From a virus, in IMG/VR virus record IMGVR_UViG_3300036760_000150, positions 82,674-146,673 of that record: a stretch of DNA of 64,000 nucleotides, one strand, 5' to 3'. The position numbers and the translations under genes were made by a program. Shown here piece by piece: positions 1 to 64,000 of the stretch. The notes below the pieces were generated by a model. That model saw only the letters and a list, made by a program, of their open reading frames with translations, was not told the DNA's origin and searched no databases. Each line of letters opens with the position of its first letter. The first letter of the stretch is position 1.

Positions 1-403
1 CCATGTCTGAGAGGATACTATGATCGACCGGCAGCCGCAAGCACGTCGCCATGGTTATCGCAGCTGCGTTGGCATGGATCTCTTGCATCTTGTTTGTCAC
101 TGTCCCCTCAGGCATCCAGTAGAGCATTATGGCATGACCTATCTCGTGGAGTATGACGAGCTGTTGTGCCGACTTGTTGTACGGCATCTCGTCTCTCAAC
201 CATATAACTCCGTTGCCGAAGTAGATCGCTATGTTGTTTTTCGGGTACCTTGCCGTTATACCAACGGACTCTGGGGTAGGACCAACCTTGATGTCAAGGC
301 CAAGCTCCATAGATAATGTGTGTACTGCAGGTGAGATCTTGGTTTTGTACAGCTTACCTAGAGAACTTCTTGATGTACTCCGCTGCGTCTTCGTGCGGCT
401 CAT
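1..403 (-). CDS. Zinc metallopeptidase-like protein, C-terminus outside the window
   Basis: The reading frame runs off the left edge, so only the N-terminal about 134 residues are visible. It contains HEIGHAIM followed about 20 residues later by an EIHANAAA segment. This is the HExxH zinc site plus a downstream glutamate helix typical of small zincin-like peptidases in phages and mobile elements. I chose the ATG at 403 because GAGGGTAAGG precedes it, although it lies 50 bp inside the upstream gene; an ATG at 310 is the alternative. Peptidase activity is inferred from the motif only. The substrate is unknown. Confidence 0.6.
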   Translation of the reverse strand, partial: MSRTKTQRSTSRSSLGKLYKTKISPAVHTLSMELGLDIKVGPTPESVGITARYPKNNIAIYFGNGVIWLRDEMPYNKSAQQLVILHEIGHAIMLYWMPEGTVTNKMQEIHANAAAITMATCLRLPVDHSILSDM

Positions 404-704
404 CCTTACCCTCACCCTTTCGTACTATATAGATCTCAACCCAGTTGTCTCCTATTGGCATTACCTGGATCTGGTACGAGACCGAGTTGCATGTACCGAG
501 AAAAAATAATATGGCTGCCACTAACTGTTCTGTGAGAGTCTGATAGTCTACAGCAAGCGCCATAGATGTAAGTGCGCAGTCTATCGCGTTTTGTACGCCG
601 CGTCTGTACTCCTCATCTCTCTCATCTGTGAAGTATAAACCAGACACATACTCAGGTGCACACTCCGAACACTCTGTTACGGGCCAGTCTTCGTCGTCAG
701 CCAT
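354..704 (-). CDS. Hypothetical protein, 116 aa
   Basis: I do not recognise this protein. The ATG at 704 has an AGAGGT ribosome site seven bases upstream, better than the in-frame GTG at 722. The N-terminus is acidic and contains two closely spaced cysteines (ECSEC), the middle is a hydrophobic helix (residues about 65-85), and the C-terminus is charged. It overlaps the preceding zinc-ribbon gene by a few bases, so the two are translationally coupled. Confidence 0.7.
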   Translation of the reverse strand: MADDEDWPVTECSECAPEYVSGLYFTDERDEEYRRGVQNAIDCALTSMALAVDYQTLTEQLVAAILFFLGTCNSVSYQIQVMPIGDNWVEIYIVRKGEGKDEPHEDAAEYIKKFSR

Positions 705-870
705 ACTTGTACCTCTTACCACATCGACAGACGATCATCTTCACCGGCATGCCGACGCGGCCTCTCACCATCCTGAGCTTGTCCATGCCGTGGTCACATT
801 TGGCCACATCGAAGATCGTAGACTTTTTGACCACGTCTTTCATCTTAAGGAAGTCGTTGTAGTGCATCAT
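697..870 (-). CDS. Small zinc-ribbon-like protein, 57 aa
   Basis: This short gene is read from ATG 870, which overlaps the stop of the AAA+ ATPase gene (TAATG), to a TGA at 697 that overlaps the next gene. The protein has KCDHG near the middle and CRCGKRYKYG at the end. Four metal ligands (C, H, C, C) are thus spaced like a degenerate zinc ribbon. Function is unknown. Tight coupling on both sides and the ligand pattern support it as a real gene. Confidence 0.65.
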   Translation of the reverse strand: MMHYNDFLKMKDVVKKSTIFDVAKCDHGMDKLRMVRGRVGMPVKMIVCRCGKRYKYG

Positions 871-1877
871 TATCCCCTTTTGTTCTCGTCACTGCTATAG
901 TCATTTGAACCTATGCCCATACGTCCTCTACCTGAGTCGTCCGACTTAGGTGAGTACTTCATCTTACCCAGCCTGTTGATCGTCTCTTGTGTCGGCATGC
1001 CGAGGCAGAAGATGCTCACGATCATGTCTCTGAGATGGGCGAACGTGAATCCTTTGGTGACAGTTGCTAGGTTGATATGCTCAACCTCACCGGTCTGCTG
1101 GTTAGTCTCCTTGTGGATATGGTTGCCTTCCCCTAGTTTATGCTCGATGTAGAACTGTCGAGCTTCCTCGCTTGGGTACCCGATCTCCACTATCTTGTCG
1201 AACCTAGACGGTCTGTTTACGAGTCTGGGAGGAAGCTTCTCTGGGTAGTTCGTGGTGGCGATGTACACCACGTTGTCGGCCTGAACTGATCCGTCCAACA
1301 AGTTCAACAGGTGGTGCTCGTTACCGTGCATCAAGATGTCGTCAACATCCTCTAATAGGACCAAGATCTTCCTGTTAGGCTCTACCTGTCTGATAACTCT
1401 CATGGCCTCTTCAAGAGTCTGAGGGTTCTGTGACAAGAACACAAGCCCATCCTGCTTGTTGATCATCTCCTGGGCAACCAACGACACGGTGCAGGACTTC
1501 CCGCCACCCGGAGGTCCCCACAGTAGAAATCCTCGTTTGTGGACGAACCCGTACTGCTCGAACTTAGGCTTAAGACTCCAGAACTTGTCTATCTCGCTCA
1601 AGATCATGGCACTCTTGCTGTCTGGGAACTTCAGTAGGTTGTCTGTGACGATGTCTTCGCGAGAGAAGACTATCCCTGCATTGTCTATCATGAGTCGGTA
1701 CAACGCAGACGGCATCTTGTCTACAGTCTTGGTGGCTGGTCTGTAGTACTTACCGTCTAGGGTTGTGTACTGGACGAACGAGGCGGCACGTTTGGCCTGT
1801 ACGAAGTCTTTTGTGCTTGATATCTTGTCATTTTCGCCAACGATCGTGGGTATAGCGACATTTTTCAGTTCATCCAT
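870..1877 (-). CDS. AAA+ ATPase (Bcs1/FtsH-like central domain)
   Basis: This 335-residue protein has Walker A GPPGGGKS at about residue 121, Walker B ILVLLEDVDD at about 171, a sensor-1 ATTN at about 208 and an arginine-rich RLVNRPSRFD segment at about 218 that fits the arginine-finger region. The order and spacing match classic AAA ATPases that remodel protein complexes. The N-terminal 100 residues are an unrecognised substrate or adaptor domain, and the C-terminus is low complexity (Gly, Ser, Asp). Phage AAA proteins of this type are often found without a known partner. The flanking small genes do not identify one. Confidence 0.9.
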   Translation of the reverse strand: MDELKNVAIPTIVGENDKISSTKDFVQAKRAASFVQYTTLDGKYYRPATKTVDKMPSALYRLMIDNAGIVFSREDIVTDNLLKFPDSKSAMILSEIDKFWSLKPKFEQYGFVHKRGFLLWGPPGGGKSCTVSLVAQEMINKQDGLVFLSQNPQTLEEAMRVIRQVEPNRKILVLLEDVDDILMHGNEHHLLNLLDGSVQADNVVYIATTNYPEKLPPRLVNRPSRFDKIVEIGYPSEEARQFYIEHKLGEGNHIHKETNQQTGEVEHINLATVTKGFTFAHLRDMIVSIFCLGMPTQETINRLGKMKYSPKSDDSGRGRMGIGSNDYSSDENKRG

Positions 1878-1883
1878 CTCGTG

Positions 1884-2117
1884 TTACTCCTGTCGAATGT
1901 TGTTTAACACCAACGACATGGCGTCTGCCATGGCATCTATGTAGCCGTTGTGGTAGTCGAGCTTGCGATCCCACAGCTCATCTTCCGTCATCTGGTGCAC
2001 GGGTAAGGTGTGTGCGAATATCTCAGCCGACGACCTGGCCATGTTAAGGATGTTATCACGCTCGTCGGCGTCGAGTCCAGCTTGTCTCAACTTTTCCTCA
2101 GACGTCATGTTAGTCAT
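1884..2117 (-). CDS. Hypothetical protein, 77 aa
   Basis: This is a small, mostly helical acidic protein with no recognised domain. The ATG at 2117 overlaps the end of the upstream gene and is preceded by AAGAGAG. It lies six bases in front of the AAA+ ATPase gene and is probably cotranscribed with it. A role as an adaptor for the ATPase is possible but rests on position only. Confidence 0.75.
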   Translation of the reverse strand: MTNMTSEEKLRQAGLDADERDNILNMARSSAEIFAHTLPVHQMTEDELWDRKLDYHNGYIDAMADAMSLVLNNIRQE

Positions 2118-2373
2118 AGCTCTCTTCGTCTTCCCAGAATTCTACATTTGATTGGTCGTCACCAAGCCGTCCTTCATCGATCTCAACCTCTTCGATGCCG
2201 TTGTTGCACTCGAAGCACAGCGATGGCGCACAACTTTGAGCCATGAGATACGCCTTTTTCTCAGAGTCGTTCATGGCCTCGAAAGATTTAAGTTCTTCTC
2301 CGGACAACTTTATATTGTTGTAGCCGGTGCCATACACAGGGAATGAGATCTTGAACGTCTTACCCTCGCCCAT
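2110..2373 (-). CDS. Hypothetical acidic protein, 87 aa
   Basis: The start has a strong AAGGAGAG site. The protein contains a CFEC pair at about residue 53 and a very acidic C-terminus. It overlaps its downstream neighbour by eight bases and its upstream neighbour by 14, so it sits in the same operon as the AAA+ ATPase. No family is recognised. Confidence 0.75.
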   Translation of the reverse strand: MGEGKTFKISFPVYGTGYNNIKLSGEELKSFEAMNDSEKKAYLMAQSCAPSLCFECNNGIEEVEIDEGRLGDDQSNVEFWEDEESYD

Positions 2374-2602
2374 CTGTCTCTCCTTTTATTCTTTTAAAGA
2401 TCTTAACACATCGCGGACAATTTATCGCATCTAATGTACAATCGTCACGAGATTTTATGTCGAACTTTCCTTTTCTACCGCACAGCAGTTGATACTGAGA
2501 CCTTGTTATGCGGCCTACTGTTAGGTAGGAGTAGTTAACGTTTGGGTTGTTAGGCACGAATTGAGCGTGCACAACAGAATGTTTATTTGTTCCTGTCCCC
2601 AA
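2360..2602 (-). CDS. Hypothetical protein with CPRC motif, up to 80 aa
   Basis: The frame opens with a TTG at 2602; a GTG at 2572 is an alternative and no start has a good ribosome site. The C-terminal part contains a cysteine at about residue 41 and CPRC at about residue 63, which could form one zinc site. It appears to be the first gene of the 1..2602 minus-strand operon, opposite the divergent membrane genes. Confidence 0.55.
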   Translation of the reverse strand: MGTGTNKHSVVHAQFVPNNPNVNYSYLTVGRITRSQYQLLCGRKGKFDIKSRDDCTLDAINCPRCVKIFKRIKGETDGRG

Positions 2603-2688
2603 AATCGTTTAACTTCTGGTCAATGATCAATGTGTGTGCACTTCAGTTAGAGCTTGCTTTGTATCTACGTAGATGTTACGATGTTGTG

Positions 2689-2925
2689 ATGAGTAAGTAT
2701 GTCAAGATCGTTCTTCTTTATCTAGTGCTTCCAGTTGTCGTAGTTCTGTCTGCTCGTGTCTACATACTTGACTGGGCCACTATGTCGTTTAAGTTCGGAT
2801 GTGACACTGCGGCAGAGCGTGTCTACAGGTTCAACAGCAAAGCTCTAGGTCGAGAGCTTCAGCATTTCTGTGTCGTGTATACCGGCAACATAAAGAAGGA
2901 GTTCGGCGATGGCTTCGATCACTAA
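2689..2925 (+). CDS. Small membrane protein, 78 aa
   Basis: The N-terminus is a single hydrophobic helix (about residues 5-25) after MSKYVKI, followed by a polar tail with two cysteines. Upstream, a weak sigma70-like pair (TTGCTT, 17 bp, TACGAT) ends close to the ATG. Small phage membrane proteins in such runs are often i-spanins or host-takeover proteins. Nothing in the sequence decides between these. Confidence 0.65.
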   Translation: MSKYVKIVLLYLVLPVVVVLSARVYILDWATMSFKFGCDTAAERVYRFNSKALGRELQHFCVVYTGNIKKEFGDGFDH

Positions 2926-3163
2926 AATGTACACATATTTACTGGTAGTCATCCTTTTTCTAGGAGTTGGGTTAGGATGGTACTGTGATCATGGTCAACA
3001 ACAGAGGAAGATAAGGCAAGCTTACTTCGACGCATGTTATTCTTTCATGTCAACAGCGGCGACGCAGATGGTACAAGACAACGATAAAGAAACTCTTGAT
3101 GTGCTACCCTTGGATATCATCTACGAACAATGTAGCAAATTATCTAAAGAGTACATGCAGTAG
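2909..3163 (+). CDS. Small membrane protein, 84 aa
   Basis: An N-terminal transmembrane helix (about residues 9-25) is followed by a charged, helical domain with two cysteines. It overlaps the preceding gene by 17 bases. It has the overall shape of the preceding and following proteins: short N-terminus, one helix, polar C-terminus. No family is recognised. Confidence 0.7.
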   Translation: MASITKMYTYLLVVILFLGVGLGWYCDHGQQQRKIRQAYFDACYSFMSTAATQMVQDNDKETLDVLPLDIIYEQCSKLSKEYMQ

Positions 3164-3171
3164 TACGATAG

Positions 3172-3366
3172 ATGAAGTTAATCGAGTTATGTCAATTTGT
3201 TGTCAAACCATGTGAGACCGATCTTTGTCGTCATGTTGTGTACGGCGCGATCGCTTTGGCATTTTTAGTTGTTGTGGTATGTGGCATAGGCCTGTACTCT
3301 GGTGAGTACCAGAGACGCGAGCAGGAGAGGTTTAAGAGTGTGCTTAAGCTGAGAAGGAAGAGATGA
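3172..3366 (+). CDS. Small membrane protein, 64 aa
   Basis: A central transmembrane helix (about residues 24-43) lies between a Cys-rich N-terminus and a strongly basic C-terminus (KLRRKR). The positive-inside rule would put the C-terminus in the cytoplasm. It is the third single-helix protein in a row. Its stop overlaps the next start (ATGA). Confidence 0.7.
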   Translation: MKLIELCQFVVKPCETDLCRHVVYGAIALAFLVVVVCGIGLYSGEYQRREQERFKSVLKLRRKR

Positions 3367-3587
3367 CTGAGGACGGTAAGAAACTAGTATACCTGCAAGC
3401 TTACAGTCTTGCTAAGCAGTACACAAAAGGATTCTTTGCGGCTTTGCCCACCAACCATCGTTTGATGTCTCCTAAGGTGTACGATGCCGTTCAGGGCGCC
3501 ATATTCAACTCTTACGTCGATGCCTACAACCAAGGTGCACGAGACATGGAAGTGGCAAGGGCTAGGGAGCTGTATGAAACGAAGTGA
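3363..3587 (+). CDS. Hypothetical protein, 74 aa
   Basis: This soluble helical protein starts at an ATG that overlaps the upstream stop. It contains an alternating YLQAYSLAKQY helix and a basic/acidic C-terminal helix. No family is recognised. Translational coupling on both sides supports it as real. Confidence 0.7.
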   Translation: MTEDGKKLVYLQAYSLAKQYTKGFFAALPTNHRLMSPKVYDAVQGAIFNSYVDAYNQGARDMEVARARELYETK

Positions 3588-3822
3588 GCTAGTTAAACAC
3601 ATGACCGAACACTGGTGCGGACTCTCGTTCCAGTACATACCTGACGAAGATTCGTACGACGAGGTCATGGAGAACATGGATATCATGTTAACTTTGATCG
3701 AGTTCCATGGTATGCTTCCACCTCCTACGTTTGGTCAGATCGGCTATGGTGCTTCACAGATAAAGCATGACACCATATTCTTCCAATGGGACCCTGAAGC
3801 AGAAGACAAGCAGGATGCGTGA
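3574..3822 (+). CDS. Hypothetical protein, 82 aa
   Basis: The ATG at 3574 is inside the end of the previous gene and has AGGGAG just upstream. A longer in-frame extension to 3484 would overlap the neighbour almost completely and is rejected. The sequence is rich in Asp, Glu and Met. No known domain is recognised. Confidence 0.65.
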   Translation: MKRSELVKHMTEHWCGLSFQYIPDEDSYDEVMENMDIMLTLIEFHGMLPPPTFGQIGYGASQIKHDTIFFQWDPEAEDKQDA

Positions 3823-4019
3823 TGTGTTGCATGATATGTCAACTTATAGATCGTGAACGTCTAACGTATGAGGAAGCCTGGAAGGCTGCGGGTGGCGGCG
3901 AGCATATCGTTGAGCCTGAACATGCAGACGAGTTGATCGGTAAGATCGATCGATTGTACCGTGGTGAACAAGGAGCTGCTGTAGAGCATGGCACTGAAGA
4001 AGACGAAGAAGAGTCATAG
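3822..4019 (+). CDS. Hypothetical protein, 65 aa
   Basis: The ATG at 3822 overlaps the upstream TGA. The N-terminus carries three cysteines (CCMIC), the middle has a helix with EEAWKAAGG, and the C-terminus is extremely acidic. The acidic tail and closely spaced cysteines suggest a small metal-binding or nucleic-acid-mimic protein, but this is a guess. Confidence 0.6.
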   Translation: MCCMICQLIDRERLTYEEAWKAAGGGEHIVEPEHADELIGKIDRLYRGEQGAAVEHGTEEDEEES

Positions 4020-4191
4020 GAAAGACAACAAGGTAGACACGAAGCTAGACACGAAGCTAGACACGAAGCTAGAGTACTGCCATCACGATCCCAGCGTCAA
4101 GACCGAGGTGATCCACGAAGGCGACCCATACATCTTCGTCTACTGCAAGAACTGCAACGAGTCGATCTACAAGTGGAGAGGGTGGGATTGA
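3988..4191 (+). CDS. Small zinc-ribbon protein with DTKL repeats, 67 aa
   Basis: The N-terminus is basic, then come three tandem DTKL units encoded by an exact 12-bp repeat (4034..4069). The C-terminal half has CHH and CKNC pairs about 25 residues apart, a zinc-ribbon spacing. It overlaps the preceding gene by 32 bases. Nucleic-acid binding is likely from the basic N-terminus and ribbon, but no specific family is recognised. Confidence 0.65.
   Translation: MALKKTKKSHRKDNKVDTKLDTKLDTKLEYCHHDPSVKTEVIHEGDPYIFVYCKNCNESIYKWRGWD
4034..4069 (+). repeat. Three exact 12-bp tandem repeats
   Basis: The unit TAGACACGAAGC occurs three times in a row inside the small zinc-ribbon gene. Because the unit is a multiple of three, copy-number changes keep the frame and only lengthen a DTKL linker. 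Confidence 0.9.
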
Positions 4192-4192
4192 T

Positions 4193-4438
4193 ATGTACAG
4201 AGATGGTAGACAGTACTTCTTCAAGAACGTTCGGTTGATCAAGAGTAGGTGGATCAGCAGTTGCCTTGTCGTGGACGGTTACGAGTACAACCCGTTCTTG
4301 TTGCTTGAGATCAGTCCGAACCTGACTAAGTTCCCTAGAGGGAAGCGCCTGTGGGACAATGGCTACGTGTCGTTTGGCCTCTTTCGTCTCAAGCTCACGC
4401 TGTACGTGACCTTGACATTTCTAAGGTATCTGAGGTAG
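4193..4438 (+). CDS. Hypothetical protein, 81 aa
   Basis: This begins one base after the preceding stop codon, without a strong ribosome site, so it is probably translated by coupling. The sequence is basic and aromatic, with a hydrophobic C-terminal segment that may touch the membrane. No family is recognised. Confidence 0.6.
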   Translation: MYRDGRQYFFKNVRLIKSRWISSCLVVDGYEYNPFLLLEISPNLTKFPRGKRLWDNGYVSFGLFRLKLTLYVTLTFLRYLR

Positions 4439-4475
4439 TTTACAGGTACATGTCTGTTACCATGAAGGAGTACAC

Positions 4476-4799
4476 ATGAACAACGTATTATCTATATCTC
4501 CAAGGAAGATCACGAAGAACGGGCAGATCGTCCTGCCCAAGGCAGTGCGCGACACACTAGGCGTGAAGAACGGTGACTTCGTGTCGTTCAACATCATAGA
4601 CGGCCTAGTCACCGTCACCCGAGAGCCCATCAACGAGGCTGTCCAGAGTGGTCGGTCTTTGTCTACCAAGGAGTTAGACGAGGCGTTTGACGAGGTCGAG
4701 GCGACCATCCAGAAGTCTGTGGCGATCAGCCCAGAGACCCTGACTGGTGGTCCTACAACCGCAACTGAGGTTGCGGACGACGGGTTGGCGCCGTTCTGA
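4476..4799 (+). CDS. AbrB/SpoVT-type (swapped-hairpin) DNA-binding regulator
   Basis: Residues about 8-50 carry the hallmark of the AbrB/MazE/SpoVT fold: KITKNGQIVLPKAVRDTLG followed by NGDFVSFNI. Such proteins bind DNA as dimers and act as transition-state regulators or antitoxins. The remaining 55 residues are a flexible acidic tail. A start with AAGGAG about eight bases upstream supports ATG 4476. No toxin gene is adjacent, so a regulator is more likely than an antitoxin. The inverted TTTATACG repeats elsewhere in the window are candidate targets, by inference only. Confidence 0.85.
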   Translation: MNNVLSISPRKITKNGQIVLPKAVRDTLGVKNGDFVSFNIIDGLVTVTREPINEAVQSGRSLSTKELDEAFDEVEATIQKSVAISPETLTGGPTTATEVADDGLAPF

Positions 4800-4963
4800 T
4801 GACATCAGATCATTTTAAAGTGGCACTGACCACTGCGGCGATCTTCGCCGTCTTCATTGTAGGGTATGCGTACTTCATCGGTGCCCCATTGGCACAGGCC
4901 TCGAAAGGTATGGCAGCGGCCATATGTCAATCCTGGCACCTTAACTGCTACTTTGGTCCGTGA
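4799..4963 (+). CDS. Small membrane protein, 54 aa
   Basis: A short gene starts inside the AbrB gene stop (TGATG) and runs to a TGA at 4961-4963. It has an N-terminal hydrophobic helix (about residues 9-30: AAIFAVFIVGYAY) and a tail with two cysteines. It is the last gene before the late-type promoter that opens the virion block. Confidence 0.6.
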   Translation: MTSDHFKVALTTAAIFAVFIVGYAYFIGAPLAQASKGMAAAICQSWHLNCYFGP

Positions 4964-4998
4964 CGGTTCCTGAATAAGATCAACAAGTTAGGGTAAAG

Positions 4999-5018
4999 TC
5001 TTAATCTTATTGAAGAAT
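4999..5018 (+). promoter_or_regulatory. Candidate late promoter element
   Basis: TCTTAATCTTA lies about 30 bp upstream of the first virion gene and is followed by TTGAAGAATCT. The same extended arrangement recurs at 12645, and the core recurs before other plus-strand virion operons. No sigma70 boxes with correct spacing are seen here. Confidence 0.55.
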
Positions 5019-5039
5019 CTATAAAAGAGGAGCCTCACC

Positions 5040-5450
5040 ATGAGACTAGGCCTAGTCATACTCAGCCCCTTCTCAACTCTCAACAACCTGCAGCACCTCA
5101 ACCAGGCCTCTGTGTCTCAGGGCGACACTGCTGACGTGTACTTCCAGCTCGTTGACATGGACACCATATCTGAGAGATTCCAGAGAGGTATCAGGTACAT
5201 GCCAGCTTCTGGTGCCACGATGCAGGTGACCATGAAATCTATCAACGATGCGAACACGGTCGCGAAGGCAGCCACGATGGCGTTCCCTTCGGACGACAGG
5301 TCTATCTGGAAGTTCAGCCTGTCTGCTGCGGAGACGCAAAAAGTGGCCGGTGTGAACCTCAGAATCGTCTTGACAGAGGGGTCCAACATCAAGTCGGCCA
5401 ACGCAACCAACGTCATATCTGTGACGCCTGCGAACCAGTTTCAGTGTTAG
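5040..5450 (+). CDS. Putative virion structural protein, 136 aa
   Basis: The start is set by AAGAGGAG about ten bases upstream. The sequence is beta-rich (alternating hydrophobic and polar strands), consistent with a small jelly-roll or Ig-like virion domain. It is the first gene after the candidate late promoter. Assignment as structural rests on this position and on composition; no family is recognised. Confidence 0.6.
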   Translation: MRLGLVILSPFSTLNNLQHLNQASVSQGDTADVYFQLVDMDTISERFQRGIRYMPASGATMQVTMKSINDANTVAKAATMAFPSDDRSIWKFSLSAAETQKVAGVNLRIVLTEGSNIKSANATNVISVTPANQFQC

Positions 5451-5451
5451 T

Positions 5452-5589
5452 ATGAGTTGTCTAAACTGTGGCAAAAAGTTAAGGCTACAAAATACTATTG
5501 GATATTGTCGTAAACATAGAGGCCATGCACCTAAGGTTGTTGAATATCATAAACAATATCAACGAGATAATAAAGAAATTAAAGGGTAA
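5452..5589 (+). CDS. 45-aa zinc-finger peptide, possible remnant of an HNH homing endonuclease
   Basis: The ATG lies two bases after the previous stop. The protein starts MSCLNCGKKLRLQNTIGYC and continues with KHRGH, giving Cys-Cys-Cys-His ligands. This resembles the N-terminal zinc finger that precedes the HNH domain in many phage homing endonucleases, but the nuclease domain is absent. The stretch is markedly more AT-rich than the flanking virion genes. It could instead be a free-standing zinc peptide. Confidence 0.5.
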   Translation: MSCLNCGKKLRLQNTIGYCRKHRGHAPKVVEYHKQYQRDNKEIKG

Positions 5590-5607
5590 TAAGACAGGGG
5601 CAATTTA

Positions 5608-6492
5608 ATGTCTGAATATAGTCGTACAAAACCTATCCCAAATCGTAACTATCCATCAAAAAGTGTAGTTGGTGGTGTTGCTGGTTTTTCACGTGTAGAA
5701 GCCATGTTAACAGTAGATAGATTACGTCAAGAATTTTTGTTCGGTATACCATTAGTTTCTTTCATCACGAAGGAGACCCTTAAGGACGAAACTATCAGGA
5801 ACATCTTGAATCGTGCTGCTGCTCGCGTAGAGCTTGAGTGTAAGATCGACGTCACTCCTGTGCAAAGAGAGGGTCATTTTCCATTTGATAGAGTTAAATT
5901 CCTGCAAGGATTCAACCAGATCGACCTCAGCAACGTGCCACTCAGGAGTCTTGAGGAGTTCTCAATTCGAGCAGTCAACAGTGCGAACACGCCAGACAAC
6001 GTGAGTGGTGGAGGTCCTGACGGTAAAGGGACGGTTATATACACCCTGCCACTTGATTGGATTGACCTATCACAATCACATAAAGGTATCTTGCATGTGT
6101 TCCCATTGATCAGCACGTTCACCGGTACTGGTCAGGTTGCCGCTGCAGTCATGGGGCCGTCAGCATCTCTGTTCATGAACTTGATACATCAGACATATAT
6201 GCCTGCTTATTGGTATGTCCGTTGGACGTCAGGGTTTGACGAGAATGCCGTTCCTGCAACGCTGAATGAACTTATAGGTTGTTTTGCTGCCTTAGAGATC
6301 TTGAGTTTGATCGGTCCTCTTCGTCTATGGAACTCACAGAGTATCAACATCGACGGATCTGGACAATCTGTAGCAGGACCAGGTTCGCAACTGTTCAAAC
6401 AACGTATAGATGAGTTGACCAGTCGTATCGCTGAGCTTAAAGATCTGATCAAAGCACGCTTTAGCCAGAAGATCGTGATGGTTCATATCTAA
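5608..6492 (+). CDS. Putative neck or head-completion virion protein, 294 aa
   Basis: The protein has a long N-terminal segment, an alternating strand/helix core and a C-terminal coiled coil (residues about 255-285). It contains ELECKIDVTPVQREGHFPFD, a segment type I associate with virion connector proteins of large phages, though I cannot name a family. The first 50 codons are AT-rich and use different codons from the rest of the gene. This suggests that the 5' end was replaced together with the adjacent zinc-finger peptide. Confidence 0.5.
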   Translation: MSEYSRTKPIPNRNYPSKSVVGGVAGFSRVEAMLTVDRLRQEFLFGIPLVSFITKETLKDETIRNILNRAAARVELECKIDVTPVQREGHFPFDRVKFLQGFNQIDLSNVPLRSLEEFSIRAVNSANTPDNVSGGGPDGKGTVIYTLPLDWIDLSQSHKGILHVFPLISTFTGTGQVAAAVMGPSASLFMNLIHQTYMPAYWYVRWTSGFDENAVPATLNELIGCFAALEILSLIGPLRLWNSQSINIDGSGQSVAGPGSQLFKQRIDELTSRIAELKDLIKARFSQKIVMVHI

Positions 6493-6496
6493 AGTT

Positions 6497-9400
6497 ATGG
6501 AAGATAGTAATCGCAAAGACATCTTGACATCAAAAGATATCAACGAATCGTTGACGTCAGATGATACCAACTTAGAGAAGTCGGTGAATACCAAGCTTGT
6601 TCATCTAGCTACTATAGCCTCACTTCTCGGTGTCCCGTACTCTTCAAACATGCAGCCACCTAAAGCTGTGGCGGCAGCTCCAGCAGTTGTCCCCAGCGCC
6701 ACCCCTCATCCCGGTCTTGAGCCCATAGCGTACATGGAGTCCAGGAATGGTAGGAACCAGAGGCACAAGCTTGTGACATGGGGCCTCAACTCTGGAACCA
6801 AGGCTGTAGGCAAGTACGGCCTCATGCCACTGACTGTCCACGAGACTGCCAAGCATGACAGCACCATCGGCAGGATGTACCCTGAGTTTAAGACTCTAGA
6901 CCCTATCAAGGATCACGACAAGTACGAGAAGATCTTGCTTGCCAACCCGCAGGTGCAGGACCACATCGCCAACTCACACTGGGGTAGGTTGACTCGCACC
7001 TTCGGTAAAGACAAGAACAGGGCAGTCTACGCCTGGAAGTACGGCATCACAGGTGCCAAGACTGCATCACATAGCGATGTTTCGTCTGCTCCTTACGTGA
7101 GGGAGTACAACAAGCATCACAACATGCTGAATGTTCAGACCAAGAAGAGTCTTCGCAAGTCAGAGTTTCAGCTGCCGCAGCACTTCAGTTTCATATCAGC
7201 TCAACGCGGTGGTGATCACAACCATGACGTACATCAACGTCTGTACCAAGACCTGAGAGACTCAGGGTTCGACCCCGTTGAGGTGACGGGCCACTACGGC
7301 TACCAGGAGAGGTCTTTCCTAGTACCACACACAGGCTCTGCTGTCGATCGCAACAAGGTCGAAGATCTAGGCAGGAAGTACAATCAGGAGAGTGTGTTAC
7401 ACTCGTCCGACTTGAACAACGAGCTGGTCAACCTAGAAGATCCAACGAAGAGTATGAGGGGTTCTGGCATCAGCAACGATTACAGTGATGCCATGTACAC
7501 CGAGCTGCCTGGTGGTAGTAGATTTAAGTTGAACCTAAGGAAAACAGAGGTCCTTGAGAAGGCTGACGGACAACCTAACCCACAAGCTCGTCAGGTGGCA
7601 GAGGGTTACGCCAACTCAAAAGGTATCAAGCTGCGGCGTCTGACTCCGGTTAAGGTAAACCCACAGTTCGCGACGCATGTCGCTGGCGCCTACGAGAAGA
7701 TGCCTCACTCTCCTAGCAGTCCAGACACCAAACGTTCATACGACGCCTTGATCAGCGAGACGCTGGATCAGTTCCAACACATGAAGAACGCAGGCCTTAA
7801 GATATCAAAGATCAAGCCTGGCATGGAGAACCCCTACAAGTCTTCAAAAGACTTGTTCCATGACGTTCAGCACAACAACCACATGTGGTACTTTCCAACT
7901 GAGAGTGGGTTTGGATCATCTGAAACTCGTAGCGACCATCCTATGCTTGCTCCAACAGAAGAGATGCATGAGGGCAAGCCGATGCTTGCGAATGATGTGT
8001 TCAGGGTAGTTCATGATTACTTCGGACATGCAAAAGAAGGTCATGCCTTTGGCCCCAACGGGGAAGAGAACGCCTGGCAGACTCACGCTCAGATGTACTC
8101 GCCGGAGGCTAGACGGGCAATGACCGCCGAGACTCGTGGACAGAACAGTTGGGTTAACTTCGGGCCGCATGCTGCACACAACAGGTCAAACCCACACCAA
8201 ACTGTATACGCTGATCAGAAGGCTGGGCTGTTGCCTGACTGGGCTCATGCAGTAGATCCTACACAGGCGTTTAGTAAATCAGAAGATGATGATAAAGTTC
8301 TCTACCACTACTCACAGCATCCTGAGCCGTTGAAGATCATAGACCCTGTCTTCCACGGTACTGGTTACCCTGGTGCTGAAGGCAAACGTGACGACAGAGT
8401 GGCTCGTGCGTACTACTACGACACACCGACGGGTCATGAACCTGATGTTATCTCTGGTGCTACGCATATGTACACTGTGAAGCATCCAGGCAACATACTT
8501 GACGTCGCCAGCGAAGAGGCCGAACCGTTCAAAGAGAAGGCTCGCAACCAATATGGTATCATAGACTACTCAGACCTTGAGCGTCACATGAAAGATGCTG
8601 GGTACAACGGTTACAAGAACACAGCGAGCGCCATCCCTAACGCAGTCGCTTTGTTTCATCCTCAGCAGGTTGATGAGTCGAGAGATCTACGTAAGTCGGA
8701 AGAGCTTGAGAAAGCATCTCATAACGTGCGAGAACAAAAGGCTAAGGTATTCGGCACAAAAGCTAATCCTCCTGCTGGATCGCAGATGCGTGAGAAACAC
8801 ATCGAACACATCAACAACTTCGCCAAGAAATTCCTTAACCTAGAGATCCGTCCTTCAGGCGGTAAGATCAACGAGGCAACAGGACAGAGACGATCTGAGA
8901 GTCCTAAGATAGGTACCGACAAACCGGACTGGAGAAGTGGTCAACTTGAAGCTCAATGGAACCCGGAAGCTATCATGCATGAGCTTGCACACCTTATGTT
9001 GCTACCTTCAGGTGTTGGCTTAAAAGAAGGCCAAAGGCTGATGGACAAGCAGTACGGAGAGGTTCAAAGTAAATACGGATATATGCAGCAGAAAAGATCT
9101 CAGGGTGAGGTACAACCTATGGCTGCGGAGCAGATCATACGTAGACACCTAGGTCTTCCAGCCAGTCGAGTGAGCATTCCTGTTGAGTCGAAAGATGCCC
9201 CACCTAGAGTGTCAGTTGAAGCTCCAGATGTGGTTATAGGTACACGAGTTCCACAACCCACTAAGAGTGGTGCAGTTAAATGGGTCGATCTGATCAGACA
9301 GTCCCGCCTTTTGAACACAGAGAATCGAAAGAGGTTGGAAGATATCTTTAGTGGTAACATCAAATTTCATCCAGAGTTGGGTTGGATACCGAAGAAGACA

Positions 9401-11098
9401 TCTATATCCACACAGAAGCCCAAAGATGAACTGCCTACTGGATTGGTCAACGATGATGTCGAACCTTCTAAACTTGCGTCTAGCGAGAAAGTATATACAT
9501 CAGACGTCTTAGAAAAAGGCGTTAAACAAAGGCTGTTCTACTTTAGTCCTGCAGAGGTGCCAGAAGAACATAAGCAGAAGGTGGCACAGTGGACAGATCC
9601 ATTAGAGACAAATATATCTGGTGACAGAGAAGTGATACCTAGATTAGAAGGAAATGCTAGGATGAGGGCTCTGCATACTTTATCCAGCAAAACAAAGACT
9701 AGATGGAATCCTGATAAAAAAGAGAGAGAATTTTTATTACACCGAGGAGTGTCTGGAAGTGAACACAATCGTGTAATAAATAACGGACATGTAGAACATC
9801 CTGGTAAATCTTCGTGGTCTCCCAAACATACAACTGCCGTTAATTGGATGGATCAATATGGCGGTCTTGCTGATGAAGACCCCAGTGTACTATCTGCGTG
9901 GATACCAGAATCTAAGATACATCATGTTCCTATGCAGATTGGTGCCACAGAAAGAGTAGAGACCGTTAAGCCGGGTAATAAAAGATTTTCGCCAACAGGA
10001 AAGTTACAAGGTCCTATGGAGTGGCGCAACGAACACGAAGTGATCGTTGATCCTGGTAGTCATAAGGTGGCAACTGAAAAGGAAGTTAAGTCAACCGACA
10101 AGACCTCTGAGCCTACCGACATCAACGAGCGAATCAACCGTAAGATGACCAAGTCTGAGTATGATCCTGCCAAAGACGTCACAGCCTTCACATCTTTCTC
10201 TACAGAGCCTGGCGACATAGAGCTTGTGCGAGAGATCAACGAGATGATCGAGGCTGGTCACACCAGGCCGCTAGGTGAGAAAGGCTTGTTCACCGAGGAT
10301 AGCTTCGTCGTCGGAGAGAAACCAGATAACTCTTGGCTTATCAAGGTTGAGGTAGGAAACACGCCCGGCATTAAAGCTGTTCAGTACACCGGCCCTCAGT
10401 CTGTTAAAGAGGCCGCCTTCTACAAGGCCTCAGAACAAGTGTTCGGTCTGTCTCGCTTCGTGCCCAAGTCTGTGCTCGGTGAGGTGCAGACCAAGGACGT
10501 ACCCAAACTGGCGGTGGCCATCAAGATGCTGCCTCCTGAGTTCAAGAACGCCGCCGAGACAGAGGGTGACATCAAAGGTATGATGAAAGGTCTCCTTGAG
10601 AAGTACAAGGAGGCAGGTCTCTCTCACATGCTTGCGTTCATGCTCTACGTGTTGGGCGACCTCGATGCCCACGGCAACAACTTGATGACAGACGGGTACA
10701 ACGTCGTGTTGATAGATCATGGCAGCTCGTTTGCCGACCTGTCTTCTGAGGACAAGTCTGACAAGAAGCAGTTCGTACCTTACATCTTGAGGCATGAGGG
10801 TTTCAAAGGTAAGTTGTCTGACAACGACAAGCAGTCTCACATGCCGTTGATCGATAGCCCCGAGATAAGGGCTAACTTGAAAGAGTACATCATGTCTGTA
10901 GATCCTAAGAAGTTACATGACGTCGTAGTCAGCTACGGTCTAAATCCGGTACCATCAGTCACACGTCTTAAGGTCGCGCAGAAGATGCTTGAGCACTCAG
11001 ACCACCCTGACGTATTAGTGAACTACGTTTGGATAAAAGGTGCACCTGCGGACCTAGTTGAAGAGCAAGAAGGAGTCGCACATGAAGTTGGAGCCTGA
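6497..11098 (+). CDS. Giant polyvalent virion-associated effector protein, 1533 aa
   Basis: This is a chain of domains joined by Lys/Ser/Glu linkers. Residues about 78-210 resemble a lytic transglycosylase (AYMESRNG, KYGLMPLTVHETA). About 225-350 resemble DUF3293 (ISAQRGG, GHYGYQERSFLV, LGRKYNQES). About 365-590 form a phage domain with HDYFGHAKEGHAF. About 595-735 begin LYHYS and may be ADP-ribosyltransferase-like. H828-E-L-A-H832 is a zincin motif. About 1040-1190 show an ADP-ribosyltransferase R-S-E set (HRG, SWSP, EHEVIV). About 1220-1420 look like a kinase fold with DLDAHGNNL and IDHGSSFAD. This matches the published concept of polyvalent proteins delivered with phage or plasmid DNA. Delivery into the host is inferred from its place among virion genes. 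Confidence 0.75.
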   Translation: MEDSNRKDILTSKDINESLTSDDTNLEKSVNTKLVHLATIASLLGVPYSSNMQPPKAVAAAPAVVPSATPHPGLEPIAYMESRNGRNQRHKLVTWGLNSGTKAVGKYGLMPLTVHETAKHDSTIGRMYPEFKTLDPIKDHDKYEKILLANPQVQDHIANSHWGRLTRTFGKDKNRAVYAWKYGITGAKTASHSDVSSAPYVREYNKHHNMLNVQTKKSLRKSEFQLPQHFSFISAQRGGDHNHDVHQRLYQDLRDSGFDPVEVTGHYGYQERSFLVPHTGSAVDRNKVEDLGRKYNQESVLHSSDLNNELVNLEDPTKSMRGSGISNDYSDAMYTELPGGSRFKLNLRKTEVLEKADGQPNPQARQVAEGYANSKGIKLRRLTPVKVNPQFATHVAGAYEKMPHSPSSPDTKRSYDALISETLDQFQHMKNAGLKISKIKPGMENPYKSSKDLFHDVQHNNHMWYFPTESGFGSSETRSDHPMLAPTEEMHEGKPMLANDVFRVVHDYFGHAKEGHAFGPNGEENAWQTHAQMYSPEARRAMTAETRGQNSWVNFGPHAAHNRSNPHQTVYADQKAGLLPDWAHAVDPTQAFSKSEDDDKVLYHYSQHPEPLKIIDPVFHGTGYPGAEGKRDDRVARAYYYDTPTGHEPDVISGATHMYTVKHPGNILDVASEEAEPFKEKARNQYGIIDYSDLERHMKDAGYNGYKNTASAIPNAVALFHPQQVDESRDLRKSEELEKASHNVREQKAKVFGTKANPPAGSQMREKHIEHINNFAKKFLNLEIRPSGGKINEATGQRRSESPKIGTDKPDWRSGQLEAQWNPEAIMHELAHLMLLPSGVGLKEGQRLMDKQYGEVQSKYGYMQQKRSQGEVQPMAAEQIIRRHLGLPASRVSIPVESKDAPPRVSVEAPDVVIGTRVPQPTKSGAVKWVDLIRQSRLLNTENRKRLEDIFSGNIKFHPELGWIPKKTSISTQKPKDELPTGLVNDDVEPSKLASSEKVYTSDVLEKGVKQRLFYFSPAEVPEEHKQKVAQWTDPLETNISGDREVIPRLEGNARMRALHTLSSKTKTRWNPDKKEREFLLHRGVSGSEHNRVINNGHVEHPGKSSWSPKHTTAVNWMDQYGGLADEDPSVLSAWIPESKIHHVPMQIGATERVETVKPGNKRFSPTGKLQGPMEWRNEHEVIVDPGSHKVATEKEVKSTDKTSEPTDINERINRKMTKSEYDPAKDVTAFTSFSTEPGDIELVREINEMIEAGHTRPLGEKGLFTEDSFVVGEKPDNSWLIKVEVGNTPGIKAVQYTGPQSVKEAAFYKASEQVFGLSRFVPKSVLGEVQTKDVPKLAVAIKMLPPEFKNAAETEGDIKGMMKGLLEKYKEAGLSHMLAFMLYVLGDLDAHGNNLMTDGYNVVLIDHGSSFADLSSEDKSDKKQFVPYILRHEGFKGKLSDNDKQSHMPLIDSPEIRANLKEYIMSVDPKKLHDVVVSYGLNPVPSVTRLKVAQKMLEHSDHPDVLVNYVWIKGAPADLVEEQEGVAHEVGA

Positions 11099-11729
11099 GA
11101 TGATATTGCACAAAAGTATCGTAGGTATCTATAAAGACGGACCCGTATGTCATTTAGTTACTAAGGGTGGATATCATATGATGTATTCCGCACGTCCTAA
11201 TTGTGCATATGAACTACTGTCTGTTGGCAGCCATCGGGCAGTCGCAAAGCATATGGCAGATATGAAATATAATGGTGAGATAAAATGGGACAACGAGAAA
11301 CTCTACAAGGCAGACCGCTTGGAAGTTCTACCTGAGTCCAACCCTTCAAACCATATGGCATTGGCCGATCATCATGCGGTGTTACACAACAAGTACGTCG
11401 AGATGGGAAAGAATCCGTCTAAGCATGCAGACGAGGTCAACTCATACTACAGGGCTTTCATACCGGACCACAAAGACATGGATGACTTCCAACTGAAGCA
11501 TGACATACACATGCATGCACTGGGACATGAAGATACTGCCATCAAAAATTACCAGATGGCAGGTTTGGATAGAAAAGCTGCTTACGAACGGTTGAAGTCG
11601 CAGGTCAACCACGCTACACCTCTCAACGCCAAAGCTCCGTTCAGTGATGATCAACTTCACAGGGCGTGGAACCATAAACACGCAGACCAGCGTGCGCCAG
11701 GCGGCATTGGGTATGATCAAACTAAGTAA
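11082..11729 (+). CDS. Putative virion-associated protein, 215 aa
   Basis: I chose ATG 11082 because AGAAGGAG precedes it; it overlaps the giant gene by 17 bases. The protein is hydrophilic and helical, with many histidines (ADHHAVLHNKY, HDIHMHALGHED) that could bind metal. No family is recognised. Translational coupling to the giant polyvalent protein suggests a partner or a companion ejected protein. Confidence 0.6.
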   Translation: MKLEPEMILHKSIVGIYKDGPVCHLVTKGGYHMMYSARPNCAYELLSVGSHRAVAKHMADMKYNGEIKWDNEKLYKADRLEVLPESNPSNHMALADHHAVLHNKYVEMGKNPSKHADEVNSYYRAFIPDHKDMDDFQLKHDIHMHALGHEDTAIKNYQMAGLDRKAAYERLKSQVNHATPLNAKAPFSDDQLHRAWNHKHADQRAPGGIGYDQTK

Positions 11730-11737
11730 GGTAGGTT

Positions 11738-12616
11738 ATGTCAGACTCATCAGATAGAAAACCAGAAGATAGGGTAGATATACCAATACAGTACCATGAT
11801 CCCTTTGAGGCCGTAAGAACTTCTCTTGACGCCGAAGGCTCTTTCATCTCAAACAACGGAGTGTTGTTCGCTCACTGGAAAGCCATGCCGTGTGTAATCG
11901 GTCAAAAAGATCTGGATGGCATAAGGAAAAGTTTTGACCATGCTTACGAGAATGCTGGATGTCCGATGAAGTGTGAGAACGGTTTTTCATACGAGTTCTC
12001 TGGCTACGTCTATGGAATCTTTGTTAGTAACTCGAAGAACTCGGCCAAGATGCCAGGTGGATTCGTGCCTAACGGCCAAGCATACGTCACCCTTAATAGG
12101 TACTACAAGAACACCGAGACATCAGCCTACTTCAGCGAGTACGACAAGCTCATACCTCACGAGTGTCCTGAAGACTTCAAGGCTGAGAATTTCCAGAAGT
12201 TCCAACATAACCCTAGCGGCGTAGACCGTCTTCAGTTCCCTGCTCACAAAGTTCAGTTCCTACACGACTCTGACGGCAAGAGGTACACCCAAGACGTCGA
12301 CTTCACCGTGGTAGACGGTCAGATAAAGTGGGGAGACAACCGTCCTGGATTCGACAACCAAGGTAAGCCTAAGATCTGCTCTGTCAGGTACACGTACCAA
12401 CCGTACTACTACGTGAAGTACGTGCTGCACGAGCAGAGGCTTAAGGTGCAGGTTGATCCTTACACCCAGGAAGGAAAGGTCAAGACAGGTCCTACACAGT
12501 GCCTAGTCGAGCAGGACTTCGTGTTCCTAGACAGCAGGTTCAAGGACAACCAGAAGGACAGCCAGCTCGAGTCGGGCAAAGGCGGCAACAGCGGGCCTGA
12601 GTACGGGCCTCGTTAA
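11738..12616 (+). CDS. Putative virion structural protein, 292 aa
   Basis: The sequence is aromatic and beta-rich (YRYTYQPYYYVKYV-like strands near residue 225), with an acidic low-complexity C-terminus. GTAGGTT precedes the start. It is the last gene of the transcription unit that begins at 5040, directly before a second late-type promoter. No family is recognised. Confidence 0.55.
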   Translation: MSDSSDRKPEDRVDIPIQYHDPFEAVRTSLDAEGSFISNNGVLFAHWKAMPCVIGQKDLDGIRKSFDHAYENAGCPMKCENGFSYEFSGYVYGIFVSNSKNSAKMPGGFVPNGQAYVTLNRYYKNTETSAYFSEYDKLIPHECPEDFKAENFQKFQHNPSGVDRLQFPAHKVQFLHDSDGKRYTQDVDFTVVDGQIKWGDNRPGFDNQGKPKICSVRYTYQPYYYVKYVLHEQRLKVQVDPYTQEGKVKTGPTQCLVEQDFVFLDSRFKDNQKDSQLESGKGGNSGPEYGPR

Positions 12617-12644
12617 CTAGTGAAAACACATACTTAGCTTAAAG

Positions 12645-12674
12645 TCTTAATTTTACTGAAGAATCTTAATCCTA
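12645..12674 (+). promoter_or_regulatory. Candidate late promoter, two core copies
   Basis: TCTTAATTTTA (12645) and TCTTAATCCTA (12664) are 19 bp apart and followed by AGGAGAAG and the start of the next virion gene. The segment AAAGTCTTAAT..TA.TGAAGAATCT is shared with the element before 5040. Confidence 0.6.
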
Positions 12675-12685
12675 GGAGAAGTGAG

Positions 12686-13069
12686 ATGGGCAAGAGAACA
12701 AGACAGTCTGGAAGTAACTATGACCCGCAGTCGGCTGCGGCGAACACGTACAGTGAGTACTCCGGTGCTCAGAAGAACGTGCCGTCCGGTTGGGCTCGGT
12801 CTAGGTTCATCGGTGACGCCACCACGGCAAAAGCCATCCTCCCTGGACAGAACTTCGCCATCTACAACAACGCCGGAGCCGTTGCCTTCGTCTCATTCTA
12901 CCCGACAGGATCTGCTGTTGCAGCAGACTCCACCAACGGCGTTCCCATCCCCCCCAACGATTACCTGTACCTCAACAGCTCCGACAACGACTTCGTGATC
13001 GCCAGCGCAGCCACAGTTCTGATCTACGAGATCAGAGACGAGACCTCATACCAAAGACCTCCAGCGTAA
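12686..13069 (+). CDS. Putative virion decoration-type protein, 127 aa
   Basis: This small protein is rich in Ala, Ser, Asn and Tyr, with short beta strands (AIYNNAGAVAFVSFYP). AGGAGAAG lies before the ATG. It is first behind its own late-type promoter, which suggests high expression, as expected for a decoration, spike or tail-surface protein. This role is inference; no fold family is recognised. Confidence 0.55.
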   Translation: MGKRTRQSGSNYDPQSAAANTYSEYSGAQKNVPSGWARSRFIGDATTAKAILPGQNFAIYNNAGAVAFVSFYPTGSAVAADSTNGVPIPPNDYLYLNSSDNDFVIASAATVLIYEIRDETSYQRPPA

Positions 13070-13081
13070 GAGAGAACCTAG

Positions 13082-14029
13082 ATGCGATACGACAAGCTAC
13101 TTAAGTCTGTGATGGGTGAGGACCTCTACGAGAGTCTTCACAAAGCCCTGCAGAAGCTGACGACAAGCTCTGTCGTCGACATAGGCGAGTTGTACCACAG
13201 CCTCAAGGTTGCCCCCAAGGCGGTGGTAGCCTTCCTGGTTCGCGAGCTTAAAGACATGAAGGACGCCAAGGAAGTCAAGCTACCTTGGGCTGAGAACGCA
13301 TCGATGCTGGTCAACAAACTAGACAGTGATGTGTACCAAGGTCACATCGTCGAAGATGGTCACATCAAACATGAGTTTCGACTGTCATCTCTACCTGCCC
13401 TGGCGGCTCACCTAACCTCTCATTTTGAACTATACGACGAGGACCAGGAAGAGGAGGCTAAACCTGATCAGTTAGATGACGGTAAAGTCAAAGCTCTTGA
13501 GTCTAAACTCAACCAGCTGCAGATACAGGCCCTTGAGGCTAAGATAAACAGCCTGATGGCACTTGTCTCTGCTAAGGTGACACAGCCAGTGGTGAAGGTA
13601 GACGACCTCAGCAAAGCTGGTCTCATGCCTAAGATGCCCTCACCTCCCAAGCCTGGGATCAAGGTAGGCGGCAACCAGGGCATAATGACGGGTGGTGTGA
13701 AGGGCGACAAGACCGCAGCCACCGACAGGATGAGTAAACCCGTCAAGTCTCTCATCGGTAAACCGATGCTGAACACACCTCCTGTTAAGTCTAAATTGTT
13801 GACGTTCAACAAGTCCGACATGATGAAGAACTGCATGGAGTGCAGAAAAAATGAGTTTGATAAATCTGGCAACTACACTGGATGTGATTGTTGGAAAGGG
13901 ATGAGTAAGCCTAAGGTAAAGAAGAGTGATTCTGACACTGTAACTATTGAGCTACCTCAAGATTGGGACTCCGACGCCGTCGTCGCATTGATAAGGTCTG
14001 TGAAGAAGTATGGAAGAGAGTCAAACTGA
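13082..14029 (+). CDS. Virion-associated protein with CxxC zinc motif, 315 aa
   Basis: The N-terminal 125 residues are helical and globular, followed by an acidic coiled coil (about 135-165), a Pro/Lys/Gly-rich linker, then CMECRK and GCDCWKG about 15 residues apart near residue 260. These four cysteines look like a zinc knuckle. Linker segments DLSKAG, FNKSD and KKSDSD share a motif with the giant neighbour proteins. Its stop overlaps the next start. Confidence 0.6.
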   Translation: MRYDKLLKSVMGEDLYESLHKALQKLTTSSVVDIGELYHSLKVAPKAVVAFLVRELKDMKDAKEVKLPWAENASMLVNKLDSDVYQGHIVEDGHIKHEFRLSSLPALAAHLTSHFELYDEDQEEEAKPDQLDDGKVKALESKLNQLQIQALEAKINSLMALVSAKVTQPVVKVDDLSKAGLMPKMPSPPKPGIKVGGNQGIMTGGVKGDKTAATDRMSKPVKSLIGKPMLNTPPVKSKLLTFNKSDMMKNCMECRKNEFDKSGNYTGCDCWKGMSKPKVKKSDSDTVTIELPQDWDSDAVVALIRSVKKYGRESN

Positions 14030-14882
14030 CAAGGTAGTTGCCATAGTCAGCGTCTACCTGTCAAATCAGATAAAAGACGACGACGATCTACGTGACCAGA
14101 ACATGTATGTCAGTCGTCTTGAGAAGTTATGTCATGCCGTCGTGGTAAGCAAAGGTGGACAGGTCACACCTGTGCCTGCTGCCATGGGTATGGGCGACGC
14201 GTTCAAACTAGACATCCCCGTCGATGAGATCACATGCGTGAAACAGCTTGTCTGTCAGGCCAAGGAAGACGAGAGTCTACGTCTGTGTGTTGGTCTAGGA
14301 CATGACATAGTAGAGGCTAAGTACGCACTAGAGCATGCTATGCTTGAAGGACCATGCTCCATAGTCGTCTACCACCCTGACATGGAACCTAAAGAAGAGG
14401 TCAAGAAGTCAGAGCCTGAGCGTGAGAAGGCTCTACAGATACTGCAGACCATCAAGCAGAACATGCAGGTGTTTGAGAAGATGAAGCAAGAGAACCCTCA
14501 GATGTACTCGCATGTGTTAGAGACGCTTAAAGGTCTTGTGCAGGCTGTTGGCTCCAAGAAAGGTCACGCCGACAAGATCAACAACACTGGTGATAACATA
14601 CAAGATCTGATAGACAACGTTCAGTCAGGCTACGAAGACGACGATCAAGATGCAGCCCAAGAAGCTGTGGATGCCCTACCTAAGCCTGACGCTGTTCCTC
14701 AACAACCGCAACCTGCAGAAGAGCAGCAACCTCAAGTTGGCCTCAACAAACAGCTGCTTGCTGCTGCCCTTAGACAGGGTGGCAAGACAGATGATTCTCG
14801 TCCAGACTTCAGCGATAGTGAAGATCCTGAGTTCATGGAGGCGCTGTACGACGTCATAATGAGTGGAGACACAAGTGCCTAA
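14010..14882 (+). CDS. Putative virion-associated or scaffold-like protein, 290 aa
   Basis: The N-terminal half is alpha/beta, the middle (about 128-175) is a long helix beginning KKSEPEREKAL, and the C-terminal third is acidic and Gln/Pro-rich. This composition resembles phage scaffold or internal proteins. It overlaps both neighbours. No recognised family. Confidence 0.5.
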   Translation: MEESQTDKVVAIVSVYLSNQIKDDDDLRDQNMYVSRLEKLCHAVVVSKGGQVTPVPAAMGMGDAFKLDIPVDEITCVKQLVCQAKEDESLRLCVGLGHDIVEAKYALEHAMLEGPCSIVVYHPDMEPKEEVKKSEPEREKALQILQTIKQNMQVFEKMKQENPQMYSHVLETLKGLVQAVGSKKGHADKINNTGDNIQDLIDNVQSGYEDDDQDAAQEAVDALPKPDAVPQQPQPAEEQQPQVGLNKQLLAAALRQGGKTDDSRPDFSDSEDPEFMEALYDVIMSGDTSA

Positions 14883-17800
14883 GATCCAGAAGATGCCAGC
14901 TGCAGAGGCTGAGCAACATGTAAACAACCTGAGCTTGCCCGCCAGCAAGTTGGCCGAGATAGCTGGTCAGCACACAGACAACCCTGAGATCATGCAGGCT
15001 ATCGCTAAGCATCCTAATGCCGGACCTCAGGCCCTAGACATAGCCTACAGGTCAGATATGGCTGACAGTGCCCTTGAGCACCCTAACGTGTCGCAGAAGA
15101 CTGTCGAGCATGCGTTCAACAGGTTCGTTGAACCAAACGAGCCTAAAGATCTTGAGTACGAACATAAAGACATAGCACTTCATCCCAAGTTGCCTCAAGA
15201 AAAGAAAGACACTTTGGTCATGAAGATCATGAACTCTAAAGACAAAGGTACTTGGAGTGACATGATAGCTAACAATTACTTTGACAAAGGTCATGCTTCA
15301 GAGGCTATGGTACAGCATGCACTTCAACACCCGGATGTTGACTACACAGCTCATGCCTTACAGTCTCCCACGGTGTCAGATGAGCATGTTAAGACTGCAG
15401 CGGCCAGGAAAGACTTTGACTACGAGCAAGCCAAAAAGGCGATTGAGAACAAAGCCCTGTCACCTGAGTCTATAGCTTTCTTGTACAACAAGTTCAGGGG
15501 CAAAGAGGGTGAGAACACCTACTGGCGAGATAAGATCGAAGGTAACCTGACAGAGAACCCCAACACCCCACCTGAGATAATCAGCAAGCTTGCGAGTAAG
15601 CGTAGTCCTCACCGTCGCGATGCCATGCAACACCCAGCTTTTCCCGAGAAAGAGTTGCACAACATGGTCAAAGAAGGTGACGAGGATGCCATAGATGCAG
15701 CGTTGCCTCGCAGCGACACACCTGAGGAAGTACTTCGTCACATACACGCACACCTGCCAGATGACGCAAACTACAAGTGGGGTAAAGGAAGATCTTTGGT
15801 CAGGCATCCTAACTACCCAGAGGATCTTCAACTTAAGAGTGCTAAAGGTAGCACAGATGAGGCCAGAGCCTTACTTAAGAGGGAGCAGCTGTCTAAGCCC
15901 GTCTTAGATCAACTTGTGAGCCACAAGAACACCAACCTGGCTGTCGATGCTTTGAAGCATAAGGCAATCACTCCAGAGACAGTGTTGCTGGCGTACAACA
16001 GGAAAGCTAAAGATGTCGCTGGTGCTGCTGGCCTACATCGTCTGTTGCCCAAAGAGTTGAAGATCAACCGAGCTGTCGAGAACGAAGACACAGCTGTAAA
16101 ATTAGCCGACATATCAAACGACAAAGATGTCCTTAGGTCTATCGCTGAGAGGTGGGGTAACAAAGATTCAGTTCGTGGAAGACTGTTACGTAACCATAAC
16201 TTAGACGGTGACACCCTGCACAATCTGGTGAGTCACCAGATCCAGGCCACAGGTAGTCGAGCGACTTATTTTCCCAACAACTTAGATGAACATCCCAACA
16301 TGAAGCCTGAGACTCGCATGATGATGATCAAACATCCAAGTGCTTCATACAAGGCTTTCTCTCACATCAACTTGACCCCAGATGAGGCTAGAGAAGGCCT
16401 TCGTCACTGGGCAACTGAGGATCGCGACCTAGCTGGCGACTATGCTACTGGACTTCTCACTCATCCTAACACAGATCCTGAACTTGCCAAAGAGATCGTC
16501 TCTGGTACATACGGGAAGCTTAACAACCGACAGCTGCGTTCAGATGAGCTTGAGGAGTTCGTCAAGTCGCATCCTTTGGTGTACACCAAAGGTGTTGTCA
16601 AGGCTGCCCTTGAGACTCCTCACGAGTTGACTGACAAGAACGCCGTTGGACAGATCGCCAAGGGTGCTGATAGCTTGTCTGCCAAAGACATAGCTGAGTA
16701 TGTAGATGGCGTCAAGAAGATGAAGTTCGGCGGTGATCGTGACAAAGAAGATTTCTACCATTCAGTAGCTGTGGACATGGTTAGAAATCCTAATGCAGAT
16801 CCTCATTTTTTAGTTGGACTTGTAGATAGGTCACTCAATAACAGTCAACAGACACAGCATGATATCAAACTTGCCAATGCTGCCATACACAACCCAAGCT
16901 ACCCTAAAAAACATCTAGAAGAGATCATAAGACACCCCAAGTTCCCTGAAGACAACGGTAACTTACGTGGTGACCTAACAGGTTTCATAAAAGATAAGAT
17001 CTACGAACCTGAGATGAAAGAACTCAGAGACAAAGCGTTGGTCGAGTCTAATCATCCTCAGTTCGTTACAGATCTACTAACTACTAGGTTTAAAGACCAA
17101 GAGGACCCCAAGCTAGTCGAGAAGGCTCTCTCTAACCCACACCCTGAAGTTGTAAAAGACGTATTGGGCTACCTGTCTAACAAGTCAACGCAGATGTCAG
17201 GCGCTAATGACTCACGCAGCAGGCAGATAAGAGACTACGTAGATCAACTTGCAGACCACGCAGATCCGTCAGTGCGAGCTGCTGCGTTTGAGATGATGTC
17301 TCCAGAGGCACAAGCTAAGATGACCCAAGGTCAAGACTTGATGTCAAACCCAGAACTCATACAAGGCTTATCAAGAGAGAACGCCGAGAAGTTGAAGATA
17401 GAGTCACATCATAGTTTGGACGCTATCCAGCAGCTCCTAAAACATAAGTACGCTCATTGGCAGCATTTTGAGCAGGCAGTTAACCACTCCCAAGAAGGAG
17501 CTGAGCTAGCACATAAGATATTATCTGCTAAGATCGAAGGTGAGGATCGTCCATCAAAGAAAGACGTAGAAGGTCTAGGTTACATACAAGAGAAACTACT
17601 TGATAAGTACTCAGACTCCTCTGCCTCAAGGTTCATAGCTAGAACCACACCCAACACACTTGTGCTGGACAAGATAGTCAACGACCCTCGTCTGTTCAAC
17701 AAGTTTGGTGGTAACATAACAGAAAACGACCATGCCTTGTCTCGTCACCTTGACAGCTTCACTAAGTTGAAAGGTGAGAGTCACGCCAGCCTGATGAGCG

Positions 17801-20679
17801 ACCTGGCCGCTCATCCTAAGGCTAGCACGAAGCTGCTGGAGCACATCGCTGCAAACTACCCAGAGGAGATGGTCAAGGTTGCAGGACATCCAAAGGCTTA
17901 CTCAAGCAAGGTGCTTCGTACCATACTTACATCAGGCAACAAAGAGGCTATAAAACAGGTAGCCAACAACGACAAGGTACCTGACGAGGTCAGAGAGCAG
18001 CTAAAACGTGACCCTGAGATCATGTTGAATTTAGATGGTAAGTATGTAACTCCCGACGATCTTACCAGAGCTGTCCCTGAGGCTGACGCGCATAGGCTAG
18101 AACAGATCGTAGACCATCGATCAGCAAACGATGAAGTGTATAATAAAGTCCTTGATGCGGTTGATAGTGGTAGGTTCTCAGACGAAGAGAAACAGATCAC
18201 ACTGAACAATGTGGCGGATAAGCGAAACTTGAGTAAGACAACCATAGATAGGATCATAAGTCATACTAACGCCACTTCACGCAGCATATCTCATGTGTTG
18301 TCTAAAAACAATGTGGATAACGAGCAGTTCAACAAGATCGTGGATAGGTTCGACTCTGATCAACCAGTTATGGCTTACCTTGCCGATAACTTGTCATCAT
18401 GGCGCGACGGAGATGTTGGCCAAGCAGCAGATAGACTTATTGACCACATCGATGTTGGAGCAGAACCAAATCTGGTCTCTCAACTTATAAGTAACCAGCA
18501 TGGTAAACTGCACCCTCAGTTCTTCGATAAAACTCTTAGCAAACTTGAGGCCGCACGAGGACCTCAGTACCAGTACACAGACAAGCCTAAGAGTATGTTA
18601 GAGTCTGACGGTGAGCTACTGAGTCATATCGCAGAGTTCGCACCTACGTCGTTGCATGGTAAGTTGGTGCAGTACCCAGAGTTACAGCCGATGTTGTTGA
18701 GGTCTGGCAATATTAACAAGACCTCGTATGACAAGATGGTAGAAGATCTTCCAAGATTGCATGAGATAGCTGCTAAGTCTGACAGCGATTACTTGAAGAA
18801 ACGTTTTGTCGAAGAACATATTAAACGTCTGGTAGATAGCCCACACTCTGATGAGTCTGCCATCAACTTGATCTACAAGACTATGGTTGACAAACAGACG
18901 CCTGAGGAAAACGGTGTGATGGTATCAGCCATACTATCATCTCCTAAAGCACCATCTAAGCTGATAGATGACATGTTTAAGGCTGGCAACATCAGGGCTC
19001 TGCGTAGTCCTAAGTTATCTAGGCATATAGTTGATGAACAACTCTCTAACCTGACAATGACCAACTCTGAAGATCTGGCTCAGAACCCCAACGTGTCTAT
19101 GGGTGATCTTAACAAAGCCGTAAAAGATAAACGAAATTCTCCAGTTGCTTACAGAGATGCATACGGCACGATGTTGTCTCGACCCTCCTTGAGGTCAGAA
19201 GACCTTGAGCAATTATATGATATGTTCTCAAAGAACAAAGGTGCACTTCCCACCGAAGATCAAAATTACCTCACCAAGAGGATCATCCAACGTCCTGAGG
19301 TGACTGAGTCTATATTCAACGATGCCTATGGTAAAGGCCTCATAACTAATGATCAAGCGTACTCCAACCCTAAATGGGGTGGTCGTCTGTTCAGGGCTAT
19401 GGATCACAGAGTTCCAAGTGGTGTTCCCAACTTGACGACTAAAACTCCTGTGACTAACCAGCAGGTGTTGAAGCCAAGAATGGAGAAGCTGCAGTCAGTC
19501 GCCTCCATGGTACCACCTGAAGGGTACATAGACTGGGCCACCTTCAAGAAAGATAACCCCTCTATGGCTGGTGACCCTCTTGTGCAACGCATGTTCACGT
19601 CTGCCCCTAAGCAGCGACTTACGCAGGAGCATGCGCAGAAGTACCTGTCTGAGGTTCCTGGCAAAGAGTTTCACATGTCTTACACAAAATGGACAGGCAT
19701 GCAGCGTCATAGGTCTGTGCCACAGTTGGTTGTCCAGGTGAACAACGGCTCTTTCATGGACGACGTGCTTGCCAAAGACCCTGAAGCTTACAGGCTGTAC
19801 TCCTTCATGCAGCAGGCGTCTAAGAACTCCGGTCATCCTACCACTCCTCAGTCTATAGGTTGGTCTCGCGTCGACACTGGTGATAAGGATCACTGGTTCA
19901 TCGATGAGGTACAATCAGATTTTGGTGCTGGCGTTGCTAGGGAGCTGAGCAAGATACAGGAGAACCCAGAGCACGCAACTGCGTTTGCTAGCAAAGTTGG
20001 TATACCTGTCGAGAAGGCTCAGAAGGTTTTGCATAGGTTGGTCGACGTCATGCAAGGGTGGGATCGTGCGTTGGTGGAGCACGTGATCGATCTCGCTAAG
20101 CGTAACGGTGTCAAGCAGGTTTCTATGCACTCTGGTAAGTCTAAGACTGTCACCAACAAAGGTGGAGAGTCCGAGATCACGAACAAGTACGACAAGCTGT
20201 ACAACAAGATGCCTCAGGAGATGGGATTCCACGGTGACTTCTACAAGAACTTACCTGTGGCTACCGATAAATCATTGATGGAACAACCTGTATGGACGTT
20301 GAACATCCCTCAGGAGATTAAGAAATCTGAGTACGACGAGAGGTCTGTGTTGGTCAAAGCTGGCCAAGTCATATCGAAGCTCAAGAATGAGGAAGTTCAG
20401 AACTACTCACCGGAGGCGTTCCAAGCTGCTCTTGAGGCTGTCCAGGCTCTGGTGCAGGTCTTGAAAGAAAGTGGCTACACATCTCCAGGGCATGCCGACG
20501 TAAACAACCATCCGTCGGTTCCAGGAGAGACTTCGCCTAGACCTAAGGAAGATAAGCCGCTGACACATCAGCATAAGATGTACTCACCAGGTGCCGTTCG
20601 CATGTACGACAGCCACGAAGAGCGTCAGAAAACTCCAGAAGGCAAGTGGGTCAACGTCAGCAGGCAGGGTGATACATGA
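14875..20679 (+). CDS. Giant alpha-solenoid repeat protein with polyvalent C-terminal domain, about 1934 aa
   Basis: Most of the protein (to about residue 1500) is a series of 20-30 residue units with the pattern hP-hP...h, for example KHPNAGPQALDIA and EHPNVSQKTVEHA. These resemble leucine-rich-repeat-variant or HEAT-like solenoids. The C-terminal region (about 1560-1800) contains HWFIDEVQSDFG and, further on, NKYDKLYNKMP, a domain arrangement seen in phage polyvalent proteins. I prefer the GTG at 14875 because GGAG lies seven bases upstream; a GTG at 14863 also fits. The last 130 residues contain KKSEYDE and a helical bundle. A role as an ejected or internal virion protein is inferred from position and size. 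Confidence 0.65.
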   Translation: MPKIQKMPAAEAEQHVNNLSLPASKLAEIAGQHTDNPEIMQAIAKHPNAGPQALDIAYRSDMADSALEHPNVSQKTVEHAFNRFVEPNEPKDLEYEHKDIALHPKLPQEKKDTLVMKIMNSKDKGTWSDMIANNYFDKGHASEAMVQHALQHPDVDYTAHALQSPTVSDEHVKTAAARKDFDYEQAKKAIENKALSPESIAFLYNKFRGKEGENTYWRDKIEGNLTENPNTPPEIISKLASKRSPHRRDAMQHPAFPEKELHNMVKEGDEDAIDAALPRSDTPEEVLRHIHAHLPDDANYKWGKGRSLVRHPNYPEDLQLKSAKGSTDEARALLKREQLSKPVLDQLVSHKNTNLAVDALKHKAITPETVLLAYNRKAKDVAGAAGLHRLLPKELKINRAVENEDTAVKLADISNDKDVLRSIAERWGNKDSVRGRLLRNHNLDGDTLHNLVSHQIQATGSRATYFPNNLDEHPNMKPETRMMMIKHPSASYKAFSHINLTPDEAREGLRHWATEDRDLAGDYATGLLTHPNTDPELAKEIVSGTYGKLNNRQLRSDELEEFVKSHPLVYTKGVVKAALETPHELTDKNAVGQIAKGADSLSAKDIAEYVDGVKKMKFGGDRDKEDFYHSVAVDMVRNPNADPHFLVGLVDRSLNNSQQTQHDIKLANAAIHNPSYPKKHLEEIIRHPKFPEDNGNLRGDLTGFIKDKIYEPEMKELRDKALVESNHPQFVTDLLTTRFKDQEDPKLVEKALSNPHPEVVKDVLGYLSNKSTQMSGANDSRSRQIRDYVDQLADHADPSVRAAAFEMMSPEAQAKMTQGQDLMSNPELIQGLSRENAEKLKIESHHSLDAIQQLLKHKYAHWQHFEQAVNHSQEGAELAHKILSAKIEGEDRPSKKDVEGLGYIQEKLLDKYSDSSASRFIARTTPNTLVLDKIVNDPRLFNKFGGNITENDHALSRHLDSFTKLKGESHASLMSDLAAHPKASTKLLEHIAANYPEEMVKVAGHPKAYSSKVLRTILTSGNKEAIKQVANNDKVPDEVREQLKRDPEIMLNLDGKYVTPDDLTRAVPEADAHRLEQIVDHRSANDEVYNKVLDAVDSGRFSDEEKQITLNNVADKRNLSKTTIDRIISHTNATSRSISHVLSKNNVDNEQFNKIVDRFDSDQPVMAYLADNLSSWRDGDVGQAADRLIDHIDVGAEPNLVSQLISNQHGKLHPQFFDKTLSKLEAARGPQYQYTDKPKSMLESDGELLSHIAEFAPTSLHGKLVQYPELQPMLLRSGNINKTSYDKMVEDLPRLHEIAAKSDSDYLKKRFVEEHIKRLVDSPHSDESAINLIYKTMVDKQTPEENGVMVSAILSSPKAPSKLIDDMFKAGNIRALRSPKLSRHIVDEQLSNLTMTNSEDLAQNPNVSMGDLNKAVKDKRNSPVAYRDAYGTMLSRPSLRSEDLEQLYDMFSKNKGALPTEDQNYLTKRIIQRPEVTESIFNDAYGKGLITNDQAYSNPKWGGRLFRAMDHRVPSGVPNLTTKTPVTNQQVLKPRMEKLQSVASMVPPEGYIDWATFKKDNPSMAGDPLVQRMFTSAPKQRLTQEHAQKYLSEVPGKEFHMSYTKWTGMQRHRSVPQLVVQVNNGSFMDDVLAKDPEAYRLYSFMQQASKNSGHPTTPQSIGWSRVDTGDKDHWFIDEVQSDFGAGVARELSKIQENPEHATAFASKVGIPVEKAQKVLHRLVDVMQGWDRALVEHVIDLAKRNGVKQVSMHSGKSKTVTNKGGESEITNKYDKLYNKMPQEMGFHGDFYKNLPVATDKSLMEQPVWTLNIPQEIKKSEYDERSVLVKAGQVISKLKNEEVQNYSPEAFQAALEAVQALVQVLKESGYTSPGHADVNNHPSVPGETSPRPKEDKPLTHQHKMYSPGAVRMYDSHEERQKTPEGKWVNVSRQGDT

Positions 20680-22151
20680 GTATCAGGGTTTATATAGCTG
20701 AGGAGTCTTTGAAAGAGCTGGGCAAAGACCTTGAGAATCTTAGTGCTGCTACGCAAGAAAAAGTAAAGGCATCTCTGCAGATCTTGGCTGCGCAAGTTCA
20801 TGGATATGTGATACAAGAAGTTAACGCTACTATGAAAAGTACGAGAAGCGTGTACATCAAGAGCATAGTTGGACCAACTGAAGTTGGTGAGAATATGTGG
20901 ATGGTAGGGCTCAAGAAAGATGCCGAGTGGATCGAACAGGGGTATCCTGCATATGATATGATCCCCAAACTCACAAGTGGTCCAAAATCTAAAGTCTCTA
21001 AAGATGGATGTGTTTTAAATCCTCGTAATAAAATTTTAACCATTCGTGGATGGGTAAAAATAAAAGATATTAAAGTGGGAGATTTTGTTTTAACACATTC
21101 TGGTAAATTTCGCGAAGTTAAAGAAGTTAAAATTCAAAAAGCTGGTATAAATACTGAATATATAACAATATATCCTAAAACAATCGATAGCTCCCGTCCT
21201 GTAACTAAAAAATATAATGATTTAACTTGTCCATCTTTATCCTTAACTTTAGATCATTTAGTATTAACGCCATTGGGGTGGATTCCAGCTGAGAAACTTA
21301 AAAAAGGTGATTTAATTGCTACTCCAGGTGATTTAAAGAAATTATGTAAAAAATGTGGTTCTCCAGTACCAATTAATGTATTAGATTACTCGTTCTGTCT
21401 AAATAATAGATGCAATAGATCGTACTTAGCACAAGAACGTGATAAATATAAAGAAAAGGCATGCGTTCGTGATGGCATAAAATTACTTAGGATATCTAGT
21501 CATAAAATTTATAAAATTGGCTCAAATATATCAAGACATCTTTCTTTATGGATAAAAAACCACTCTGGCGAATTAGGTGTTGCTTGGGTAAAAATTTCAA
21601 AAATTAAAAAAGGAAAAGTAAATAGACCTGCTCATGTATTTGCTAAAAAATATGATTTATGTTTGGATGCAGAAGAGCATTCTTTTTGTTGTGAAACTGT
21701 ATATATACATAATTCTAGATACACAGTGATTCCATTCAAACATAACAAGCGACCTTCTGATATGTCTCGTGCCGAGATGAACCTGGCGAACTACGCCAAA
21801 GCTGAGCTGAAAGCTCGTGGTCTAGACAAGGTGATAAAAGATAGTCAAGGGCGGGCTCTCTCTGGTAAAGTTGCAACAGTTAACCTCACCGGACCTGGTG
21901 CACCGATGTCTAGACACAACACACCATTGCTTGCCGGTTTGACTGTGTACCAAACTATCATGAAGAACCAACAGACAGGCAAAGAGACTGTTCGTAGAGA
22001 TGTGATGACGTTCAGAACCGTCAGCGAGAAACAGAAAGGTACTGGCAAGTGGTACAACAAAGGTATGGCTGGTTTTAGGATCTTTGACAAAGTTCAAGGG
22101 CAGGTAGATGCCGCGTGGGGCAAGATGGTCGCGGAGCTTCTAAATGAGTAG
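20676..22151 (+). CDS. HK97-gp10-like head-tail connector or neck protein interrupted by an intein
   Basis: Without the insert the product is 256 residues. The N-terminal helices, the FKHNKRPSDMSRAE region and the C-terminal helix resemble the HK97 gp10 / minor tail connector family. That family occupies this place upstream of tail completion and sheath genes. The in-frame insert at residues 112-346 is an intein lying immediately before the conserved SRYTVIPF strand, so splicing should be needed for function. The gene overlaps both neighbours by a few bases (ATGA). Confidence 0.75.
   Translation: MSIRVYIAEESLKELGKDLENLSAATQEKVKASLQILAAQVHGYVIQEVNATMKSTRSVYIKSIVGPTEVGENMWMVGLKKDAEWIEQGYPAYDMIPKLTSGPKSKVSKDGCVLNPRNKILTIRGWVKIKDIKVGDFVLTHSGKFREVKEVKIQKAGINTEYITIYPKTIDSSRPVTKKYNDLTCPSLSLTLDHLVLTPLGWIPAEKLKKGDLIATPGDLKKLCKKCGSPVPINVLDYSFCLNNRCNRSYLAQERDKYKEKACVRDGIKLLRISSHKIYKIGSNISRHLSLWIKNHSGELGVAWVKISKIKKGKVNRPAHVFAKKYDLCLDAEEHSFCCETVYIHNSRYTVIPFKHNKRPSDMSRAEMNLANYAKAELKARGLDKVIKDSQGRALSGKVATVNLTGPGAPMSRHNTPLLAGLTVYQTIMKNQQTGKETVRRDVMTFRTVSEKQKGTGKWYNKGMAGFRIFDKVQGQVDAAWGKMVAELLNE
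21009..21713 (+). mobile_element. In-frame intein, 235 aa, with zinc-ribbon insert
   Basis: It starts with cysteine (block A CVLNPRNKILTIRGWVKI), has a block B-like TLDHLVLTPLGW with the TxxH histidine, and ends DAEEHSFCCETVYIHN followed by Ser +1. That gives the penultimate His, the terminal Asn and a Ser nucleophile. The DNA is much more AT-rich than the host gene. No LAGLIDADG endonuclease is present. The middle instead holds CKKCGS and CLNNRC pairs, probably a zinc ribbon. Confidence 0.92.
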
Positions 22152-22353
22152 GTTTACCAGATCTCTTATGACCACCACTCCACCTATGATCACGCTGGCG
22201 TACAATATCGTGAACATGATAGCTATGCTAGCCACAACAGTCATACCTACAACTGCAGCGATCAGCATCTCCCTTGCCAAATGTCTGAGCACACCTCTCA
22301 TAACTTACATGGTAGATCAACCCGTCAAGGTTGTCAACCTCAGCGGGTACTGA
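22144..22353 (+). CDS. Small hydrophobic protein, 69 aa
   Basis: Almost the entire sequence from residue 10 to 60 is hydrophobic or small (Thr, Ile, Met, Ala), enough for two short membrane segments. The start overlaps the connector gene. It could be a holin-like or tail-associated membrane protein. No family is recognised. Confidence 0.5.
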   Translation: MSRFTRSLMTTTPPMITLAYNIVNMIAMLATTVIPTTAAISISLAKCLSTPLITYMVDQPVKVVNLSGY

Positions 22354-22356
22354 CGT

Positions 22357-23349
22357 ATGGCTGGTTTCTTCAACGCAGACCTGATCATCTTCACATCTCT
22401 CAAAGAGGGTATAAGACGCATCAAGGATAGTCTGTACCTTGTGGACAGCATCAACGGTCTACTTGTGGAGGACCAACTCCTTGCTGACTTGTATGGTAAG
22501 CAAGAGGTGGACCGTTTCCGTAAGTTCGTCGACAAGACGTACATAAACGTCGTGCTAGACCACAGACCTCCTGAGCAGGCTAAGTACCCGTGCATCTCTG
22601 TTGGCATAGGCCAAGGAGCCGAGGAACCTCAGCAGAAGCTTGCTTTGGGCGACGGACACGACACCATAACAGTGGACCCCAACAGCCTGCAAGGCCTGAA
22701 GGTTACTCCTAAGACCTTGGTAGGTCCTGTTACCCCAGAGAGCTACGACAAGATGACTGGCACCTTGGTTCTACCTGACAGTGTGTCCTTGAAAGACGTG
22801 TACCAGGGGATGGTGGTGCTAGATGAGGTCAACAACACCTCCTACGACATAGAGATGGTCATAGACAACCAGACCCTCATGATAACCCCAGACTCAACCC
22901 CCAACCTGAACGGCATGACGATACGTCCTAGATCGAAGCTTGTAGGTAACACGAGAAAATCAGTGTACTGTCGCGAGAACTACGATCTCACTGTAGTGGC
23001 CACAGACCCCACCGAGCTTCTCTATGTGTTCAACCTTACCATGCTGATACTGCTCAGGTTCAAGAAGGAACTGTTCGAGCTTAGAGGGTTCGACGTCCAG
23101 ACGTTCAACTACGGGCCTATCATGAATGGTGACGACGGCAGCCCAAACAAGATCTGGTTTAGGACGATCAGCCTGTCGGGTCGTGTTGAGTACCAGTGGA
23201 GCAATGAAATCTCTGAACAAATCGAAGGACTTAAGGTTGATCTTCGTGTGACAAACACAGATGGTGATGATTTGAAGTCACCAGACGGTGTGCTAGCTCA
23301 AGTTCAAGCGCAAGGTTGGTCCGAACCAGGCGACCCAGATGCTGAGTAA
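22357..23349 (+). CDS. Putative tail completion/terminator or neck protein, 330 aa
   Basis: It has an alpha/beta N-terminal domain, a central beta insert (about 110-190), and a C-terminal segment with DPTELLYVFNLTMLILLRFK and then SLSGRVEYQW. I associate this combination with tail terminator-like proteins between connector and sheath genes. The position between the gp10-like connector and the sheath agrees. The assignment is by synteny and general features, not a firm family match. Confidence 0.55.
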   Translation: MAGFFNADLIIFTSLKEGIRRIKDSLYLVDSINGLLVEDQLLADLYGKQEVDRFRKFVDKTYINVVLDHRPPEQAKYPCISVGIGQGAEEPQQKLALGDGHDTITVDPNSLQGLKVTPKTLVGPVTPESYDKMTGTLVLPDSVSLKDVYQGMVVLDEVNNTSYDIEMVIDNQTLMITPDSTPNLNGMTIRPRSKLVGNTRKSVYCRENYDLTVVATDPTELLYVFNLTMLILLRFKKELFELRGFDVQTFNYGPIMNGDDGSPNKIWFRTISLSGRVEYQWSNEISEQIEGLKVDLRVTNTDGDDLKSPDGVLAQVQAQGWSEPGDPDAE

Positions 23350-23360
23350 GTACTTGGAAA

Positions 23361-23401
23361 TCTTAATCTATCCGATAGTTTATGCTTCAGTCTTAATTTT
23401 A
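23361..23401 (+). promoter_or_regulatory. Candidate late promoter, two core copies
   Basis: TCTTAATCTA (23361) and TCTTAATTTTA (23391) lie between the tail completion gene and the next gene. The second copy ends about 10 bp before the ATG. Confidence 0.55.
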
Positions 23402-23411
23402 AGTGGTAGCT

Positions 23412-23882
23412 ATGAATATAAGTAAGTCTCTTCTTGAGAAGATCATACAGTTACGAGACCTTAGGCAGGCTATCAGTGCCGTCAGGAAGAACTCAGCAAT
23501 AAAGAAAGCTGATGATCCTCCGTCAACCAAGTGGCCTAAACCAGATCTGTCAGACAAAGCTAAGGCCAGACAGCCTGGCCATCCTGCTCGCTCTGTTTCT
23601 ATAGAAGCTCCTGAGGTGGGTGATAAAAAAGCATACGGTCTGAAACATCTCGGTGTAAAACGTACATACGGCGGCGTCGTTCACATGGTCGGCGTCCCCG
23701 GTAGCAACAGGCACTACGAGATTCATGTGAACAGGTCCTCACCCAAGATCGAGCACACTATACGTCTTGTGACATCAGATGGGTCCACGTTGAACAGGTC
23801 GCCAAACGTCCACGGCGATATCAAATCGGCTGTTGAGGACGTCGCTCATCATTTCAACAAAAGAGAGTGGTTGAGGCGATGA
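23412..23882 (+). CDS. Hypothetical virion-block protein, 156 aa
   Basis: I use the ATG at 23412; a GTG at 23403 is in frame but sits in the promoter element. The N-terminus is a helical Lys-rich segment with KSLLEK and IKKADDPP linkers, followed by a beta-rich domain with HYEIHVNRSS. It overlaps the next start by four bases. Unknown function. Confidence 0.55.
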   Translation: MNISKSLLEKIIQLRDLRQAISAVRKNSAIKKADDPPSTKWPKPDLSDKAKARQPGHPARSVSIEAPEVGDKKAYGLKHLGVKRTYGGVVHMVGVPGSNRHYEIHVNRSSPKIEHTIRLVTSDGSTLNRSPNVHGDIKSAVEDVAHHFNKREWLRR

Positions 23883-24403
23883 ACGACATCTACAAGAAGC
23901 TGCAAGATTTCTTGACGTTGGCTAAATCTAACCCAGACCCATCTGGTGCACACAAAGAACTTGCCATAAAGGTCCATCAAGCCCTTAGTAAGAGGGCGGC
24001 TAGTGTGTCATCAGCCACCGTGTCTTCTCCTGGGATAGTGAACACACCTGGTACAGTTTCTCTACCATTTGAAGTTGCTGGTCCTACCATGCTGAACGTC
24101 CGTGGTGGTGCAGTCAAGAAAGGACAGCCGATGTCTAAAGATCTTTTCAAGTCCTTGCATGAGAAGTTATCCAGCGCATTGAACAAGAAGTGGGGACAGA
24201 AACAATCTCAACCTGCTGTACAAGACATCGGGAACCAGATGTACCACATACATGATGTAAGTGGTGATAAACCTCTAAGGATAACGACCAAACCGATGAA
24301 ACTCAACGATATACACAATCGATGGGGCAAGAACATAGAGAGTAAAGGGTTCAAGTTGATCCCACACAACCTAGATAAACCCCAAGGTCCTGCAGGTCAG
24401 TGA
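23879..24403 (+). CDS. Hypothetical virion-block protein, 174 aa
   Basis: The ATG at 23879 forms an ATGA overlap with the upstream stop and is preceded by GAGG. The protein has an N-terminal helix, a Thr/Val/Pro-rich linker and a basic C-terminal half. No family is recognised. Confidence 0.55.
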   Translation: MNDIYKKLQDFLTLAKSNPDPSGAHKELAIKVHQALSKRAASVSSATVSSPGIVNTPGTVSLPFEVAGPTMLNVRGGAVKKGQPMSKDLFKSLHEKLSSALNKKWGQKQSQPAVQDIGNQMYHIHDVSGDKPLRITTKPMKLNDIHNRWGKNIESKGFKLIPHNLDKPQGPAGQ

Positions 24404-24411
24404 GGAGTGAT

Positions 24412-25038
24412 ATGAAACGAGAAGATCTCATCAAGATGTGTCATGAAGTGGAAGAACTGGCCAAGCAAGAGTTGGCCAAGTTAGACCCTAAAACCAAACT
24501 TCCTGGAGTCATGATCGACAAGAAGGAGTCTAGCACAAAGAAGACCTTGTCTGCTTCTGAACATCTGAGTAAACCTGTGCCTAAAGGTGTGGACCCGGAG
24601 AAGTACGACAGCTGTGTTGATCAGGTGAAAGACAAAGGTGGAGCTAAGAACGCCTATGCTGTATGTGCAGCTAGCTTGAAGAAAGACCAGTACCATGATC
24701 TTCACAGTAAGATGAAAGAGTCATTTAGCAAGAGTGGCTACCTTAAGAAAGACGACAAGCCTCATCCAGCTGGTAGCCCAGAAGAGAGATCACACGCAGT
24801 CGCTGAAGGTAAAGAGAAACTTCCAGATGCTATAAAAGATCTAAAGTCCCCCGGCGACCAGAAGAAGATGCTCGATCATCTTCGTACCCTTAAAGATCCT
24901 TCTCAGCACAGGAGTCCAGAGAACATCATCAAGGAAGAGATGAAGAAGGATGGCCCTGCTCCTACCCCTAGTCCTGGTCCTACCCTTAACCCACAAGCAG
25001 TTCAGGGATTTCTGTCTGGGTTCAGAGGAGTCAAATGA
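24412..25038 (+). CDS. Hypothetical virion-block protein, 208 aa
   Basis: GAGGAG lies upstream of ATG 24412. A segment VDPEKYDSCVDQVKDKG followed by AYAVCAASLKK is a two-cysteine motif that recurs in proteins of large phages. The rest is Lys/Asp-rich with KSG and KKDD linkers and a Pro-rich tail. It may be an internal virion protein; this is inferred from its place between connector and sheath genes. Confidence 0.55.
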   Translation: MKREDLIKMCHEVEELAKQELAKLDPKTKLPGVMIDKKESSTKKTLSASEHLSKPVPKGVDPEKYDSCVDQVKDKGGAKNAYAVCAASLKKDQYHDLHSKMKESFSKSGYLKKDDKPHPAGSPEERSHAVAEGKEKLPDAIKDLKSPGDQKKMLDHLRTLKDPSQHRSPENIIKEEMKKDGPAPTPSPGPTLNPQAVQGFLSGFRGVK

Positions 25039-25289
25039 GCAAGAAGAGACGGCAGCAAGAGCAGCCTAAGGAGATTGAGTCTGAGTCGAGGCCTGGACAC
25101 CAAGATGTCCAGAATGAACCACCTATGTTATGGGATAGCTGGGAAGCTTTCTGGAACTCATGTGTCAAGGGTGGTACACCGTCGCTCATGGTTGCATGCA
25201 AAGAGCATGTCAGATGTCTCGGTTGGTTAGGCGATCAATCTCGTTGGATAAAAGGTGCAATTCATTTCGGTATAACAATTGAGAAATAG
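25035..25289 (+). CDS. Hypothetical protein, 84 aa
   Basis: The start overlaps the upstream stop (ATGA). A charged N-terminal 30 residues is followed by a Trp-rich globular part (WDSWEAFWNSC). Unknown function. It is the last gene before the sheath operon promoter. Confidence 0.6.
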   Translation: MSKKRRQQEQPKEIESESRPGHQDVQNEPPMLWDSWEAFWNSCVKGGTPSLMVACKEHVRCLGWLGDQSRWIKGAIHFGITIEK

Positions 25290-25316
25290 TATAGATATCA
25301 GCAACTTAGAACTAAA

Positions 25317-25327
25317 TCTTAATCTTA
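25317..25327 (+). promoter_or_regulatory. Candidate late promoter before the sheath gene
   Basis: TCTTAATCTTA is followed by GCTAGCACAATAGGAG and the sheath start codon at 25352. The leader would be short. Confidence 0.6.
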
Positions 25328-25351
25328 TGCTAGCACAATAGGAGAAGTAAG

Positions 25352-28183
25352 ATGGCGCTACAACAAGTCAATTCTGATGGCTCGGTACTTATTGTCCCGT
25401 CGTCATCTGTAAACATAACGGTTGCCACACAACCCACTGGTATCGCCACAAGTGGCATCTTAGCATTACTTGGTGAGGCGGACGAAGGTCCTGCTTGGAA
25501 CGACTCAGGAGAGAGTCTGTCAAGCCTCAGCTTTAGTCCTGTTGACAGCGATCGTGTCGCTGCCAAGTTCGGCTCAGGCCGTCTCGTCGACGCATTCAGG
25601 AACATCGGTCAACCCTCAGCTTCTCCTAAGGTCGGTGGTGGTCCTAACAGGATCATCCTCATCAAGACGAACTCGTCCACAAAAGCCTCCAGCACAACTG
25701 CTGATAGTTCTGGTACGTTCAGCGCCAAGCGTGCTGGACAGCCTGGGAACCTCATAAAATACAGCATCTCAGACAACGTCTCTGAGTCTGCTCCTACCAC
25801 AGACTCTTTCTCCTATGTGCCCTCGTCATCTTCGTCAGCTCTGGCTGCCAGGGTGAACGGTGGGTCTAGGCAGACCTTGTCTATCTCTGCCAACACTACT
25901 CCTACAGCGTTGGCCGCCTCTATAACGGCGCTCTCTAACTTGAACGCCGTAGGCGGCATCAACCGGAGTGTTCTCTCTGGTTTGTCTGGTCAGAACATCA
26001 GCCTGACAGTTGTGTCAGGTCAAGTCGTCGATATAGCGCTTGCTCTAGGTCAAGTTTTCGCAACCGCACCTCAAGTAGGTGACACTGCTCGCATACCTGC
26101 TGGATCAGTTATAGAAGGTGGTTCTGCTGAGAACGTAGGTTGGTACCTCGTGACGGCAGTCGTCAACACGACCTCGACGGCCAAGATCACTGCGACCAAG
26201 ATCACCTCTGGTGCTCCTGCCAACGTGGCAGCGACCCCTATCTCCGGCACCCCAGACAACGACCTTATCGACTACAGCTACATGAGAGTCGACGACATGA
26301 GTGGTGAGAACCGTAACATACTCACCGGTCTGGTTGGTCAGACAGCAACTGTGACTGTGGCAAGCTCTAGCTTGACGTTCACCCTGGCCTCTGGTCAGGT
26401 GTTCCCTTCGTCTCCTAAGATCGGTGACATAGTCTACATCCCATCAGGCTCTGCGTACCAAGGTGCAGGTAACGCCAACGTAGGTTGGTACTCTGTCACC
26501 TCGGTCAGCAACACGACCTCGTCAGCATTCCTGACCGCATCTCGGTTGTCAAATGGCAACCCTGTCGCTGTCGGCTCCACAGCCATCGTAGCTACGTCTG
26601 ATGTCCAAGACTACAGACGTGACATCGACGGTGTAGGTAAATCCCTTGAGATCCGTGACAACAGTGGCACCGTGAGTATCACGACCATATTAAAGCAGCT
26701 GGGTGTCAACTCATCTGTCACGTGGATCAGCTCCTCGTCATCGCCTCAACTCCTCGTCTCAGGCGCTGAGATGCAGAAGTCCGTCAGGTTGGTGAGAAGC
26801 TCCACGAACAGCTCTGAGACGTTCAACATCGGTGGTAACATATCGCTTCAGGTGAGCTACCAACCTAGCTCTACGTCTGGTACAGCTACCTTGACCATCT
26901 TGACGTCGTCTGGCACACGTAGACTTCAGACCTCTGTGTCTGGTGGTCCTGGTGTCAACCTAGACATCGACCTCAGCACGGTGCCTACGATCAACGACCT
27001 AGTCAACATAATCAACTCCAACACTGGCTACAGTGCCCAGGCGTTCACCGCCACTGAAGGACAGAGAAGCACCATGGTCCTTGACCAAGTGACAGCTATG
27101 GGTATCTGCACAGAGCTTGGAACCAAACCTGGCCGCATCAAGTCTGACCTCTACGACTTGACGCTGGGTCAGTCAGGGTTCAGGAACTCTGTACTCATCA
27201 CGTACTCGTCAGCGTCGCTCGCTGGCCTGCCCGAGTCTCAGTCTGACACATTCCTCTCTGGTGGAGCTAAAGGTGCATCTACCGGTCTTCAGTTCTCAAA
27301 CGCCATCGATGCGTTGAAATCTGTCAGATGCAACTTCGTCATCCCGTTGGTCAGTCAAGACGCGTCTGACGATGCTGCTGATGGTCTCACAGATGGATCT
27401 TCCACCTACCAGGTGGACGCTGTCAACCAACTCGTGAAGTCTCACGTGTTGGCTATGTCGACGCCTAAGATCAAACGTCACCGCATCGCTGTGGTGTCCA
27501 AGAAGGATACCTTCGACAACGCGAAGCAATCTGCTCAGAACATGTCTAGCTTCAGGGTCGCCCACACGTTCGAGGATGTGCTAGGGGTAGGGTCTGACGG
27601 TAACACCAAGCAGTTTCAGCCTTGGTTAGCAGCAGCTACAGCTGCCTCGTTCCAAGCTGCCGCGTTCTCTCGCACTATCTTCAACAAGGCCATCAACATC
27701 AGCGGTGCCCTTCAGGACGCTGGCGATTGGCACGACGAGAACGTCACAGACGTAGAGAATGCCCTACTCGCAGGTTTGCTGCCAATCGTTCGACAGTCTA
27801 ACGGTCAGTTGGTGTTCGCAAGTGACCAGATGACGTACGGTGTCGACAACAACTTCGTCTACAACAGCATGCAGGCTGTGTACACCTCAGACCTCATGGC
27901 TCTGAGTCTCGCTGACAGTCTCCAGACAGCTTTCGTCGGTGAGGTCACAGCTGATGTCACACCTGCTGCAGTCATCGCCTTCATCAAGTCTAAGATGATC
28001 GAGTTTTTGAACCTCAAGTTCACGGCCTCGACAGACAAGTTCCCCGCTGGATGGAAAGATATAACCGTCAACATCAGTGTACCTTCAATGTTCGTTAAAG
28101 TAGTTGCCATTCTATCAAGTGGGATTTACTTCATTCCTATCGATCTTGTCATTGAAGGTGTAAGTTCCAGTGCGGCTGCTTAA
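25352..28183 (+). CDS. Contractile tail sheath protein, 943 aa
   Basis: The C-terminal third carries the sheath signature: RHRIAVVSKKDTFDNAKQ, then IFNKAINISGALQDAGDW, and a long terminal domain with DKFPAGWKDITVNISVPSM. The N-terminal residues (SVNITVATQPTGIATSG) also fit. At 943 residues it is longer than typical sheaths of about 400-700. The excess includes two tandem copies of a roughly 110-residue beta domain (about residues 206-430). A tube protein follows immediately, which confirms the assignment. AGGAGAAG precedes the ATG. Confidence 0.93.
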   Translation: MALQQVNSDGSVLIVPSSSVNITVATQPTGIATSGILALLGEADEGPAWNDSGESLSSLSFSPVDSDRVAAKFGSGRLVDAFRNIGQPSASPKVGGGPNRIILIKTNSSTKASSTTADSSGTFSAKRAGQPGNLIKYSISDNVSESAPTTDSFSYVPSSSSSALAARVNGGSRQTLSISANTTPTALAASITALSNLNAVGGINRSVLSGLSGQNISLTVVSGQVVDIALALGQVFATAPQVGDTARIPAGSVIEGGSAENVGWYLVTAVVNTTSTAKITATKITSGAPANVAATPISGTPDNDLIDYSYMRVDDMSGENRNILTGLVGQTATVTVASSSLTFTLASGQVFPSSPKIGDIVYIPSGSAYQGAGNANVGWYSVTSVSNTTSSAFLTASRLSNGNPVAVGSTAIVATSDVQDYRRDIDGVGKSLEIRDNSGTVSITTILKQLGVNSSVTWISSSSSPQLLVSGAEMQKSVRLVRSSTNSSETFNIGGNISLQVSYQPSSTSGTATLTILTSSGTRRLQTSVSGGPGVNLDIDLSTVPTINDLVNIINSNTGYSAQAFTATEGQRSTMVLDQVTAMGICTELGTKPGRIKSDLYDLTLGQSGFRNSVLITYSSASLAGLPESQSDTFLSGGAKGASTGLQFSNAIDALKSVRCNFVIPLVSQDASDDAADGLTDGSSTYQVDAVNQLVKSHVLAMSTPKIKRHRIAVVSKKDTFDNAKQSAQNMSSFRVAHTFEDVLGVGSDGNTKQFQPWLAAATAASFQAAAFSRTIFNKAINISGALQDAGDWHDENVTDVENALLAGLLPIVRQSNGQLVFASDQMTYGVDNNFVYNSMQAVYTSDLMALSLADSLQTAFVGEVTADVTPAAVIAFIKSKMIEFLNLKFTASTDKFPAGWKDITVNISVPSMFVKVVAILSSGIYFIPIDLVIEGVSSSAAA

Positions 28184-28202
28184 AAGTTAAGGAGATCATA
28201 AG

Positions 28203-28676
28203 ATGTCAGACATCATCCACGGTAGTAGAGCTTTAGTTAAGATCCAAGGGCAGCCTGTGGGTTTGTTCACACAGTGCTCATGGGGTCAGGCTATGGGCTT
28301 GGTACCTATCCACATCCTAGGTGCTTTCGCACCAGTTGACACAGTATGGACTCACCAAGACGCCATCGCGGTCGACCTGACTGGGTTCCACATGATCGAG
28401 AAAGATGTGTACGTGAAAGCTGGCATGCCTAAGCTGCAAGAGATGCTCACGAAAGGTGACATCACCATCACTGTCGAGGACAGGCAGACTGGCAAGGAGA
28501 TCATGAGCGTGTCCAACGTGAAGATGTACCGTTGGGGCACTGCCACCAACGCCCGCGACATCTCGACGTTCACGGTAAGCGGTCTCGGACTCAAGATCAC
28601 GACGTCTGGTAACCTCAGTGACGGTGAAGCGCCGAACGCGGCCCATCTGCCTTCTGACACCAGTCGTATAGTTTAA
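28203..28676 (+). CDS. Tail tube protein, 157 aa
   Basis: A 157-residue beta-rich protein directly downstream of the sheath gene has the size and order of a contractile-tail tube protein. It has a conserved-looking start (IIHGSRALVKIQGQPVGLF) and ITVEDRQTGKEIMSVSNVK strands typical of the tube beta-barrel. AAGGAG lies upstream of the ATG. It would assemble the inner tube inside the sheath. Confidence 0.85.
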   Translation: MSDIIHGSRALVKIQGQPVGLFTQCSWGQAMGLVPIHILGAFAPVDTVWTHQDAIAVDLTGFHMIEKDVYVKAGMPKLQEMLTKGDITITVEDRQTGKEIMSVSNVKMYRWGTATNARDISTFTVSGLGLKITTSGNLSDGEAPNAAHLPSDTSRIV

Positions 28677-28703
28677 GAGTTTTTACTTGGGAGAATGTGA
28701 AGT

Positions 28704-29405
28704 ATGTTATCAAATGACCTAAAATTTAGGTTGACACATGCACTAACGAGTGAGCCTCTATCTGAGGAGTTATCTAGTACAATAGATGACATCAACAAGA
28801 GGTCAAGTGGCGAGAACGCGTACGACGGTGATAAGTCCTTTCAGCCGATCGCTCCAGATCTCAGCGTGTCTGATGACGTAGGCAGCGATGATGGGTCTAA
28901 CCCTAAGTTCATCGCAGCTGTGATGGGCAACATCCTTGGAGCGTCTCTAACCAAAGCTGCCAACTACCTTGCCGGTGTGATAGGTGCCTTCAGCGTCACT
29001 GGAACTAAAACATCTACCTACCCAACTGGTGCAGTCCTTGCGCAGGTCTCCGACGGTGTCACACAAGCTGACGGTGCAGTTGTCGCGTACGTCGACGGAG
29101 ACAGTGCAGTTACGAAGGCTAACGCAGCATTCAAGGCCATGTCTAACAACAGCAACGCTGGGTCTGGCTTTGACTACGGACTTGATCTTCGTTCACCTGG
29201 CCACGACGGCTACAACGCCCTCGCTATACTTAAGGCCAACAGTCGCTCCCCCAACGAGGTCTGTGACCTCGAAGGAAGTGGAGCACCAGTTGACGGTACA
29301 ACCGGCTTGAACTTCGCAGGCAAAGGTTCCCGCTACACCGACTACGCAGCTGGTGAGATGTACATCAACACCGGCACTAAAGCAGCCCAGTCTGGAAACA
29401 AGTAA
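28704..29405 (+). CDS. Virion structural protein, 233 aa
   Basis: The N-terminus reads MLSNDLKFRLTHALTSEPLS, a helical RLxxALTS segment also present in the next gene. The remainder is Ala/Gly/Thr/Asp-rich and probably beta-structured (AVVAYVDGDSAV). GGGAG lies before the start. The shared N-terminus suggests that both proteins dock on the same virion partner. The domain itself is unidentified. Confidence 0.65.
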   Translation: MLSNDLKFRLTHALTSEPLSEELSSTIDDINKRSSGENAYDGDKSFQPIAPDLSVSDDVGSDDGSNPKFIAAVMGNILGASLTKAANYLAGVIGAFSVTGTKTSTYPTGAVLAQVSDGVTQADGAVVAYVDGDSAVTKANAAFKAMSNNSNAGSGFDYGLDLRSPGHDGYNALAILKANSRSPNEVCDLEGSGAPVDGTTGLNFAGKGSRYTDYAAGEMYINTGTKAAQSGNK

Positions 29406-29435
29406 CTCACGCTTAACTAAGGAGAAGAATATTTT

Positions 29436-30473
29436 ATGAGCGCACTTTCTAAAGAAGCAGCCGACCGCCTCAAAGGTGCTTTGACATCAAACGAGATCGG
29501 TGATGAGATCGCAGAGATACTTCATAAAGTATCACATCTTGGTAGTTCTTTGTCTAGGTATGTAGACCCCAACAAGGGGAGTGATACCAAGGGAGACGGA
29601 ACTGCAAGTAGCCCATTCAAGACGTTGAAGAGGGCTCAGTCTACGATCACAGATGCATCGATAGACAGGCAGTACGTCTTGTTCTGTTCTCCAGGTACTT
29701 ACTTGGAAGCGTCAGACTACGAGTACAAACCAAACATCTCCATAGTGGGTGCTGGCATCGGGGTTACCATTATCGGTAGAGAAGATAACGGTCCTATGTA
29801 CCTTCACTACGGTACAGATCCATCTTTCAACTTGTTCATGAACGCGTCCTTCAACAGCAGCGAGAACATCATCGAGCGTCGTCCTGGTGAGTTCAACGAC
29901 GGTAACACCTGGTTCCTCGACTCTGAGGTCTTTGGACTGTCCGCTACTGGGTCTGGACTTGATGACCTGATCGGGTACGATGCCATAACAGTTCAAGGCT
30001 GTCTTATCAGAGGGTCTCCGTTCTTCGGTGCCGTCTCTGCTAACATAGTTAACTCACGTACCAACCCAGATGTGTACATCTACACGGAAGGGGTTGATGG
30101 AGTTAATACATCGCCAGTCAGAAGCACCATCTACAACTGCAAACTTAGCCGTGTAAAGGTCTACGAGTTTGCCCAGGTGGTTGCACGTAACTCCCAGGTC
30201 AACAAGTGGTTCCTGAACGGTACAGACTGTTTTGTGTCTAGAGATGTTGTCTCTATGACAACTACCCCAGACGGCTACATCGGTGGGGCAACTGTCGACC
30301 AGACTGAGATGGTCAGTCCAGTGTCAATGTTGGATCAAGGTACAGTCAAGACGTCATCGATGACCACAGCTGAGCGAGATGCACTTACTGCAAAAGCAGG
30401 TATGATCATCTTCAACACAAGTACGTCAAAGCACCAAGGTTTTGATGGTACATCTTGGAACAACTTATACTGA
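29436..30473 (+). CDS. Fibre-like protein with right-handed beta-helix domain, 345 aa
   Basis: The N-terminal RLKGALTSNEIGDEIAEIL resembles that of the previous gene and is probably an attachment segment. Residues about 40-110 have the DUF1565/pectate-lyase-like start (RYVDPNKGSD, SSPFKTLKRAQ, LFCSPGTY), pointing to a beta-helix. The C-terminus has SMTTAERDALTAKAGMIIFN, a small domain frequently found at the ends of phage fibre proteins. It is likely part of a tail fibre or spike. Ligand unknown. Confidence 0.7.
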   Translation: MSALSKEAADRLKGALTSNEIGDEIAEILHKVSHLGSSLSRYVDPNKGSDTKGDGTASSPFKTLKRAQSTITDASIDRQYVLFCSPGTYLEASDYEYKPNISIVGAGIGVTIIGREDNGPMYLHYGTDPSFNLFMNASFNSSENIIERRPGEFNDGNTWFLDSEVFGLSATGSGLDDLIGYDAITVQGCLIRGSPFFGAVSANIVNSRTNPDVYIYTEGVDGVNTSPVRSTIYNCKLSRVKVYEFAQVVARNSQVNKWFLNGTDCFVSRDVVSMTTTPDGYIGGATVDQTEMVSPVSMLDQGTVKTSSMTTAERDALTAKAGMIIFNTSTSKHQGFDGTSWNNLY

Positions 30474-30491
30474 TAGGAATAAGGATAATAT

Positions 30492-30668
30492 ATGGCAAAA
30501 CCAACTAAAACTACGAAAACAGTTGTGGTCTGCAACAGCAACGACCCCGATAAGCGTCCTCTGAAGGCTGCGACATGGGAGAAGGAAGATGAACCATGTT
30601 TGAAGATCGAGGATGTCAAGAGTGGCCCCAACGCAGGTAAATGCGTCGCCACAGTTCAAGACGGCTGA
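30492..30668 (+). CDS. Small hypothetical protein, 58 aa
   Basis: The frame from ATG 30492 to TGA 30668 is short but well placed: after the fibre-like gene, with AAGGATAAT upstream and a terminator downstream. The protein is charged, with three cysteines (VVCNSND, EPCLKIED, AGKCVATV). Unknown function. Confidence 0.65.
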   Translation: MAKPTKTTKTVVVCNSNDPDKRPLKAATWEKEDEPCLKIEDVKSGPNAGKCVATVQDG

Positions 30669-30695
30669 TATCTTCCTAACATTCTTTTAAATTAA

Positions 30696-30731
30696 CCCCT
30701 GATGGTTACTCTGTCAGGGGTCTTTTTTTTT
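30696..30731. terminator. Intrinsic terminator at the end of the virion block
   Basis: CCCCTGA and TCAGGGG form a seven-pair stem around an 11-base loop, followed by TCTTTTTTTTT. It separates converging gene blocks. The T-run makes it strong for plus-strand transcripts; the other direction lacks a good T-run. Confidence 0.92.
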
Positions 30732-30735
30732 GAAG

Positions 30736-31278
30736 TCACATTAAACTATGTGAATTGCATATGACGGCAATTATGACGTAGTGAGTTAGATGGTGAACCA
30801 TCTGATCAAAGCCTAACGACCACCAGAACAGCTTGTTGCTGCGAAGACGATCGTGCCACTCAAGCTTCTCCGTGTTCAGTCCAGCTCGCACCTCGGCAGC
30901 CATAGGAAGAGTTTCTTGTGATAAACTGAGATCTCTAATCTCTTGTGTGAACTGAGATACTACGTCGTTGTGTTCTTTAAAATCATCCTTAGTCAACGCG
31001 GTGTAACGACCAAGCATCTTGGGTGAGGCTTTTATACGATCCATGATGAAGTGTGCAGTGAAGTCGAACAATGCCAGACATGACGCTAACAGGCCAACCC
31101 CAGCATACATAGACGCGATAACTATGGTGAACAGGCTGTGAACTGCGCAGTGTGTAGCCAACGGTTGCACCCATCCTTTATCTTTGAACTTCCCCAGCAT
31201 GTAAGGTGTCTGAAGCGGGTAGTCGGCCAGGAAGTGTTTGATCTGGTATATGACAATCAACAGCAACATTTCGTTCAT
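30736..31278 (-). CDS. DUF3307-like integral membrane protein, 180 aa
   Basis: The protein starts LLLIVIYQIKHFLADYPLQT, the typical DUF3307 opening with paired His/Asp in a membrane helix, and has at least three further hydrophobic helices, with a second HF.MDR motif near residue 95. DUF3307 proteins occur in bacteria and phages without an established activity. It is the last gene of a minus-strand operon and its start overlaps the neighbour. Confidence 0.75.
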   Translation of the reverse strand: MNEMLLLIVIYQIKHFLADYPLQTPYMLGKFKDKGWVQPLATHCAVHSLFTIVIASMYAGVGLLASCLALFDFTAHFIMDRIKASPKMLGRYTALTKDDFKEHNDVVSQFTQEIRDLSLSQETLPMAAEVRAGLNTEKLEWHDRLRSNKLFWWSLGFDQMVHHLTHYVIIAVICNSHSLM

Positions 31279-31466
31279 AGGACTTCTTTTAATACCTTCT
31301 GTAACTTCTTGATCCCAGCTTTCTTGAGTATTACTGTAGAGTTCATCATGTAGCTGCCACCCACATACTGGCTCAATACGATGTCGCCGTCAGAATAGAC
31401 TTCGGCATGTATCGAGAACTTCCTGCCAACTCTTATCTTCGTCGTTTTAATCTTCATGAGAGACAT
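31275..31466 (-). CDS. Hypothetical protein, 63 aa
   Basis: A small basic protein with beta strands at the N-terminus (KIRVGRKFSIHAEVYSDG) and a lysine-rich C-terminal helix. GAGGGAT precedes the start; an ATG nine bases later is an alternative. Unknown function. Confidence 0.65.
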   Translation of the reverse strand: MSLMKIKTTKIRVGRKFSIHAEVYSDGDIVLSQYVGGSYMMNSTVILKKAGIKKLQKVLKEVL

Positions 31467-31471
31467 ATTCT

Positions 31472-31903
31472 TTATCCCTCACCCTCTTTGGTTATCAGAT
31501 CGTTAAAAGCTGTCACTTCTTCTGCAGAGAGCGCAGCGGATTTACCCTCGTCTAAGAAACATTCAGCCTCATCTTTGCTTAGAACTCTGACCGATACTTC
31601 ACTTAGTTCACGAGAGGTGTCATACTCGGTTTGGTCGATCGGTGAGTTGCATTGGTAAGACTCAAGCTCCATCAAGCCGTAGATCTCATAAACATGATCG
31701 TCTTCGTCTGGATTGATGCCAGCTTCCTTGACGAACTCCTCAAGCTCGCTCCATTCCATCATAGATAGCTCTTCTCTGGCCCACCCACTAGCGTCGTTAC
31801 CTAGTGTGAACGTGAAAGCTAATGGGAACACGTCGTTGTGCAACACCTCGATGCCACGGTGACTGTCAACTCTCTCGCATATGACTCTGAAGTAAGCTTT
31901 CAT
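31472..31903 (-). CDS. Hypothetical acidic protein, 143 aa
   Basis: A soluble acidic alpha/beta protein. It overlaps the upstream gene by four bases and is followed by a six-base gap. No motif that I can assign to a family. Confidence 0.7.
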   Translation of the reverse strand: MKAYFRVICERVDSHRGIEVLHNDVFPLAFTFTLGNDASGWAREELSMMEWSELEEFVKEAGINPDEDDHVYEIYGLMELESYQCNSPIDQTEYDTSRELSEVSVRVLSKDEAECFLDEGKSAALSAEEVTAFNDLITKEGEG

Positions 31904-32205
31904 GAGTTTTCCTTGGTTGTGATCTTCTTAACTTTCATCTCAGCCCATCTATCATGAGCGATATTATCGCATTCCTCGAATTTTTTCAAGTTCTTCTTTG
32001 TGCCCTCGATGACTATCTCTGTGCGCCCTTCATGATTATGTAGATCTATGAGATCTTTAACTTTAAGAAAGGTTGTAACTGTCTTGTGTTTGGTTATCCA
32101 CGTGAAGCTACCAGTTCCATCACCAAAGATAATCCCTTCAGCCACCACGCCAACGCCGCTGTTTCCGTGCACATCGATATGTCTCATAAGATAGAACTTC
32201 TTCAT
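31900..32205 (-). CDS. Hypothetical protein, 101 aa
   Basis: The sequence reads as a beta-rich N-terminal half with VAEGIIFGDGTGSFTW and a basic helical C-terminus. It overlaps both neighbours by four bases. Unknown function. Confidence 0.7.
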   Translation of the reverse strand: MKKFYLMRHIDVHGNSGVGVVAEGIIFGDGTGSFTWITKHKTVTTFLKVKDLIDLHNHEGRTEIVIEGTKKNLKKFEECDNIAHDRWAEMKVKKITTKENS

Positions 32206-32390
32206 TTTCTTTCTTCTACCCAGCTACAGCATCCTCTTCTACATCGACCCATCATGGTGTTAGGATGTACAAGTAGAACTGGCCCATACCACTTAAAGAG
32301 GTGTTTTTTACCCTTCCAGTTAGGCCTTCTCAAGTCTAACAGATCTACCTGCAGTAACCAGCCGGATCTAAGCTTCTTGAGAAATCTCAT
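32202..32390 (-). CDS. Hypothetical basic protein, 62 aa
   Basis: Highly basic with a C-terminal CRRGCC cluster. ATGA overlaps occur with both neighbours, which supports translation. Might bind nucleic acid or metal. No family. Confidence 0.6.
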   Translation of the reverse strand: MRFLKKLRSGWLLQVDLLDLRRPNWKGKKHLFKWYGPVLLVHPNTMMGRCRRGCCSWVEERK

Positions 32391-32656
32391 GTCTCTTCCT
32401 TATATGTGTCCAACAGTTTCATGCCACGATCCTTTGTGTCTACAAGTAGACGCTTGGCAAGGATTGCAGATCTCTGCTCATCCAACGTGATCTGGTACAG
32501 TCTGTTGTCGATCACTATGTTGATGTTCAATAGGCCGTGCGTGTTGAAGTATGCATCTAGGTGATTCATACCGAGGTCTTCCGAGAGGTCATGGAGCTTC
32601 TTCCTGTAGATCTTCGATGTGATATTCCTGGACGTCACGGTGCTTTTGATGTTCAT
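32387..32656 (-). CDS. Hypothetical protein, 89 aa
   Basis: The ATG at 32656 makes an ATGA overlap with the upstream stop; a longer in-frame form would overlap that gene heavily. Helical, mixed charge. Unknown function. Confidence 0.65.
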   Translation of the reverse strand: MNIKSTVTSRNITSKIYRKKLHDLSEDLGMNHLDAYFNTHGLLNINIVIDNRLYQITLDEQRSAILAKRLLVDTKDRGMKLLDTYKEET

Positions 32657-32853
32657 ACTGCCTCCATAACATGAGTTATCTCTCCCATAGCTACCCTGAC
32701 GCCCTCTTTGGTGAAGTACCACACGAACCTCGTTCGATCATCTCTGCGGTCTATCGTCACAGTGCCGTTGTAGTAGATAGAACGCCAGTACCGCACCTTG
32801 GTGTCCTTTGGTAGATTTGTCTTGTCTATGTGAGGTTGGTATGAACCTATCAT
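32653..32853 (-). CDS. Hypothetical protein, 66 aa
   Basis: The ATG at 32853 forms an ATGA overlap with the stop of the upstream frame only if that upstream gene is read through a frameshift (see 32850..33582). The protein is beta-rich and basic (RYWRSIYYNGTVTIDRRDD). Unknown function. Confidence 0.6.
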   Translation of the reverse strand: MIGSYQPHIDKTNLPKDTKVRYWRSIYYNGTVTIDRRDDRTRFVWYFTKEGVRVAMGEITHVMEAV

Positions 32854-33582
32854 GCGGCCTCCATCTTTGAGATCTTCTCTCTTATAGATGACTTGGGGAA
32901 CCACGTGTTGACGTGTGTGGTTGTTTGCAGCGAAGTTCTCAGCTCGTCGAGAGATCCTTCGGTGAAGCTCACGCCGATGTTCTCAGCGCATTATAGGGCC
33001 AATGCCAGCAGTGACCGACCGAGGATCTGTCAAGGTGAGACCGCAGATGGCGCACCGCGACATCCTCTGCCCAGACAGGATGAAGGTGGCCTTGTAGGCG
33101 CGGTCTGTCTCGCACTCAACAGACGTAACCTCAAGCGTGTAGTGCGGCCTCGTCAGCCCTGCCTTCTGTCCCACCTCTCTGGCCAGCCACCTTGACACAT
33201 TGATGATGTCGCCAGGTTTGAGACTGAAGTTGGTGGTCTGTCGTGCAGAAGTAGGTTGTACAGTAGTTCTGGTGATCGCTTTCCTGACGCTGGCCACCTG
33301 CTTGGGTGAGAGGTGTCCTTTGAACGCCAGCTGCGACTTGAGGCTGATGTAGAAGTGGAAGTTGCCGGTGTACTGTTTCAACCACTCCACGACGTCGGCG
33401 TTCTCCACGTGGAACGGTTTGGTAGAGTGCACCTGGGATACGCCGTGGAAGTCGTCGCAGTTGAAGTTGTCTGGCACACACAAAATAGTAGGCTCGGCGG
33501 TCGCTGTTGCGCCGCTGCTCATGAGGAAGTCGCGGAACTGCGATATGTACTTAGGATCTGTCTCAGTGATCTTGACCAACAT
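32850..33582 (-). CDS. Zinc-finger protein interrupted by an apparent +1 frameshift
   Basis: From ATG 33582 (AGGGGG upstream) the protein runs 199 codons to a TGA at 32985..32983. The last in-frame residues are CAICGLTLTDPRSVTAGIGP then IMR. Skipping one A after the ATA codon restores CAENIG and continues for about 43 residues to a stop at 32850 that overlaps the next start. The CxxCG.L..p.S...GiGP.C pattern is a known zinc-finger type in phage and bacterial proteins, and its fourth ligand is exactly what the frameshift removes. A real indel, a sequencing error or programmed frameshifting are all possible. The N-terminal 120 residues are unrecognised. Confidence 0.65.
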
Positions 33583-33600
33583 GATACCCCCTAGACACAT

Positions 33601-33630
33601 AGGATACTACGATGTGGTGTTGAAAGTCAA
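33601..33630 (-). promoter_or_regulatory. Sigma70-like promoter
   Basis: TTGACT (33625..33630) and TATCCT (33601..33606) are separated by 18 bp, about 20 bp upstream of the start at 33582. One of a family of similar minus-strand promoters. Confidence 0.7.
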
Positions 33631-33662
33631 CTAGTATAAAATGTAATGATAATAAGTAGTTA

Positions 33663-34049
33663 TCAGCAATTATTCATCAAATAGGCGCTGTAAGCTCTAA
33701 AACACTTGGAAGAGCATACGGTATTGTCATTGTAATCTTTGCCTACGTAATACATCTCGCCGCAGTTGGCACATCTACCTCTAGGGTAATTTCTGACTGG
33801 GTGTGAGTTGTCCACCTCTTCGTAGGATATAATAGCTGGGAACTGTGCTTTAGTTGGGTCAATTACCGCACCGTCTGGTGTCTTCAACCACCAATGCTCT
33901 CTCTTGCCCCAGAATGCATCTTCTACGAAGCCGTTGGTGATCTCTAGTTCGGGGTACTCAGCTTTCATGAGTTTTACAGCCTCTGCGCATAGACCGCAGG
34001 CTGTATCGCGGTTGTACTTAGATTTTATCCATTCTTCGTATCTGTCCAT
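33663..34049 (-). CDS. Hypothetical protein with C-terminal zinc ribbon, 128 aa
   Basis: The first 80 residues contain ACGLCAEAV and EDAFWGKREHWWLKTPDG, a combination seen in small phage proteins that resemble papain-like or transglutaminase folds (Cys early, His later). The end is CANCGEMYYV plus CSSKC, a four-cysteine ribbon. The enzyme-like reading is tentative. ATG 34049 overlaps the upstream TGA. Confidence 0.6.
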   Translation of the reverse strand: MDRYEEWIKSKYNRDTACGLCAEAVKLMKAEYPELEITNGFVEDAFWGKREHWWLKTPDGAVIDPTKAQFPAIISYEEVDNSHPVRNYPRGRCANCGEMYYVGKDYNDNTVCSSKCFRAYSAYLMNNC

Positions 34050-34681
34050 CAATCTACACCAAAGAACCTAGGTGTACCATCAGGATAGAACCTCAAGGTA
34101 TCTTCTTTTGGGTTGTTGTAGTCTATGGTTGCGCATGCTTTGGATATTTCAAGTAGTGTGCCGTTGCAGGCTGTGTAGCCTTTCTGGATGTACTTCTGCA
34201 TGCGCTCAAGTGTTGATAGTGGAAATGTGATCTTGTTGACACGCAGATGTTTGGCCAACGTGTCTTGGAAGAATGTTTGGTTACAACGGAAGGCATCATC
34301 TACCAACATGGCACAGCATATAGTGTAGTCGAACGAGTCGATCACTGCTGTAGTGGTCATATCGTAGTACTTACTTTTGATTAACTGGAACCATCTGCCT
34401 TCCCATTTGATGTTCAACAAGGCGTCGTTCTCATTGATGATCTTAACTGCGTCGCCATTCTTAGCTAGCTTGTTCCAATATTTTATCAAGGTATCTTCTG
34501 CCTCTTTGTCGTTTGAGAATATGTCGATGTCCTTGATCTCAACGTCAGATAGGTAGTCTCTTATGGCTCCACCAGCTATTGCATACTTCTTTGGATCAAG
34601 CTGATCAGCTGCGATCTTCTCAAAGAAGATCTTCTTGTAGTAGAACTTCATCTTGTCAAGGTTTTTCATCATCAGTCCCAT
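34049..34681 (-). CDS. Nucleotidyltransferase (poly(A) polymerase/CCA-adding head-like), 210 aa
   Basis: Residues about 33-55 read AIAGGAIRDYLSDVEIKDIDIF. This is the GG...R..L....DxD signature of class II nucleotidyltransferases, with two catalytic aspartates. The protein keeps only the head domain plus about 90 residues and lacks an evident RNA-binding body domain. It could modify tRNA 3' ends or transfer nucleotides to another target. The exact start among several nearby ATGs is uncertain. Confidence 0.75.
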   Translation of the reverse strand: MGLMMKNLDKMKFYYKKIFFEKIAADQLDPKKYAIAGGAIRDYLSDVEIKDIDIFSNDKEAEDTLIKYWNKLAKNGDAVKIINENDALLNIKWEGRWFQLIKSKYYDMTTTAVIDSFDYTICCAMLVDDAFRCNQTFFQDTLAKHLRVNKITFPLSTLERMQKYIQKGYTACNGTLLEISKACATIDYNNPKEDTLRFYPDGTPRFFGVD

Positions 34682-35153
34682 AAGTCACCCATGTAGCTAT
34701 AGGTTCATCGTTCCATCCAAGGATGTGTAACTTACTCTTCTTTCTGCGTGTGACACCATTGATGTACTCCGGGCAGTCTGCGCACTCTAGTATCTCAGCT
34801 CTCAGATGAGGGTGTTTCTTCATGGCCTTCCAGTACGCATGTGAGTACACTTTTCGTTGCCACCAGAAGAACACTTCATGTAAGAACGGAATCTTGTTTA
34901 GGAAAGGAGTGATGACCTTCTGATCTAAGGTGATGAGCCATCCAGGGAACCACCCGTAGTTGTACCATCCAGGGAGACATAAGCCGTGCAGTGATAAGTT
35001 ACCGAACTGGGCATAGAATCTTAAAGTGCCGTATTTTTCTTTTGATTGTCCGCCAAGTCGTCCCCAACGTACACATGTACTCTTTACGATGTATACACAG
35101 TCGTTAAGTCCTTCCCAGTCGAAATCTTCCTCACCCCATTGATGATCAGCCAT
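34656..35153 (-). CDS. Hypothetical protein, 165 aa
   Basis: AAGGAGG precedes ATG 35153. The sequence is Trp/Tyr-rich with basic patches and a CADCPEY segment near residue 133. Phages often carry such proteins beside HAD and nucleotidyltransferase genes, but I do not recognise a family. Confidence 0.7.
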   Translation of the reverse strand: MADHQWGEEDFDWEGLNDCVYIVKSTCVRWGRLGGQSKEKYGTLRFYAQFGNLSLHGLCLPGWYNYGWFPGWLITLDQKVITPFLNKIPFLHEVFFWWQRKVYSHAYWKAMKKHPHLRAEILECADCPEYINGVTRRKKSKLHILGWNDEPIATWVTYGTDDEKP

Positions 35154-35728
35154 CACATCCTCCTTCCAGATCTACCGTAACCCTTCCACTCAGCTGTGGT
35201 GCATAGATCGCGCTCAGCTTGTACCCTGGTGGCCCACTCGTATGGTACAATAAGTTTACCTTTGGTCAGCCATCCTTCCAGGGCGATCTTGACGTCAAGT
35301 AACACATCGGAACCTGTGTCTGGCACGACAACCCATCTGTCTAGCATGTTTTTGTCCTGTAAGATCTCTGCCTGCTCTTTGGTGGGAGGAGTGTCCTCTA
35401 TCATGAACCACTGGTCGTCAAGGCCACCAGTGGTGTAGATAGCCTGCAGCTTCTCCGCTCTACCAGCAAGCGGGTGCCATCCTGGGTCTTTGTTGACCTT
35501 GAAACCCTTCTCGTCTGTCTCTGTGGGCCACCAGTTGTGTATCACTTCACCTTCGCCAGCTGCAATCATGACAACCATGTCTTTCCTTGAGTTGTAGCTG
35601 ACCCAGTAGATGTCGAAGTGCTTTTTCGCCCAGTTGACCAAGGTCTTGATGTAAGGCCTTAGTTGCCACTCACCTCCGTAGTGGGCGTACAGGACTCCGT
35701 CGATGTCTAAGTACAGACGTCCTTTCAT
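35153..35728 (-). CDS. HAD-like hydrolase, 191 aa
   Basis: The N-terminus RLYLDIDGVLYAHYGG contains the DxDG nucleophile motif of the haloacid dehalogenase fold. WVSYNSRKDM fits motif II and the MIEDTPP segment may stand for the acidic motif. Substrate unknown; HAD phosphatases in phages act on nucleotides, RNA ends or protein phosphates. One of three HAD genes within 2.4 kb. Confidence 0.75.
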   Translation of the reverse strand: MKGRLYLDIDGVLYAHYGGEWQLRPYIKTLVNWAKKHFDIYWVSYNSRKDMVVMIAAGEGEVIHNWWPTETDEKGFKVNKDPGWHPLAGRAEKLQAIYTTGGLDDQWFMIEDTPPTKEQAEILQDKNMLDRWVVVPDTGSDVLLDVKIALEGWLTKGKLIVPYEWATRVQAERDLCTTAEWKGYGRSGRRM

Positions 35729-35759
35729 GAGTTTTTTAAGCTCCTCACATATTCTCCTA

Positions 35760-35960
35760 TCAATCCAATTTTGTTGGAAATTTAAGTGCCATATCTCGTA
35801 ACTTCTTCTCTCCGTGAATCAGCCGTATAAGGTGGTAGTTGACGAAGTTAAGTTTCCTGGTAGTGGTGATCTCCCGCCCTTTACGATACCAGTACATAGT
35901 TGAGTAGTAGAACAGACCTCTCCTGTGCCAGTACGTGACAGACACTGTCTTAGACGTCAT
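35760..35960 (-). CDS. Hypothetical basic protein, 66 aa
   Basis: ATG 35960 forms an ATGA overlap with the upstream HAD gene. The protein is basic and Tyr-rich (RRGLFYYSTMYWYRKGRE). Unknown function. Confidence 0.65.
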   Translation of the reverse strand: MTSKTVSVTYWHRRGLFYYSTMYWYRKGREITTTRKLNFVNYHLIRLIHGEKKLRDMALKFPTKLD

Positions 35961-36391
35961 CCGCTTAACCTCTCTGTTAGTTTGATCCAAGACTTCTTTG
36001 GGTCGTCCTTGTCGAAGTGGAAGAACTCACCTTTGAACTTCTTGCCCCACTGCTTGATGTCGTCATCTACCAGTATGTCTCCCAGCAGCAGTCCTTTGTC
36101 GCATGTAAGCATGATACGTTTTAACAGGTATGGGAAGTGCTCTTGTACCCACTTGTACTTCTCTATGGTGCTCCATAAGTTCTTGGTGGATGGTTTGGTG
36201 GCTATGTAGAGCTTGAAGTGGCTTTGTTTAAGTGCCCAGTCCACGAATTCTTTAGCACCCTTGTGAGGCTCAAGGTTCCTGAAGAAGCCCTTGACGAACA
36301 TCTCTGGAGGATCTTTGACTATCTCCTTGAGAGATCCCTCGAAGTCAGCCAGCACACCGTCAAGGTCGAGGAAAACAGTGAGCTTCCTCAC
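35957..36391 (-). CDS. HAD phosphatase, 5'(3')-deoxyribonucleotidase-like, 144 aa
   Basis: The N-terminus VFLDLDGVLADFEGS is the DLDGVLADF form typical of NT5C-type deoxyribonucleotidases. IATKPS fits motif II, and GDILVDDD fits the acidic metal motif. Such enzymes dephosphorylate (deoxy)nucleoside monophosphates and adjust phage nucleotide pools. The gene is slightly short for the family. Substrate is inferred. Confidence 0.75.
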   Translation of the reverse strand: MRKLTVFLDLDGVLADFEGSLKEIVKDPPEMFVKGFFRNLEPHKGAKEFVDWALKQSHFKLYIATKPSTKNLWSTIEKYKWVQEHFPYLLKRIMLTCDKGLLLGDILVDDDIKQWGKKFKGEFFHFDKDDPKKSWIKLTERLSG

Positions 36392-36690
36392 GGATCTCCT
36401 CCTCCAGGGTCTAGTAGACGTAAGGCTGTTGCTTGTATGTCACTTAGCTTCTGAAGTGCATCGATATGGTTTATAAGCTTGCCCATGTCACGTTTAGCAC
36501 ATGCCACGAAGATGCCGTCGTCGTAGTGCCACATATCTGCACCTCGTTTGGTGCCCTCATGTTTGCTGAGGCTAGGGCGAGGTTTCTCAAGCACCACGTA
36601 GAAAGGGATGTTTGCCGTGCCGGTCCATTTATCTTCTGGCGCAGCCTTCTCCCAACGTAGTTTTATGTCTCTGAACTCTTCCTCGGTCAT
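36388..36690 (-). CDS. Hypothetical protein, 100 aa
   Basis: Mixed alpha/beta protein with an aromatic MWHYDDGIFVACAKRD segment and a C-terminal helix. It overlaps the downstream HAD gene by four bases, so it may act with it. No family recognised. Confidence 0.7.
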   Translation of the reverse strand: MTEEEFRDIKLRWEKAAPEDKWTGTANIPFYVVLEKPRPSLSKHEGTKRGADMWHYDDGIFVACAKRDMGKLINHIDALQKLSDIQATALRLLDPGGGDP

Positions 36691-36699
36691 CCTGCCTCC

Positions 36700-36939
36700 T
36701 TAAATATCCTCTGCCTTCAGGCTGCTGGTTAACTTCATATTTATCCAGTCCTTCATGTAGGTCAGCTCTGCGTTGGCATACTTCATGGCTTTGGCTTTTG
36801 ATAGCAGCCTGATCTTGACCTTATCGTCGACCATGGACTCGGCCATCAGGAACGCGCTCACGATGCTTTGCTCGTTCGCCGCTATGCGACGATCCAGTTT
36901 GTTCAGTACAGCGTTAACTTTTTTGCTCATAGTGTACAT
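36700..36939 (-). CDS. Hypothetical helical protein, 79 aa
   Basis: GAGGAGGG lies before ATG 36939. The sequence is almost entirely helical with regular heptad-like hydrophobics, possibly a small coiled-coil dimer. Unknown function. Confidence 0.7.
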   Translation of the reverse strand: MYTMSKKVNAVLNKLDRRIAANEQSIVSAFLMAESMVDDKVKIRLLSKAKAMKYANAELTYMKDWINMKLTSSLKAEDI

Positions 36940-36940
36940 G

Positions 36941-37534
36941 TTAGTCCCTCCTCAGTAGCTTGTCAACAGCCCACTGTAGCTTCCATTGGATGGTTCGGTG
37001 GTACCGCCAGTAGAACCTAGATATGTTGTACCAGATCGCCCTCTTTATTCTAGTAAGTTTTTTTTGTAAAGAACTAGACTTGAGGTACCTCTCCACCTTG
37101 AACATGTCTCTGGCAGTGAAGCCGTTGTACGGGTCGGTCAAGAACAAGTTGCCCATGTATGGGTTCATGTCTCTGTCGTCGTCCAGTATGATGATATCTT
37201 CTGACTCAACAGGCACGTGGAACATCCTCAGGAAGGACCTGATCTCGTGTCCACGGTGCCCACCTCTCAAGGCTGGTGTAACACCGACAACTCGTGGGCC
37301 TATCTTGGGGCCTAGTATGTCTCTAAGCTCTGCCAGGGGATGGCCAAGGCGCCATGTAGAAGACACGACGACACTGATATCCTTGTTCTTCTCAAGCAGG
37401 TGTGCTAGAAGTGACATAGCCACTGGGTCAAGCTCATGCCTAGGGGCACGTTCAGCATCGGAGTTAACCTGATGGTGTATGCAGCCGCCAGCAGTGAACA
37501 AGACTCCGTCGATGTCAAGGAACAGAAGTTTCAT
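36941..37534 (-). CDS. HAD-domain protein of the RNA-repair-associated type, 197 aa
   Basis: The first residues LLFLDIDGVLFTAGG and the later VVVSSTWR and IIILDDDRDM segments follow the pattern of the HAD family described from Swiss-Army-knife RNA repair proteins (Pfam HAD_SAK type). The last 60 residues are basic and amphipathic and may bind RNA or membrane. End-phosphate removal on RNA is a plausible role, but many relatives are uncharacterised. Confidence 0.7.
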   Translation of the reverse strand: MKLLFLDIDGVLFTAGGCIHHQVNSDAERAPRHELDPVAMSLLAHLLEKNKDISVVVSSTWRLGHPLAELRDILGPKIGPRVVGVTPALRGGHRGHEIRSFLRMFHVPVESEDIIILDDDRDMNPYMGNLFLTDPYNGFTARDMFKVERYLKSSSLQKKLTRIKRAIWYNISRFYWRYHRTIQWKLQWAVDKLLRRD

Positions 37535-37754
37535 CTGTATCTTTCTTTATGATGGACGATAACCTCATGATGTAACCATACTGCGAGAATTCGTAGTGGT
37601 TAAAGGTGAAACTGTGATTGATACATTCCAATTCGTTGCAGCTGATAAATTTGCTGATACTTCGGTACCATTTTTTTGTTGTCTCAACCTGCTCCAGAGT
37701 CCTACATGATCCTAGCACCTTAAGCACGTACTTGAACTTGTCCTTGTTACTCAT
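37515..37754 (-). CDS. Hypothetical protein, 79 aa
   Basis: It overlaps the HAD gene by 20 bases. Helical with conserved-looking Cys residues (GSCRTLEQVE, SCNELECINH). No family recognised. Confidence 0.65.
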   Translation of the reverse strand: MSNKDKFKYVLKVLGSCRTLEQVETTKKWYRSISKFISCNELECINHSFTFNHYEFSQYGYIMRLSSIIKKDTDETSVP

Positions 37755-37975
37755 TTTTTACATCTCGGTTTTATACGACCGTTCAGTAGGTATGCCAGTG
37801 CATCTTTCAGTTGTCGGAATGTTTCTATGCCGAACAATATATGTTCGGCATCAAGCATGTCGTTGTCTCGTAGGTATATGTTGCCTAATTTGTTGTCGCA
37901 CTCATCATCCTTCCAGTATACCTGGTAGTAGTCACCGTAGTCTTCAACTCGTATGGTTACTTTTACCTTAATCAT
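37751..37975 (-). CDS. Hypothetical protein, 74 aa
   Basis: Small alpha/beta protein (TIRVEDYGDYYQVYWKDDE) coupled to both neighbours by four-base overlaps. Unknown function. Confidence 0.7.
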   Translation of the reverse strand: MIKVKVTIRVEDYGDYYQVYWKDDECDNKLGNIYLRDNDMLDAEHILFGIETFRQLKDALAYLLNGRIKPRCKK

Positions 37976-38265
37976 TCGACGTCTTTAGGAAACAGTATAG
38001 AGAATATCCCTATTCTGGGGCTAAACATGCCACCGTTGCCATCTTTTTTTCTGGCTTCTTCTTCGGTGTTATGTACATGTTTACCGTATGGTATATAATA
38101 TTCGCCATCGCCACCTTGTAGTACAGTCACATACCCCGTCTTACCAGACCATCGTTTGCATACATTGTCATCTATTTGGATGTAGAATTCGGTAGGTTGA
38201 TCTTCCATCTTCGGGTACGTTTTTGGCAACGTTAATAGAAAGTTCATCTGTTTCTCCTTACTCAT
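37972..38265 (-). CDS. Hypothetical protein, 97 aa
   Basis: Beta-rich with several Gly turns (VTVLQGGDGEYYIPYGKHVH). It overlaps the lipoprotein gene upstream by eight bases. Unknown function. Confidence 0.65.
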   Translation of the reverse strand: MSKEKQMNFLLTLPKTYPKMEDQPTEFYIQIDDNVCKRWSGKTGYVTVLQGGDGEYYIPYGKHVHNTEEEARKKDGNGGMFSPRIGIFSILFPKDVE

Positions 38266-38779
38266 CGTCTTCCTCTCGATGATGATGCTCGTTAGTTATC
38301 TGTCCATCGCTTGTGATAGTGAACGTGCAATGGTCATCGTCGGTTGTGGAGTATGTTCCGGGTGACAGTACCGACAACCTAGTGTTGTTGCCGTTGAACT
38401 TGTCTGACAGAGAGGCCAGGATGATGCCGTTGTACAACCTCAACAGTACCTCATCGTTCACTCCTGATGCGTCACCACATGGGTTGATAAGCTCGGTGGT
38501 CATGTAAGGGCTAGATGCTACGCCAAGGCCGTCTTTACCATCTTGACCGTCAAGACCGTTGCATATCTCCTGCGACATGATGTTGCTGTCTGACCCTATG
38601 TCCAACCGCCCGTTGTCGTTCGTGTCGACAGCTGTAAGTAGTGTTACCCCGCCGTTGGAGCAGCTGGCAGCCGTAGGTGCAGTTGACACAACTGCGTTGT
38701 GGCCGTTGCCACCAGTACCACCTACCTGAGGTGTACATGCCGTTAGCATGAGTGTTGTAAGTATCAACAATGACTTCAT
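38258..38779 (-). CDS. Secreted lipoprotein with calcium-binding-like repeat, 173 aa
   Basis: The signal peptide ends in a lipobox LTAC at residue 15, so the mature protein should be lipidated on Cys15 and anchored to a membrane of the infected cell. The segment after CSNGGVTLL reads DTNDNGRLDIGSD, an EF-hand/dockerin-like acidic loop, then CNGLDGQDGKDG, a short collagen-like run. This CxNGG-DTNxNGxLD arrangement is common in extracellular proteins of Myxococcota and Bdellovibrionota. Phage lipoproteins often block superinfection; that role is only inferred. Confidence 0.75.
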   Translation of the reverse strand: MKSLLILTTLMLTACTPQVGGTGGNGHNAVVSTAPTAASCSNGGVTLLTAVDTNDNGRLDIGSDSNIMSQEICNGLDGQDGKDGLGVASSPYMTTELINPCGDASGVNDEVLLRLYNGIILASLSDKFNGNNTRLSVLSPGTYSTTDDDHCTFTITSDGQITNEHHHREEDDE

Positions 38780-39091
38780 TTATCTACCCTTTCCTACGCT
38801 AAGCTTTTTGGCAAGTTTGGCGCGCTCTTTCTTGGACGCGAAACCGCCAGCGTCCAACCTTGCAAGCTGTTGTTGAGGTGTGCACCTGGAAGCCTCAGCT
38901 TGGCGAACCTTCGCCTCTTCATGCTTCTTCTGTTTCAATTGCGCAGCGATCCCTTTCTTACGACTGTTGTCTTTTGGGCCTTTATTGAGCAAGCTCATGT
39001 ATCCTCCTAGTTTTTTATCCTCTTCCCGGTGTGTCTTCTCGCAAACCCAGATGGCAGCCTTGACAAGTGTCAACAACAACTCAGAGAGCAT
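38780..39091 (-). CDS. Basic protein, 72 or 103 aa
   Basis: Two starts are possible. ATG 38998 has an excellent AGGAGG site and gives a 72-residue Lys/Ala-rich basic protein. ATG 39091 adds 31 residues with a hydrophobic segment (LLLTLVKAAIWVCEK) and overlaps the upstream gene. Both may be used. The basic part could bind nucleic acid. Confidence 0.6.
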   Translation of the reverse strand: MLSELLLTLVKAAIWVCEKTHREEDKKLGGYMSLLNKGPKDNSRKKGIAAQLKQKKHEEAKVRQAEASRCTPQQQLARLDAGGFASKKERAKLAKKLSVGKGR

Positions 39092-39260
39092 TGAGCTTTA
39101 TCATCGTTGCGTTGAGCTGTCGACGAGCGAACTGTATCTTCTTGCGGTCTGACTGTCGACGTTCAGGAACGCCGTTGATGATATGGTCAAGGTTCGTCGT
39201 CATCTCGATGAACTGTTGGTAACCCTTGATAGCCTTCTTCAAGTTCTCTGTCTTAGACAT
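39081..39260 (-). CDS. Small helical protein, 59 aa
   Basis: ATG 39260 has AGGAGG upstream. The protein is helical and basic (NLKKAIKGYQQFIEM, RRQSDRKKIQFARRQ). No family recognised. Confidence 0.65.
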   Translation of the reverse strand: MSKTENLKKAIKGYQQFIEMTTNLDHIINGVPERRQSDRKKIQFARRQLNATMIKLNAL

Positions 39261-39301
39261 TCGTTCCTCCTGTTTGTGGTACCCCGAGGTACTTGTGATC
39301 C

Positions 39302-39634
39302 TTAAAATTTCGTTGGTGCGACCCTTTCTTGTTGAGCCAAAGGGGTGCAGATAAGTCCAGTTGGGTTGATGACCATCACTAGGTCCAGCTTGTCTGAGTA
39401 ATGAGTTCTGATCACCACGTTTCTCATTATATTGTTCCTCACCTCAACTATCTCAACTCTAACTTGAGAGAAGTCCACGTGACTTGGCGGAGTTATCACC
39501 CCATGTCTGTCGAGAAGCTCTCCCCTGGCATGGTCGCTGAGCTTTAGTCTGACAGGCGCTGTTGGGAACTCACACCTCGGCAACCCCTTGAGCAGGTGGT
39601 ACCTGCCATTCCTGTACGATCCAACAAGCTTCAT
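39302..39634 (-). CDS. Hypothetical protein, 110 aa
   Basis: The segment LSDHARGELLDRHGVI followed by beta strands somewhat resembles small phage DUF4258-like toxin-fold proteins, but the match is weak. It overlaps the upstream gene by four bases. Unknown function. Confidence 0.65.
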   Translation of the reverse strand: MKLVGSYRNGRYHLLKGLPRCEFPTAPVRLKLSDHARGELLDRHGVITPPSHVDFSQVRVEIVEVRNNIMRNVVIRTHYSDKLDLVMVINPTGLICTPLAQQERVAPTKF

Positions 39635-39870
39635 CGTTCTAACTTGCAGGAGTAGATCGTATCCCCTGTCTGTTCGTTCATCTGAACGTAGTAGAATCCT
39701 AAACTGTCGTATCCTGCTGATCGTCCAGGACCTCTGCTCTTTTGGCAGTGACCTTCAAAACCAAGGCCGCTGCTTTTTACAAGTGTGACTCTGTTGCCAC
39801 CAGAGGCTACCTTCAGTGCTGCCATGATCTTTGGTTTGCGTGGATCTGTAGATTTCACATGTCTAGACAT
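39631..39870 (-). CDS. Hypothetical protein, 79 aa
   Basis: Small basic, glycine-rich protein (SSGLGFEGHCQKSRGPGR). Coupled to its neighbours by short overlaps. Unknown function. Confidence 0.65.
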   Translation of the reverse strand: MSRHVKSTDPRKPKIMAALKVASGGNRVTLVKSSGLGFEGHCQKSRGPGRSAGYDSLGFYYVQMNEQTGDTIYSCKLER

Positions 39871-40033
39871 TTTTCACCTCTTCGTTCTCTATCATAAACG
39901 CGACGTCTGCACCGTCGTCCATGGTCACGTCAGCGCTCATCATGGTACTTTTAAGCACCATCTCTGTCACCTGTTTGAGGGCATTCTTGAGTGACCCTCC
40001 CCTGGTCACGTCGATCTCTATCTTGAGCTTCAT
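39863..40033 (-). CDS. Hypothetical protein, 56 aa
   Basis: ATG 40033 is chosen for its GGAAG site. It has one beta strand, one helix and an acidic end. Located directly after the DUF932 gene. Unknown function. Confidence 0.6.
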   Translation of the reverse strand: MKLKIEIDVTRGGSLKNALKQVTEMVLKSTMMSADVTMDDGADVAFMIENEEVKNV

Positions 40034-40062
40034 ACACGCTTCCTTCAAGGGGAAGGCAGCCC

Positions 40063-41025
40063 TTAGGCTGCCACCGCCATCGCCACTGCAGTCTCAAGTG
40101 CACGTTTGTTGAGCTGAGCACTCTGTCCGAACCACATCTGGTCGAGTCGAATAGCGTTGTCTTCACCACGGACAAACTGGAGATACTCGTTCACCGAGTT
40201 GTATGCTCCCCAAAGTGTACCTTTGACGCCGGGAAGGTCGTTGCCACGGCCCTTCTCGAAGATAGGTTGCACAGCGGCCAAGATCCGTTTGTTGTTGATG
40301 TCGGCGACATCGCCGCCAGCTTCGATGATCTTCTTGTTGGAGTTGAACACCAGCTTCACGTACCTCTCGAAGTCTTTCTGGTTGATCTGACGTGACGCAA
40401 GCGCACGGTACTGGGCTGCTGTGGCCTCGAACTCAGCGTTGGCCAAGTTCATGATACCACGGATGTCTTCGAGGTTCTGGGTGACGTTCTTCGTGTGGCG
40501 GACTCGGATGAGCTTTGATCCTTCATGTCCGTGAGCCATGGCCAATGTGTTAGCGCACACGACCCTCACAGGAGTGAAACCGACTCGGACGGCGAGTGTG
40601 CCATCGTGGCTGTTCGACAGCAGGACGTACTTCTCGACGGCGTCACCTTTGACGATCTCGGTTGGGTCGAGGGCCAACTTAGCAAGGACGAACACACGTT
40701 GTCCACCACGAAGCGAACCTGCAGTCTCGATGGCAGCCTGCTTCTCGTCGATGAATGGACGGAAGAAGTTGAAGGCGTCGGTGTTCTGGAGTGGGACGTA
40801 GGCTGGACCGACCACGCCCAAGATCTTGTTGTCAGACGACCTGCGTGTGGCCAGGGCAGGAAGCTCTTCCTGGGTGCCAGAGAACACCTTCTCTGTGGTC
40901 ACCTTCCAGTCGAGACCGGCAGCGATGATGGCCTCGTCTAGGGTGGGAGGTTCTGTGAACCGTTGACCGAGATTGTGCCAAGGAACATTACCAACATACA
41001 TGATCTGTTCTACTTCGTGTGCCAT
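40063..41025 (-). CDS. DUF932 family protein, 320 aa
   Basis: The sequence matches the phage/plasmid DUF932 (TIGR03299) pattern: an N-terminal MYVGNVPWHNLG, RVFVLAKL and VLLSNSHDGTLAVRVGFTPVR in the core, then RVVCANTL. Proteins of this family are widespread in phages and plasmids and are often highly expressed early. Their biochemical role is unclear. AGGAGG lies before the ATG and a sigma70 promoter lies just upstream, so it is probably among the most strongly expressed genes here. Confidence 0.88.
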   Translation of the reverse strand: MAHEVEQIMYVGNVPWHNLGQRFTEPPTLDEAIIAAGLDWKVTTEKVFSGTQEELPALATRRSSDNKILGVVGPAYVPLQNTDAFNFFRPFIDEKQAAIETAGSLRGGQRVFVLAKLALDPTEIVKGDAVEKYVLLSNSHDGTLAVRVGFTPVRVVCANTLAMAHGHEGSKLIRVRHTKNVTQNLEDIRGIMNLANAEFEATAAQYRALASRQINQKDFERYVKLVFNSNKKIIEAGGDVADINNKRILAAVQPIFEKGRGNDLPGVKGTLWGAYNSVNEYLQFVRGEDNAIRLDQMWFGQSAQLNKRALETAVAMAVAA

Positions 41026-41055
41026 CTTGAACCTCCTAGAAATGGTTATAGGAAC

Positions 41056-41084
41056 ATTGTACAGTCAACCGGGTAAGATTGCAA
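41056..41084 (-). promoter_or_regulatory. Sigma70-like promoter of the DUF932 gene
   Basis: TTGCAA (41079..41084) and TACAAT (41056..41061) are spaced by exactly 17 bp, 31 bp upstream of the DUF932 start codon. Two TTTATACGCATAAA elements lie just upstream. Confidence 0.65.
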
Positions 41085-41102
41085 CCATCATGCCAACCTG
41101 AA

Positions 41103-41162
41103 GTCGTTTTATACGCATAAAAACGACCACAATGTAGACGTTGCCTACTTTATACGCATAAA
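41103..41162. promoter_or_regulatory. Two copies of a 14-bp TTTATACGCATAAA element, candidate operators
   Basis: The element occurs at 41108..41121 and 41149..41162, 41 bp apart, about four helical turns. The first copy is embedded in an inverted repeat with GTCGTTTT/AAAACGAC arms. The surrounding 41026..41216 stretch has no gene. The core TTTATACG recurs at 57866..57941. Confidence 0.55.
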
Positions 41163-41216
41163 CATCGAATTTTAAGTTGAAACAATTACTTAGATTGGTT
41201 TGGCGACATGTTGTGC

Positions 41217-43298
41217 CTAAACGTTCGCCACCGTTGTGTCGACGACCACTACTGGGGTATCGTCCACCTTGAACGATGGTATACCGTTCCACGGAGCCAT
41301 GAGCATGACAGCGCTAAGATCCGGCATCTCCTCCACGTATCGCCTGACCTGTCTGTAGACGTCGGCCCTCTTCTGTGAGTTGACCTTGAGTTCTATGGCG
41401 ATCTTCTCGCCGTGGCGGCTGACCATGAAATCAAGCCTACTCCTGCTGGTTATCTTGACCTCTCGTTCAACAACAGCGTCTGGCACCAAGCCGGGCAATA
41501 CCTTAGACAAAGCCTCCTGCATCTCTTTCTCGTTGTTTGTAGGCAGCCTTACTCGTCTGAGAGCCTGTGCAACGTCTCCTATGAGACCGACCTCAGGGAC
41601 TGGCTCTGGTATATCCTCCCCGATCTTCTTTAGGTACTCCTTGGCCATGTCACGCACCCTGTCCACGTTGAACCCAGCATCCCTGAGGATCTCTGCCTGA
41701 CCATCTTTACCTTCAACCAGGCCGTCATGCTGGCTGCGCTTGACGCCTAGGATCTTCATCATGAATGGGTCGGAGCCGTCTGGTATGGTGATATAGAATG
41801 CTTGAACTGGTTTTGTCTGACCGTCACGGTCCAGCCTGGAGACAACTTGGTCCATCACGTGTGGACTCCAGTCAAGCTCTCCGAACACAACAGTCGAGCA
41901 CGCTCTCTGGAGACCGTCTAGACCAGCACCACTTCTTAGGCTGATGATGAACACCCTAGCCTCACCTTCCACGAACTCCTTAACTGCTTTGTCTTTCTGT
42001 GCGGCAGACTCGCTGCCTGTGTACATGACAGGGTTGTAGGATGCAAGCTCTTTAAGCCAAACATCATAGCAATCCCTGTGCCATCCAGCCAAGACAACCT
42101 TGTCGCCTCCGTCTAGGACCATCTTCATGAACTCCGCCACCGGTTTAGCCTTGGCTACCCCTGTGGCGTGACGTAGCTTCCAGTCGAACTCCCTCGCACT
42201 CTCGCTGCTGTCTGTGACGTTTCCACTGAGAACGCTGATAGCTAGTAATTTCGCCACATCCTCGACTTCTTTAAGCTTGTCTATGTCGGCGTCGACCGTG
42301 TATACGTGTTTGGCGCAGTCACCGAACTTCAGTCCAGCCTCCTCTGGTGTCCTGCGGAGCATGAGTCCTTGACTCTTGAGGTAACTATGTAAGATGCTTG
42401 GTTCTGTCACTTTTCCCCATGTGCACCACTCGTCCATGAAGTCGTACTCTTCCCCTAGACACCCTTCTTTTATCACGTCGAGCACGCTCCATATCTCAGA
42501 GCCGTAGTTGTAGATGGGAGTACCTGTGAGGCCAAGGCAGTACTTCATGTTGTTAGATATCATCTTGCACAAGTTACGCTTGGCAGTGCCTGTGTGTCTC
42601 AGCTCGTGAGCCTCGTCTAATATCAGTGTTTTAACCTGTTTTGACAATGGTACCAGGACGTCTTGCCACGGTGCTAGCCTGTTGTAGCTAGTGACCACTA
42701 CGTCTACCTGTGGAAGCTCGTAGTTCTTGAACCCTTTTATGATATGCGTTGTGACTTCTGGAAGAAATCGTTTGATCTCCCTGTCCCACTGGGTGCATAG
42801 GTATGGAGGTACGACGATTATCGCCGGTCTACGCTCTGGCTCACATAGTGTAGATATCGCACTGGCCGTTTTACCTAACCCCATTCTATCAGCCAGAAGC
42901 ATCCTGCCCATCTTGGCGAACATGTTGTTGAACTTGACCTGGTGATCTCTTAGTGGTAGAGCAAGCTTAAGAGCTTCTTCGCTTATCTTGTAGACTCCGT
43001 CTTTATGAGAGTTGATGACAGCGTCTATTATCTTGTCGTACTCTTCACTCTTTGATGTGATCTGATGTAAGTCTGACTCGCTGATCTGCAGGTTGTACCT
43101 CTGCAGTATCCATGTGATATCTTTGGCTGCGTTCATGGTAAGCGGGAATGATATAGGCTTGTGGGTGAACTTACCTTGGTCGAAGTGAGGTTTGGCGTTG
43201 TCGAACAGTTTGCGAAGCCGCATCATTATGTGAGGTTCGGCATCCACAACAAGTCTACAATCTTGGTTGTCTAAGTAGACAACACCTTGGTAGTTCAT
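41217..43298 (-). CDS. SNF2-like superfamily II helicase fused to a PD-(D/E)xK nuclease, 693 aa
   Basis: Helicase motifs are in order: I (LADRMGLGKT, about residue 138), Ia, II (LILDEAHE, about 225), III (GLTGTP, about 253), and IV-VI ending in ISLRSGAGLDGLQ and QVVSRLDRDGQTK. The C-terminal 130 residues contain RLDFMVSRHGEKIAIELKV, the D...ExK core of a restriction-like nuclease. Such fusions occur among phage recombination and genome-processing enzymes. The combined protein could remodel DNA or RNA-DNA hybrids and cut; the substrate is not evident. Confidence 0.85.
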   Translation of the reverse strand: MNYQGVVYLDNQDCRLVVDAEPHIMMRLRKLFDNAKPHFDQGKFTHKPISFPLTMNAAKDITWILQRYNLQISESDLHQITSKSEEYDKIIDAVINSHKDGVYKISEEALKLALPLRDHQVKFNNMFAKMGRMLLADRMGLGKTASAISTLCEPERRPAIIVVPPYLCTQWDREIKRFLPEVTTHIIKGFKNYELPQVDVVVTSYNRLAPWQDVLVPLSKQVKTLILDEAHELRHTGTAKRNLCKMISNNMKYCLGLTGTPIYNYGSEIWSVLDVIKEGCLGEEYDFMDEWCTWGKVTEPSILHSYLKSQGLMLRRTPEEAGLKFGDCAKHVYTVDADIDKLKEVEDVAKLLAISVLSGNVTDSSESAREFDWKLRHATGVAKAKPVAEFMKMVLDGGDKVVLAGWHRDCYDVWLKELASYNPVMYTGSESAAQKDKAVKEFVEGEARVFIISLRSGAGLDGLQRACSTVVFGELDWSPHVMDQVVSRLDRDGQTKPVQAFYITIPDGSDPFMMKILGVKRSQHDGLVEGKDGQAEILRDAGFNVDRVRDMAKEYLKKIGEDIPEPVPEVGLIGDVAQALRRVRLPTNNEKEMQEALSKVLPGLVPDAVVEREVKITSRSRLDFMVSRHGEKIAIELKVNSQKRADVYRQVRRYVEEMPDLSAVMLMAPWNGIPSFKVDDTPVVVVDTTVANV

Positions 43299-43552
43299 CA
43301 GGTTAACCTGTTCGCCAACTCTATAGCTTCTTTGGCTAGCGGATGTCTTTCATCGAAGTCGACGCAAGGAGAGGTTTCATCTTCCTTAAGAAGTTCGAGT
43401 GCTCGTCCCATGATATACCAACTTTTTTCTAGGCCATCGTAAGACGCGTCGCTGAGGTAAGGTTTGCATGCTATGTAGTATGCGTACTTGGCAGCTAAGA
43501 GTTTAACCGTGGCGTCGTGGTACAACGACTGGCAGAAATCCTTCTCTACCAT
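43298..43552 (-). CDS. Hypothetical protein, 84 aa
   Basis: A helical protein with YLSDASYDGLEKSWYIMG, resembling the start of the adenylation region of NAD-dependent DNA ligases, where YY....p.isDaeYD.L is conserved. Only this segment is present, so it is at most a ligase domain Ia-like fragment. It abuts the helicase gene. Confidence 0.6.
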   Translation of the reverse strand: MVEKDFCQSLYHDATVKLLAAKYAYYIACKPYLSDASYDGLEKSWYIMGRALELLKEDETSPCVDFDERHPLAKEAIELANRLT

Positions 43553-43596
43553 GATCCTATTTTTGAACGATATCTCTCTCTCGACTTCTTGTTGAT

Positions 43597-43974
43597 TTAT
43601 GATGGTATACCACCTTCCTTGTAACGTCTTATGCCTCGAAAACCCTTCATATCAGGACCGTCTACTGTGTGAAACTTACCGCTTCTCTGTATAAACCAAC
43701 CTTTATACCATGTTTGACCAGTGGTGTCACATGTGAAATCGTTAAGTTTGACACAACTGACGATCTTCATCCATCCTCTTATCCTACCACGCCATACGAT
43801 GAAGCACCTATCTCCTGCGTTGACGTTTGGTTTGAATGGTACTCTGTAGTTCATAACATAAGATCCATCGGATACATGATTCAATTCTTTCTGGTAATCT
43901 TCCCATTTCACGGTTTGCGGTATGGTTATAACCCAATCAACTACAGGATTATCATTTGAATTTTTCTGTTTCAA
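43597..43974 (-). CDS. EVE/PUA-like domain protein, about 125 aa
   Basis: The middle reads PNVNAGDRCFIVWRGRIRGWMKI, a pattern typical of PUA-superfamily EVE domains, which bind modified bases. An in-frame ATG at 44034 would overlap the zinc-ribbon gene entirely; the TTG at 43974 directly after that gene's stop is my choice. Recognition of modified DNA or RNA bases is possible. The family match is moderate. Confidence 0.55.
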   Translation of the reverse strand: MKQKNSNDNPVVDWVITIPQTVKWEDYQKELNHVSDGSYVMNYRVPFKPNVNAGDRCFIVWRGRIRGWMKIVSCVKLNDFTCDTTGQTWYKGWFIQRSGKFHTVDGPDMKGFRGIRRYKEGGIPS

Positions 43975-43976
43975 GT

Positions 43977-44105
43977 TTACTGCTCGTCCTTGTCGTTGAT
44001 GTCCCACACGTAGTTGCACAGGTTGCATATGCATATGACGCCATACGGTAACACCTCTGTGGTGACCACTGAGTTCTTACATCTTGGACAGTACAAAAGT
44101 TTCAT
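43977..44105 (-). CDS. Zinc-ribbon micro-protein, 42 aa
   Basis: The frame begins MKLLYCPRCKNSVV and ends CICNLCNYVWD, giving two CxxC knuckles about 22 residues apart, a complete zinc ribbon. It overlaps the upstream gene by four bases. Probably a nucleic-acid or protein-binding adaptor. Confidence 0.65.
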   Translation of the reverse strand: MKLLYCPRCKNSVVTTEVLPYGVICICNLCNYVWDINDKDEQ

Positions 44106-44329
44106 CTTCTCTTTCTTCCAGGACGAGTGTCCCACAACATACCGTTACGTATGTAGTTTCTCAGCTCCTCAAGCTCCTTCACCACAACTAGTTCTGACTC
44201 GCTCATCTTGGCGAGCCAACCTGGCCTGAAGACCGGATCGTACTTGCTTGTTATGAGCGATAGCCTATGATCTATAGTTGCCACGATCTTCCTCTTAGTA
44301 TCGAAGAACACGTCAGAGCGTGCGCTCAT
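44102..44329 (-). CDS. Hypothetical protein, 75 aa
   Basis: ATG 44329 overlaps the stop of the 46-residue gene upstream. It has beta strands, then a helical segment (LVVVKELEELRNYIRNG) and a basic end. Unknown function. Confidence 0.65.
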   Translation of the reverse strand: MSARSDVFFDTKRKIVATIDHRLSLITSKYDPVFRPGWLAKMSESELVVVKELEELRNYIRNGMLWDTRPGRKRR

Positions 44330-44466
44330 TTCCCAAATTCTTCTTCGAGTTGTCTGCATCGTCTGTAGAGGCTCTTCACCTGCTTCTTTTTGTCGTTCAA
44401 GGTTAATTTATCAGAGAGGAGTACGTCTCGTATCCTGTCTGGGATAATATTTAACTTCTTTGACAT
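44326..44466 (-). CDS. Small helical protein, 46 aa
   Basis: Read from ATG 44466, inside the end of the MazG-like gene, to a TGA that overlaps the next start. Lys/Arg/Glu-rich helices (KKKQVKSLYRRCRQLEEE). Unknown function. Confidence 0.55.
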   Translation of the reverse strand: MSKKLNIIPDRIRDVLLSDKLTLNDKKKQVKSLYRRCRQLEEEFGK

Positions 44467-44851
44467 CTATATTTCCCTCAAGTGTGATTCGTTCGGCGGA
44501 GACGTCGCGCTGAAGAGCTGCCTCTTCAGTGAACTGTGTGCCATATCGTTTCATGAGTTTAGCCGCGTTTGCAGCCATAGCTTCTTCAAAAGATGATCCT
44601 AGTGTGTCAAGCGTTCTGGCTAGATACCACAGTATATCACCCGATTCTTCTATGAGGTTTACTTTGTCAAGTTCTTTACCGTAGGCTATGTATTTCTTCA
44701 GTGCATCTTGTAGCTCGCCCAACTCTGTGCACATGCCAATTGAGTAATGAATTAGAGCTGCAACGTCTCCATTACAGAGACGCTCCTTCACCACTTGGTA
44801 GTCTGATCTATCAAGTTTCTTTGCAGCTTTCATGAACGAGTTGTTATCCAT
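44411..44851 (-). CDS. MazG-like nucleotide pyrophosphohydrolase, 146 aa
   Basis: GMCTELGELQDALKKY and LIEESGDILWYLARTL supply the EExxE/ExxD-type metal ligands of the all-alpha NTP pyrophosphatase fold. MANAAKLMKRY and ERITLEGN fit the phage MazG-like subfamily. These hydrolyse (d)NTPs or alarmones and may relieve host starvation signals. AGAGGT lies before ATG 44851. Confidence 0.8.
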   Translation of the reverse strand: MDNNSFMKAAKKLDRSDYQVVKERLCNGDVAALIHYSIGMCTELGELQDALKKYIAYGKELDKVNLIEESGDILWYLARTLDTLGSSFEEAMAANAAKLMKRYGTQFTEEAALQRDVSAERITLEGNIDVKEVKYYPRQDTRRTPL

Positions 44852-45023
44852 TCGCACCTCTCGCCTTGGTTCTTAGCCAAGATCCACCACGTTTAGTCAT
44901 GATATGTATGCATTTTCTACAGGTTATGTCGCTGCTGTCATGTGGGTTGATTGTCCCGTATTTTTGGCCACACAACAGAAGGTATGCTGGGCTACGCCAC
45001 CGCCAATGGTGCAGTTTCTTCAC
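44844..45023 (-). CDS. Zinc-ribbon-like micro-protein, 59 aa
   Basis: A GTG at 45023 overlaps the upstream TGA. The protein contains LLCGQKYGTI and ITCRKCIHIM, so three or four ligands for zinc, and is otherwise basic. It overlaps the MazG-like gene start by eight bases. Confidence 0.55.
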   Translation of the reverse strand: MKKLHHWRWRSPAYLLLCGQKYGTINPHDSSDITCRKCIHIMTKRGGSWLRTKARGANG

Positions 45024-45226
45024 AATCTCTTCGTCTCCGTTATCTCGGGCATCTTGGCAGCCTCAGCAGCGTACACTGTTATGGTGACCTGGTTGGCTGA
45101 CATGTCGTTGGTTTGAATCATCAGTCTGTTGCGATCGTCGAACTCAAGTCCGATCTGCACCGCGTAGACTTTGTTCTTCATGTACTCCAACGCCTTCTCA
45201 AGGTCTTTTACGTTGAACTTGGTCAT
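45020..45226 (-). CDS. Hypothetical protein, 68 aa
   Basis: ATG 45226 overlaps the upstream TGA. Small alpha/beta protein with VKDLEKALEYMKNKVYAVQI and NQVTITVYAAEAAKM. Unknown function. Confidence 0.65.
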   Translation of the reverse strand: MTKFNVKDLEKALEYMKNKVYAVQIGLEFDDRNRLMIQTNDMSANQVTITVYAAEAAKMPEITETKRL

Positions 45227-45333
45227 CTTCGACACCTATGTTCCCATGTCATGTGTTTGGCACCGCATCTAGGACAAGTGAAAGGTAAAGGTACAATTTT
45301 AACCCAACTGTCTGTGGAGATCAGCACCCTCAT
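45223..45333 (-). CDS. Zinc-finger micro-protein, 36 aa
   Basis: The 36-residue frame contains CPRCGAKH and ends EHRCRR, giving C, C, H, C ligands. ATGA overlaps at both ends argue that it is translated. Function unknown. Confidence 0.55.
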   Translation of the reverse strand: MRVLISTDSWVKIVPLPFTCPRCGAKHMTWEHRCRR

Positions 45334-45578
45334 CTCTTCCACACCTCAAAGGTGTAGACTTTCATCTTGTCACACTTCTGCACGTTTGCAAGTGTGATCT
45401 TCATTGGCATGTCGCAGAACAGTAGCTCATTACCTCGATGCATCGATTTCTCGGCCTCTAGGATGACTTGGTCCAAACTCCAGTCGTAATTATCTGAGAA
45501 GTCGAACGTATACAAGGGCTTGTCATCCTCTGTCTTTTGACCAAGCAGGTAGTTTAATATAGTATCTAACATACTCAC
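45330..45578 (-). CDS. Hypothetical acidic protein, 82 aa
   Basis: GTG 45578 has AAGGAG six bases upstream; an ATG two codons later is the alternative. Contains an N-terminal amphipathic helix and a beta-rich end. Unknown function. Confidence 0.65.
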   Translation of the reverse strand: MSMLDTILNYLLGQKTEDDKPLYTFDFSDNYDWSLDQVILEAEKSMHRGNELLFCDMPMKITLANVQKCDKMKVYTFEVWKR

Positions 45579-45781
45579 GACAGCTCCTTGATTTCTACCT
45601 TAGCGTCGTCGTAGGTGTTCACCTGGGTGTTGTGTGACTTGATGTAGAAGTTGTTGGTGGTGTCACCTCTGAAGTTGTCGGTGATCCTTTTGAAGTGTCT
45701 AGGCAGGTCGAGTATGAACGCTCCCCATGCAAGTGTCTGTAAGATGCTAAGAGTGATGGTGACAAACAAGAAGATCTTCAT
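45575..45781 (-). CDS. Small membrane or secreted protein, 68 aa
   Basis: ATG 45781 overlaps the upstream stop. The N-terminus (MKIFLFVTITLSILQTLAWG) is a signal anchor; the rest is polar. Could be an inner-membrane peptide. No family recognised. Confidence 0.65.
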   Translation of the reverse strand: MKIFLFVTITLSILQTLAWGAFILDLPRHFKRITDNFRGDTTNNFYIKSHNTQVNTYDDAKVEIKELS

Positions 45782-46149
45782 AACTGTCCTCTCCACCAGC
45801 CAGCATACTTGGTCTGCTCTCTCTCTTCCATCTTCTTCACGACTTGCTCCATCCTCAGACCGCCAGCGGGGTTGTAGGTGATGAGCATGATCTCCTTGGG
45901 GCAGTAGAACGGCTTCTCCTCAAGGAAACACATGATGTCGTACCCTGTCTTGGGGCCTCCTAAGTCGTGGTCTAGCAGTAGTAAGTCCCAGCGGCCTTCC
46001 TCTTGTAAGAGTTCAAGGCCTTCCTCAAAAGTGCGGGCTACCTGTACCTCTTCCTCTGTGAATCGTCTTGCTGGGTCGTCCCAGTGTTGACCAGGCTTTG
46101 GTACCCAGTTAACCTCTTTGGTGTCATCTATCATGAGAACGCGTTTCAT
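45778..46149 (-). CDS. Receiver-like domain protein (cyclic-phosphate-processing receiver type), 123 aa
   Basis: The start VLMIDDTKEV and the central LLLLDHDLGG are receiver-like acidic pocket and phospho-acceptor-like motifs, with NPAGG near the end. The DHDLGG form and short length fit the cREC family, which was linked to RNA repair and cyclic phosphate processing. No histidine kinase is near. The biochemical role is predicted by family only. Confidence 0.65.
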   Translation of the reverse strand: MKRVLMIDDTKEVNWVPKPGQHWDDPARRFTEEEVQVARTFEEGLELLQEEGRWDLLLLDHDLGGPKTGYDIMCFLEEKPFYCPKEIMLITYNPAGGLRMEQVVKKMEEREQTKYAGWWRGQL

Positions 46150-46168
46150 AACCGTACCTCTAGTGGAG

Positions 46169-46197
46169 AGGATACATCATCTACGGTGTAAAGTCAA
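46169..46197 (-). promoter_or_regulatory. Sigma70-like promoter
   Basis: TTGACT (46192..46197) and TATCCT (46169..46174) are spaced by 17 bp, upstream of the receiver-like gene. The -35 box directly abuts a long perfect hairpin. Confidence 0.75.
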
Positions 46198-46198
46198 C

Positions 46199-46238
46199 AA
46201 GATGTAACTATTCATTTTTAAATGAATAGTTACATCTT
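46199..46238. terminator. 19-bp perfect inverted repeat, probable terminator
   Basis: Arms AAGATGTAACTATTCATTT (46199..46217) and its complement (46220..46238) with a two-base spacer lie immediately after the stop at 46239 and before the next promoter. On the minus strand the T-run is short, so it may also serve as an operator or an mRNA end stabiliser. Confidence 0.7.
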
Positions 46239-46751
46239 TTAGATTCTTAGCCATCTGCCGATGGATCTGGCTAGGTAGAAGGACACGATGAATGCAGCAA
46301 ACTGAGGTGCAACCCCCATAGTCGCATCGACACCTAAGAGTAATATGCTTAGGACAACTACAGCAGCCCAGTTTGGAAGACATACGTAGGCGATCTCTTG
46401 GATCATACTTTTAGAGAAGTCTCCAACTCTACCTTTGAACAAGTCAGTAAGGTTCCCTTTGTATTGGTACCGTAGACCGGTGAGCACATCTTGCACCGTG
46501 GCTTCACTCAACTTCGCTTTTATATTGGCCACAGGAGCTTCGTCTGTGCCGCTCATCATGACGATGATCTCTCCCAATGCATGTTGGGTAACAGGGCCAA
46601 GTGGTACTTCAAGCTCGTTTTTGTCTCCTGTGAACGTAAGTTCAGTGTCACCAGAGACCGAGTCGAACGACGTGACGCCTTGTATGGTTACGCCAGTCTT
46701 GGTGACTATCTCTACCTTATGCCAGTCTGGGTGATTCTTGTTGAACAGCAT
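46239..46751 (-). CDS. Membrane protein, 170 aa
   Basis: The N-terminal about 115 residues are soluble and beta-rich; two hydrophobic helices follow (about 125-160: AVVVLSILLLGV and FAAFIVSFYLA). AAGGAGG lies upstream of the ATG. No family recognised. It overlaps the metallophosphoesterase gene by 35 bases. Confidence 0.7.
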   Translation of the reverse strand: MLFNKNHPDWHKVEIVTKTGVTIQGVTSFDSVSGDTELTFTGDKNELEVPLGPVTQHALGEIIVMMSGTDEAPVANIKAKLSEATVQDVLTGLRYQYKGNLTDLFKGRVGDFSKSMIQEIAYVCLPNWAAVVVLSILLLGVDATMGVAPQFAAFIVSFYLARSIGRWLRI

Positions 46752-47346
46752 GACTACCTCCTTCGACTAATTTGACTATGTCGTCTAGTTTTACCGGTCG
46801 ATAGCCATGCACGTCAACTCCGACGTTTATCATCCTCTTGTTGTCGCTGACCTTCCATGCATTGTGCACATGACCGTGTAGCAGGTACGTGTTTGGATCT
46901 CCGTCATCTATCAACTGCTCGTCGTACGATCGTTTGTCGACGTTGTGACTCTTGTACGGGAAGTGCGACATCCTGAACCTGTAGCCACCTTGCTCTATGG
47001 TGAGGGTGTTAAGCACCTTCTCGAAGCCTATGTCGAGCCATCTGTGCGGTTTGATATGCCAGTCGTGGTTACCTTGTATCAACACCTTGTGACCCTTGAG
47101 TTCTCGCAGGATCTCCTCAGCTTTCTTCACACCGCAGAACGCGAAGTCGCCTAAGATATACACAGTGTCGTCGTTGCTGACAGTTTGGTTGTAGTAGTTC
47201 ATCAGGGTGACGTTCATGTCACGAACAGACTCCTCGCTGACCTTCTCTGACTTGCGTTCCTCATCTGAGGCGAACGGCCTGTTGCAGTAGAGTATGACTC
47301 GACGGTGCCAGTAGTGCGGATCTGAGGTAAGGTAAATGTTACTCAT
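46717..47346 (-). CDS. Calcineurin-like metallophosphoesterase, 209 aa
   Basis: All motifs are present in order: SDPHYWH (I), LGDFAF (II), GNHDW (III), MSHFPY and HGHVHN (IV/V). This subfamily is common in phages and includes enzymes with phosphodiesterase or phosphatase activity on nucleic acid or nucleotides. A second, different metallophosphoesterase lies at 50268..50921. Confidence 0.85.
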   Translation of the reverse strand: MSNIYLTSDPHYWHRRVILYCNRPFASDEERKSEKVSEESVRDMNVTLMNYYNQTVSNDDTVYILGDFAFCGVKKAEEILRELKGHKVLIQGNHDWHIKPHRWLDIGFEKVLNTLTIEQGGYRFRMSHFPYKSHNVDKRSYDEQLIDDGDPNTYLLHGHVHNAWKVSDNKRMINVGVDVHGYRPVKLDDIVKLVEGGSHAVQQESPRLA

Positions 47347-47498
47347 AGTACAGGTGTCAGTATGTTGGTTGTCAGGTCGAAATCTATGACTTGGTTCATG
47401 TTGAGGATAGTCTGCTTGAACATACCCGTCTCTGTGAGCACGTGCTCCTCGGTGACCTCGACCCCTTCTTCTGGCTGGTCAAACCTCTTGGCTGTCAT
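47343..47498 (-). CDS. Small acidic protein, 51 aa
   Basis: ATG 47498 to a TGA that overlaps the metallophosphoesterase start. The sequence has an acidic first half (DQPEEGVEVTEEH) and a short helix. Coupled to both neighbours. Unknown function. Confidence 0.6.
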   Translation of the reverse strand: MTAKRFDQPEEGVEVTEEHVLTETGMFKQTILNMNQVIDFDLTTNILTPVL

Positions 47499-47626
47499 CT
47501 GAAGTAGTAGATGGCTGCTACAGGTTGATGTGCTGGGAACTGATCGTCGTCGGTGATCACGTTGTACATGACCTTTATCGCCAACATAGTCACCAACAAT
47601 GTCAGACCAATCGTTATCTTACTCAT
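47495..47626 (-). CDS. Small membrane protein, 43 aa
   Basis: ATG 47626 with AAGGAC upstream. One transmembrane helix (IGLTLLVTMLAIKVMY) and a short polar end. Unknown function. Confidence 0.6.
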   Translation of the reverse strand: MSKITIGLTLLVTMLAIKVMYNVITDDDQFPAHQPVAAIYYFR

Positions 47627-47790
47627 CTTTTGTCCTTTGCAGAGACTATCTTGTTGTAGGTCTTCTGATCTCTTCGCTCGCCCCACCTGGTGAACCGTCT
47701 CATGCCGTAGTACACGCCTAGGTGTATGATGAACACTTGAAGCACCACAGGCACCAACATCATGGCCACCGAAAGTATCAGTTGGATCAT
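47623..47790 (-). CDS. Small membrane protein, 55 aa
   Basis: From ATG 47790 to TGA 47623. N-terminal hydrophobic helix (ILSVAMMLVPVVLQVFII) then a basic tail. Coupled to the thymidylate kinase gene by four bases and to the next micro-protein. Unknown function. Confidence 0.6.
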   Translation of the reverse strand: MIQLILSVAMMLVPVVLQVFIIHLGVYYGMRRFTRWGERRDQKTYNKIVSAKDKR

Positions 47791-48487
47791 GTTCTATCTC
47801 CTTTAGACATCACCATGTCGGTGATGAGTGGCACCAGGTTGTCAAGCGAACCCTTAACTTGATCCAACGAACCGTTGGCGTCCACGACCTCGTGTCTTAT
47901 GGGGTCGTTGGCTACGAGGTCGTTGAAGGTGTCGATGACCTTGTTCAGGTAGCCTTCGCCTTTGGCCTCTATCGCATCAACTGCAAGGCCGCGTTTGACT
48001 CTGCGTTGACGAGCTGTCTCTTGGCTTATTGACATGTAGACGATCAAGTCTTCCTTCTGGGTCATAGTGCCCACAAGATCGTTGTAGAACCTATCGACGA
48101 ACTCTGCAGACACGTTGTGTGTGGTGTACGCGATGTGACTCCACCACCCCCGGTCGCTTACTATGATGTCGTACTGGTCGGCTACCGACTCGTAGTACCT
48201 ATGTGTCTCAAGACGCATAGCTGCGAAGACGAACTCCATAGCAGCTCCAGACATGTTGAGTGTAGGGTCTAGTATGATCTTGCGAAGCTCTGGCATTCCT
48301 GGCACCATCGGCGCTCCGACTTCCCTAGTCTCAAGGACTCGTAGGCCTTTGTTTTTAAGTTTCTCTGTGAGGTATTTGACGGCTGTTGTTTTTCCAGATC
48401 CATCTAAAGCCCCTCCAGTGCCATGAAAAATGGCAGTTTTTTGTTATTTTTTTGCGTCGTCATATTTTGCGCCCTTTCTTTGATCAT
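47787..48487 (-). CDS. tmk: Thymidylate kinase, disrupted by a frameshift in the P-loop
   Basis: Downstream of 48404 the frame reads GSGKTTAVKYL, VSDRGWWS (the DR(Y/W) motif) and ARQRRVKRG (lid), a normal dTMP kinase that would make dTDP for DNA synthesis. Upstream, the frame from ATG 48487 (AAGGA site) ends ...FFMALEGL followed by TAG at 48406..48404. A -1 shift or a 2-bp change restores ALEG-LDGSGKTT, the family P-loop. A hairpin TGCCAT/ATGGCA lies just before the shift point. As written the upstream frame is only 27 codons; the remainder could otherwise start at GTG/ATG codons after the P-loop and would be inactive. Confidence 0.7.
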
Positions 48488-48493
48488 GTTTCC

Positions 48494-48769
48494 TTAAGCT
48501 CTAGCCTTCGTTCCACCGGTCATCTTAAGTTGCTGTTTCTTTAGCACTCCTGCGACGTTTGCCCAGAAATCGGCAGTCCTCTTGGCTTCTTTGGTGTCTT
48601 CAAGTGGTATGTCAGTCTTCGTTGACTTGTCGCGGGAGATCTTCTCCATGTTGGAGGCGTTGATGATAGCTCCATCGTATGAGCCAACGCTGATGGCGTA
48701 CTGGGCTGCGAAACTGGTAGCATCCACTCGTTCAACTTTGGGCTTCTTGTGTTTCTTCTGAGACGGCAT
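48494..48769 (-). CDS. Hypothetical basic protein, 91 aa
   Basis: AAGGAGG precedes ATG 48769. Lys-rich ends with a helical centre (SFAAQYAISVGSYDGAIIN). Possibly nucleic-acid binding. No family recognised. Confidence 0.65.
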   Translation of the reverse strand: MPSQKKHKKPKVERVDATSFAAQYAISVGSYDGAIINASNMEKISRDKSTKTDIPLEDTKEAKRTADFWANVAGVLKKQQLKMTGGTKARA

Positions 48770-48805
48770 GTTACCTCCTTACGTGTTTAAAATATGGGCA
48801 GGATT

Positions 48806-48892
48806 TCATACCTGCATCTTGCACGGACCCTGGTGTTTAGTGTCGCCAGCGACTGTGCTGATCTCCATGCTACCCGAAGGGTCGTTCGTCAC
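48806..48892 (-). CDS. Possible micro-protein, 28 aa
   Basis: A GTG-started frame in the otherwise empty 48770..49108 stretch encodes TNDPSGSMEISTVAGDTKHQ and ends CKMQV. Composition is protein-like, but the ribosome site is weak. It may be a degraded end of the upstream micro-gene. Confidence 0.35.
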   Translation of the reverse strand: MTNDPSGSMEISTVAGDTKHQGPCKMQV

Positions 48893-48932
48893 GATCCTAT
48901 CCCGACGATTTGCGTGTCCTTATGATATCCTA

Positions 48933-49046
48933 CTATCCTCGAACGTCTAGTGCGTTACCGTCTATGACTCGGAATTCGGTCCACGCCGCCATAAATATCC
49001 TAGGTAAGTCATCTAGAGATACTTGTTCATGATGTTTGCGCATCAT
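48933..49046 (-). CDS. Possible micro-protein, 37 aa
   Basis: ATG 49046 (second ATG at 49043) has GAGGGAAAG upstream and runs to TAG 48933. The sequence contains RIFMAAWTEFRVIDGNALD, which reads like real protein. Together with 48806..48892 it is the only content I see in this 340-bp stretch. Confidence 0.45.
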   Translation of the reverse strand: MMRKHHEQVSLDDLPRIFMAAWTEFRVIDGNALDVRG

Positions 49047-49108
49047 CTTCACTTTCCCTCTAGACTAGCCAAACGCCGGGCCGCAAAACCCTCAATGGCA
49101 CGTTCGTG

Positions 49109-49435
49109 TTACTTAGCTTCTTTCTTGAGTCTCTTCAGGAACTTCTCTTTGTCCTCTATCTTCACCTCAAATCGACGGACACCGGCAGGCCTGAACACTG
49201 TGTTGGCTGTCTCGAAGTTGTCAACCACCGTGACAGCTTGATCTCCGATGAACTGTGCCTTGGTGGCCCCTGTACCCTGAACGACGAGCAGCTCCCTTGT
49301 CACAGCGTCAAGCTCTTCATACAGGACCTTTGCCGCCTCGATCTTCTTGGCGATCTCGATCGCTTTCTTGGCAAGATCTACTGCTGTGGACGGTTGATTT
49401 GTCTCTGAGGCGTTTGTTAAAGTGGTCATCTCCAT
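49109..49435 (-). CDS. Coiled-coil protein, 108 aa
   Basis: GGAGG and a good sigma70 promoter precede ATG 49435. Residues about 15-50 form a long Ala/Lys/Glu helix (AKKAIEIAKKIEAAKVLYEE), followed by a beta segment and a basic end. Unknown function. Confidence 0.7.
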   Translation of the reverse strand: MEMTTLTNASETNQPSTAVDLAKKAIEIAKKIEAAKVLYEELDAVTRELLVVQGTGATKAQFIGDQAVTVVDNFETANTVFRPAGVRRFEVKIEDKEKFLKRLKKEAK

Positions 49436-49454
49436 AATTTCCTCCAGTATAATT

Positions 49455-49483
49455 ATATTAAGCCATCTGACTTGTTGAGTCAA
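49455..49483 (-). promoter_or_regulatory. Sigma70-like promoter
   Basis: TTGACT (49478..49483) and TAATAT (49455..49460), 17 bp apart, upstream of the coiled-coil gene at 49435. It lies inside the 3' end of the upstream gene. Confidence 0.7.
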
Positions 49484-49664
49484 GATCTACCATCTTGTGG
49501 GATACTTTTTCCCAACCGATAGACTCAAGCTCTTGTCTTGTGACGATGATGGGCTTAGACAGCATGTCGTTCTCTAGCCACTTTAGTCCTACCAAGCCGT
49601 CGATCCACTTAACCAACAGACGCAAAACGCACTCTTGGTGTTCCCAAACTTCCATCTCTGTCAT
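49458..49664 (-). CDS. Hypothetical protein, 68 aa
   Basis: ATG 49664 has AAGGAG six bases upstream. Helical, amphipathic, Trp-rich (LLVKWIDGLVGLKWLEND). Lies directly downstream of the tRNA gene and probably shares its transcript. Confidence 0.65.
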   Translation of the reverse strand: MTEMEVWEHQECVLRLLVKWIDGLVGLKWLENDMLSKPIIVTRQELESIGWEKVSHKMVDLDSTSQMA

Positions 49665-49679
49665 CAACATCTCCTTAAA

Positions 49680-49756
49680 TGGTAGGCCCTGTGGGATTTG
49701 AACCCACGACCATTCGGTTATGAGCCGAGCGCTCTGACCTGCTGAGCTAAGGGCCT
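49680..49756 (-). tRNA. tRNA with CAU anticodon, probably tRNA-Ile (lysidine type) decoding AUA
   Basis: A 77-base cloverleaf folds with acceptor AGGCCCT/AGGGCCT, D stem GCTC/GAGC, anticodon loop CTCATAA, T arm GTGGG-TTCAAAT-CCCAC and encoded CCA. Anticodon CAU fits Met or, after C34 lysidine modification, Ile(AUA). The CCTTAGCTCAG start and TGGTCG variable loop resemble bacterial tRNA-Ile2 more than elongator tRNA-Met. AUA codons are common in the window. Confidence 0.93.
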
Positions 49757-49764
49757 ACGATGAG

Positions 49765-49792
49765 AATATACTTGTCTTGGTAGTTATGTCAA
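49765..49792 (-). promoter_or_regulatory. Sigma70-like promoter of the tRNA gene
   Basis: TTGACA (49787..49792) and TATATT (49765..49770) with a 16-bp spacer lie eight bases before the tRNA 5' end, giving nearly leaderless tRNA transcription. Confidence 0.75.
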
Positions 49793-50271
49793 CTTAATTT
49801 GTCACCGCATTTGTTGCAGTAGTTGTACGACTCGATGAAACCTACGTACAGTTTTGGTTCGTGAAGGCATGTCATATTAGACGAATCATACTTGTAGACG
49901 CCGAAGGTTGCGTTGTACCAACCAACAACCTCTTTTTTAAACTCTTCAACACTAAGTTGCCTGAAAGTTATGTCGTTGTCTTTGAACACCGTTACTCTAT
50001 CTGTGTCTAGCTCCAGCAGACAGAAGAACCTCACAGGTGAGTTTTCTACCACCATCCTAAGATGAGCATGATATACCCAGTCTGTATCTTTAAAGTTGTC
50101 GTTGTGGTTTTTTACCAGTTTGATATCGTCTGACATACCTATTATGTATGCAAACACGCCAGGTTCCACCAGTATCCTATGTATCATTATCTCGTACTCA
50201 GGAAGTATTGGGTACAGTAGTTTTCCAAGTGTCATCAGTGACGTGTCAAACTCTTGTTGTATGTTGTTCAT
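49789..50271 (-). CDS. Hypothetical protein, 160 aa
   Basis: An alpha/beta protein with CNKCGDKLS at the end, a half zinc ribbon, and an aromatic core. Overlaps the metallophosphoesterase gene by four bases. No family recognised. Confidence 0.7.
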   Translation of the reverse strand: MNNIQQEFDTSLMTLGKLLYPILPEYEIMIHRILVEPGVFAYIIGMSDDIKLVKNHNDNFKDTDWVYHAHLRMVVENSPVRFFCLLELDTDRVTVFKDNDITFRQLSVEEFKKEVVGWYNATFGVYKYDSSNMTCLHEPKLYVGFIESYNYCNKCGDKLS

Positions 50272-50921
50272 ATCTCTATCTCCGCTGCTTGATATACTAG
50301 TTTATACTTGTCATCTAGCACCGCCACGTTCCTGAACTTGGTGAACAGGCCGTCGTATGTGCCGTGTGCTTCGTGTAGGTGTCCAAACATGTGAAAACGT
50401 GGCTTAACCCTAAGCACCGCTGACAACAATTCTTCGCACCCCTCATTTATCACTTTTTTGTCTCCAATTTTGTTCTTGCGCACAACTTCGTCCAAGATGC
50501 CCTTGGGTGGCGAATGAGTGATCAGCACGTCCACCTTGTCTGGGATCATGTCCCACACCATCTTCATCTTGCTTTGATGTAGACCAAACGCCCAGTTGTT
50601 GAACTTTAATGTCCAAGGTGATCCATAAAATGTCACACCATCTACTTGCGTACTCGAATCTTCAAGGTAGATGATATCGTTGTCCTTGCACATCTGCTTG
50701 GCAAGGCTTGGTTCTCGCTGGAACAACCAGTCGTGATTGCCAGCAACTAATATGATGGATTTGAACAATTTGCCCTTGTCTTTGAGTATGATCAGCTCTC
50801 TTGACACTTCTACCAACGAGCCACTACTTGTTAAATCGCCAGCATGGATGAGAACGTCACCGATAGGTAGGTCGATCTTATCTAGTTGACAATGGGTGTC
50901 ACTGATGGCTACGATCTTCAA
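50268..50921 (-). CDS. Metallophosphoesterase (MPPED/YfcE-like), 217 aa
   Basis: Motifs ISDTHCQ, HAGDLT, GNHDW, LITHSPPKG and FGHLHEAHG are all present in order, giving a complete dinuclear metal centre. The HSPP...GHxH spacing fits MPPED-like phosphodiesterases. It starts with TTG 50921, preceded by AAGAGGT. Substrate unknown. Confidence 0.85.
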   Translation of the reverse strand: MKIVAISDTHCQLDKIDLPIGDVLIHAGDLTSSGSLVEVSRELIILKDKGKLFKSIILVAGNHDWLFQREPSLAKQMCKDNDIIYLEDSSTQVDGVTFYGSPWTLKFNNWAFGLHQSKMKMVWDMIPDKVDVLITHSPPKGILDEVVRKNKIGDKKVINEGCEELLSAVLRVKPRFHMFGHLHEAHGTYDGLFTKFRNVAVLDDKYKLVYQAAEIEI

Positions 50922-51101
50922 CTAGTACCTCTTGTGGTTCTTGATCACGTTGAGCAACTTCCTGCTCATCTCCCTGTAGTTTGGGTCGTCCCTGAAGTCT
51001 ACGTGTCGGTGATCACTCATGAGGCGTCTTATTTTCAGCATAGCCACTCGTCTAAGCTTCTTCACCTTCCTGAGGTACGAGTTACCTGAGATGTTAGCCA
51101 T
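50922..51101 (-). CDS. Small basic protein, 59 aa
   Basis: From ATG 51101 to TAG 50922. Strongly basic (YLRKVKKLRRVAMLKIRR) with a DDPNYREMSR segment. Possibly a nucleic-acid binding peptide. Overlaps its upstream neighbour by eight bases. Confidence 0.6.
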   Translation of the reverse strand: MANISGNSYLRKVKKLRRVAMLKIRRLMSDHRHVDFRDDPNYREMSRKLLNVIKNHKRY

Positions 51102-51375
51102 CTGTTAAAGCCTCTCCGGTGAATAGTGTCTTACCCTTTCTCACGTAGTGTCGGTTGGTTACGACGTCTTTGGTGTGGTGCTCGACGGATGCCATGATGT
51201 AAGGTATCTTCTGCATCCTCAGCCTGTTCTTCCAGAACTCGATCTCCTCCATATCCCTTGTGGGGTCGATGTACATGTTGTTTTCAACAAAGGCGATGTG
51301 TTGCCCATGAGAGTTATCCTCGATGACCTCTACGTTTCGTATGTTGGGTTGTTTGCCTGGTGCCGGGTAGTTCAT
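51094..51375 (-). CDS. Hypothetical protein, 93 aa
   Basis: Mixed alpha/beta protein with HGQHIAFVENN and a helical FWKNRLRMQKI segment. Overlaps the CYTH gene by four bases. Unknown function. Confidence 0.65.
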   Translation of the reverse strand: MNYPAPGKQPNIRNVEVIEDNSHGQHIAFVENNMYIDPTRDMEEIEFWKNRLRMQKIPYIMASVEHHTKDVVTNRHYVRKGKTLFTGEALTDG

Positions 51376-51965
51376 CGTCTACACATCTCCCACTGTGACT
51401 TCTTGATCCTGTTCTGAGGAGTTATGCCTAAAACTTCAAGCCCCTTCTCGTACCGTTTGGCGACCTCAGATGCCCCTTCTTCCGACCCATGATCTACATC
51501 TTTCCTGGCCTCCACCTCGATGTAGCGACCCTTCTCGTTCATGTCTGAGTCGTACACTAGGTAGTAGACGGTGGTGGCATCGGCGAAGACGTGTATGTAG
51601 CATATCTTGTAGATGACGACGTTTAGTGTGAACCCAAGTTGTGCACAAAACTGGGTTATGTCGTCGATCGTACATCGCTGGGGGTCAAGCGGCACGTCTA
51701 TCTCTATCCTGTCGTTGTTGTTATTCTCGTTCAGCTTCACCTTGATGGTCAGCTCTGGCTTCGGACCTTGTCTGTAGCGGATGAACTCGAAGTTGAACTT
51801 GGTGTTCTCACTGCTGAAGTAGAAATCCCAGCTGCCCACCTCTATGAAGTCGACAGGTTTATGGGACTCTGCGAACTTCATGTAGTCCTTCAACTTTATG
51901 GAGTCTGCGTTGTACTTGAACTCTATCTCACGATATTTACTGACGTACCGCTGATCTTCTGTCAT
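51372..51965 (-). CDS. CYTH-domain triphosphatase/cyclase-like protein, 197 aa
   Basis: The N-terminus contains YREIEFKYN, the ExExK signature of CYTH (triphosphate tunnel) enzymes. Later strands carry the expected basic and acidic residues (IRYRQG, LTIKVKL, RIEIDVPL, RYIEVEA). Family members hydrolyse thiamine or RNA 5'-triphosphates or make cAMP. I chose ATG 51965, with GGAAGAGG upstream, over ATG 52085 because the extra 40 codons are a region of two strong hairpins beginning right at the promoter. Activity is inferred from the motif. Confidence 0.75.
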   Translation of the reverse strand: MTEDQRYVSKYREIEFKYNADSIKLKDYMKFAESHKPVDFIEVGSWDFYFSSENTKFNFEFIRYRQGPKPELTIKVKLNENNNNDRIEIDVPLDPQRCTIDDITQFCAQLGFTLNVVIYKICYIHVFADATTVYYLVYDSDMNEKGRYIEVEARKDVDHGSEEGASEVAKRYEKGLEVLGITPQNRIKKSQWEMCRR

Positions 51966-51994
51966 GGCTTCCTCTTCCTTGTGGGCTGGCTGAC

Positions 51995-52050
51995 CAAGCC
52001 CACCGCAGTGGGCTTGACCTGCCAGGGAGACGTCTGCGACATCTCTCCCT
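51995..52050 (-). ncRNA. Structured 5' leader with two hairpins upstream of the CYTH gene
   Basis: CAAGCCCAC/GTGGGCTTG with a four-base loop (51995..52016) and AGGGAGA/TCTCCCT with an inner GTC/GAC pair (52024..52050) follow each other between the promoter and the gene. They could be a regulatory leader. They also lie in an open frame, so a coding explanation remains possible. Confidence 0.45.
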
Positions 52051-52094
52051 TGGATACATATAAGATCTGTGTTGGTGTTCGTCATGTTAACCTG

Positions 52095-52123
52095 ATGGTA
52101 GAGGAAGTTTAGACAGTTGTCAA
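52095..52123 (-). promoter_or_regulatory. Sigma70-like promoter of the CYTH leader
   Basis: TTGACA (52118..52123) and TACCAT (52095..52100) spaced by 17 bp. Transcription would begin near 52088, producing a leader of about 120 bases before the CYTH start. Confidence 0.65.
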
Positions 52124-52699
52124 CTACTTAGTTACAGGCTTGTCCGTCTCGATGAATGCGCGGTCCACTCTGACTGTGAAGGTCTTGTGTGTGGACGGTC
52201 TGTAGACCGTGAGTGTGACATAACCACCTTGTTGGCCTATGATTTTTTCGTGAGCACTTGTCGTATCACTCATAGTCTGACCATTTACGGCTACGATCAC
52301 GTCGTTGACTTTAAGGCCAGCGTTGTACGCTGGGTAACCTTCTATGACATTTATCAGACATTGTACGTATTTACCTGCGCCTGGAGTGTAGTCACCAACA
52401 TCTACAACGTATATCGCGCCTATGCCGTAGAAGCCGATCTTCGCCTTGTCTGTTCTGTTGGTGTTGGTAGACTTTGGGATGATGTTCACATCTATATTTT
52501 GACTTTCACTACTCCCTTGGTTGTTCACTTCTTCGTCGGGCACTGAGAACTCAACATATGAACCTCTGCCACTACATCCACCGAACGCCACAGGCATGAA
52601 CAAAAGGACATGTATCGCCAGCGATATCATGATGGCACGCTTCAGAGTTATGGTCTTGTACGGTACCTTATCGAAGTTTTTGGTTCTTCTGCTGACCAT
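52124..52699 (-). CDS. Membrane-anchored PDZ-domain protein, 191 aa
   Basis: After a basic N-terminus, one hydrophobic helix (about residues 23-42) is followed by a Ser/Asn-rich linker and a C-terminal PDZ domain (IEGYPAYNAGLKVNDVIVAV, NGQTMSD). The domain would lie in the periplasm if the helix is an N-in anchor. PDZ domains bind C-terminal peptides, as in DegP/RseP systems, so it could interfere with host envelope proteolysis. GGAGACG precedes ATG 52699. Confidence 0.75.
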   Translation of the reverse strand: MVSRRTKNFDKVPYKTITLKRAIMISLAIHVLLFMPVAFGGCSGRGSYVEFSVPDEEVNNQGSSESQNIDVNIIPKSTNTNRTDKAKIGFYGIGAIYVVDVGDYTPGAGKYVQCLINVIEGYPAYNAGLKVNDVIVAVNGQTMSDTTSAHEKIIGQQGGYVTLTVYRPSTHKTFTVRVDRAFIETDKPVTK

Positions 52700-52844
52700 C
52701 TTCGTCTCCAACAAGAGTCTTAAGCTCTGACCTGAGTCGGTCGAGCTGGTCGTTCAGTGGGCTGTTGACGAGGTCTTCGTCGCAGGCACGCTTTGTGAAC
52801 TTGATCAGCAACCTTAGGTACTCAATATTATCTGTCTTCTTCAT
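52668..52844 (-). CDS. Small helical protein, 58 aa
   Basis: GGAGG precedes ATG 52844. Amphipathic helices (LNDQLDRLRSELKTL), probably a coiled coil. First gene after its own promoter and overlapping the PDZ gene by 32 bases. Confidence 0.65.
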   Translation of the reverse strand: MKKTDNIEYLRLLIKFTKRACDEDLVNSPLNDQLDRLRSELKTLVGDEDGQQKNQKLR

Positions 52845-52861
52845 CAGGCCTCCACAACCCA

Positions 52862-52890
52862 ATACTACATGACGATCATGGTCATGTCAA
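52862..52890 (-). promoter_or_regulatory. Sigma70-like promoter
   Basis: TTGACA (52885..52890) and TAGTAT (52862..52867), 17 bp apart, upstream of the small helical gene. It marks the start of the long minus-strand block, back to back with a late-type element. Confidence 0.65.
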
Positions 52891-52931
52891 TTTGTATTTT
52901 TATCTAGTAGTTACGACTATTTAGATCAAAA

Positions 52932-52942
52932 CCTTAATTTTA
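52932..52942 (+). promoter_or_regulatory. Candidate late promoter of the second virion block
   Basis: CCTTAATTTTA matches the late-type core except for the first base. It lies about 80 bp upstream of the first gene of the plus-strand block at 53022. Confidence 0.5.
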
Positions 52943-53021
52943 ACAGTACGGGGTTGCTCGTCTTCCTTCATATGGTTGAAGGTCGTAGGTTTGGATTTCT
53001 TCAAAAAAATCGAGTATATAG

Positions 53022-53849
53022 GTGGCTCTAGAGAAGCGCTGGGAACAAGTCTCTGCCAACTTCACGGCAGACGGCACATCTGACGGCATAGTGCCAGTGG
53101 CTGATGCCTCTGGGTTCTTCGCCAAGCAGAAGGTCACTGTCAAGTCTGATACCCAGCAGCCTATATTCCTTGAAGTGAAGCGGGTGTACCCTACCAAGGT
53201 CGTGGTAGGCCTTGACGACAAAGGCATCGACCACAAGCAGAACATGTCGGCCTACCTGGTGGTAGACAACGCCAACATATTCGCAGCCGAGCAGACGAAG
53301 ACTAAGCTTCAGCCTGACGAGATCTTCAACGCCGTCTACGAGCGCGACCCAGCTGTAGCTCTACGTGGCCTGCTAGTTGATAGCTTCGGCAACGTCTACA
53401 AAGTCACCAACCCTTTTCCTGTAAGTGTCGGTGACGGTGAAGATCAACTTGAAGTTAACGACGATGGGTCTATAAATGTCAACATAGTAAACTCTCCGGT
53501 AAGCAACGAGAACATAGTAACTGAGTTTAACGAAGCTCCCTCGGTGGCATCTGGATCAGAGACGTCTGTTGTCTCCTATGTGGTACCTGCTGGAAAGGTG
53601 GCCATGCTACAGAGGATCACGTACTCTGGGGAGAACGTGGCTACATACAACCTTTACGTAAACAGCATCTTAAAGGAGCGTATGAGAACACATTTTGGCG
53701 GTGACCTAAGTGGAGAGATGGTCTTTGAGGGCGCCTCAGAGGAGGGGCCAAAGTACAGCACTGGGGATCTTATAGAACTTAAGGTCCTGCACACCAGGCC
53801 AAGTGTTGGCTCTTTCAACGGACGTATACAGATCATGGAGATAGGTTGA
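53022..53849 (+). CDS. Virion structural protein, 275 aa
   Basis: The start is a GTG with an in-frame stop directly before it and little ribosome site. The N-terminal 80 residues form a small beta domain. The middle has DSFGNVYKVTNPFPVSVGDG, a linker type shared with neighbouring virion proteins. The C-terminus (YVVPAGKVAMLQRITYSGEN) is a jelly-roll-like domain. Likely a baseplate, fibre or surface protein. Function inferred from composition and context. Confidence 0.6.
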   Translation: MALEKRWEQVSANFTADGTSDGIVPVADASGFFAKQKVTVKSDTQQPIFLEVKRVYPTKVVVGLDDKGIDHKQNMSAYLVVDNANIFAAEQTKTKLQPDEIFNAVYERDPAVALRGLLVDSFGNVYKVTNPFPVSVGDGEDQLEVNDDGSINVNIVNSPVSNENIVTEFNEAPSVASGSETSVVSYVVPAGKVAMLQRITYSGENVATYNLYVNSILKERMRTHFGGDLSGEMVFEGASEEGPKYSTGDLIELKVLHTRPSVGSFNGRIQIMEIG

Positions 53850-54040
53850 TGACCAGTTCCTTAGAGATCAAGAAGATAGAAGCAGAGAGAGCTAGAGTAT
53901 ACTCTGCTAGGTTGGACTTAGAGTTGCGTCTGGAAGAACTTCGAGAGTCTGTAAGAAGAATCGAAGAACACATACAGGTTCAACTAAGCAAAGAGAAAGA
54001 GCTTGAAGATAAGCTTGTAGAAGCTAGAGAAAAGAGGTAA
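53849..54040 (+). CDS. Short coiled-coil protein, 63 aa
   Basis: Almost entirely a charged coiled coil (ELRLEELRESVRRIEEHIQ). The ATG overlaps the upstream stop. It could be an assembly chaperone or linker for the neighbouring fibre-like proteins; this is a guess. Confidence 0.7.
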   Translation: MTSSLEIKKIEAERARVYSARLDLELRLEELRESVRRIEEHIQVQLSKEKELEDKLVEAREKR

Positions 54041-54043
54041 CAC

Positions 54044-54820
54044 ATGTCAGATCAGGCCACAGGCTTACCAGTAAGAAGTGAAGCTGACGGGACAGACGAG
54101 AGGGTACACTCTAAGATAGTTGGTAGCCCAACAGGGGCCAGCCCTGCTACCAACCAGGTCGCCGTCGACGACGACAAGAACGCCCACGTAGAAGTACACG
54201 GTAACGATCCTGCTGGTACAGACAGGACTCTTAGGCTGAGTGAAGCTGGGGCAGTCACACCTGACGGTGTGTACAACGTCTCCACCAACACCAAGCCGGG
54301 TAACGTCGGTGTGATCGCAGCGACGAGGGCAGCGTCTCCGTCTGACACTGAGCAGACGCAAAGGGTCACTGCAGTGACCAGCGGTACGGTGCATGCCTTA
54401 GATGTCGCCTTGCATGATGAAGACGGTGTTCCCTACTCGACGTCTAACCCTCTGCCAACAACATCTGTGGACAGTGAGGGTTCAGAGGTAAACAACTACA
54501 ACACCAGTGCTGCGTTGGCTGCTGGAGCTTCTAACAACCACGACTACACCGTCACCGCTGCCACAACATTGAAGCTAAGTCATATCTGGGCAGCTGCCTC
54601 TGGCAAGATGAAGATCCAGGTTCAAACTGAGACTGGAGTTGCAACTGGAACTTTCACCACGAAGTTTGTAGGTTTCAACTCAACTGCCAACCCTAACATC
54701 AACCTTCCGATAGACGAGAACATCTCGGTAGCTGCTGGGGTCCGAGTTAGAGTTATCAGAACCAACAACGACAACCAATCACAAGATGTCTACTCAACCA
54801 TAAGTGGACATGAAATTTAA
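54044..54820 (+). CDS. Virion structural protein, 258 aa
   Basis: Ala/Thr/Ser/Gly/Asp-rich. The segment EDGVPYSTSNPLPTTSVDS resembles the NPFPVSV linker of the 53022 protein, and the C-terminal 110 residues are a beta sandwich (KLSHIWAAASGKMKIQV). Probably a paralogous surface or fibre protein. Confidence 0.6.
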   Translation: MSDQATGLPVRSEADGTDERVHSKIVGSPTGASPATNQVAVDDDKNAHVEVHGNDPAGTDRTLRLSEAGAVTPDGVYNVSTNTKPGNVGVIAATRAASPSDTEQTQRVTAVTSGTVHALDVALHDEDGVPYSTSNPLPTTSVDSEGSEVNNYNTSAALAAGASNNHDYTVTAATTLKLSHIWAAASGKMKIQVQTETGVATGTFTTKFVGFNSTANPNINLPIDENISVAAGVRVRVIRTNNDNQSQDVYSTISGHEI

Positions 54821-54831
54821 TGGATGCTTAG

Positions 54832-55428
54832 ATGGCCGATCTTGATGACATCAACGCAGCCCAGACAGTTAAGGTAGTTGGCGCCAGCGTCTCTGGCACA
54901 GAGACGAACGCTGTAAACGCTACCTCTGATGGTAGGCTGACAACAGAGAGTATCATACTAGGAGCCACTGCTGCGACTAGGATCGGTAATGTCACTGACA
55001 AACTTAAAGTTATCGACCAAGATGTGGTGGCGATCCTCAACATTATAGCGTCAGGGCTGGGAACTGTTGCCGCTGGTATCTTAAAACAAAATGAGTTGGC
55101 AGTTACGACAAAGAGTGAGGTAGATTTCACAGGTACCACGTACACTGTACCCACCGGTAAGACATTCTTGCTCACCAGCTTCATAGGGTCATACGATGCT
55201 CAGGCCACAGTACTGCTGAGGCTTAAAAAACAAACAGGCGGCACTGGTGCGTTCAGTACGTTGTTCAGGATAACCCTTGAGGTCGGTGGCCAAGGCTCTG
55301 GTACCATACCGTTGAATTTTGGCAACGGGATCTTAGTTGGCACTGCCGGTGACGTGTTCAAGATAACCATCGAGTCGTCTCTTATAAAAGGAACGGTATG
55401 GGCTGGCTACAGTGGAAGTGAGTTGTAA
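54832..55428 (+). CDS. Virion structural protein, 198 aa
   Basis: It has a helical middle and a beta-rich C-terminal domain (FTGTTYTVPTGKTFLLTSFI, GDVFKITIESSLI) similar in plan to the C-terminal domains of the two preceding proteins. Its stop and the next start overlap in TAATG. Confidence 0.6.
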   Translation: MADLDDINAAQTVKVVGASVSGTETNAVNATSDGRLTTESIILGATAATRIGNVTDKLKVIDQDVVAILNIIASGLGTVAAGILKQNELAVTTKSEVDFTGTTYTVPTGKTFLLTSFIGSYDAQATVLLRLKKQTGGTGAFSTLFRITLEVGGQGSGTIPLNFGNGILVGTAGDVFKITIESSLIKGTVWAGYSGSEL

Positions 55429-55847
55429 TGGGTAAGTCAGGTGGGTCAGGTGGAGGCTCTAGCATATTCACCACCAACATCACAGGTCCACCACCTGGCC
55501 CGTCAACTGTAGGGGCCGATGCGTACATAAGTTTAGGTACCATACCAACGGGGCAAAGAGTGTGGTTTGGATCAGCTCAATATGCTTCCCCTGATAAATC
55601 GATCACATTTGAGGTGCGCACCAACAACATAGGTCAGAGTACAGGATCAGACTCCGCTACTTCTCTACTGGCATCCACAGCTGTGGTTCCTAGATCTGGT
55701 CTATTGAATGTGGACTACTACAAGAAAGGTCAGCTACATATAACCAGCGTGACAGGTACTGGAGTCGAGAGTTTCTGGCTCAGACTTAAGTCTAAGTCTG
55801 GAGCTGTCGGTGAGTATTTCTTTAGCATGAACTACACGGTGGAGTAG
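55428..55847 (+). CDS. Virion protein, first of a tandem paralogous pair, 139 aa
   Basis: Shares with the next gene a core W(F/I)G...DK..TFE(V/L)R.N, then a DYY..G segment and TGVE..WLR.KS near the end. A Gly/Ser-rich N-terminus precedes this. Likely a small beta-sandwich virion protein. Confidence 0.6.
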   Translation: MGKSGGSGGGSSIFTTNITGPPPGPSTVGADAYISLGTIPTGQRVWFGSAQYASPDKSITFEVRTNNIGQSTGSDSATSLLASTAVVPRSGLLNVDYYKKGQLHITSVTGTGVESFWLRLKSKSGAVGEYFFSMNYTVE

Positions 55848-56270
55848 ATGGCACAGATCATACCGATATTTGAGTTATTATGTCTAGGTAGTGTAACAGC
55901 GTCAGGCACTGACAACTGGGTTGACCTATCATCTTATGGGCCAAACGCTAACTCTCCTATACCTAGTGGTAAACAAATTTGGATCGGCTACGTAACCTGC
56001 ATCTCACAAGATAAAATTGCTACGTTTGAACTTCGCCCTAACCTTCCTACCAAATCTGCTGGTAACACGACTGACACACAGCTGAGAGGGTTTGTAAACG
56101 TCCCTGGTGGCGAGTCAAGAGACCTAGATGTCTACTACGGAGGAGCGATAACATCGTTTGTTCCAGTTACGGAGCTGAGCACTGGTGTTGAGAAGTTGTG
56201 GCTTAGGATCAAGAGTGGAAGTTCGTCCACAGCCACCTATGAGTTTATATTGTACTACACACTTTACTAA
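55848..56270 (+). CDS. Virion protein, second of a tandem paralogous pair, 140 aa
   Basis: Begins directly after the stop of its paralogue and is collinear with it over nearly the full length (IWIGYVTCISQDKIATFELR, TGVEKLWLRIKSGSS). The pair probably arose by gene duplication. Function as for its neighbour. Confidence 0.6.
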   Translation: MAQIIPIFELLCLGSVTASGTDNWVDLSSYGPNANSPIPSGKQIWIGYVTCISQDKIATFELRPNLPTKSAGNTTDTQLRGFVNVPGGESRDLDVYYGGAITSFVPVTELSTGVEKLWLRIKSGSSSTATYEFILYYTLY

Positions 56271-56280
56271 AAGGTCTTCT

Positions 56281-57036
56281 ATGAAAGTTTTCTTACCATG
56301 GGGCAGTTTCAAGGCTGAGATCAAAGATAAGTCTAGGGTCAAGTACGTCGACCGTGAGACTTTCTACAAGATCGAGTATGAAGATATCAGCGGTGATGGT
56401 TTTGAATGCTCTATCGAGAAAGATGATGGCGCTGACCAAACAGACTTCGAGTCTCACTACAAGAGCTATGCCAACAAATCTAAGTCTATCATGCCCATCG
56501 ACTCTGATGGTTCGCCGCTGCAGAGGGTCAAGATCACCACATCCGGCTGGCACTACCAGCTACACGGCCTAGAGTGCCAGACATCTCAGCTGGACTCTGT
56601 GTTCTCTAAGAAGGAGGACGGCTCAGACTTTGGATTCTGCACCATCAGGTGTTATGCCGCTGATGGATCTCTACTGACAATCCAAGAGGACTGCGACACA
56701 CAGGCAGTTAAGACTGTGGTTGACTGGGAGCCCACCCATGACTACGAGATAGTTGGGGGGTTCTTCAAGCAATTAAGTATTCCTACGTCAGATGTTAGGT
56801 TGTGGGTTGTCGGAGTGCCTGATGTTCCAGCAGTATATGGTGGCAGCAAGTTGTTCTGTGCGAACATAAACTTGAAGTTCATAGGGGTAGAAGAGGGTAT
56901 CAAGGTAGATGGTAGGGCGCCTAAGTACATGACGTACAGCGCTACTTATCACACGAACAAGCTCAGGATGATACTGAAACATGACAGCGGTGTAAAACAT
57001 AACCTCAACATAATCTTCGAGATGTTCAAGAATTAA
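56281..57036 (+). CDS. Virion-block protein, 251 aa
   Basis: ATG 56281 is preceded by AAAAGG; an upstream extension would overlap the paralogous pair. A beta-rich protein with several cysteines (FCTIRCYAADGS, EDCDTQAVK). No family recognised. Possibly a fibre or adhesin component. Confidence 0.6.
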   Translation: MKVFLPWGSFKAEIKDKSRVKYVDRETFYKIEYEDISGDGFECSIEKDDGADQTDFESHYKSYANKSKSIMPIDSDGSPLQRVKITTSGWHYQLHGLECQTSQLDSVFSKKEDGSDFGFCTIRCYAADGSLLTIQEDCDTQAVKTVVDWEPTHDYEIVGGFFKQLSIPTSDVRLWVVGVPDVPAVYGGSKLFCANINLKFIGVEEGIKVDGRAPKYMTYSATYHTNKLRMILKHDSGVKHNLNIIFEMFKN

Positions 57037-57054
57037 CAGGTTAAGAGAAGACAC

Positions 57055-57402
57055 ATGATGTTGAAACACATAAAAGATGTTGTACAAGGAAAAGCACCTG
57101 TCGGTGCGTTAAGAAGCGCTGAGTGGCCGAAGGTGAGGGCAAAGCATCTTACCAAGAACCCTAGATGTGCTCTATGCTCTGGTATAAAAAAGTTAGAAGT
57201 TCACCACATCCAGCCCTTCCACTTAGACCCCTCTAAGGAGCTTGATCCAGGTAACTTGATCACCTTGTGTGAGTCCAAAGAGAACGGCATCAACTGTCAC
57301 CTAGCCTTTGGTCACCTGGGTAACTACTCTTGTGTCAACCGGTCGGTTACTTCTGACTCTAAACAATGGAACCAGAAGATAAAGAACCGAGGTAAACTAT
57401 GA
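57055..57402 (+). CDS. HNH endonuclease, 115 aa
   Basis: CALCSGIKKLEVHHIQPFH, then DPGNLITLCESKENGINCH and FGHLGNY, give the complete HNH beta-beta-alpha metal motif with a zinc knuckle (CxxC ... C...CH). Small HNH proteins of this kind act with terminase in packaging or are homing nucleases. Location at the end of a virion operon leaves both open. It overlaps the next gene by four bases. Confidence 0.85.
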   Translation: MMLKHIKDVVQGKAPVGALRSAEWPKVRAKHLTKNPRCALCSGIKKLEVHHIQPFHLDPSKELDPGNLITLCESKENGINCHLAFGHLGNYSCVNRSVTSDSKQWNQKIKNRGKL

Positions 57403-57884
57403 AACTCATATGGACAAGAAGTAGCCTTATCCTCAGTAAGTTCATCAGGTGGAGTCTTGGTACAGACTGCAGCCACTTCGCGATGGTGTTCGAGAGCCCA
57501 GCTGGCGGTATAATGTTCGAGTCCAACCTCCTTGGTACGCACCCTAAGTTCTACAGGACCGCACAGAAACACATGACTGTCGTGCACGAGATCGACCTGC
57601 CTATCAGTGTGGGGCAGGAAGATGCTATATGGGACAAGGTAGTTGACCAGTACGACGACAGAGGTTACGACTATGGAGCGTTCATGTACTTCTGCTGGCG
57701 ATCGTTCTTGAGGAAGCTCTTCAGGATACCGCTGCCGATGACCAACCCATGGTCTAAGGGAGACCACTACCTCTGCGACGAGCTTTACAGAGCGGTAGAG
57801 TCGGTGGCTAGGTCTGTGGATGTGGACCTCTCAATAACACCACCACACCAGTTGTACGAGCTTCTTATACGTGATCGCGTATGA
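57399..57884 (+). CDS. Papain-like (NlpC/P60, YiiX-type) hydrolase, 161 aa
   Basis: TDCSHFAMVFES supplies the Cys-His start of the permuted papain fold. GYDYGAFMYFCWR and HYLCDELYRAVES fit the later part of this family in phages. Relatives are peptidases, amidases or acyltransferases, and several phage members are tail-associated cell-wall enzymes. No signal peptide. Cell-wall cleavage is plausible but not shown. Confidence 0.7.
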   Translation: MKLIWTRSSLILSKFIRWSLGTDCSHFAMVFESPAGGIMFESNLLGTHPKFYRTAQKHMTVVHEIDLPISVGQEDAIWDKVVDQYDDRGYDYGAFMYFCWRSFLRKLFRIPLPMTNPWSKGDHYLCDELYRAVESVARSVDVDLSITPPHQLYELLIRDRV

Positions 57885-57990
57885 GATGCGTTTTATACGT
57901 CGTAGCGTATAACACAGTGTTATACGCTAGCGTATATAAAGGTTAAAAATAAGTGTTTACAACTACTTAACACAAACACTTAATGTTCTT
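57866..57990. promoter_or_regulatory. Inverted-repeat cluster with TTATACG half-sites
   Basis: A perfect inverted repeat with 13-bp arms TAGCGTATAACAC / GTGTTATACGCTA around one A lies at 57904..57930. Additional TTATACG or CGTATA half-sites lie at 57866, 57893 and 57931. Further on, AAGTGTTT and AAACACTT form a second inverted repeat (57952 onward). Apart from these sites and a CACTTAATGTTCTTA stretch, the 57885..58022 gap holds no gene. Confidence 0.65.
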
Positions 57991-58022
57991 AAGGTACCAG
58001 GAAGGATTTAACATCGTGGTGT

Positions 58023-58379
58023 ATGTCCAATAAGCTTGATGAACTCTCAGAAGCGATAGGATGCCTTCGGGCTACGTCTGAGGCTCATGCCCAGACGCTC
58101 AGGGAGATCAAGGACGAACTCCACGACATGAACCGTAACTGGTCAGACAACACGAAGTCTCTTCAAGAGCACATGATGCAGACAAGCTTGGTCAGGGAGA
58201 GAACTGAGCTTATGAAGGAAGAGTTAGATCTGTACAAGCAACAGATGGCACCGGTCGAAGAGACCGTCAAATCTATCAAGTGGTTGGCAAACGTCTACAA
58301 GTTCCTGATACCCCTTCTAGGTATACCAACCGCAGCTTACTACATACTAAAGATCATGCATGAGTTCCTCGGACACTAA
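58023..58379 (+). CDS. Coiled-coil protein with C-terminal membrane helix, 118 aa
   Basis: A long coiled coil (about 1-80) precedes a single C-terminal helix FLIPLLGIPTAAYYILKI. This tail-anchored plan resembles XhlA-like or holin-accessory proteins. It is the last plus-strand gene of the block. A lysis role is inferred only from architecture. Confidence 0.6.
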   Translation: MSNKLDELSEAIGCLRATSEAHAQTLREIKDELHDMNRNWSDNTKSLQEHMMQTSLVRERTELMKEELDLYKQQMAPVEETVKSIKWLANVYKFLIPLLGIPTAAYYILKIMHEFLGH

Positions 58380-58380
58380 C

Positions 58381-58686
58381 TCAAGGTATGTCTACCCCAG
58401 CCTCAGTCAGAGCGTCTTCCAGTTCTGACACCCTACTCTCATATTCATCGCGCTGATATCTAACATAGCCAGCGTCTTCCTCAACGTCTTCGATCTTGCT
58501 TTGTCCAACATCCCTAGCCTTGTCGATCAGGTATGTTGCCAAGTCCATAAGTTCCCAGAACAACTTGCCTTCAGTTAAAGTTTCCATAGCATCTTGTGTC
58601 GAGATCCTCTTCAACAACCTCCTAAGTGCGTAGGAGTTCTTCTCTACTTCTGATGACGTTTTATTTTTCTGCTTACGTTTTGCCAT
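58381..58686 (-). CDS. Hypothetical helical protein, 101 aa
   Basis: Lys-rich N-terminus followed by acidic coiled-coil segments (YQRDEYESRVSELEDALTE). Overlaps the exonuclease gene by 14 bases. No family recognised. Confidence 0.7.
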   Translation of the reverse strand: MAKRKQKNKTSSEVEKNSYALRRLLKRISTQDAMETLTEGKLFWELMDLATYLIDKARDVGQSKIEDVEEDAGYVRYQRDEYESRVSELEDALTEAGVDIP

Positions 58687-59239
58687 CGATCATCTCCTTG
58701 AACTTCTTAAGCACAGCCACAGCAGCTTGGTTGTCACCTCGGGCGGTGTGACTGTCATGTGGGATACCGAACAACTGTGTAAGTTTCTCTAGTTTGACGG
58801 ACTGATCTTTGTCCATCTTGCCGAAGTACTTCATCAAGACTGCACCAGACACCGAGTCAAGCATGTGGTATCTGACAGCTTTCTGCCAGATGTAGGACTT
58901 GAATGTGGCCTCCATGAACCCTCTGTCAAAGGATGGGTTGTGCCCCAGCAGCATCAACTGAGTCTTGTAGCTTCTGGTGTACGGAGACAGCATGTTGTCT
59001 ATGAGGGTCTGGGCGATCACGATGGACGTTGCTTTGGCGTCGTGTTCTATTAGATTGATCTTGTTGATGCGAAGGGCTTCTGCTGTGACATGGTATGTGT
59101 CATGTTTGATGCACAGGTCAAGTTCCTCCATTGTGTCTAGATCTTCTGACAAGATGGTTAGGTTCAAGGTAAGTAAGGAGTGTTTGTCTTTGTCGAGACC
59201 ACCAGTCTCTACATCGATACCGAGGAAGGTTGGGTTCAT
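58673..59239 (-). CDS. DEDDh 3'-5' exonuclease (DnaQ-like), 188 aa
   Basis: Exo I is LGIDVETGG, Exo II is GHNPSFDRGF, and Exo III is SHTARGDNQAA, with the general-base His, so it is a complete DEDDh active site. Comparable phage and bacterial proteins degrade RNA (oligoribonuclease/RNase T-like) or DNA ends. Its own promoter (59297..59325) fits early expression. DNA versus RNA specificity cannot be told. Confidence 0.88.
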   Translation of the reverse strand: MNPTFLGIDVETGGLDKDKHSLLTLNLTILSEDLDTMEELDLCIKHDTYHVTAEALRINKINLIEHDAKATSIVIAQTLIDNMLSPYTRSYKTQLMLLGHNPSFDRGFMEATFKSYIWQKAVRYHMLDSVSGAVLMKYFGKMDKDQSVKLEKLTQLFGIPHDSHTARGDNQAAVAVLKKFKEMIDGKT

Positions 59240-59296
59240 TTTTTACCTTTTGTTTAATGATGTCATCAGAGCACACAATGGCTGGTACTCTTAGTT

Positions 59297-59325
59297 ATTT
59301 GAACAGATTGAGCTAGCAAAGTCAA
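59297..59325 (-). promoter_or_regulatory. Sigma70-like promoter of the exonuclease gene
   Basis: TTGACT (59320..59325) and TCAAAT (59297..59302), 17 bp apart. Confidence 0.6.
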
Positions 59326-59350
59326 GTCCTTACGGTTATTTAACTGACAT

Positions 59351-59361
59351 TCTTAATCTTC
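59351..59361 (+). promoter_or_regulatory. Candidate late promoter before the holin-like gene
   Basis: TCTTAATCTTC lies 10-20 bp before ATG 59371, facing plus, back to back with the sigma70 promoter on the other strand. Confidence 0.45.
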
Positions 59362-59370
59362 AATAGTATC

Positions 59371-59721
59371 ATGAACTTACAAGTTACGAAAGACAGATGG
59401 AATAGCTGGGTTGATCATCTAAACAAACATGGTGTACCCTTGCCGCTGGTGCGTGATCCTCGCACTGGTAAAGGGTCAGTTTCACTTACCATGACCTTCC
59501 TCAGCTTCAACCTGTGCGTACTGTCTATCCTAGGCAAGGCCACGCTAATCATCCTTAAGGCTCTCCACGTAGGTGGTCTCGACAAAGACACTGCCAACCT
59601 CTTGTCCTCTATAGACGCTGGCCAGGCTCTGAGCCTGTTCATGGCGTGCGCAGGGTTGTACTGGAGTAGGAGAGTTGGTGCCACCAAGGTAGACTCGAAA
59701 CCTGACGAGCCTGCCTCTTAA
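59371..59721 (+). CDS. Two-helix membrane protein, holin-like, 116 aa
   Basis: The N-terminal 38 residues end PLVRDPRTGKGSVSLTMTFL, then one hydrophobic helix (about 42-65) and a second (about 83-102), and a polar tail. Phage membrane proteins with the RDPxTGKGSVSLT opening recur in large phages and are often annotated as holins. Activity not shown. It is an isolated plus-strand gene with a late-type element in front, which suits lysis timing. Confidence 0.6.
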   Translation: MNLQVTKDRWNSWVDHLNKHGVPLPLVRDPRTGKGSVSLTMTFLSFNLCVLSILGKATLIILKALHVGGLDKDTANLLSSIDAGQALSLFMACAGLYWSRRVGATKVDSKPDEPAS

Positions 59722-60200
59722 AATCCACTCGGCAGATCTACGTTCTCTTTACCATACAAGAACAACTCTTTTAGGTAGTATCCTTTGAATCTCTCGTATT
59801 GAGAGTTGTCGACGCTAGACTCATGCATTATGCTGAGTGGATGATTCTTCACCATGTCATTTCTATGTTCTCGTCTTAGTAGGCAGTGACCTAGCTCGTG
59901 GAACATCACGTTCTCTCGCTCTGACTCATGAAAACTAATCCACCACGTCTTGTCTACCACTACCTCTGCCCGACGGATCGAGCACTCGGCTATGGTGGAT
60001 CGTCGAGGGTCTTTTGGCCTGCCCGTCTTACCGAAATGTATTGTTAGACCCTTACTTGGCAAGTTAACGCCGTATGATCTAGCGTAGGTTAGAAAGTTCA
60101 TGTAGTAGCCGACAAAGTCTGAGTCTACACGCTCTTGCACATGGGATGCGTCGAGCAGGACAGCGAGTAGTGCCGCTATGACCATAGCTCTCTTAGGCAT
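59718..60200 (-). CDS. Secreted zinc metallopeptidase, 160 aa
   Basis: The N-terminus (MPKRAMVIAALLAVLLDASH) is a signal peptide. FHELGHCLLRREH gives the HExxHxxxxxH zinc site of metzincin-like peptidases with a third His; LSIMHESS fits the Met-turn. This places activity in the periplasm or outside the cell. ATG 60200 is chosen because it begins at the signal peptide and overlaps the upstream gene. The target is unknown. Confidence 0.8.
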   Translation of the reverse strand: MPKRAMVIAALLAVLLDASHVQERVDSDFVGYYMNFLTYARSYGVNLPSKGLTIHFGKTGRPKDPRRSTIAECSIRRAEVVVDKTWWISFHESERENVMFHELGHCLLRREHRNDMVKNHPLSIMHESSVDNSQYERFKGYYLKELFLYGKENVDLPSGF

Positions 60201-60384
60201 AGAAGTAACCGTCGACGTCTGATCGTCTGATGTGCTTCTGCTCGACGAGTGTCTCAAGATAAACTGTGATCTCTCTCTCGGAGATGTTGAGGCCGCGCAT
60301 GCTCAACTTCTGTGTCACCTCGCTGGCGTTCATCAGACCGAAGTACCGCAAAGCATTCCAGGTTTGAAGCATAGGTAACGTCAT
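60193..60384 (-). CDS. Small winged-helix protein, 63 aa
   Basis: TWNALRYFGLMNASEVTQKL is followed by a recognition-like helix and VDGYFYA, a wing. The shape is a minimal winged helix-turn-helix. GGAGG and a strong promoter (60414..60442) precede it. It may regulate its own operon. Confidence 0.75.
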   Translation of the reverse strand: MTLPMLQTWNALRYFGLMNASEVTQKLSMRGLNISEREITVYLETLVEQKHIRRSDVDGYFYA

Positions 60385-60413
60385 GGATAATACCTCCCCT
60401 AAAGTATCTATCC

Positions 60414-60442
60414 ATGATACTACTCATTATCTACCCAGTCAA
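60414..60442 (-). promoter_or_regulatory. Sigma70-like promoter of the winged-helix gene
   Basis: TTGACT (60437..60442) and TATCAT (60414..60419) with a 17-bp spacer, a near-consensus pair. Confidence 0.8.
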
Positions 60443-60461
60443 GAGATATTACTTTAGTCAG

Positions 60462-60526
60462 AACAAAGACTTAGAGAAATACTATCTATTCAAAGAGGTA
60501 TCACTTCAACAAAGACTTAGAGAAAT
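60462..60526. repeat. 19-bp direct repeat
   Basis: AACAAAGACTTAGAGAAAT occurs at 60462..60480 and 60508..60526. The second copy covers the last codons of the 60501..61505 gene; the first lies in the intergenic gap. It may record a small duplication. Confidence 0.85.
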
Positions 60527-61505
60527 CTTCCCTGTTCATCTTCCTGTACAGCTCGTTCACAGGGTTGGCGAAGCTGGAAGGCATATAGTAGACGTCGTCG
60601 GGGTACTGGGCTGCTGTTGCCTCGCACTCCCTGATCTTGTAGGTCGTGTTGGTGGCTGGGTCAAAGCCAAGGTATGGCACATTCTCATACGCTGGCCTGA
60701 GGTACGAGTAGATCTTCCTGGCGACCCACATGGTGGGTGTAGGCAAGAACCTCTTCGACATGGATAAGAACCTGCGAGTGATCACGTCGTCGCCGACGTT
60801 GTACTTTCCGTGCAGGCTCCATGAGTTCGGGTTGGTGGGGTTCACAGACTTGGGGTAGTCCTGCACCAGGAAGTACAGGCCTAGCTTGTCGGCTAGCCAC
60901 ACACGAACGGAGCCAGGCTGGCGACCTTTGACTAAGCAGATGACGAGTATGCTTAGGATCTGGTACAGCTCCATCAGCATCAACAGAGGGTACGGCACCA
61001 GCATGAGTGGTTTTGGCCAGTTCACCTTGATCCAATGTCCCACACCTAGGTAGTGATGACTGTACAGTGATGCCCAAAGAGACCTGTAGTACAGAGCCAG
61101 GTCTATCGGCCCCACAATGTCGCCGTTCGGTGTCCTCAAGAACCTCTTGAGGTCTGCAAGGAAGGCTTGGACCACAAGTCTTGTCATGCCCATAGAACCC
61201 ATCGCCATCACGGCTTGGGTCTTGTTGTCCCTGGACATATCACGTGGGTCGTTGTACGGAGGCAGCGAGTATCGGACGTAGTCTCCGGGGTTGAACGGAT
61301 CTTCAAGGGCGTGTAGTGCTGTGTGGAAACGCTCCTTGTTGTACTCGAAGTTGGACTCGGTGCGGTCGTCGCGGGTCATGCCGATGTACTGAAATACGTT
61401 CCCGGTTCGACCTAATGCATCGCCAGAATCGCCGTTGGTCTGTAGAATTATATTCTTTGAGTCTGCGTTGAACTCTAGGTCGTCAACCAACATCAGTCTT
61501 TGCAT
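60501..61505 (-). CDS. Hypothetical membrane-associated protein, 334 aa
   Basis: The N-terminal 130 residues contain VFQYIGMTRDDRTESNFEYN and HALEDPFNPGDYVRYSLPPY; a hydrophobic region (about 165-190) follows. The gene is among the larger accessory genes. I do not recognise the family; the sequence suggests a membrane-peripheral protein. It ends in FSKSLLK. Confidence 0.7.
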   Translation of the reverse strand: MQRLMLVDDLEFNADSKNIILQTNGDSGDALGRTGNVFQYIGMTRDDRTESNFEYNKERFHTALHALEDPFNPGDYVRYSLPPYNDPRDMSRDNKTQAVMAMGSMGMTRLVVQAFLADLKRFLRTPNGDIVGPIDLALYYRSLWASLYSHHYLGVGHWIKVNWPKPLMLVPYPLLMLMELYQILSILVICLVKGRQPGSVRVWLADKLGLYFLVQDYPKSVNPTNPNSWSLHGKYNVGDDVITRRFLSMSKRFLPTPTMWVARKIYSYLRPAYENVPYLGFDPATNTTYKIRECEATAAQYPDDVYYMPSSFANPVNELYRKMNREDFSKSLLK

Positions 61506-61747
61506 AATTTCTTCCTGAGAGATTTAACTTTTTTTTCGAGAAACTCTATCTCCTTCCTGAGTTTTAAATTTCTCTTGGCTAATTTAGAAGATGAATGCGT
61601 TAGATTTTTCGCATAGAACCAACCTGTACCAAAACTTGGATGTTTAGTTGACACAGTACTGTCATGGTGTATTCGTATTACTTTCATCGGTTTATCACCC
61701 CATACGGAGTTTTTTGTGGCATACACCTCGTCGCCTGGTTTGAACAT
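61493..61747 (-). CDS. Small protein with SH3-like start and coiled-coil end, 84 aa
   Basis: FKPGDEVYATKNSVWGDKPM resembles the SH3-like KOW-type strand pattern; the C-terminus is a basic coiled coil (KEIEFLEKKVKSLRKKL). ATG 61747 overlaps the upstream stop. Unknown function. Confidence 0.65.
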   Translation of the reverse strand: MFKPGDEVYATKNSVWGDKPMKVIRIHHDSTVSTKHPSFGTGWFYAKNLTHSSSKLAKRNLKLRKEIEFLEKKVKSLRKKLCKD

Positions 61748-61938
61748 CACGTTTTTCTATCTATATTCTTGATCCATCTTTGATACCACTCGATAAAATT
61801 TTTCTCTTTGACTTTGCCAAGTACTCTAAGGACGTTGTATTGAATTATATGCAACGTCAAGAATACTACATAGAAAGATGACACAGCAACTGCGAGTAGA
61901 AGTGCGAGAAAGGCTAGAACAGCTAGAATATTGGTCAT
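61747..61938 (-). CDS. Small membrane protein, 63 aa
   Basis: N-terminal transmembrane helix (about 4-33, ILAVLAFLALLLAVAV) and a basic cytoplasmic-type tail. Coupled to both neighbours. Unknown function. Confidence 0.7.
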   Translation of the reverse strand: MTNILAVLAFLALLLAVAVSSFYVVFLTLHIIQYNVLRVLGKVKEKNFIEWYQRWIKNIDRKT

Positions 61939-62333
61939 AACCTGTCGATGATCTTTTTGATTTGTTTAAGTCCGTTGGTCCAGTCGTCAGCTGTGGTAGC
62001 CACGTACCCGTGAATCATATCAACGTCAAAGGTTGTCGCGATGTACTCGTCGATATCAACTGTCATTTTACCATCTTTGTCTACCTGGAACTTGGTGCCA
62101 TAGAGGGTGCCGCCTTTGACGTAGTCTACACGAACGTACAACCACCAGTAGTCTGATGCCTTCTTAGGCGCATAGTAGCAGTTCCTGTACTTCCAGTAGG
62201 TGCCGACCATGGAGTTCAACTTCGGTGTCAGCACCTCGTCTGTGTATCTCTTCTCTAGCTCGTTCAGCTCATCTCTTACTTGTTTGAACTTGGCACGTTT
62301 GCTGTTCAAGACGTTGATCTCTGACTTGGTCAT
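61935..62333 (-). CDS. Hypothetical protein, 132 aa
   Basis: A helical N-terminus followed by a beta-rich part with WKYRNCYYAPKKASDYWWLY. Overlaps both neighbours by four bases. No family recognised. Confidence 0.7.
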   Translation of the reverse strand: MTKSEINVLNSKRAKFKQVRDELNELEKRYTDEVLTPKLNSMVGTYWKYRNCYYAPKKASDYWWLYVRVDYVKGGTLYGTKFQVDKDGKMTVDIDEYIATTFDVDMIHGYVATTADDWTNGLKQIKKIIDRL

Positions 62334-62659
62334 AAAGTATCCTCTATGCCAACCTTCTCGATCTTCATGGACCCATGCAGGAAGCTGCCAGCTGACATGC
62401 CATCTTCGGCAAGTATCATGGAGTCTACCCTGTCTGTCCCCTCGTAGGTGTCGTGGAAGCTCTCGTTGAAGTTGTTGACAGCTTCTTCAAGAGCCTTCTT
62501 TGACTCTGGCAACGACGAGTGCTCGCTGATGGTGGTTGGACTGAAGGAGTCGTAGTACCTGATCAACTTGTACATGACGCCGAATGAGTTCCCAAGGAAA
62601 GACCCATCGACCTTGCCTACAGTACTGTACGACTCCATGTTGAAAGACATGCCTAACAT
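62330..62659 (-). CDS. Hypothetical protein, 109 aa
   Basis: GGAGG precedes the ATG, and a strong promoter lies at 62680..62708. Contains SFNMESYSTVGKVDGSFLGN and an acidic helix. Unknown function, first gene of its operon. Confidence 0.7.
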   Translation of the reverse strand: MLGMSFNMESYSTVGKVDGSFLGNSFGVMYKLIRYYDSFSPTTISEHSSLPESKKALEEAVNNFNESFHDTYEGTDRVDSMILAEDGMSAGSFLHGSMKIEKVGIEDTL

Positions 62660-62679
62660 AAAACTAACCTCCTGTTGGT

Positions 62680-62708
62680 ATCATAGCATCACATGAGATC
62701 GAAGTCAA
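62680..62708 (-). promoter_or_regulatory. Sigma70-like promoter
   Basis: TTGACT (62703..62708) and TATGAT (62680..62685) spaced by 17 bp. Confidence 0.8.
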
Positions 62709-62747
62709 CCGTCTACTTCTATTTCTGCCCTTGAGAAATTTTAAGTA

Positions 62748-62768
62748 ATCCCGCCATTTTGGCGGGAT
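62748..62768. terminator. Hairpin, probable terminator
   Basis: ATCCCGCC and GGCGGGAT pair around ATTTT between the gene ending at 62802 and the next promoter. The flanking sequence is AT-rich but lacks a long T-run, so terminator strength is uncertain. Confidence 0.65.
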
Positions 62769-62801
62769 ATATATTTGTCATCATTTCTCATGAACATAAA
62801 A

Positions 62802-63089
62802 TTACTCCTTGCCTGATATTACGGGTGCATGGTTGTACACCTCGCTGAACGGGACGTACTGTGTCGTCTCGTGAAGACCTATCAGCACGTTGTGCTTCGG
62901 GTGCTCCTTGGTGAGGAACTCCTCTGTCTCCGTGGCCGCCAACCGGTGAGCTGACCCGCAGTCCTTACACTTGACCACGCACCGCACGTTGAAGCCGAGC
63001 GCCTTAGCCCTGAGCTGCTCCTGGTAGAGCCACTTGAGTTGGACGACCTGCTTCAGGGTGAGGTTTTCGCTGGTACTAGGTATGTTCAT
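62802..63089 (-). CDS. Hypothetical protein with CxxC motif, 95 aa
   Basis: Helical N-terminus, then RCVVKCKDCGSAHRL, a cysteine cluster with His, then an acidic end. It is likely a small zinc-binding protein. Overlaps the upstream gene by four bases. Confidence 0.65.
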   Translation of the reverse strand: MNIPSTSENLTLKQVVQLKWLYQEQLRAKALGFNVRCVVKCKDCGSAHRLAATETEEFLTKEHPKHNVLIGLHETTQYVPFSEVYNHAPVISGKE

Positions 63090-63355
63090 GATACCTCCGA
63101 TATGAGTCTCTCGATCTTCTTCGATTTCTTCGCTAGGGCGGTCAACATCTTTTGAAGTTTCTTCTTGCCAGCCTCTATCGCCTCTGTCCTTGTCTTGAAG
63201 GCTGTGCCTCCCAACTTCTCGAACACGCTGTTATACACATGCCCTGTGTTTTTAGAAGCATAGCCGGATTCGACGTAGCTGCAGTTCTCGTGCATGATGA
63301 TCCCTTTGGTCTCGATGTACTTGATGGAGTAGATCGTGAATGTGTCGTTGCTCAT
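63086..63355 (-). CDS. Hypothetical protein, 89 aa
   Basis: A beta-hairpin-like first half and a Lys-rich helical second half (KKKLQKMLTALAKKSKK). Unknown function. Confidence 0.65.
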   Translation of the reverse strand: MSNDTFTIYSIKYIETKGIIMHENCSYVESGYASKNTGHVYNSVFEKLGGTAFKTRTEAIEAGKKKLQKMLTALAKKSKKIERLISEVS

Positions 63356-63359
63356 GAGA

Positions 63360-64000
63360 TTACCCTTTCTTGTGTAGACCCAAGACTCTGACTTGCTTGC
63401 ATCTAATCTTGGTCAAGTTCTTTGAGTAGACTGCTATATCTTTTAGCTTCACGGCACATCTCAGAACAGTTCCTTGATGGAACGACAGTGCCAACTCCGG
63501 CGTTGGTGATAGGTGCAAGCCATTACCACACTCTTTGCTTGCATCTCCATCCCAGTCTGGACATTTGACAAGTCCTTCGTACTTGATCTTTCCAGTTTGG
63601 TAGTCACACATGGTTGCTGGGTTCACAGATTTGTATAACACAACTTCATCGTCTGATGGTCTCTCTAGGTCATGGATGTCTGCGAAAGACGATGCATCGT
63701 ATTGGGTTTGTTTGCGCTTCCTGATCAGGGAGTTCTTAGATTTTCGTGGGAGTTTTATGGTGTGTGCGTCTTCTTCCAGTGTGATAACAGCCCAATCTTT
63801 GATGGCTTTCAGTACGACGTAGATGGACAGTATCATGATGATGGAGTTGCCGTACGCCGTGACCTGGCTTGAGCCGTACGCCCTGACCTGGCTTGAGTCG
63901 CACGCCCTGACCTGGCTTGAGTCGCACGCCGTGACCTGGCTTGAGTCGCACGCCGTGACCTGGCTTGAGCCGTACGCCCTGACCTGGCTTGAGCCGTACG
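63360..64000 (-). CDS. Beta-helix octapeptide-repeat protein with DUF7666-like C-terminus, N-terminus outside the window
   Basis: The frame stays open from the right edge to TAA 63360. The first visible part is at least six octapeptide units of the form A(Y/C)(G/D)SSQV(R/T), a regular right-handed beta-helix. After a short hydrophobic stretch, the C-terminal domain reads VVLYKSVNPATMCDYQTG, CPDWDGDASKECGNGLHLSP. This combination (GSSQV repeats then YK.V.....CG.GLH.SP) is a known phage and actinobacterial architecture. The ATG at 63836 is an internal methionine, not the start. Function is unknown. Confidence 0.8.
   Translation of the reverse strand, partial: YGSSQVRAYGSSQVTACDSSQVTACDSSQVRACDSSQVRAYGSSQVTAYGNSIIMILSIYVVLKAIKDWAVITLEEDAHTIKLPRKSKNSLIRKRKQTQYDASSFADIHDLERPSDDEVVLYKSVNPATMCDYQTGKIKYEGLVKCPDWDGDASKECGNGLHLSPTPELALSFHQGTVLRCAVKLKDIAVYSKNLTKIRCKQVRVLGLHKKG
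63852..64000. repeat. 24-bp tandem repeat array
   Basis: About six copies of a 24-bp unit containing TGACCTGGCTTGAG continue past the window edge. They encode the octapeptides of the beta-helix protein, and the unit keeps frame when copy number changes. Confidence 0.9.

Follow-up and report, generated by a model that had tools for sequence, protein, structure and literature searches.

A probable mini-intein with remnants of an EDxHD/DUF559-type homing endonuclease in a phage neck-module gene

Phage portal and terminase proteins have already been reported to carry inteins (PMC5050341). MuF-type minor capsid proteins that act as intein hosts are visible in GenBank records. An earlier note on the DNA analyzed here considered a connector or minor tail protein to be a less common host for an intein; inteins in phage structural genes (portal, MuF-type) are known, and the claim of rarity is retained only for the host family described below, in which no other intein was seen. 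No report of an intein in this neck family, and no description of an intein group that combines a zinc ribbon with an EDxHD nuclease, was found in the openly accessible literature covered. A paper outside this set (Dassa et al. 2009) reportedly deals with split inteins and a new family of homing endonucleases.

The stretch analyzed (the window) is 64,000 nucleotides long and covers positions 82,674 to 146,673 of IMG/VR record IMGVR_UViG_3300036760_000150, which consists of one contig, 146,673 bp long, from a metagenome. The features of the interrupted gene are as follows.

20676–22151, + strand: precursor open reading frame (host protein plus putative intein), 491 aa
20676–21008, + strand: N-extein, 111 codons, ending ...KVSKDG, from alignment to insert-free homologues
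21009–21713, + strand: putative intein, 235 codons from Cys1 to Asn235, codons 112–346 of the host reading frame
21009–21326, + strand: N-terminal splicing half (blocks A and B), with T80-L-D-H83 at 21246–21257
21345–21413, + strand: zinc-ribbon-like C113-x2-C116-x13-C130-x4-C135, retained from the endonuclease insertion
21429–21623, + strand: EDxHD/DUF559-like homing endonuclease tail (QERDKYKEKACVRDGIKLLRI...WIKNHSGEL...), catalytic core absent
21648–21713, + strand: C-terminal splicing half (blocks F and G, ...YDLCLDAEEHSFCCETVYIHN)
21714–22151, + strand: C-extein, beginning with Ser+1 (SRYTVIPFKHNK...), from alignment to insert-free homologues

The insert opens with Cys1 (codon 21009), contains T80-L-D-H83 in block B and H224-S225-F226 in block F, and closes with His234-Asn235 (end at 21713). 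Ser+1 is located at 21714, and the strand SRYTVIPF follows directly after the insert. The class 1 residue set (C1, T80-x-x-H83, H234-N235, and Ser+1) is complete in the insert and invariant across an alignment (A3) of 16 sequences consisting of the intein of the window and its relatives. The GC content of the insert is 29.2% with a GC3 of 13.6%, compared with 42.9%/41.4% and 47.9%/50.0% (GC/GC3) for the flanking gene pieces. The remainder of the window averages 48% against 29% for the insert (z = –6.4), and the lowest value among 1238 same-length segments elsewhere in the 64 kb is 40.1%. The Cys1, TxxH, HN, and Ser+1 residues, all in frame, and the AT-rich composition had been claimed in the earlier note; the residues were found where it had placed them, and the composition lies 6.4 standard deviations below the window mean.

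The motifs, the predicted fold, the profile match, and the continuity of insert-free homologues at exactly this point support the reading of the insert as an intein. From sequence and structural modeling, it is very probably a class-1-type cis-splicing intein without its former homing endonuclease core (probability of about 0.93).

After removal of the insert in silico, the 256-aa host protein matches WNM70341 of Myxococcus phage Mx1 (E = 1e-28) and SPO1 gp7.1 (E = 8e-7). The alignment is unbroken across the junction, K-x-G/x-[RKW]-[YF]-x-x-I-P-F (the slash marks the splice point), which is the best conserved stretch of the host family. A first scan of viral contigs returned 80 host relatives, none with an insert at the junction, and about 70 distant loci are continuous at K-x-G/S-x-Y..IPF. 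A second scan, made with the closest host sequences, found 61 such loci among viral contigs and another 2 among MAG contigs; the site is intein-free in 63 of 63 of these closer loci, and the largest insertion found there is 13 aa. A few loci are common to both scans. The sequence KDGSRY or KDGSKY, as in the joined product, appears in several close relatives. The proposal that SRYTVIPF joins to the upstream half is borne out, since the homologues are continuous exactly at the claimed junction. The earlier note had suggested alignment with intein-free homologues as a check and had named a homologue bearing the insert within its own fold as the refuting case; the insert is missing from the closer and the distant loci and is absent from every homologue examined. 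No intein at the same site was found among these host homologues, scans of the viral contigs with the single precursor or intein sequence gave no match, and no second allele of the intein was found in the viral-contig scans. The 146.7-kb record contains neither a second copy nor another intein of the same group.

In the proposed pathway, the reading frame, which is observed to be open, would be translated as one 491-aa precursor. An N-to-S acyl shift at Cys1 would be followed by transfer to Ser+1, and cyclization of Asn235, aided by His234, would then be followed by an O-to-N shift. From the motifs, the fold, and the homologues, the expected product is a neck-assembly protein of 256 aa in which the exteins are joined as KDG-SRYTVIPF.

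When viral contigs were scanned with a small alignment of inteins, 80 loci were obtained, many of which are inteins of 323–434 aa with one layout. Between blocks A and B and blocks F and G, these inteins carry a zinc ribbon (C-x2-C...C-x3/4-C) and a nuclease with the motifs I-E-x-D-G-x-Y-W-H, G-W-x-V-L-R-F, and N-H-x-G. The nuclease scores above the Pfam cut-off for DUF559 in most members, and Vsr and MTES_1575 also match. DUF559 is a member of the EDxHD homing endonucleases (PMC9403480). DUF2726, the first hint of a nuclease (E = 0.0018), was set aside as a cousin, DUF559/Vsr being the better name. The hosts of nine relatives that were scanned are mostly Phage_Mu_F or minor-capsid proteins.

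An HMM was built from 18 full-length group members from viral contigs with the sequence of the window left out. It matches the intein of the window with E = 7e-42 in two pieces, positions 1–125 and 281–369 of 369. Model positions 126–280 (about 155), among them the IECDGxYWH catalytic core, are missing, and both HMM and alignment find the core motif I-E-x-D-G-x-x-W-H absent. The zinc ribbon and the nuclease tail are both retained. The tail alone scores 29.9 bits, whereas none of 2000 shuffles exceeded 8.7 bits. By itself the ribbon piece gives a weak score (8.1 bits), but all four of its cysteines are conserved in 16 of 16 A3 sequences. The splicing blocks are kept and the nuclease is partly missing, as in a mini-intein. 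Because the match skips the catalytic core, the intein of the window is best described as a mini-intein with nuclease remnants which, judged from its sequence, should splice but not home alone.

Parallel partial or complete nuclease deletions are found in L102, L111, L119, and L125, the last of which keeps the ribbon and the tail. The nearest full-length member, L106, also has Ser+1 and is 46% identical over the splicing blocks; its placement has a local support of 0.93 in a small tree with few columns and a long branch. No intermediate stage of nuclease loss was seen in the lineage of the window's intein. The GC gap between intein and host (–0.19) exceeds that of all 23 relatives compared (range 0 to –0.17), which suggests that the insert came from an AT-rich source or drifted for a long time with an AT bias.

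The intein would have descended from, or share an ancestor with, the phage inteins that carry the ribbon and an EDxHD/DUF559 nuclease, mostly in MuF-type head proteins. The alignment shows the later loss of about 155 model positions, including the IECDGxYWH core. An intein of this kind, unable to home alone, would persist by splicing at a conserved position that tolerates only precise loss. A speculative and rather doubtful extension is that these inteins form a largely undescribed lineage, built around the ribbon and the EDxHD/DUF559 nuclease, which moves between virion-assembly proteins (MuF-type head proteins and now a neck-assembly protein) and repeatedly sheds the nuclease but keeps the ribbon, perhaps because the ribbon has come to function in splicing or in the control of splicing.

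Other arrangements were observed within the group. A single reading frame for a MuF-type-looking head protein (L106:2500–6267) carries two inteins, both of which belong to the ribbon/DUF559 group. In L112 (2278–5346), one reading frame carries two intein types, one small and ribbon-bearing and the other with LAGLIDADG. At 81566–81763 of the same record as the window (G000:C1; L181), about 0.9 kb before its start, a 105-aa reading frame contains an EDxHD-like core (DIYIPDHNLGIEYCGLYWHNE). It matches the intein-nuclease model with E = 7.5e-6, looks truncated, and is overlapped in another frame by a reading frame similar to Mom (DNA modification).

Conditional splicing, for example through a redox or metal response of the four-cysteine ribbon that would time neck assembly, would add to the preferred explanation and is considered unlikely. 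Conditional splicing is known in other inteins. The ribbon has been kept despite the loss of the core, its four cysteines do not vary, and the insert contains numerous extra cysteines, some of them near the C-terminal splice site. However, the ribbon belongs to the ancestral nuclease insertion and may be a mere leftover. No host relative carries an intein, and thus neck assembly needs no such control; the suggestion that splicing could act as a control point found no supporting evidence.

An AlphaFold model of the intein was built with 15 relatives. The splicing blocks are mostly predicted with a pLDDT of 88–96 and the middle region with low confidence; the N-terminal splicing half is mostly above 90, except for the loop at 59–72. 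In a model of the whole precursor, for which the alignment was without intein sequences, the host parts are confident (pLDDT mostly 83–96) and the intein is poorly placed with low pLDDT. This precursor model gave no match to PDB structures. The high confidence in the splicing blocks argues against a decayed intein that splices poorly, in which case the host protein would come from a rare product or be dispensable and the phage gene would be broken. The degraded nuclease part and a cysteine-rich block F (C218, C227, and C228, versus the usual V-E-E-D-E-S-Y of the relatives) are consistent with decay, but every splicing residue is retained, the frame is open, both exteins are intact and conserved, and the joined product equals the relatives exactly at the junction. 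Decay is therefore regarded as quite improbable.

The insert is predicted from the model to have a HINT fold. Foldseek returned 48 matches in the PDB at E ≤ 0.001, and these are HINT structures of the intein, hedgehog, or BIL type. The top-ranking ones are gp41-1, Ssp DnaB, and Mtu RecA; the best E is 2.2e-7, and TM scores reach 0.81 by target. The Pfam profile Intein_splicing (PF14890) matches the insert with E = 5e-7 and 30.1 bits, compared with a gathering cut-off of 35.8. Some full-length relatives, L099 and L116 among them, also fall under this cut-off, and thus it does not discriminate within the intein group. Hint_2 scores 28.3 bits against a cut-off of 28.4, and PT-HINT matches weakly as well. 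These weak matches, and the presence of BIL and hedgehog structures among the fold matches, could indicate a natural domain of the host family or a HINT domain of the BIL or hedgehog type that only cleaves. The homologues are insert-free, however, and both forms of this reading were rejected as highly improbable; ligation is expected because the insert interrupts a conserved stretch and ends in HN/S. A group I or group II RNA intron, for which an AT-rich insert in a phage gene is a common setting, was dismissed as having a negligible likelihood given that the insert matches no Rfam intron family even at E ≤ 1, has a predicted HINT fold, and keeps all 235 codons open in frame, with 6–35 stops in each of the other five frames. 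An open frame of this length (705 nt) appeared in 0 of 20,000 sequences simulated with a first-order Markov model of equal composition.

The joined host protein matches phrog_16819, the SPO1 gp7.1 family, with E = 1.7e-24 over residues 27–246. The following genes of the window are located around it.

5608–6492, + strand: adaptor-like neck protein (phrog_772, as is SPO1 gp6.3, which matches the phage 812 adaptor)
11738–12616, + strand: stopper-like neck protein (phrog_1004, as is SPO1 gp6.4, which matches 8q01_S)
22357–23349, + strand: tail-terminator-like protein (phrog_1000, as is SPO1 gp7.2, which matches 8q01_M)
25352–28183, + strand: tail sheath

The order in the window is adaptor, stopper, intein host, terminator, and sheath, and the order in SPO1 is 6.3, 6.4, 7.1, 7.2, 8.1, and sheath. 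SPO1 gp6.3 matches the phage 812 adaptor with E = 3.5e-33, and gp7.2 matches the tail terminator with E = 5.5e-4. For gp6.4 the match is to chain S of the phage 812 neck structure (E = 8.8e-22), an entry labeled 'capsid protein'; the order and the numbers of the genes lead to the reading of gp6.4 and chain S as the stopper. The Kayvirus gene in the same slot encodes gp98, which shares the motif SKDGGWYLTVP and is a member of linked families. The neck channel proteins of phage 812 are gp91, gp96, gp97, and gp99, and gp98 is absent from the text on this neck (PMC12886913).

The host family gave no match to PDB sequences, and the host fold gave none to solved structures. HK97-gp10_like matches only with E = 0.067 in 2 of 21 family members. 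The earlier name for the host, a head-tail connector protein, is correct for the region, since stopper-like and tail-terminator-like genes of the neck module are located on either side of the gene. The term connector is a guess from position, because gp98 is not among the named phage 812 neck proteins and the host matches no neck protein of known role. The host family is a conserved, uncharacterized neck gene of SPO1-like and Mx1-like phages, and the protein may be an assembly or tail-completion factor.

Two large proteins are also encoded in the neck module. A 1938-aa protein with many repeats and a Pfam LRV_2 match (14863–20679) lies directly upstream of the host gene. A 1533-aa protein (6497–11098), located between the adaptor-like and stopper-like genes, has sub-threshold matches to S-adenosylmethionine lyase and DUF3293; it is possibly multi-domain and may travel in the virion. 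In a close relative (L187, a contig of 164,882 bp), the host gene has no intein, and free-standing genes of endonuclease type lie around it: a reading frame with an I-HmuI-type NUMOD just upstream (2096–2974, + strand), a GIY-YIG reading frame just downstream (3769–4788, – strand), and a treble-clef and Vsr-like reading frame about 2.4 kb further (6218–6769, – strand). The host gene may be a homing hotspot.

The neck-assembly protein would be a new kind of host on the short list of intein-carrying virion proteins. The insert is now linked to phage inteins with an EDxHD/DUF559 nuclease and a zinc ribbon, a group that may deserve its own description. Several of its members are at different stages of nuclease loss, and these offer a way to test the homing-cycle model (PMC3229294) in phages.

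The closest systems are the full-length phage inteins with the ribbon and the EDxHD/DUF559 nuclease (L099, L101, L103, L105, L106, L116, and others). They share with the intein of the window blocks A, B, F, and G, the place of the nuclease insertion, the four ribbon cysteines, and the nuclease tail (R-D-x3-K/R...GWxVLRF...NHxG). They differ in their length of 323–434 aa with the IECDGxYWH core, versus 235 aa without it, in their host protein, and in having mostly Cys+1 rather than Ser+1, with L106 also having Ser. The members in which the nuclease is partly or wholly deleted (L125, L102, L111, and L119) belong to the same group, and L125 resembles the intein of the window in keeping ribbon and tail. 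All four have Cys+1, unlike that intein; the hosts of L102 and L119 are MuF-type or minor-capsid proteins by Pfam, and those of L125 and L111 were assigned by junction sequence only.

The inteins of the MuF-like minor capsid proteins of Gordonia phages Barsten and Nordenberg are 29–33% identical in the splicing blocks and likewise reside in a virion structural protein. Their host family is different, their junction is HN/C, and their middle region is unrelated by BLAST. The Mtu RecA mini-intein and the gp41-1 intein (PDB 2imz and 6qaz) have a HINT fold like that predicted for the insert, but they are only 14–16% identical in structural alignment, reside in other hosts, and have no ribbon. The mycobacteriophage portal and terminase inteins also occur in phage packaging and virion genes; the nucleases shown for two of the terminase inteins are LAGLIDADG enzymes, unlike those of the group found here (PMC5050341). 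The host homologues SPO1 gp7.1, Kayvirus gp98, and Mx1 WNM70341 contain no intein. Like the host described here, they are encoded immediately ahead of the tail terminator gene, a slot that in SPO1 and Kayvirus also follows the stopper gene directly.
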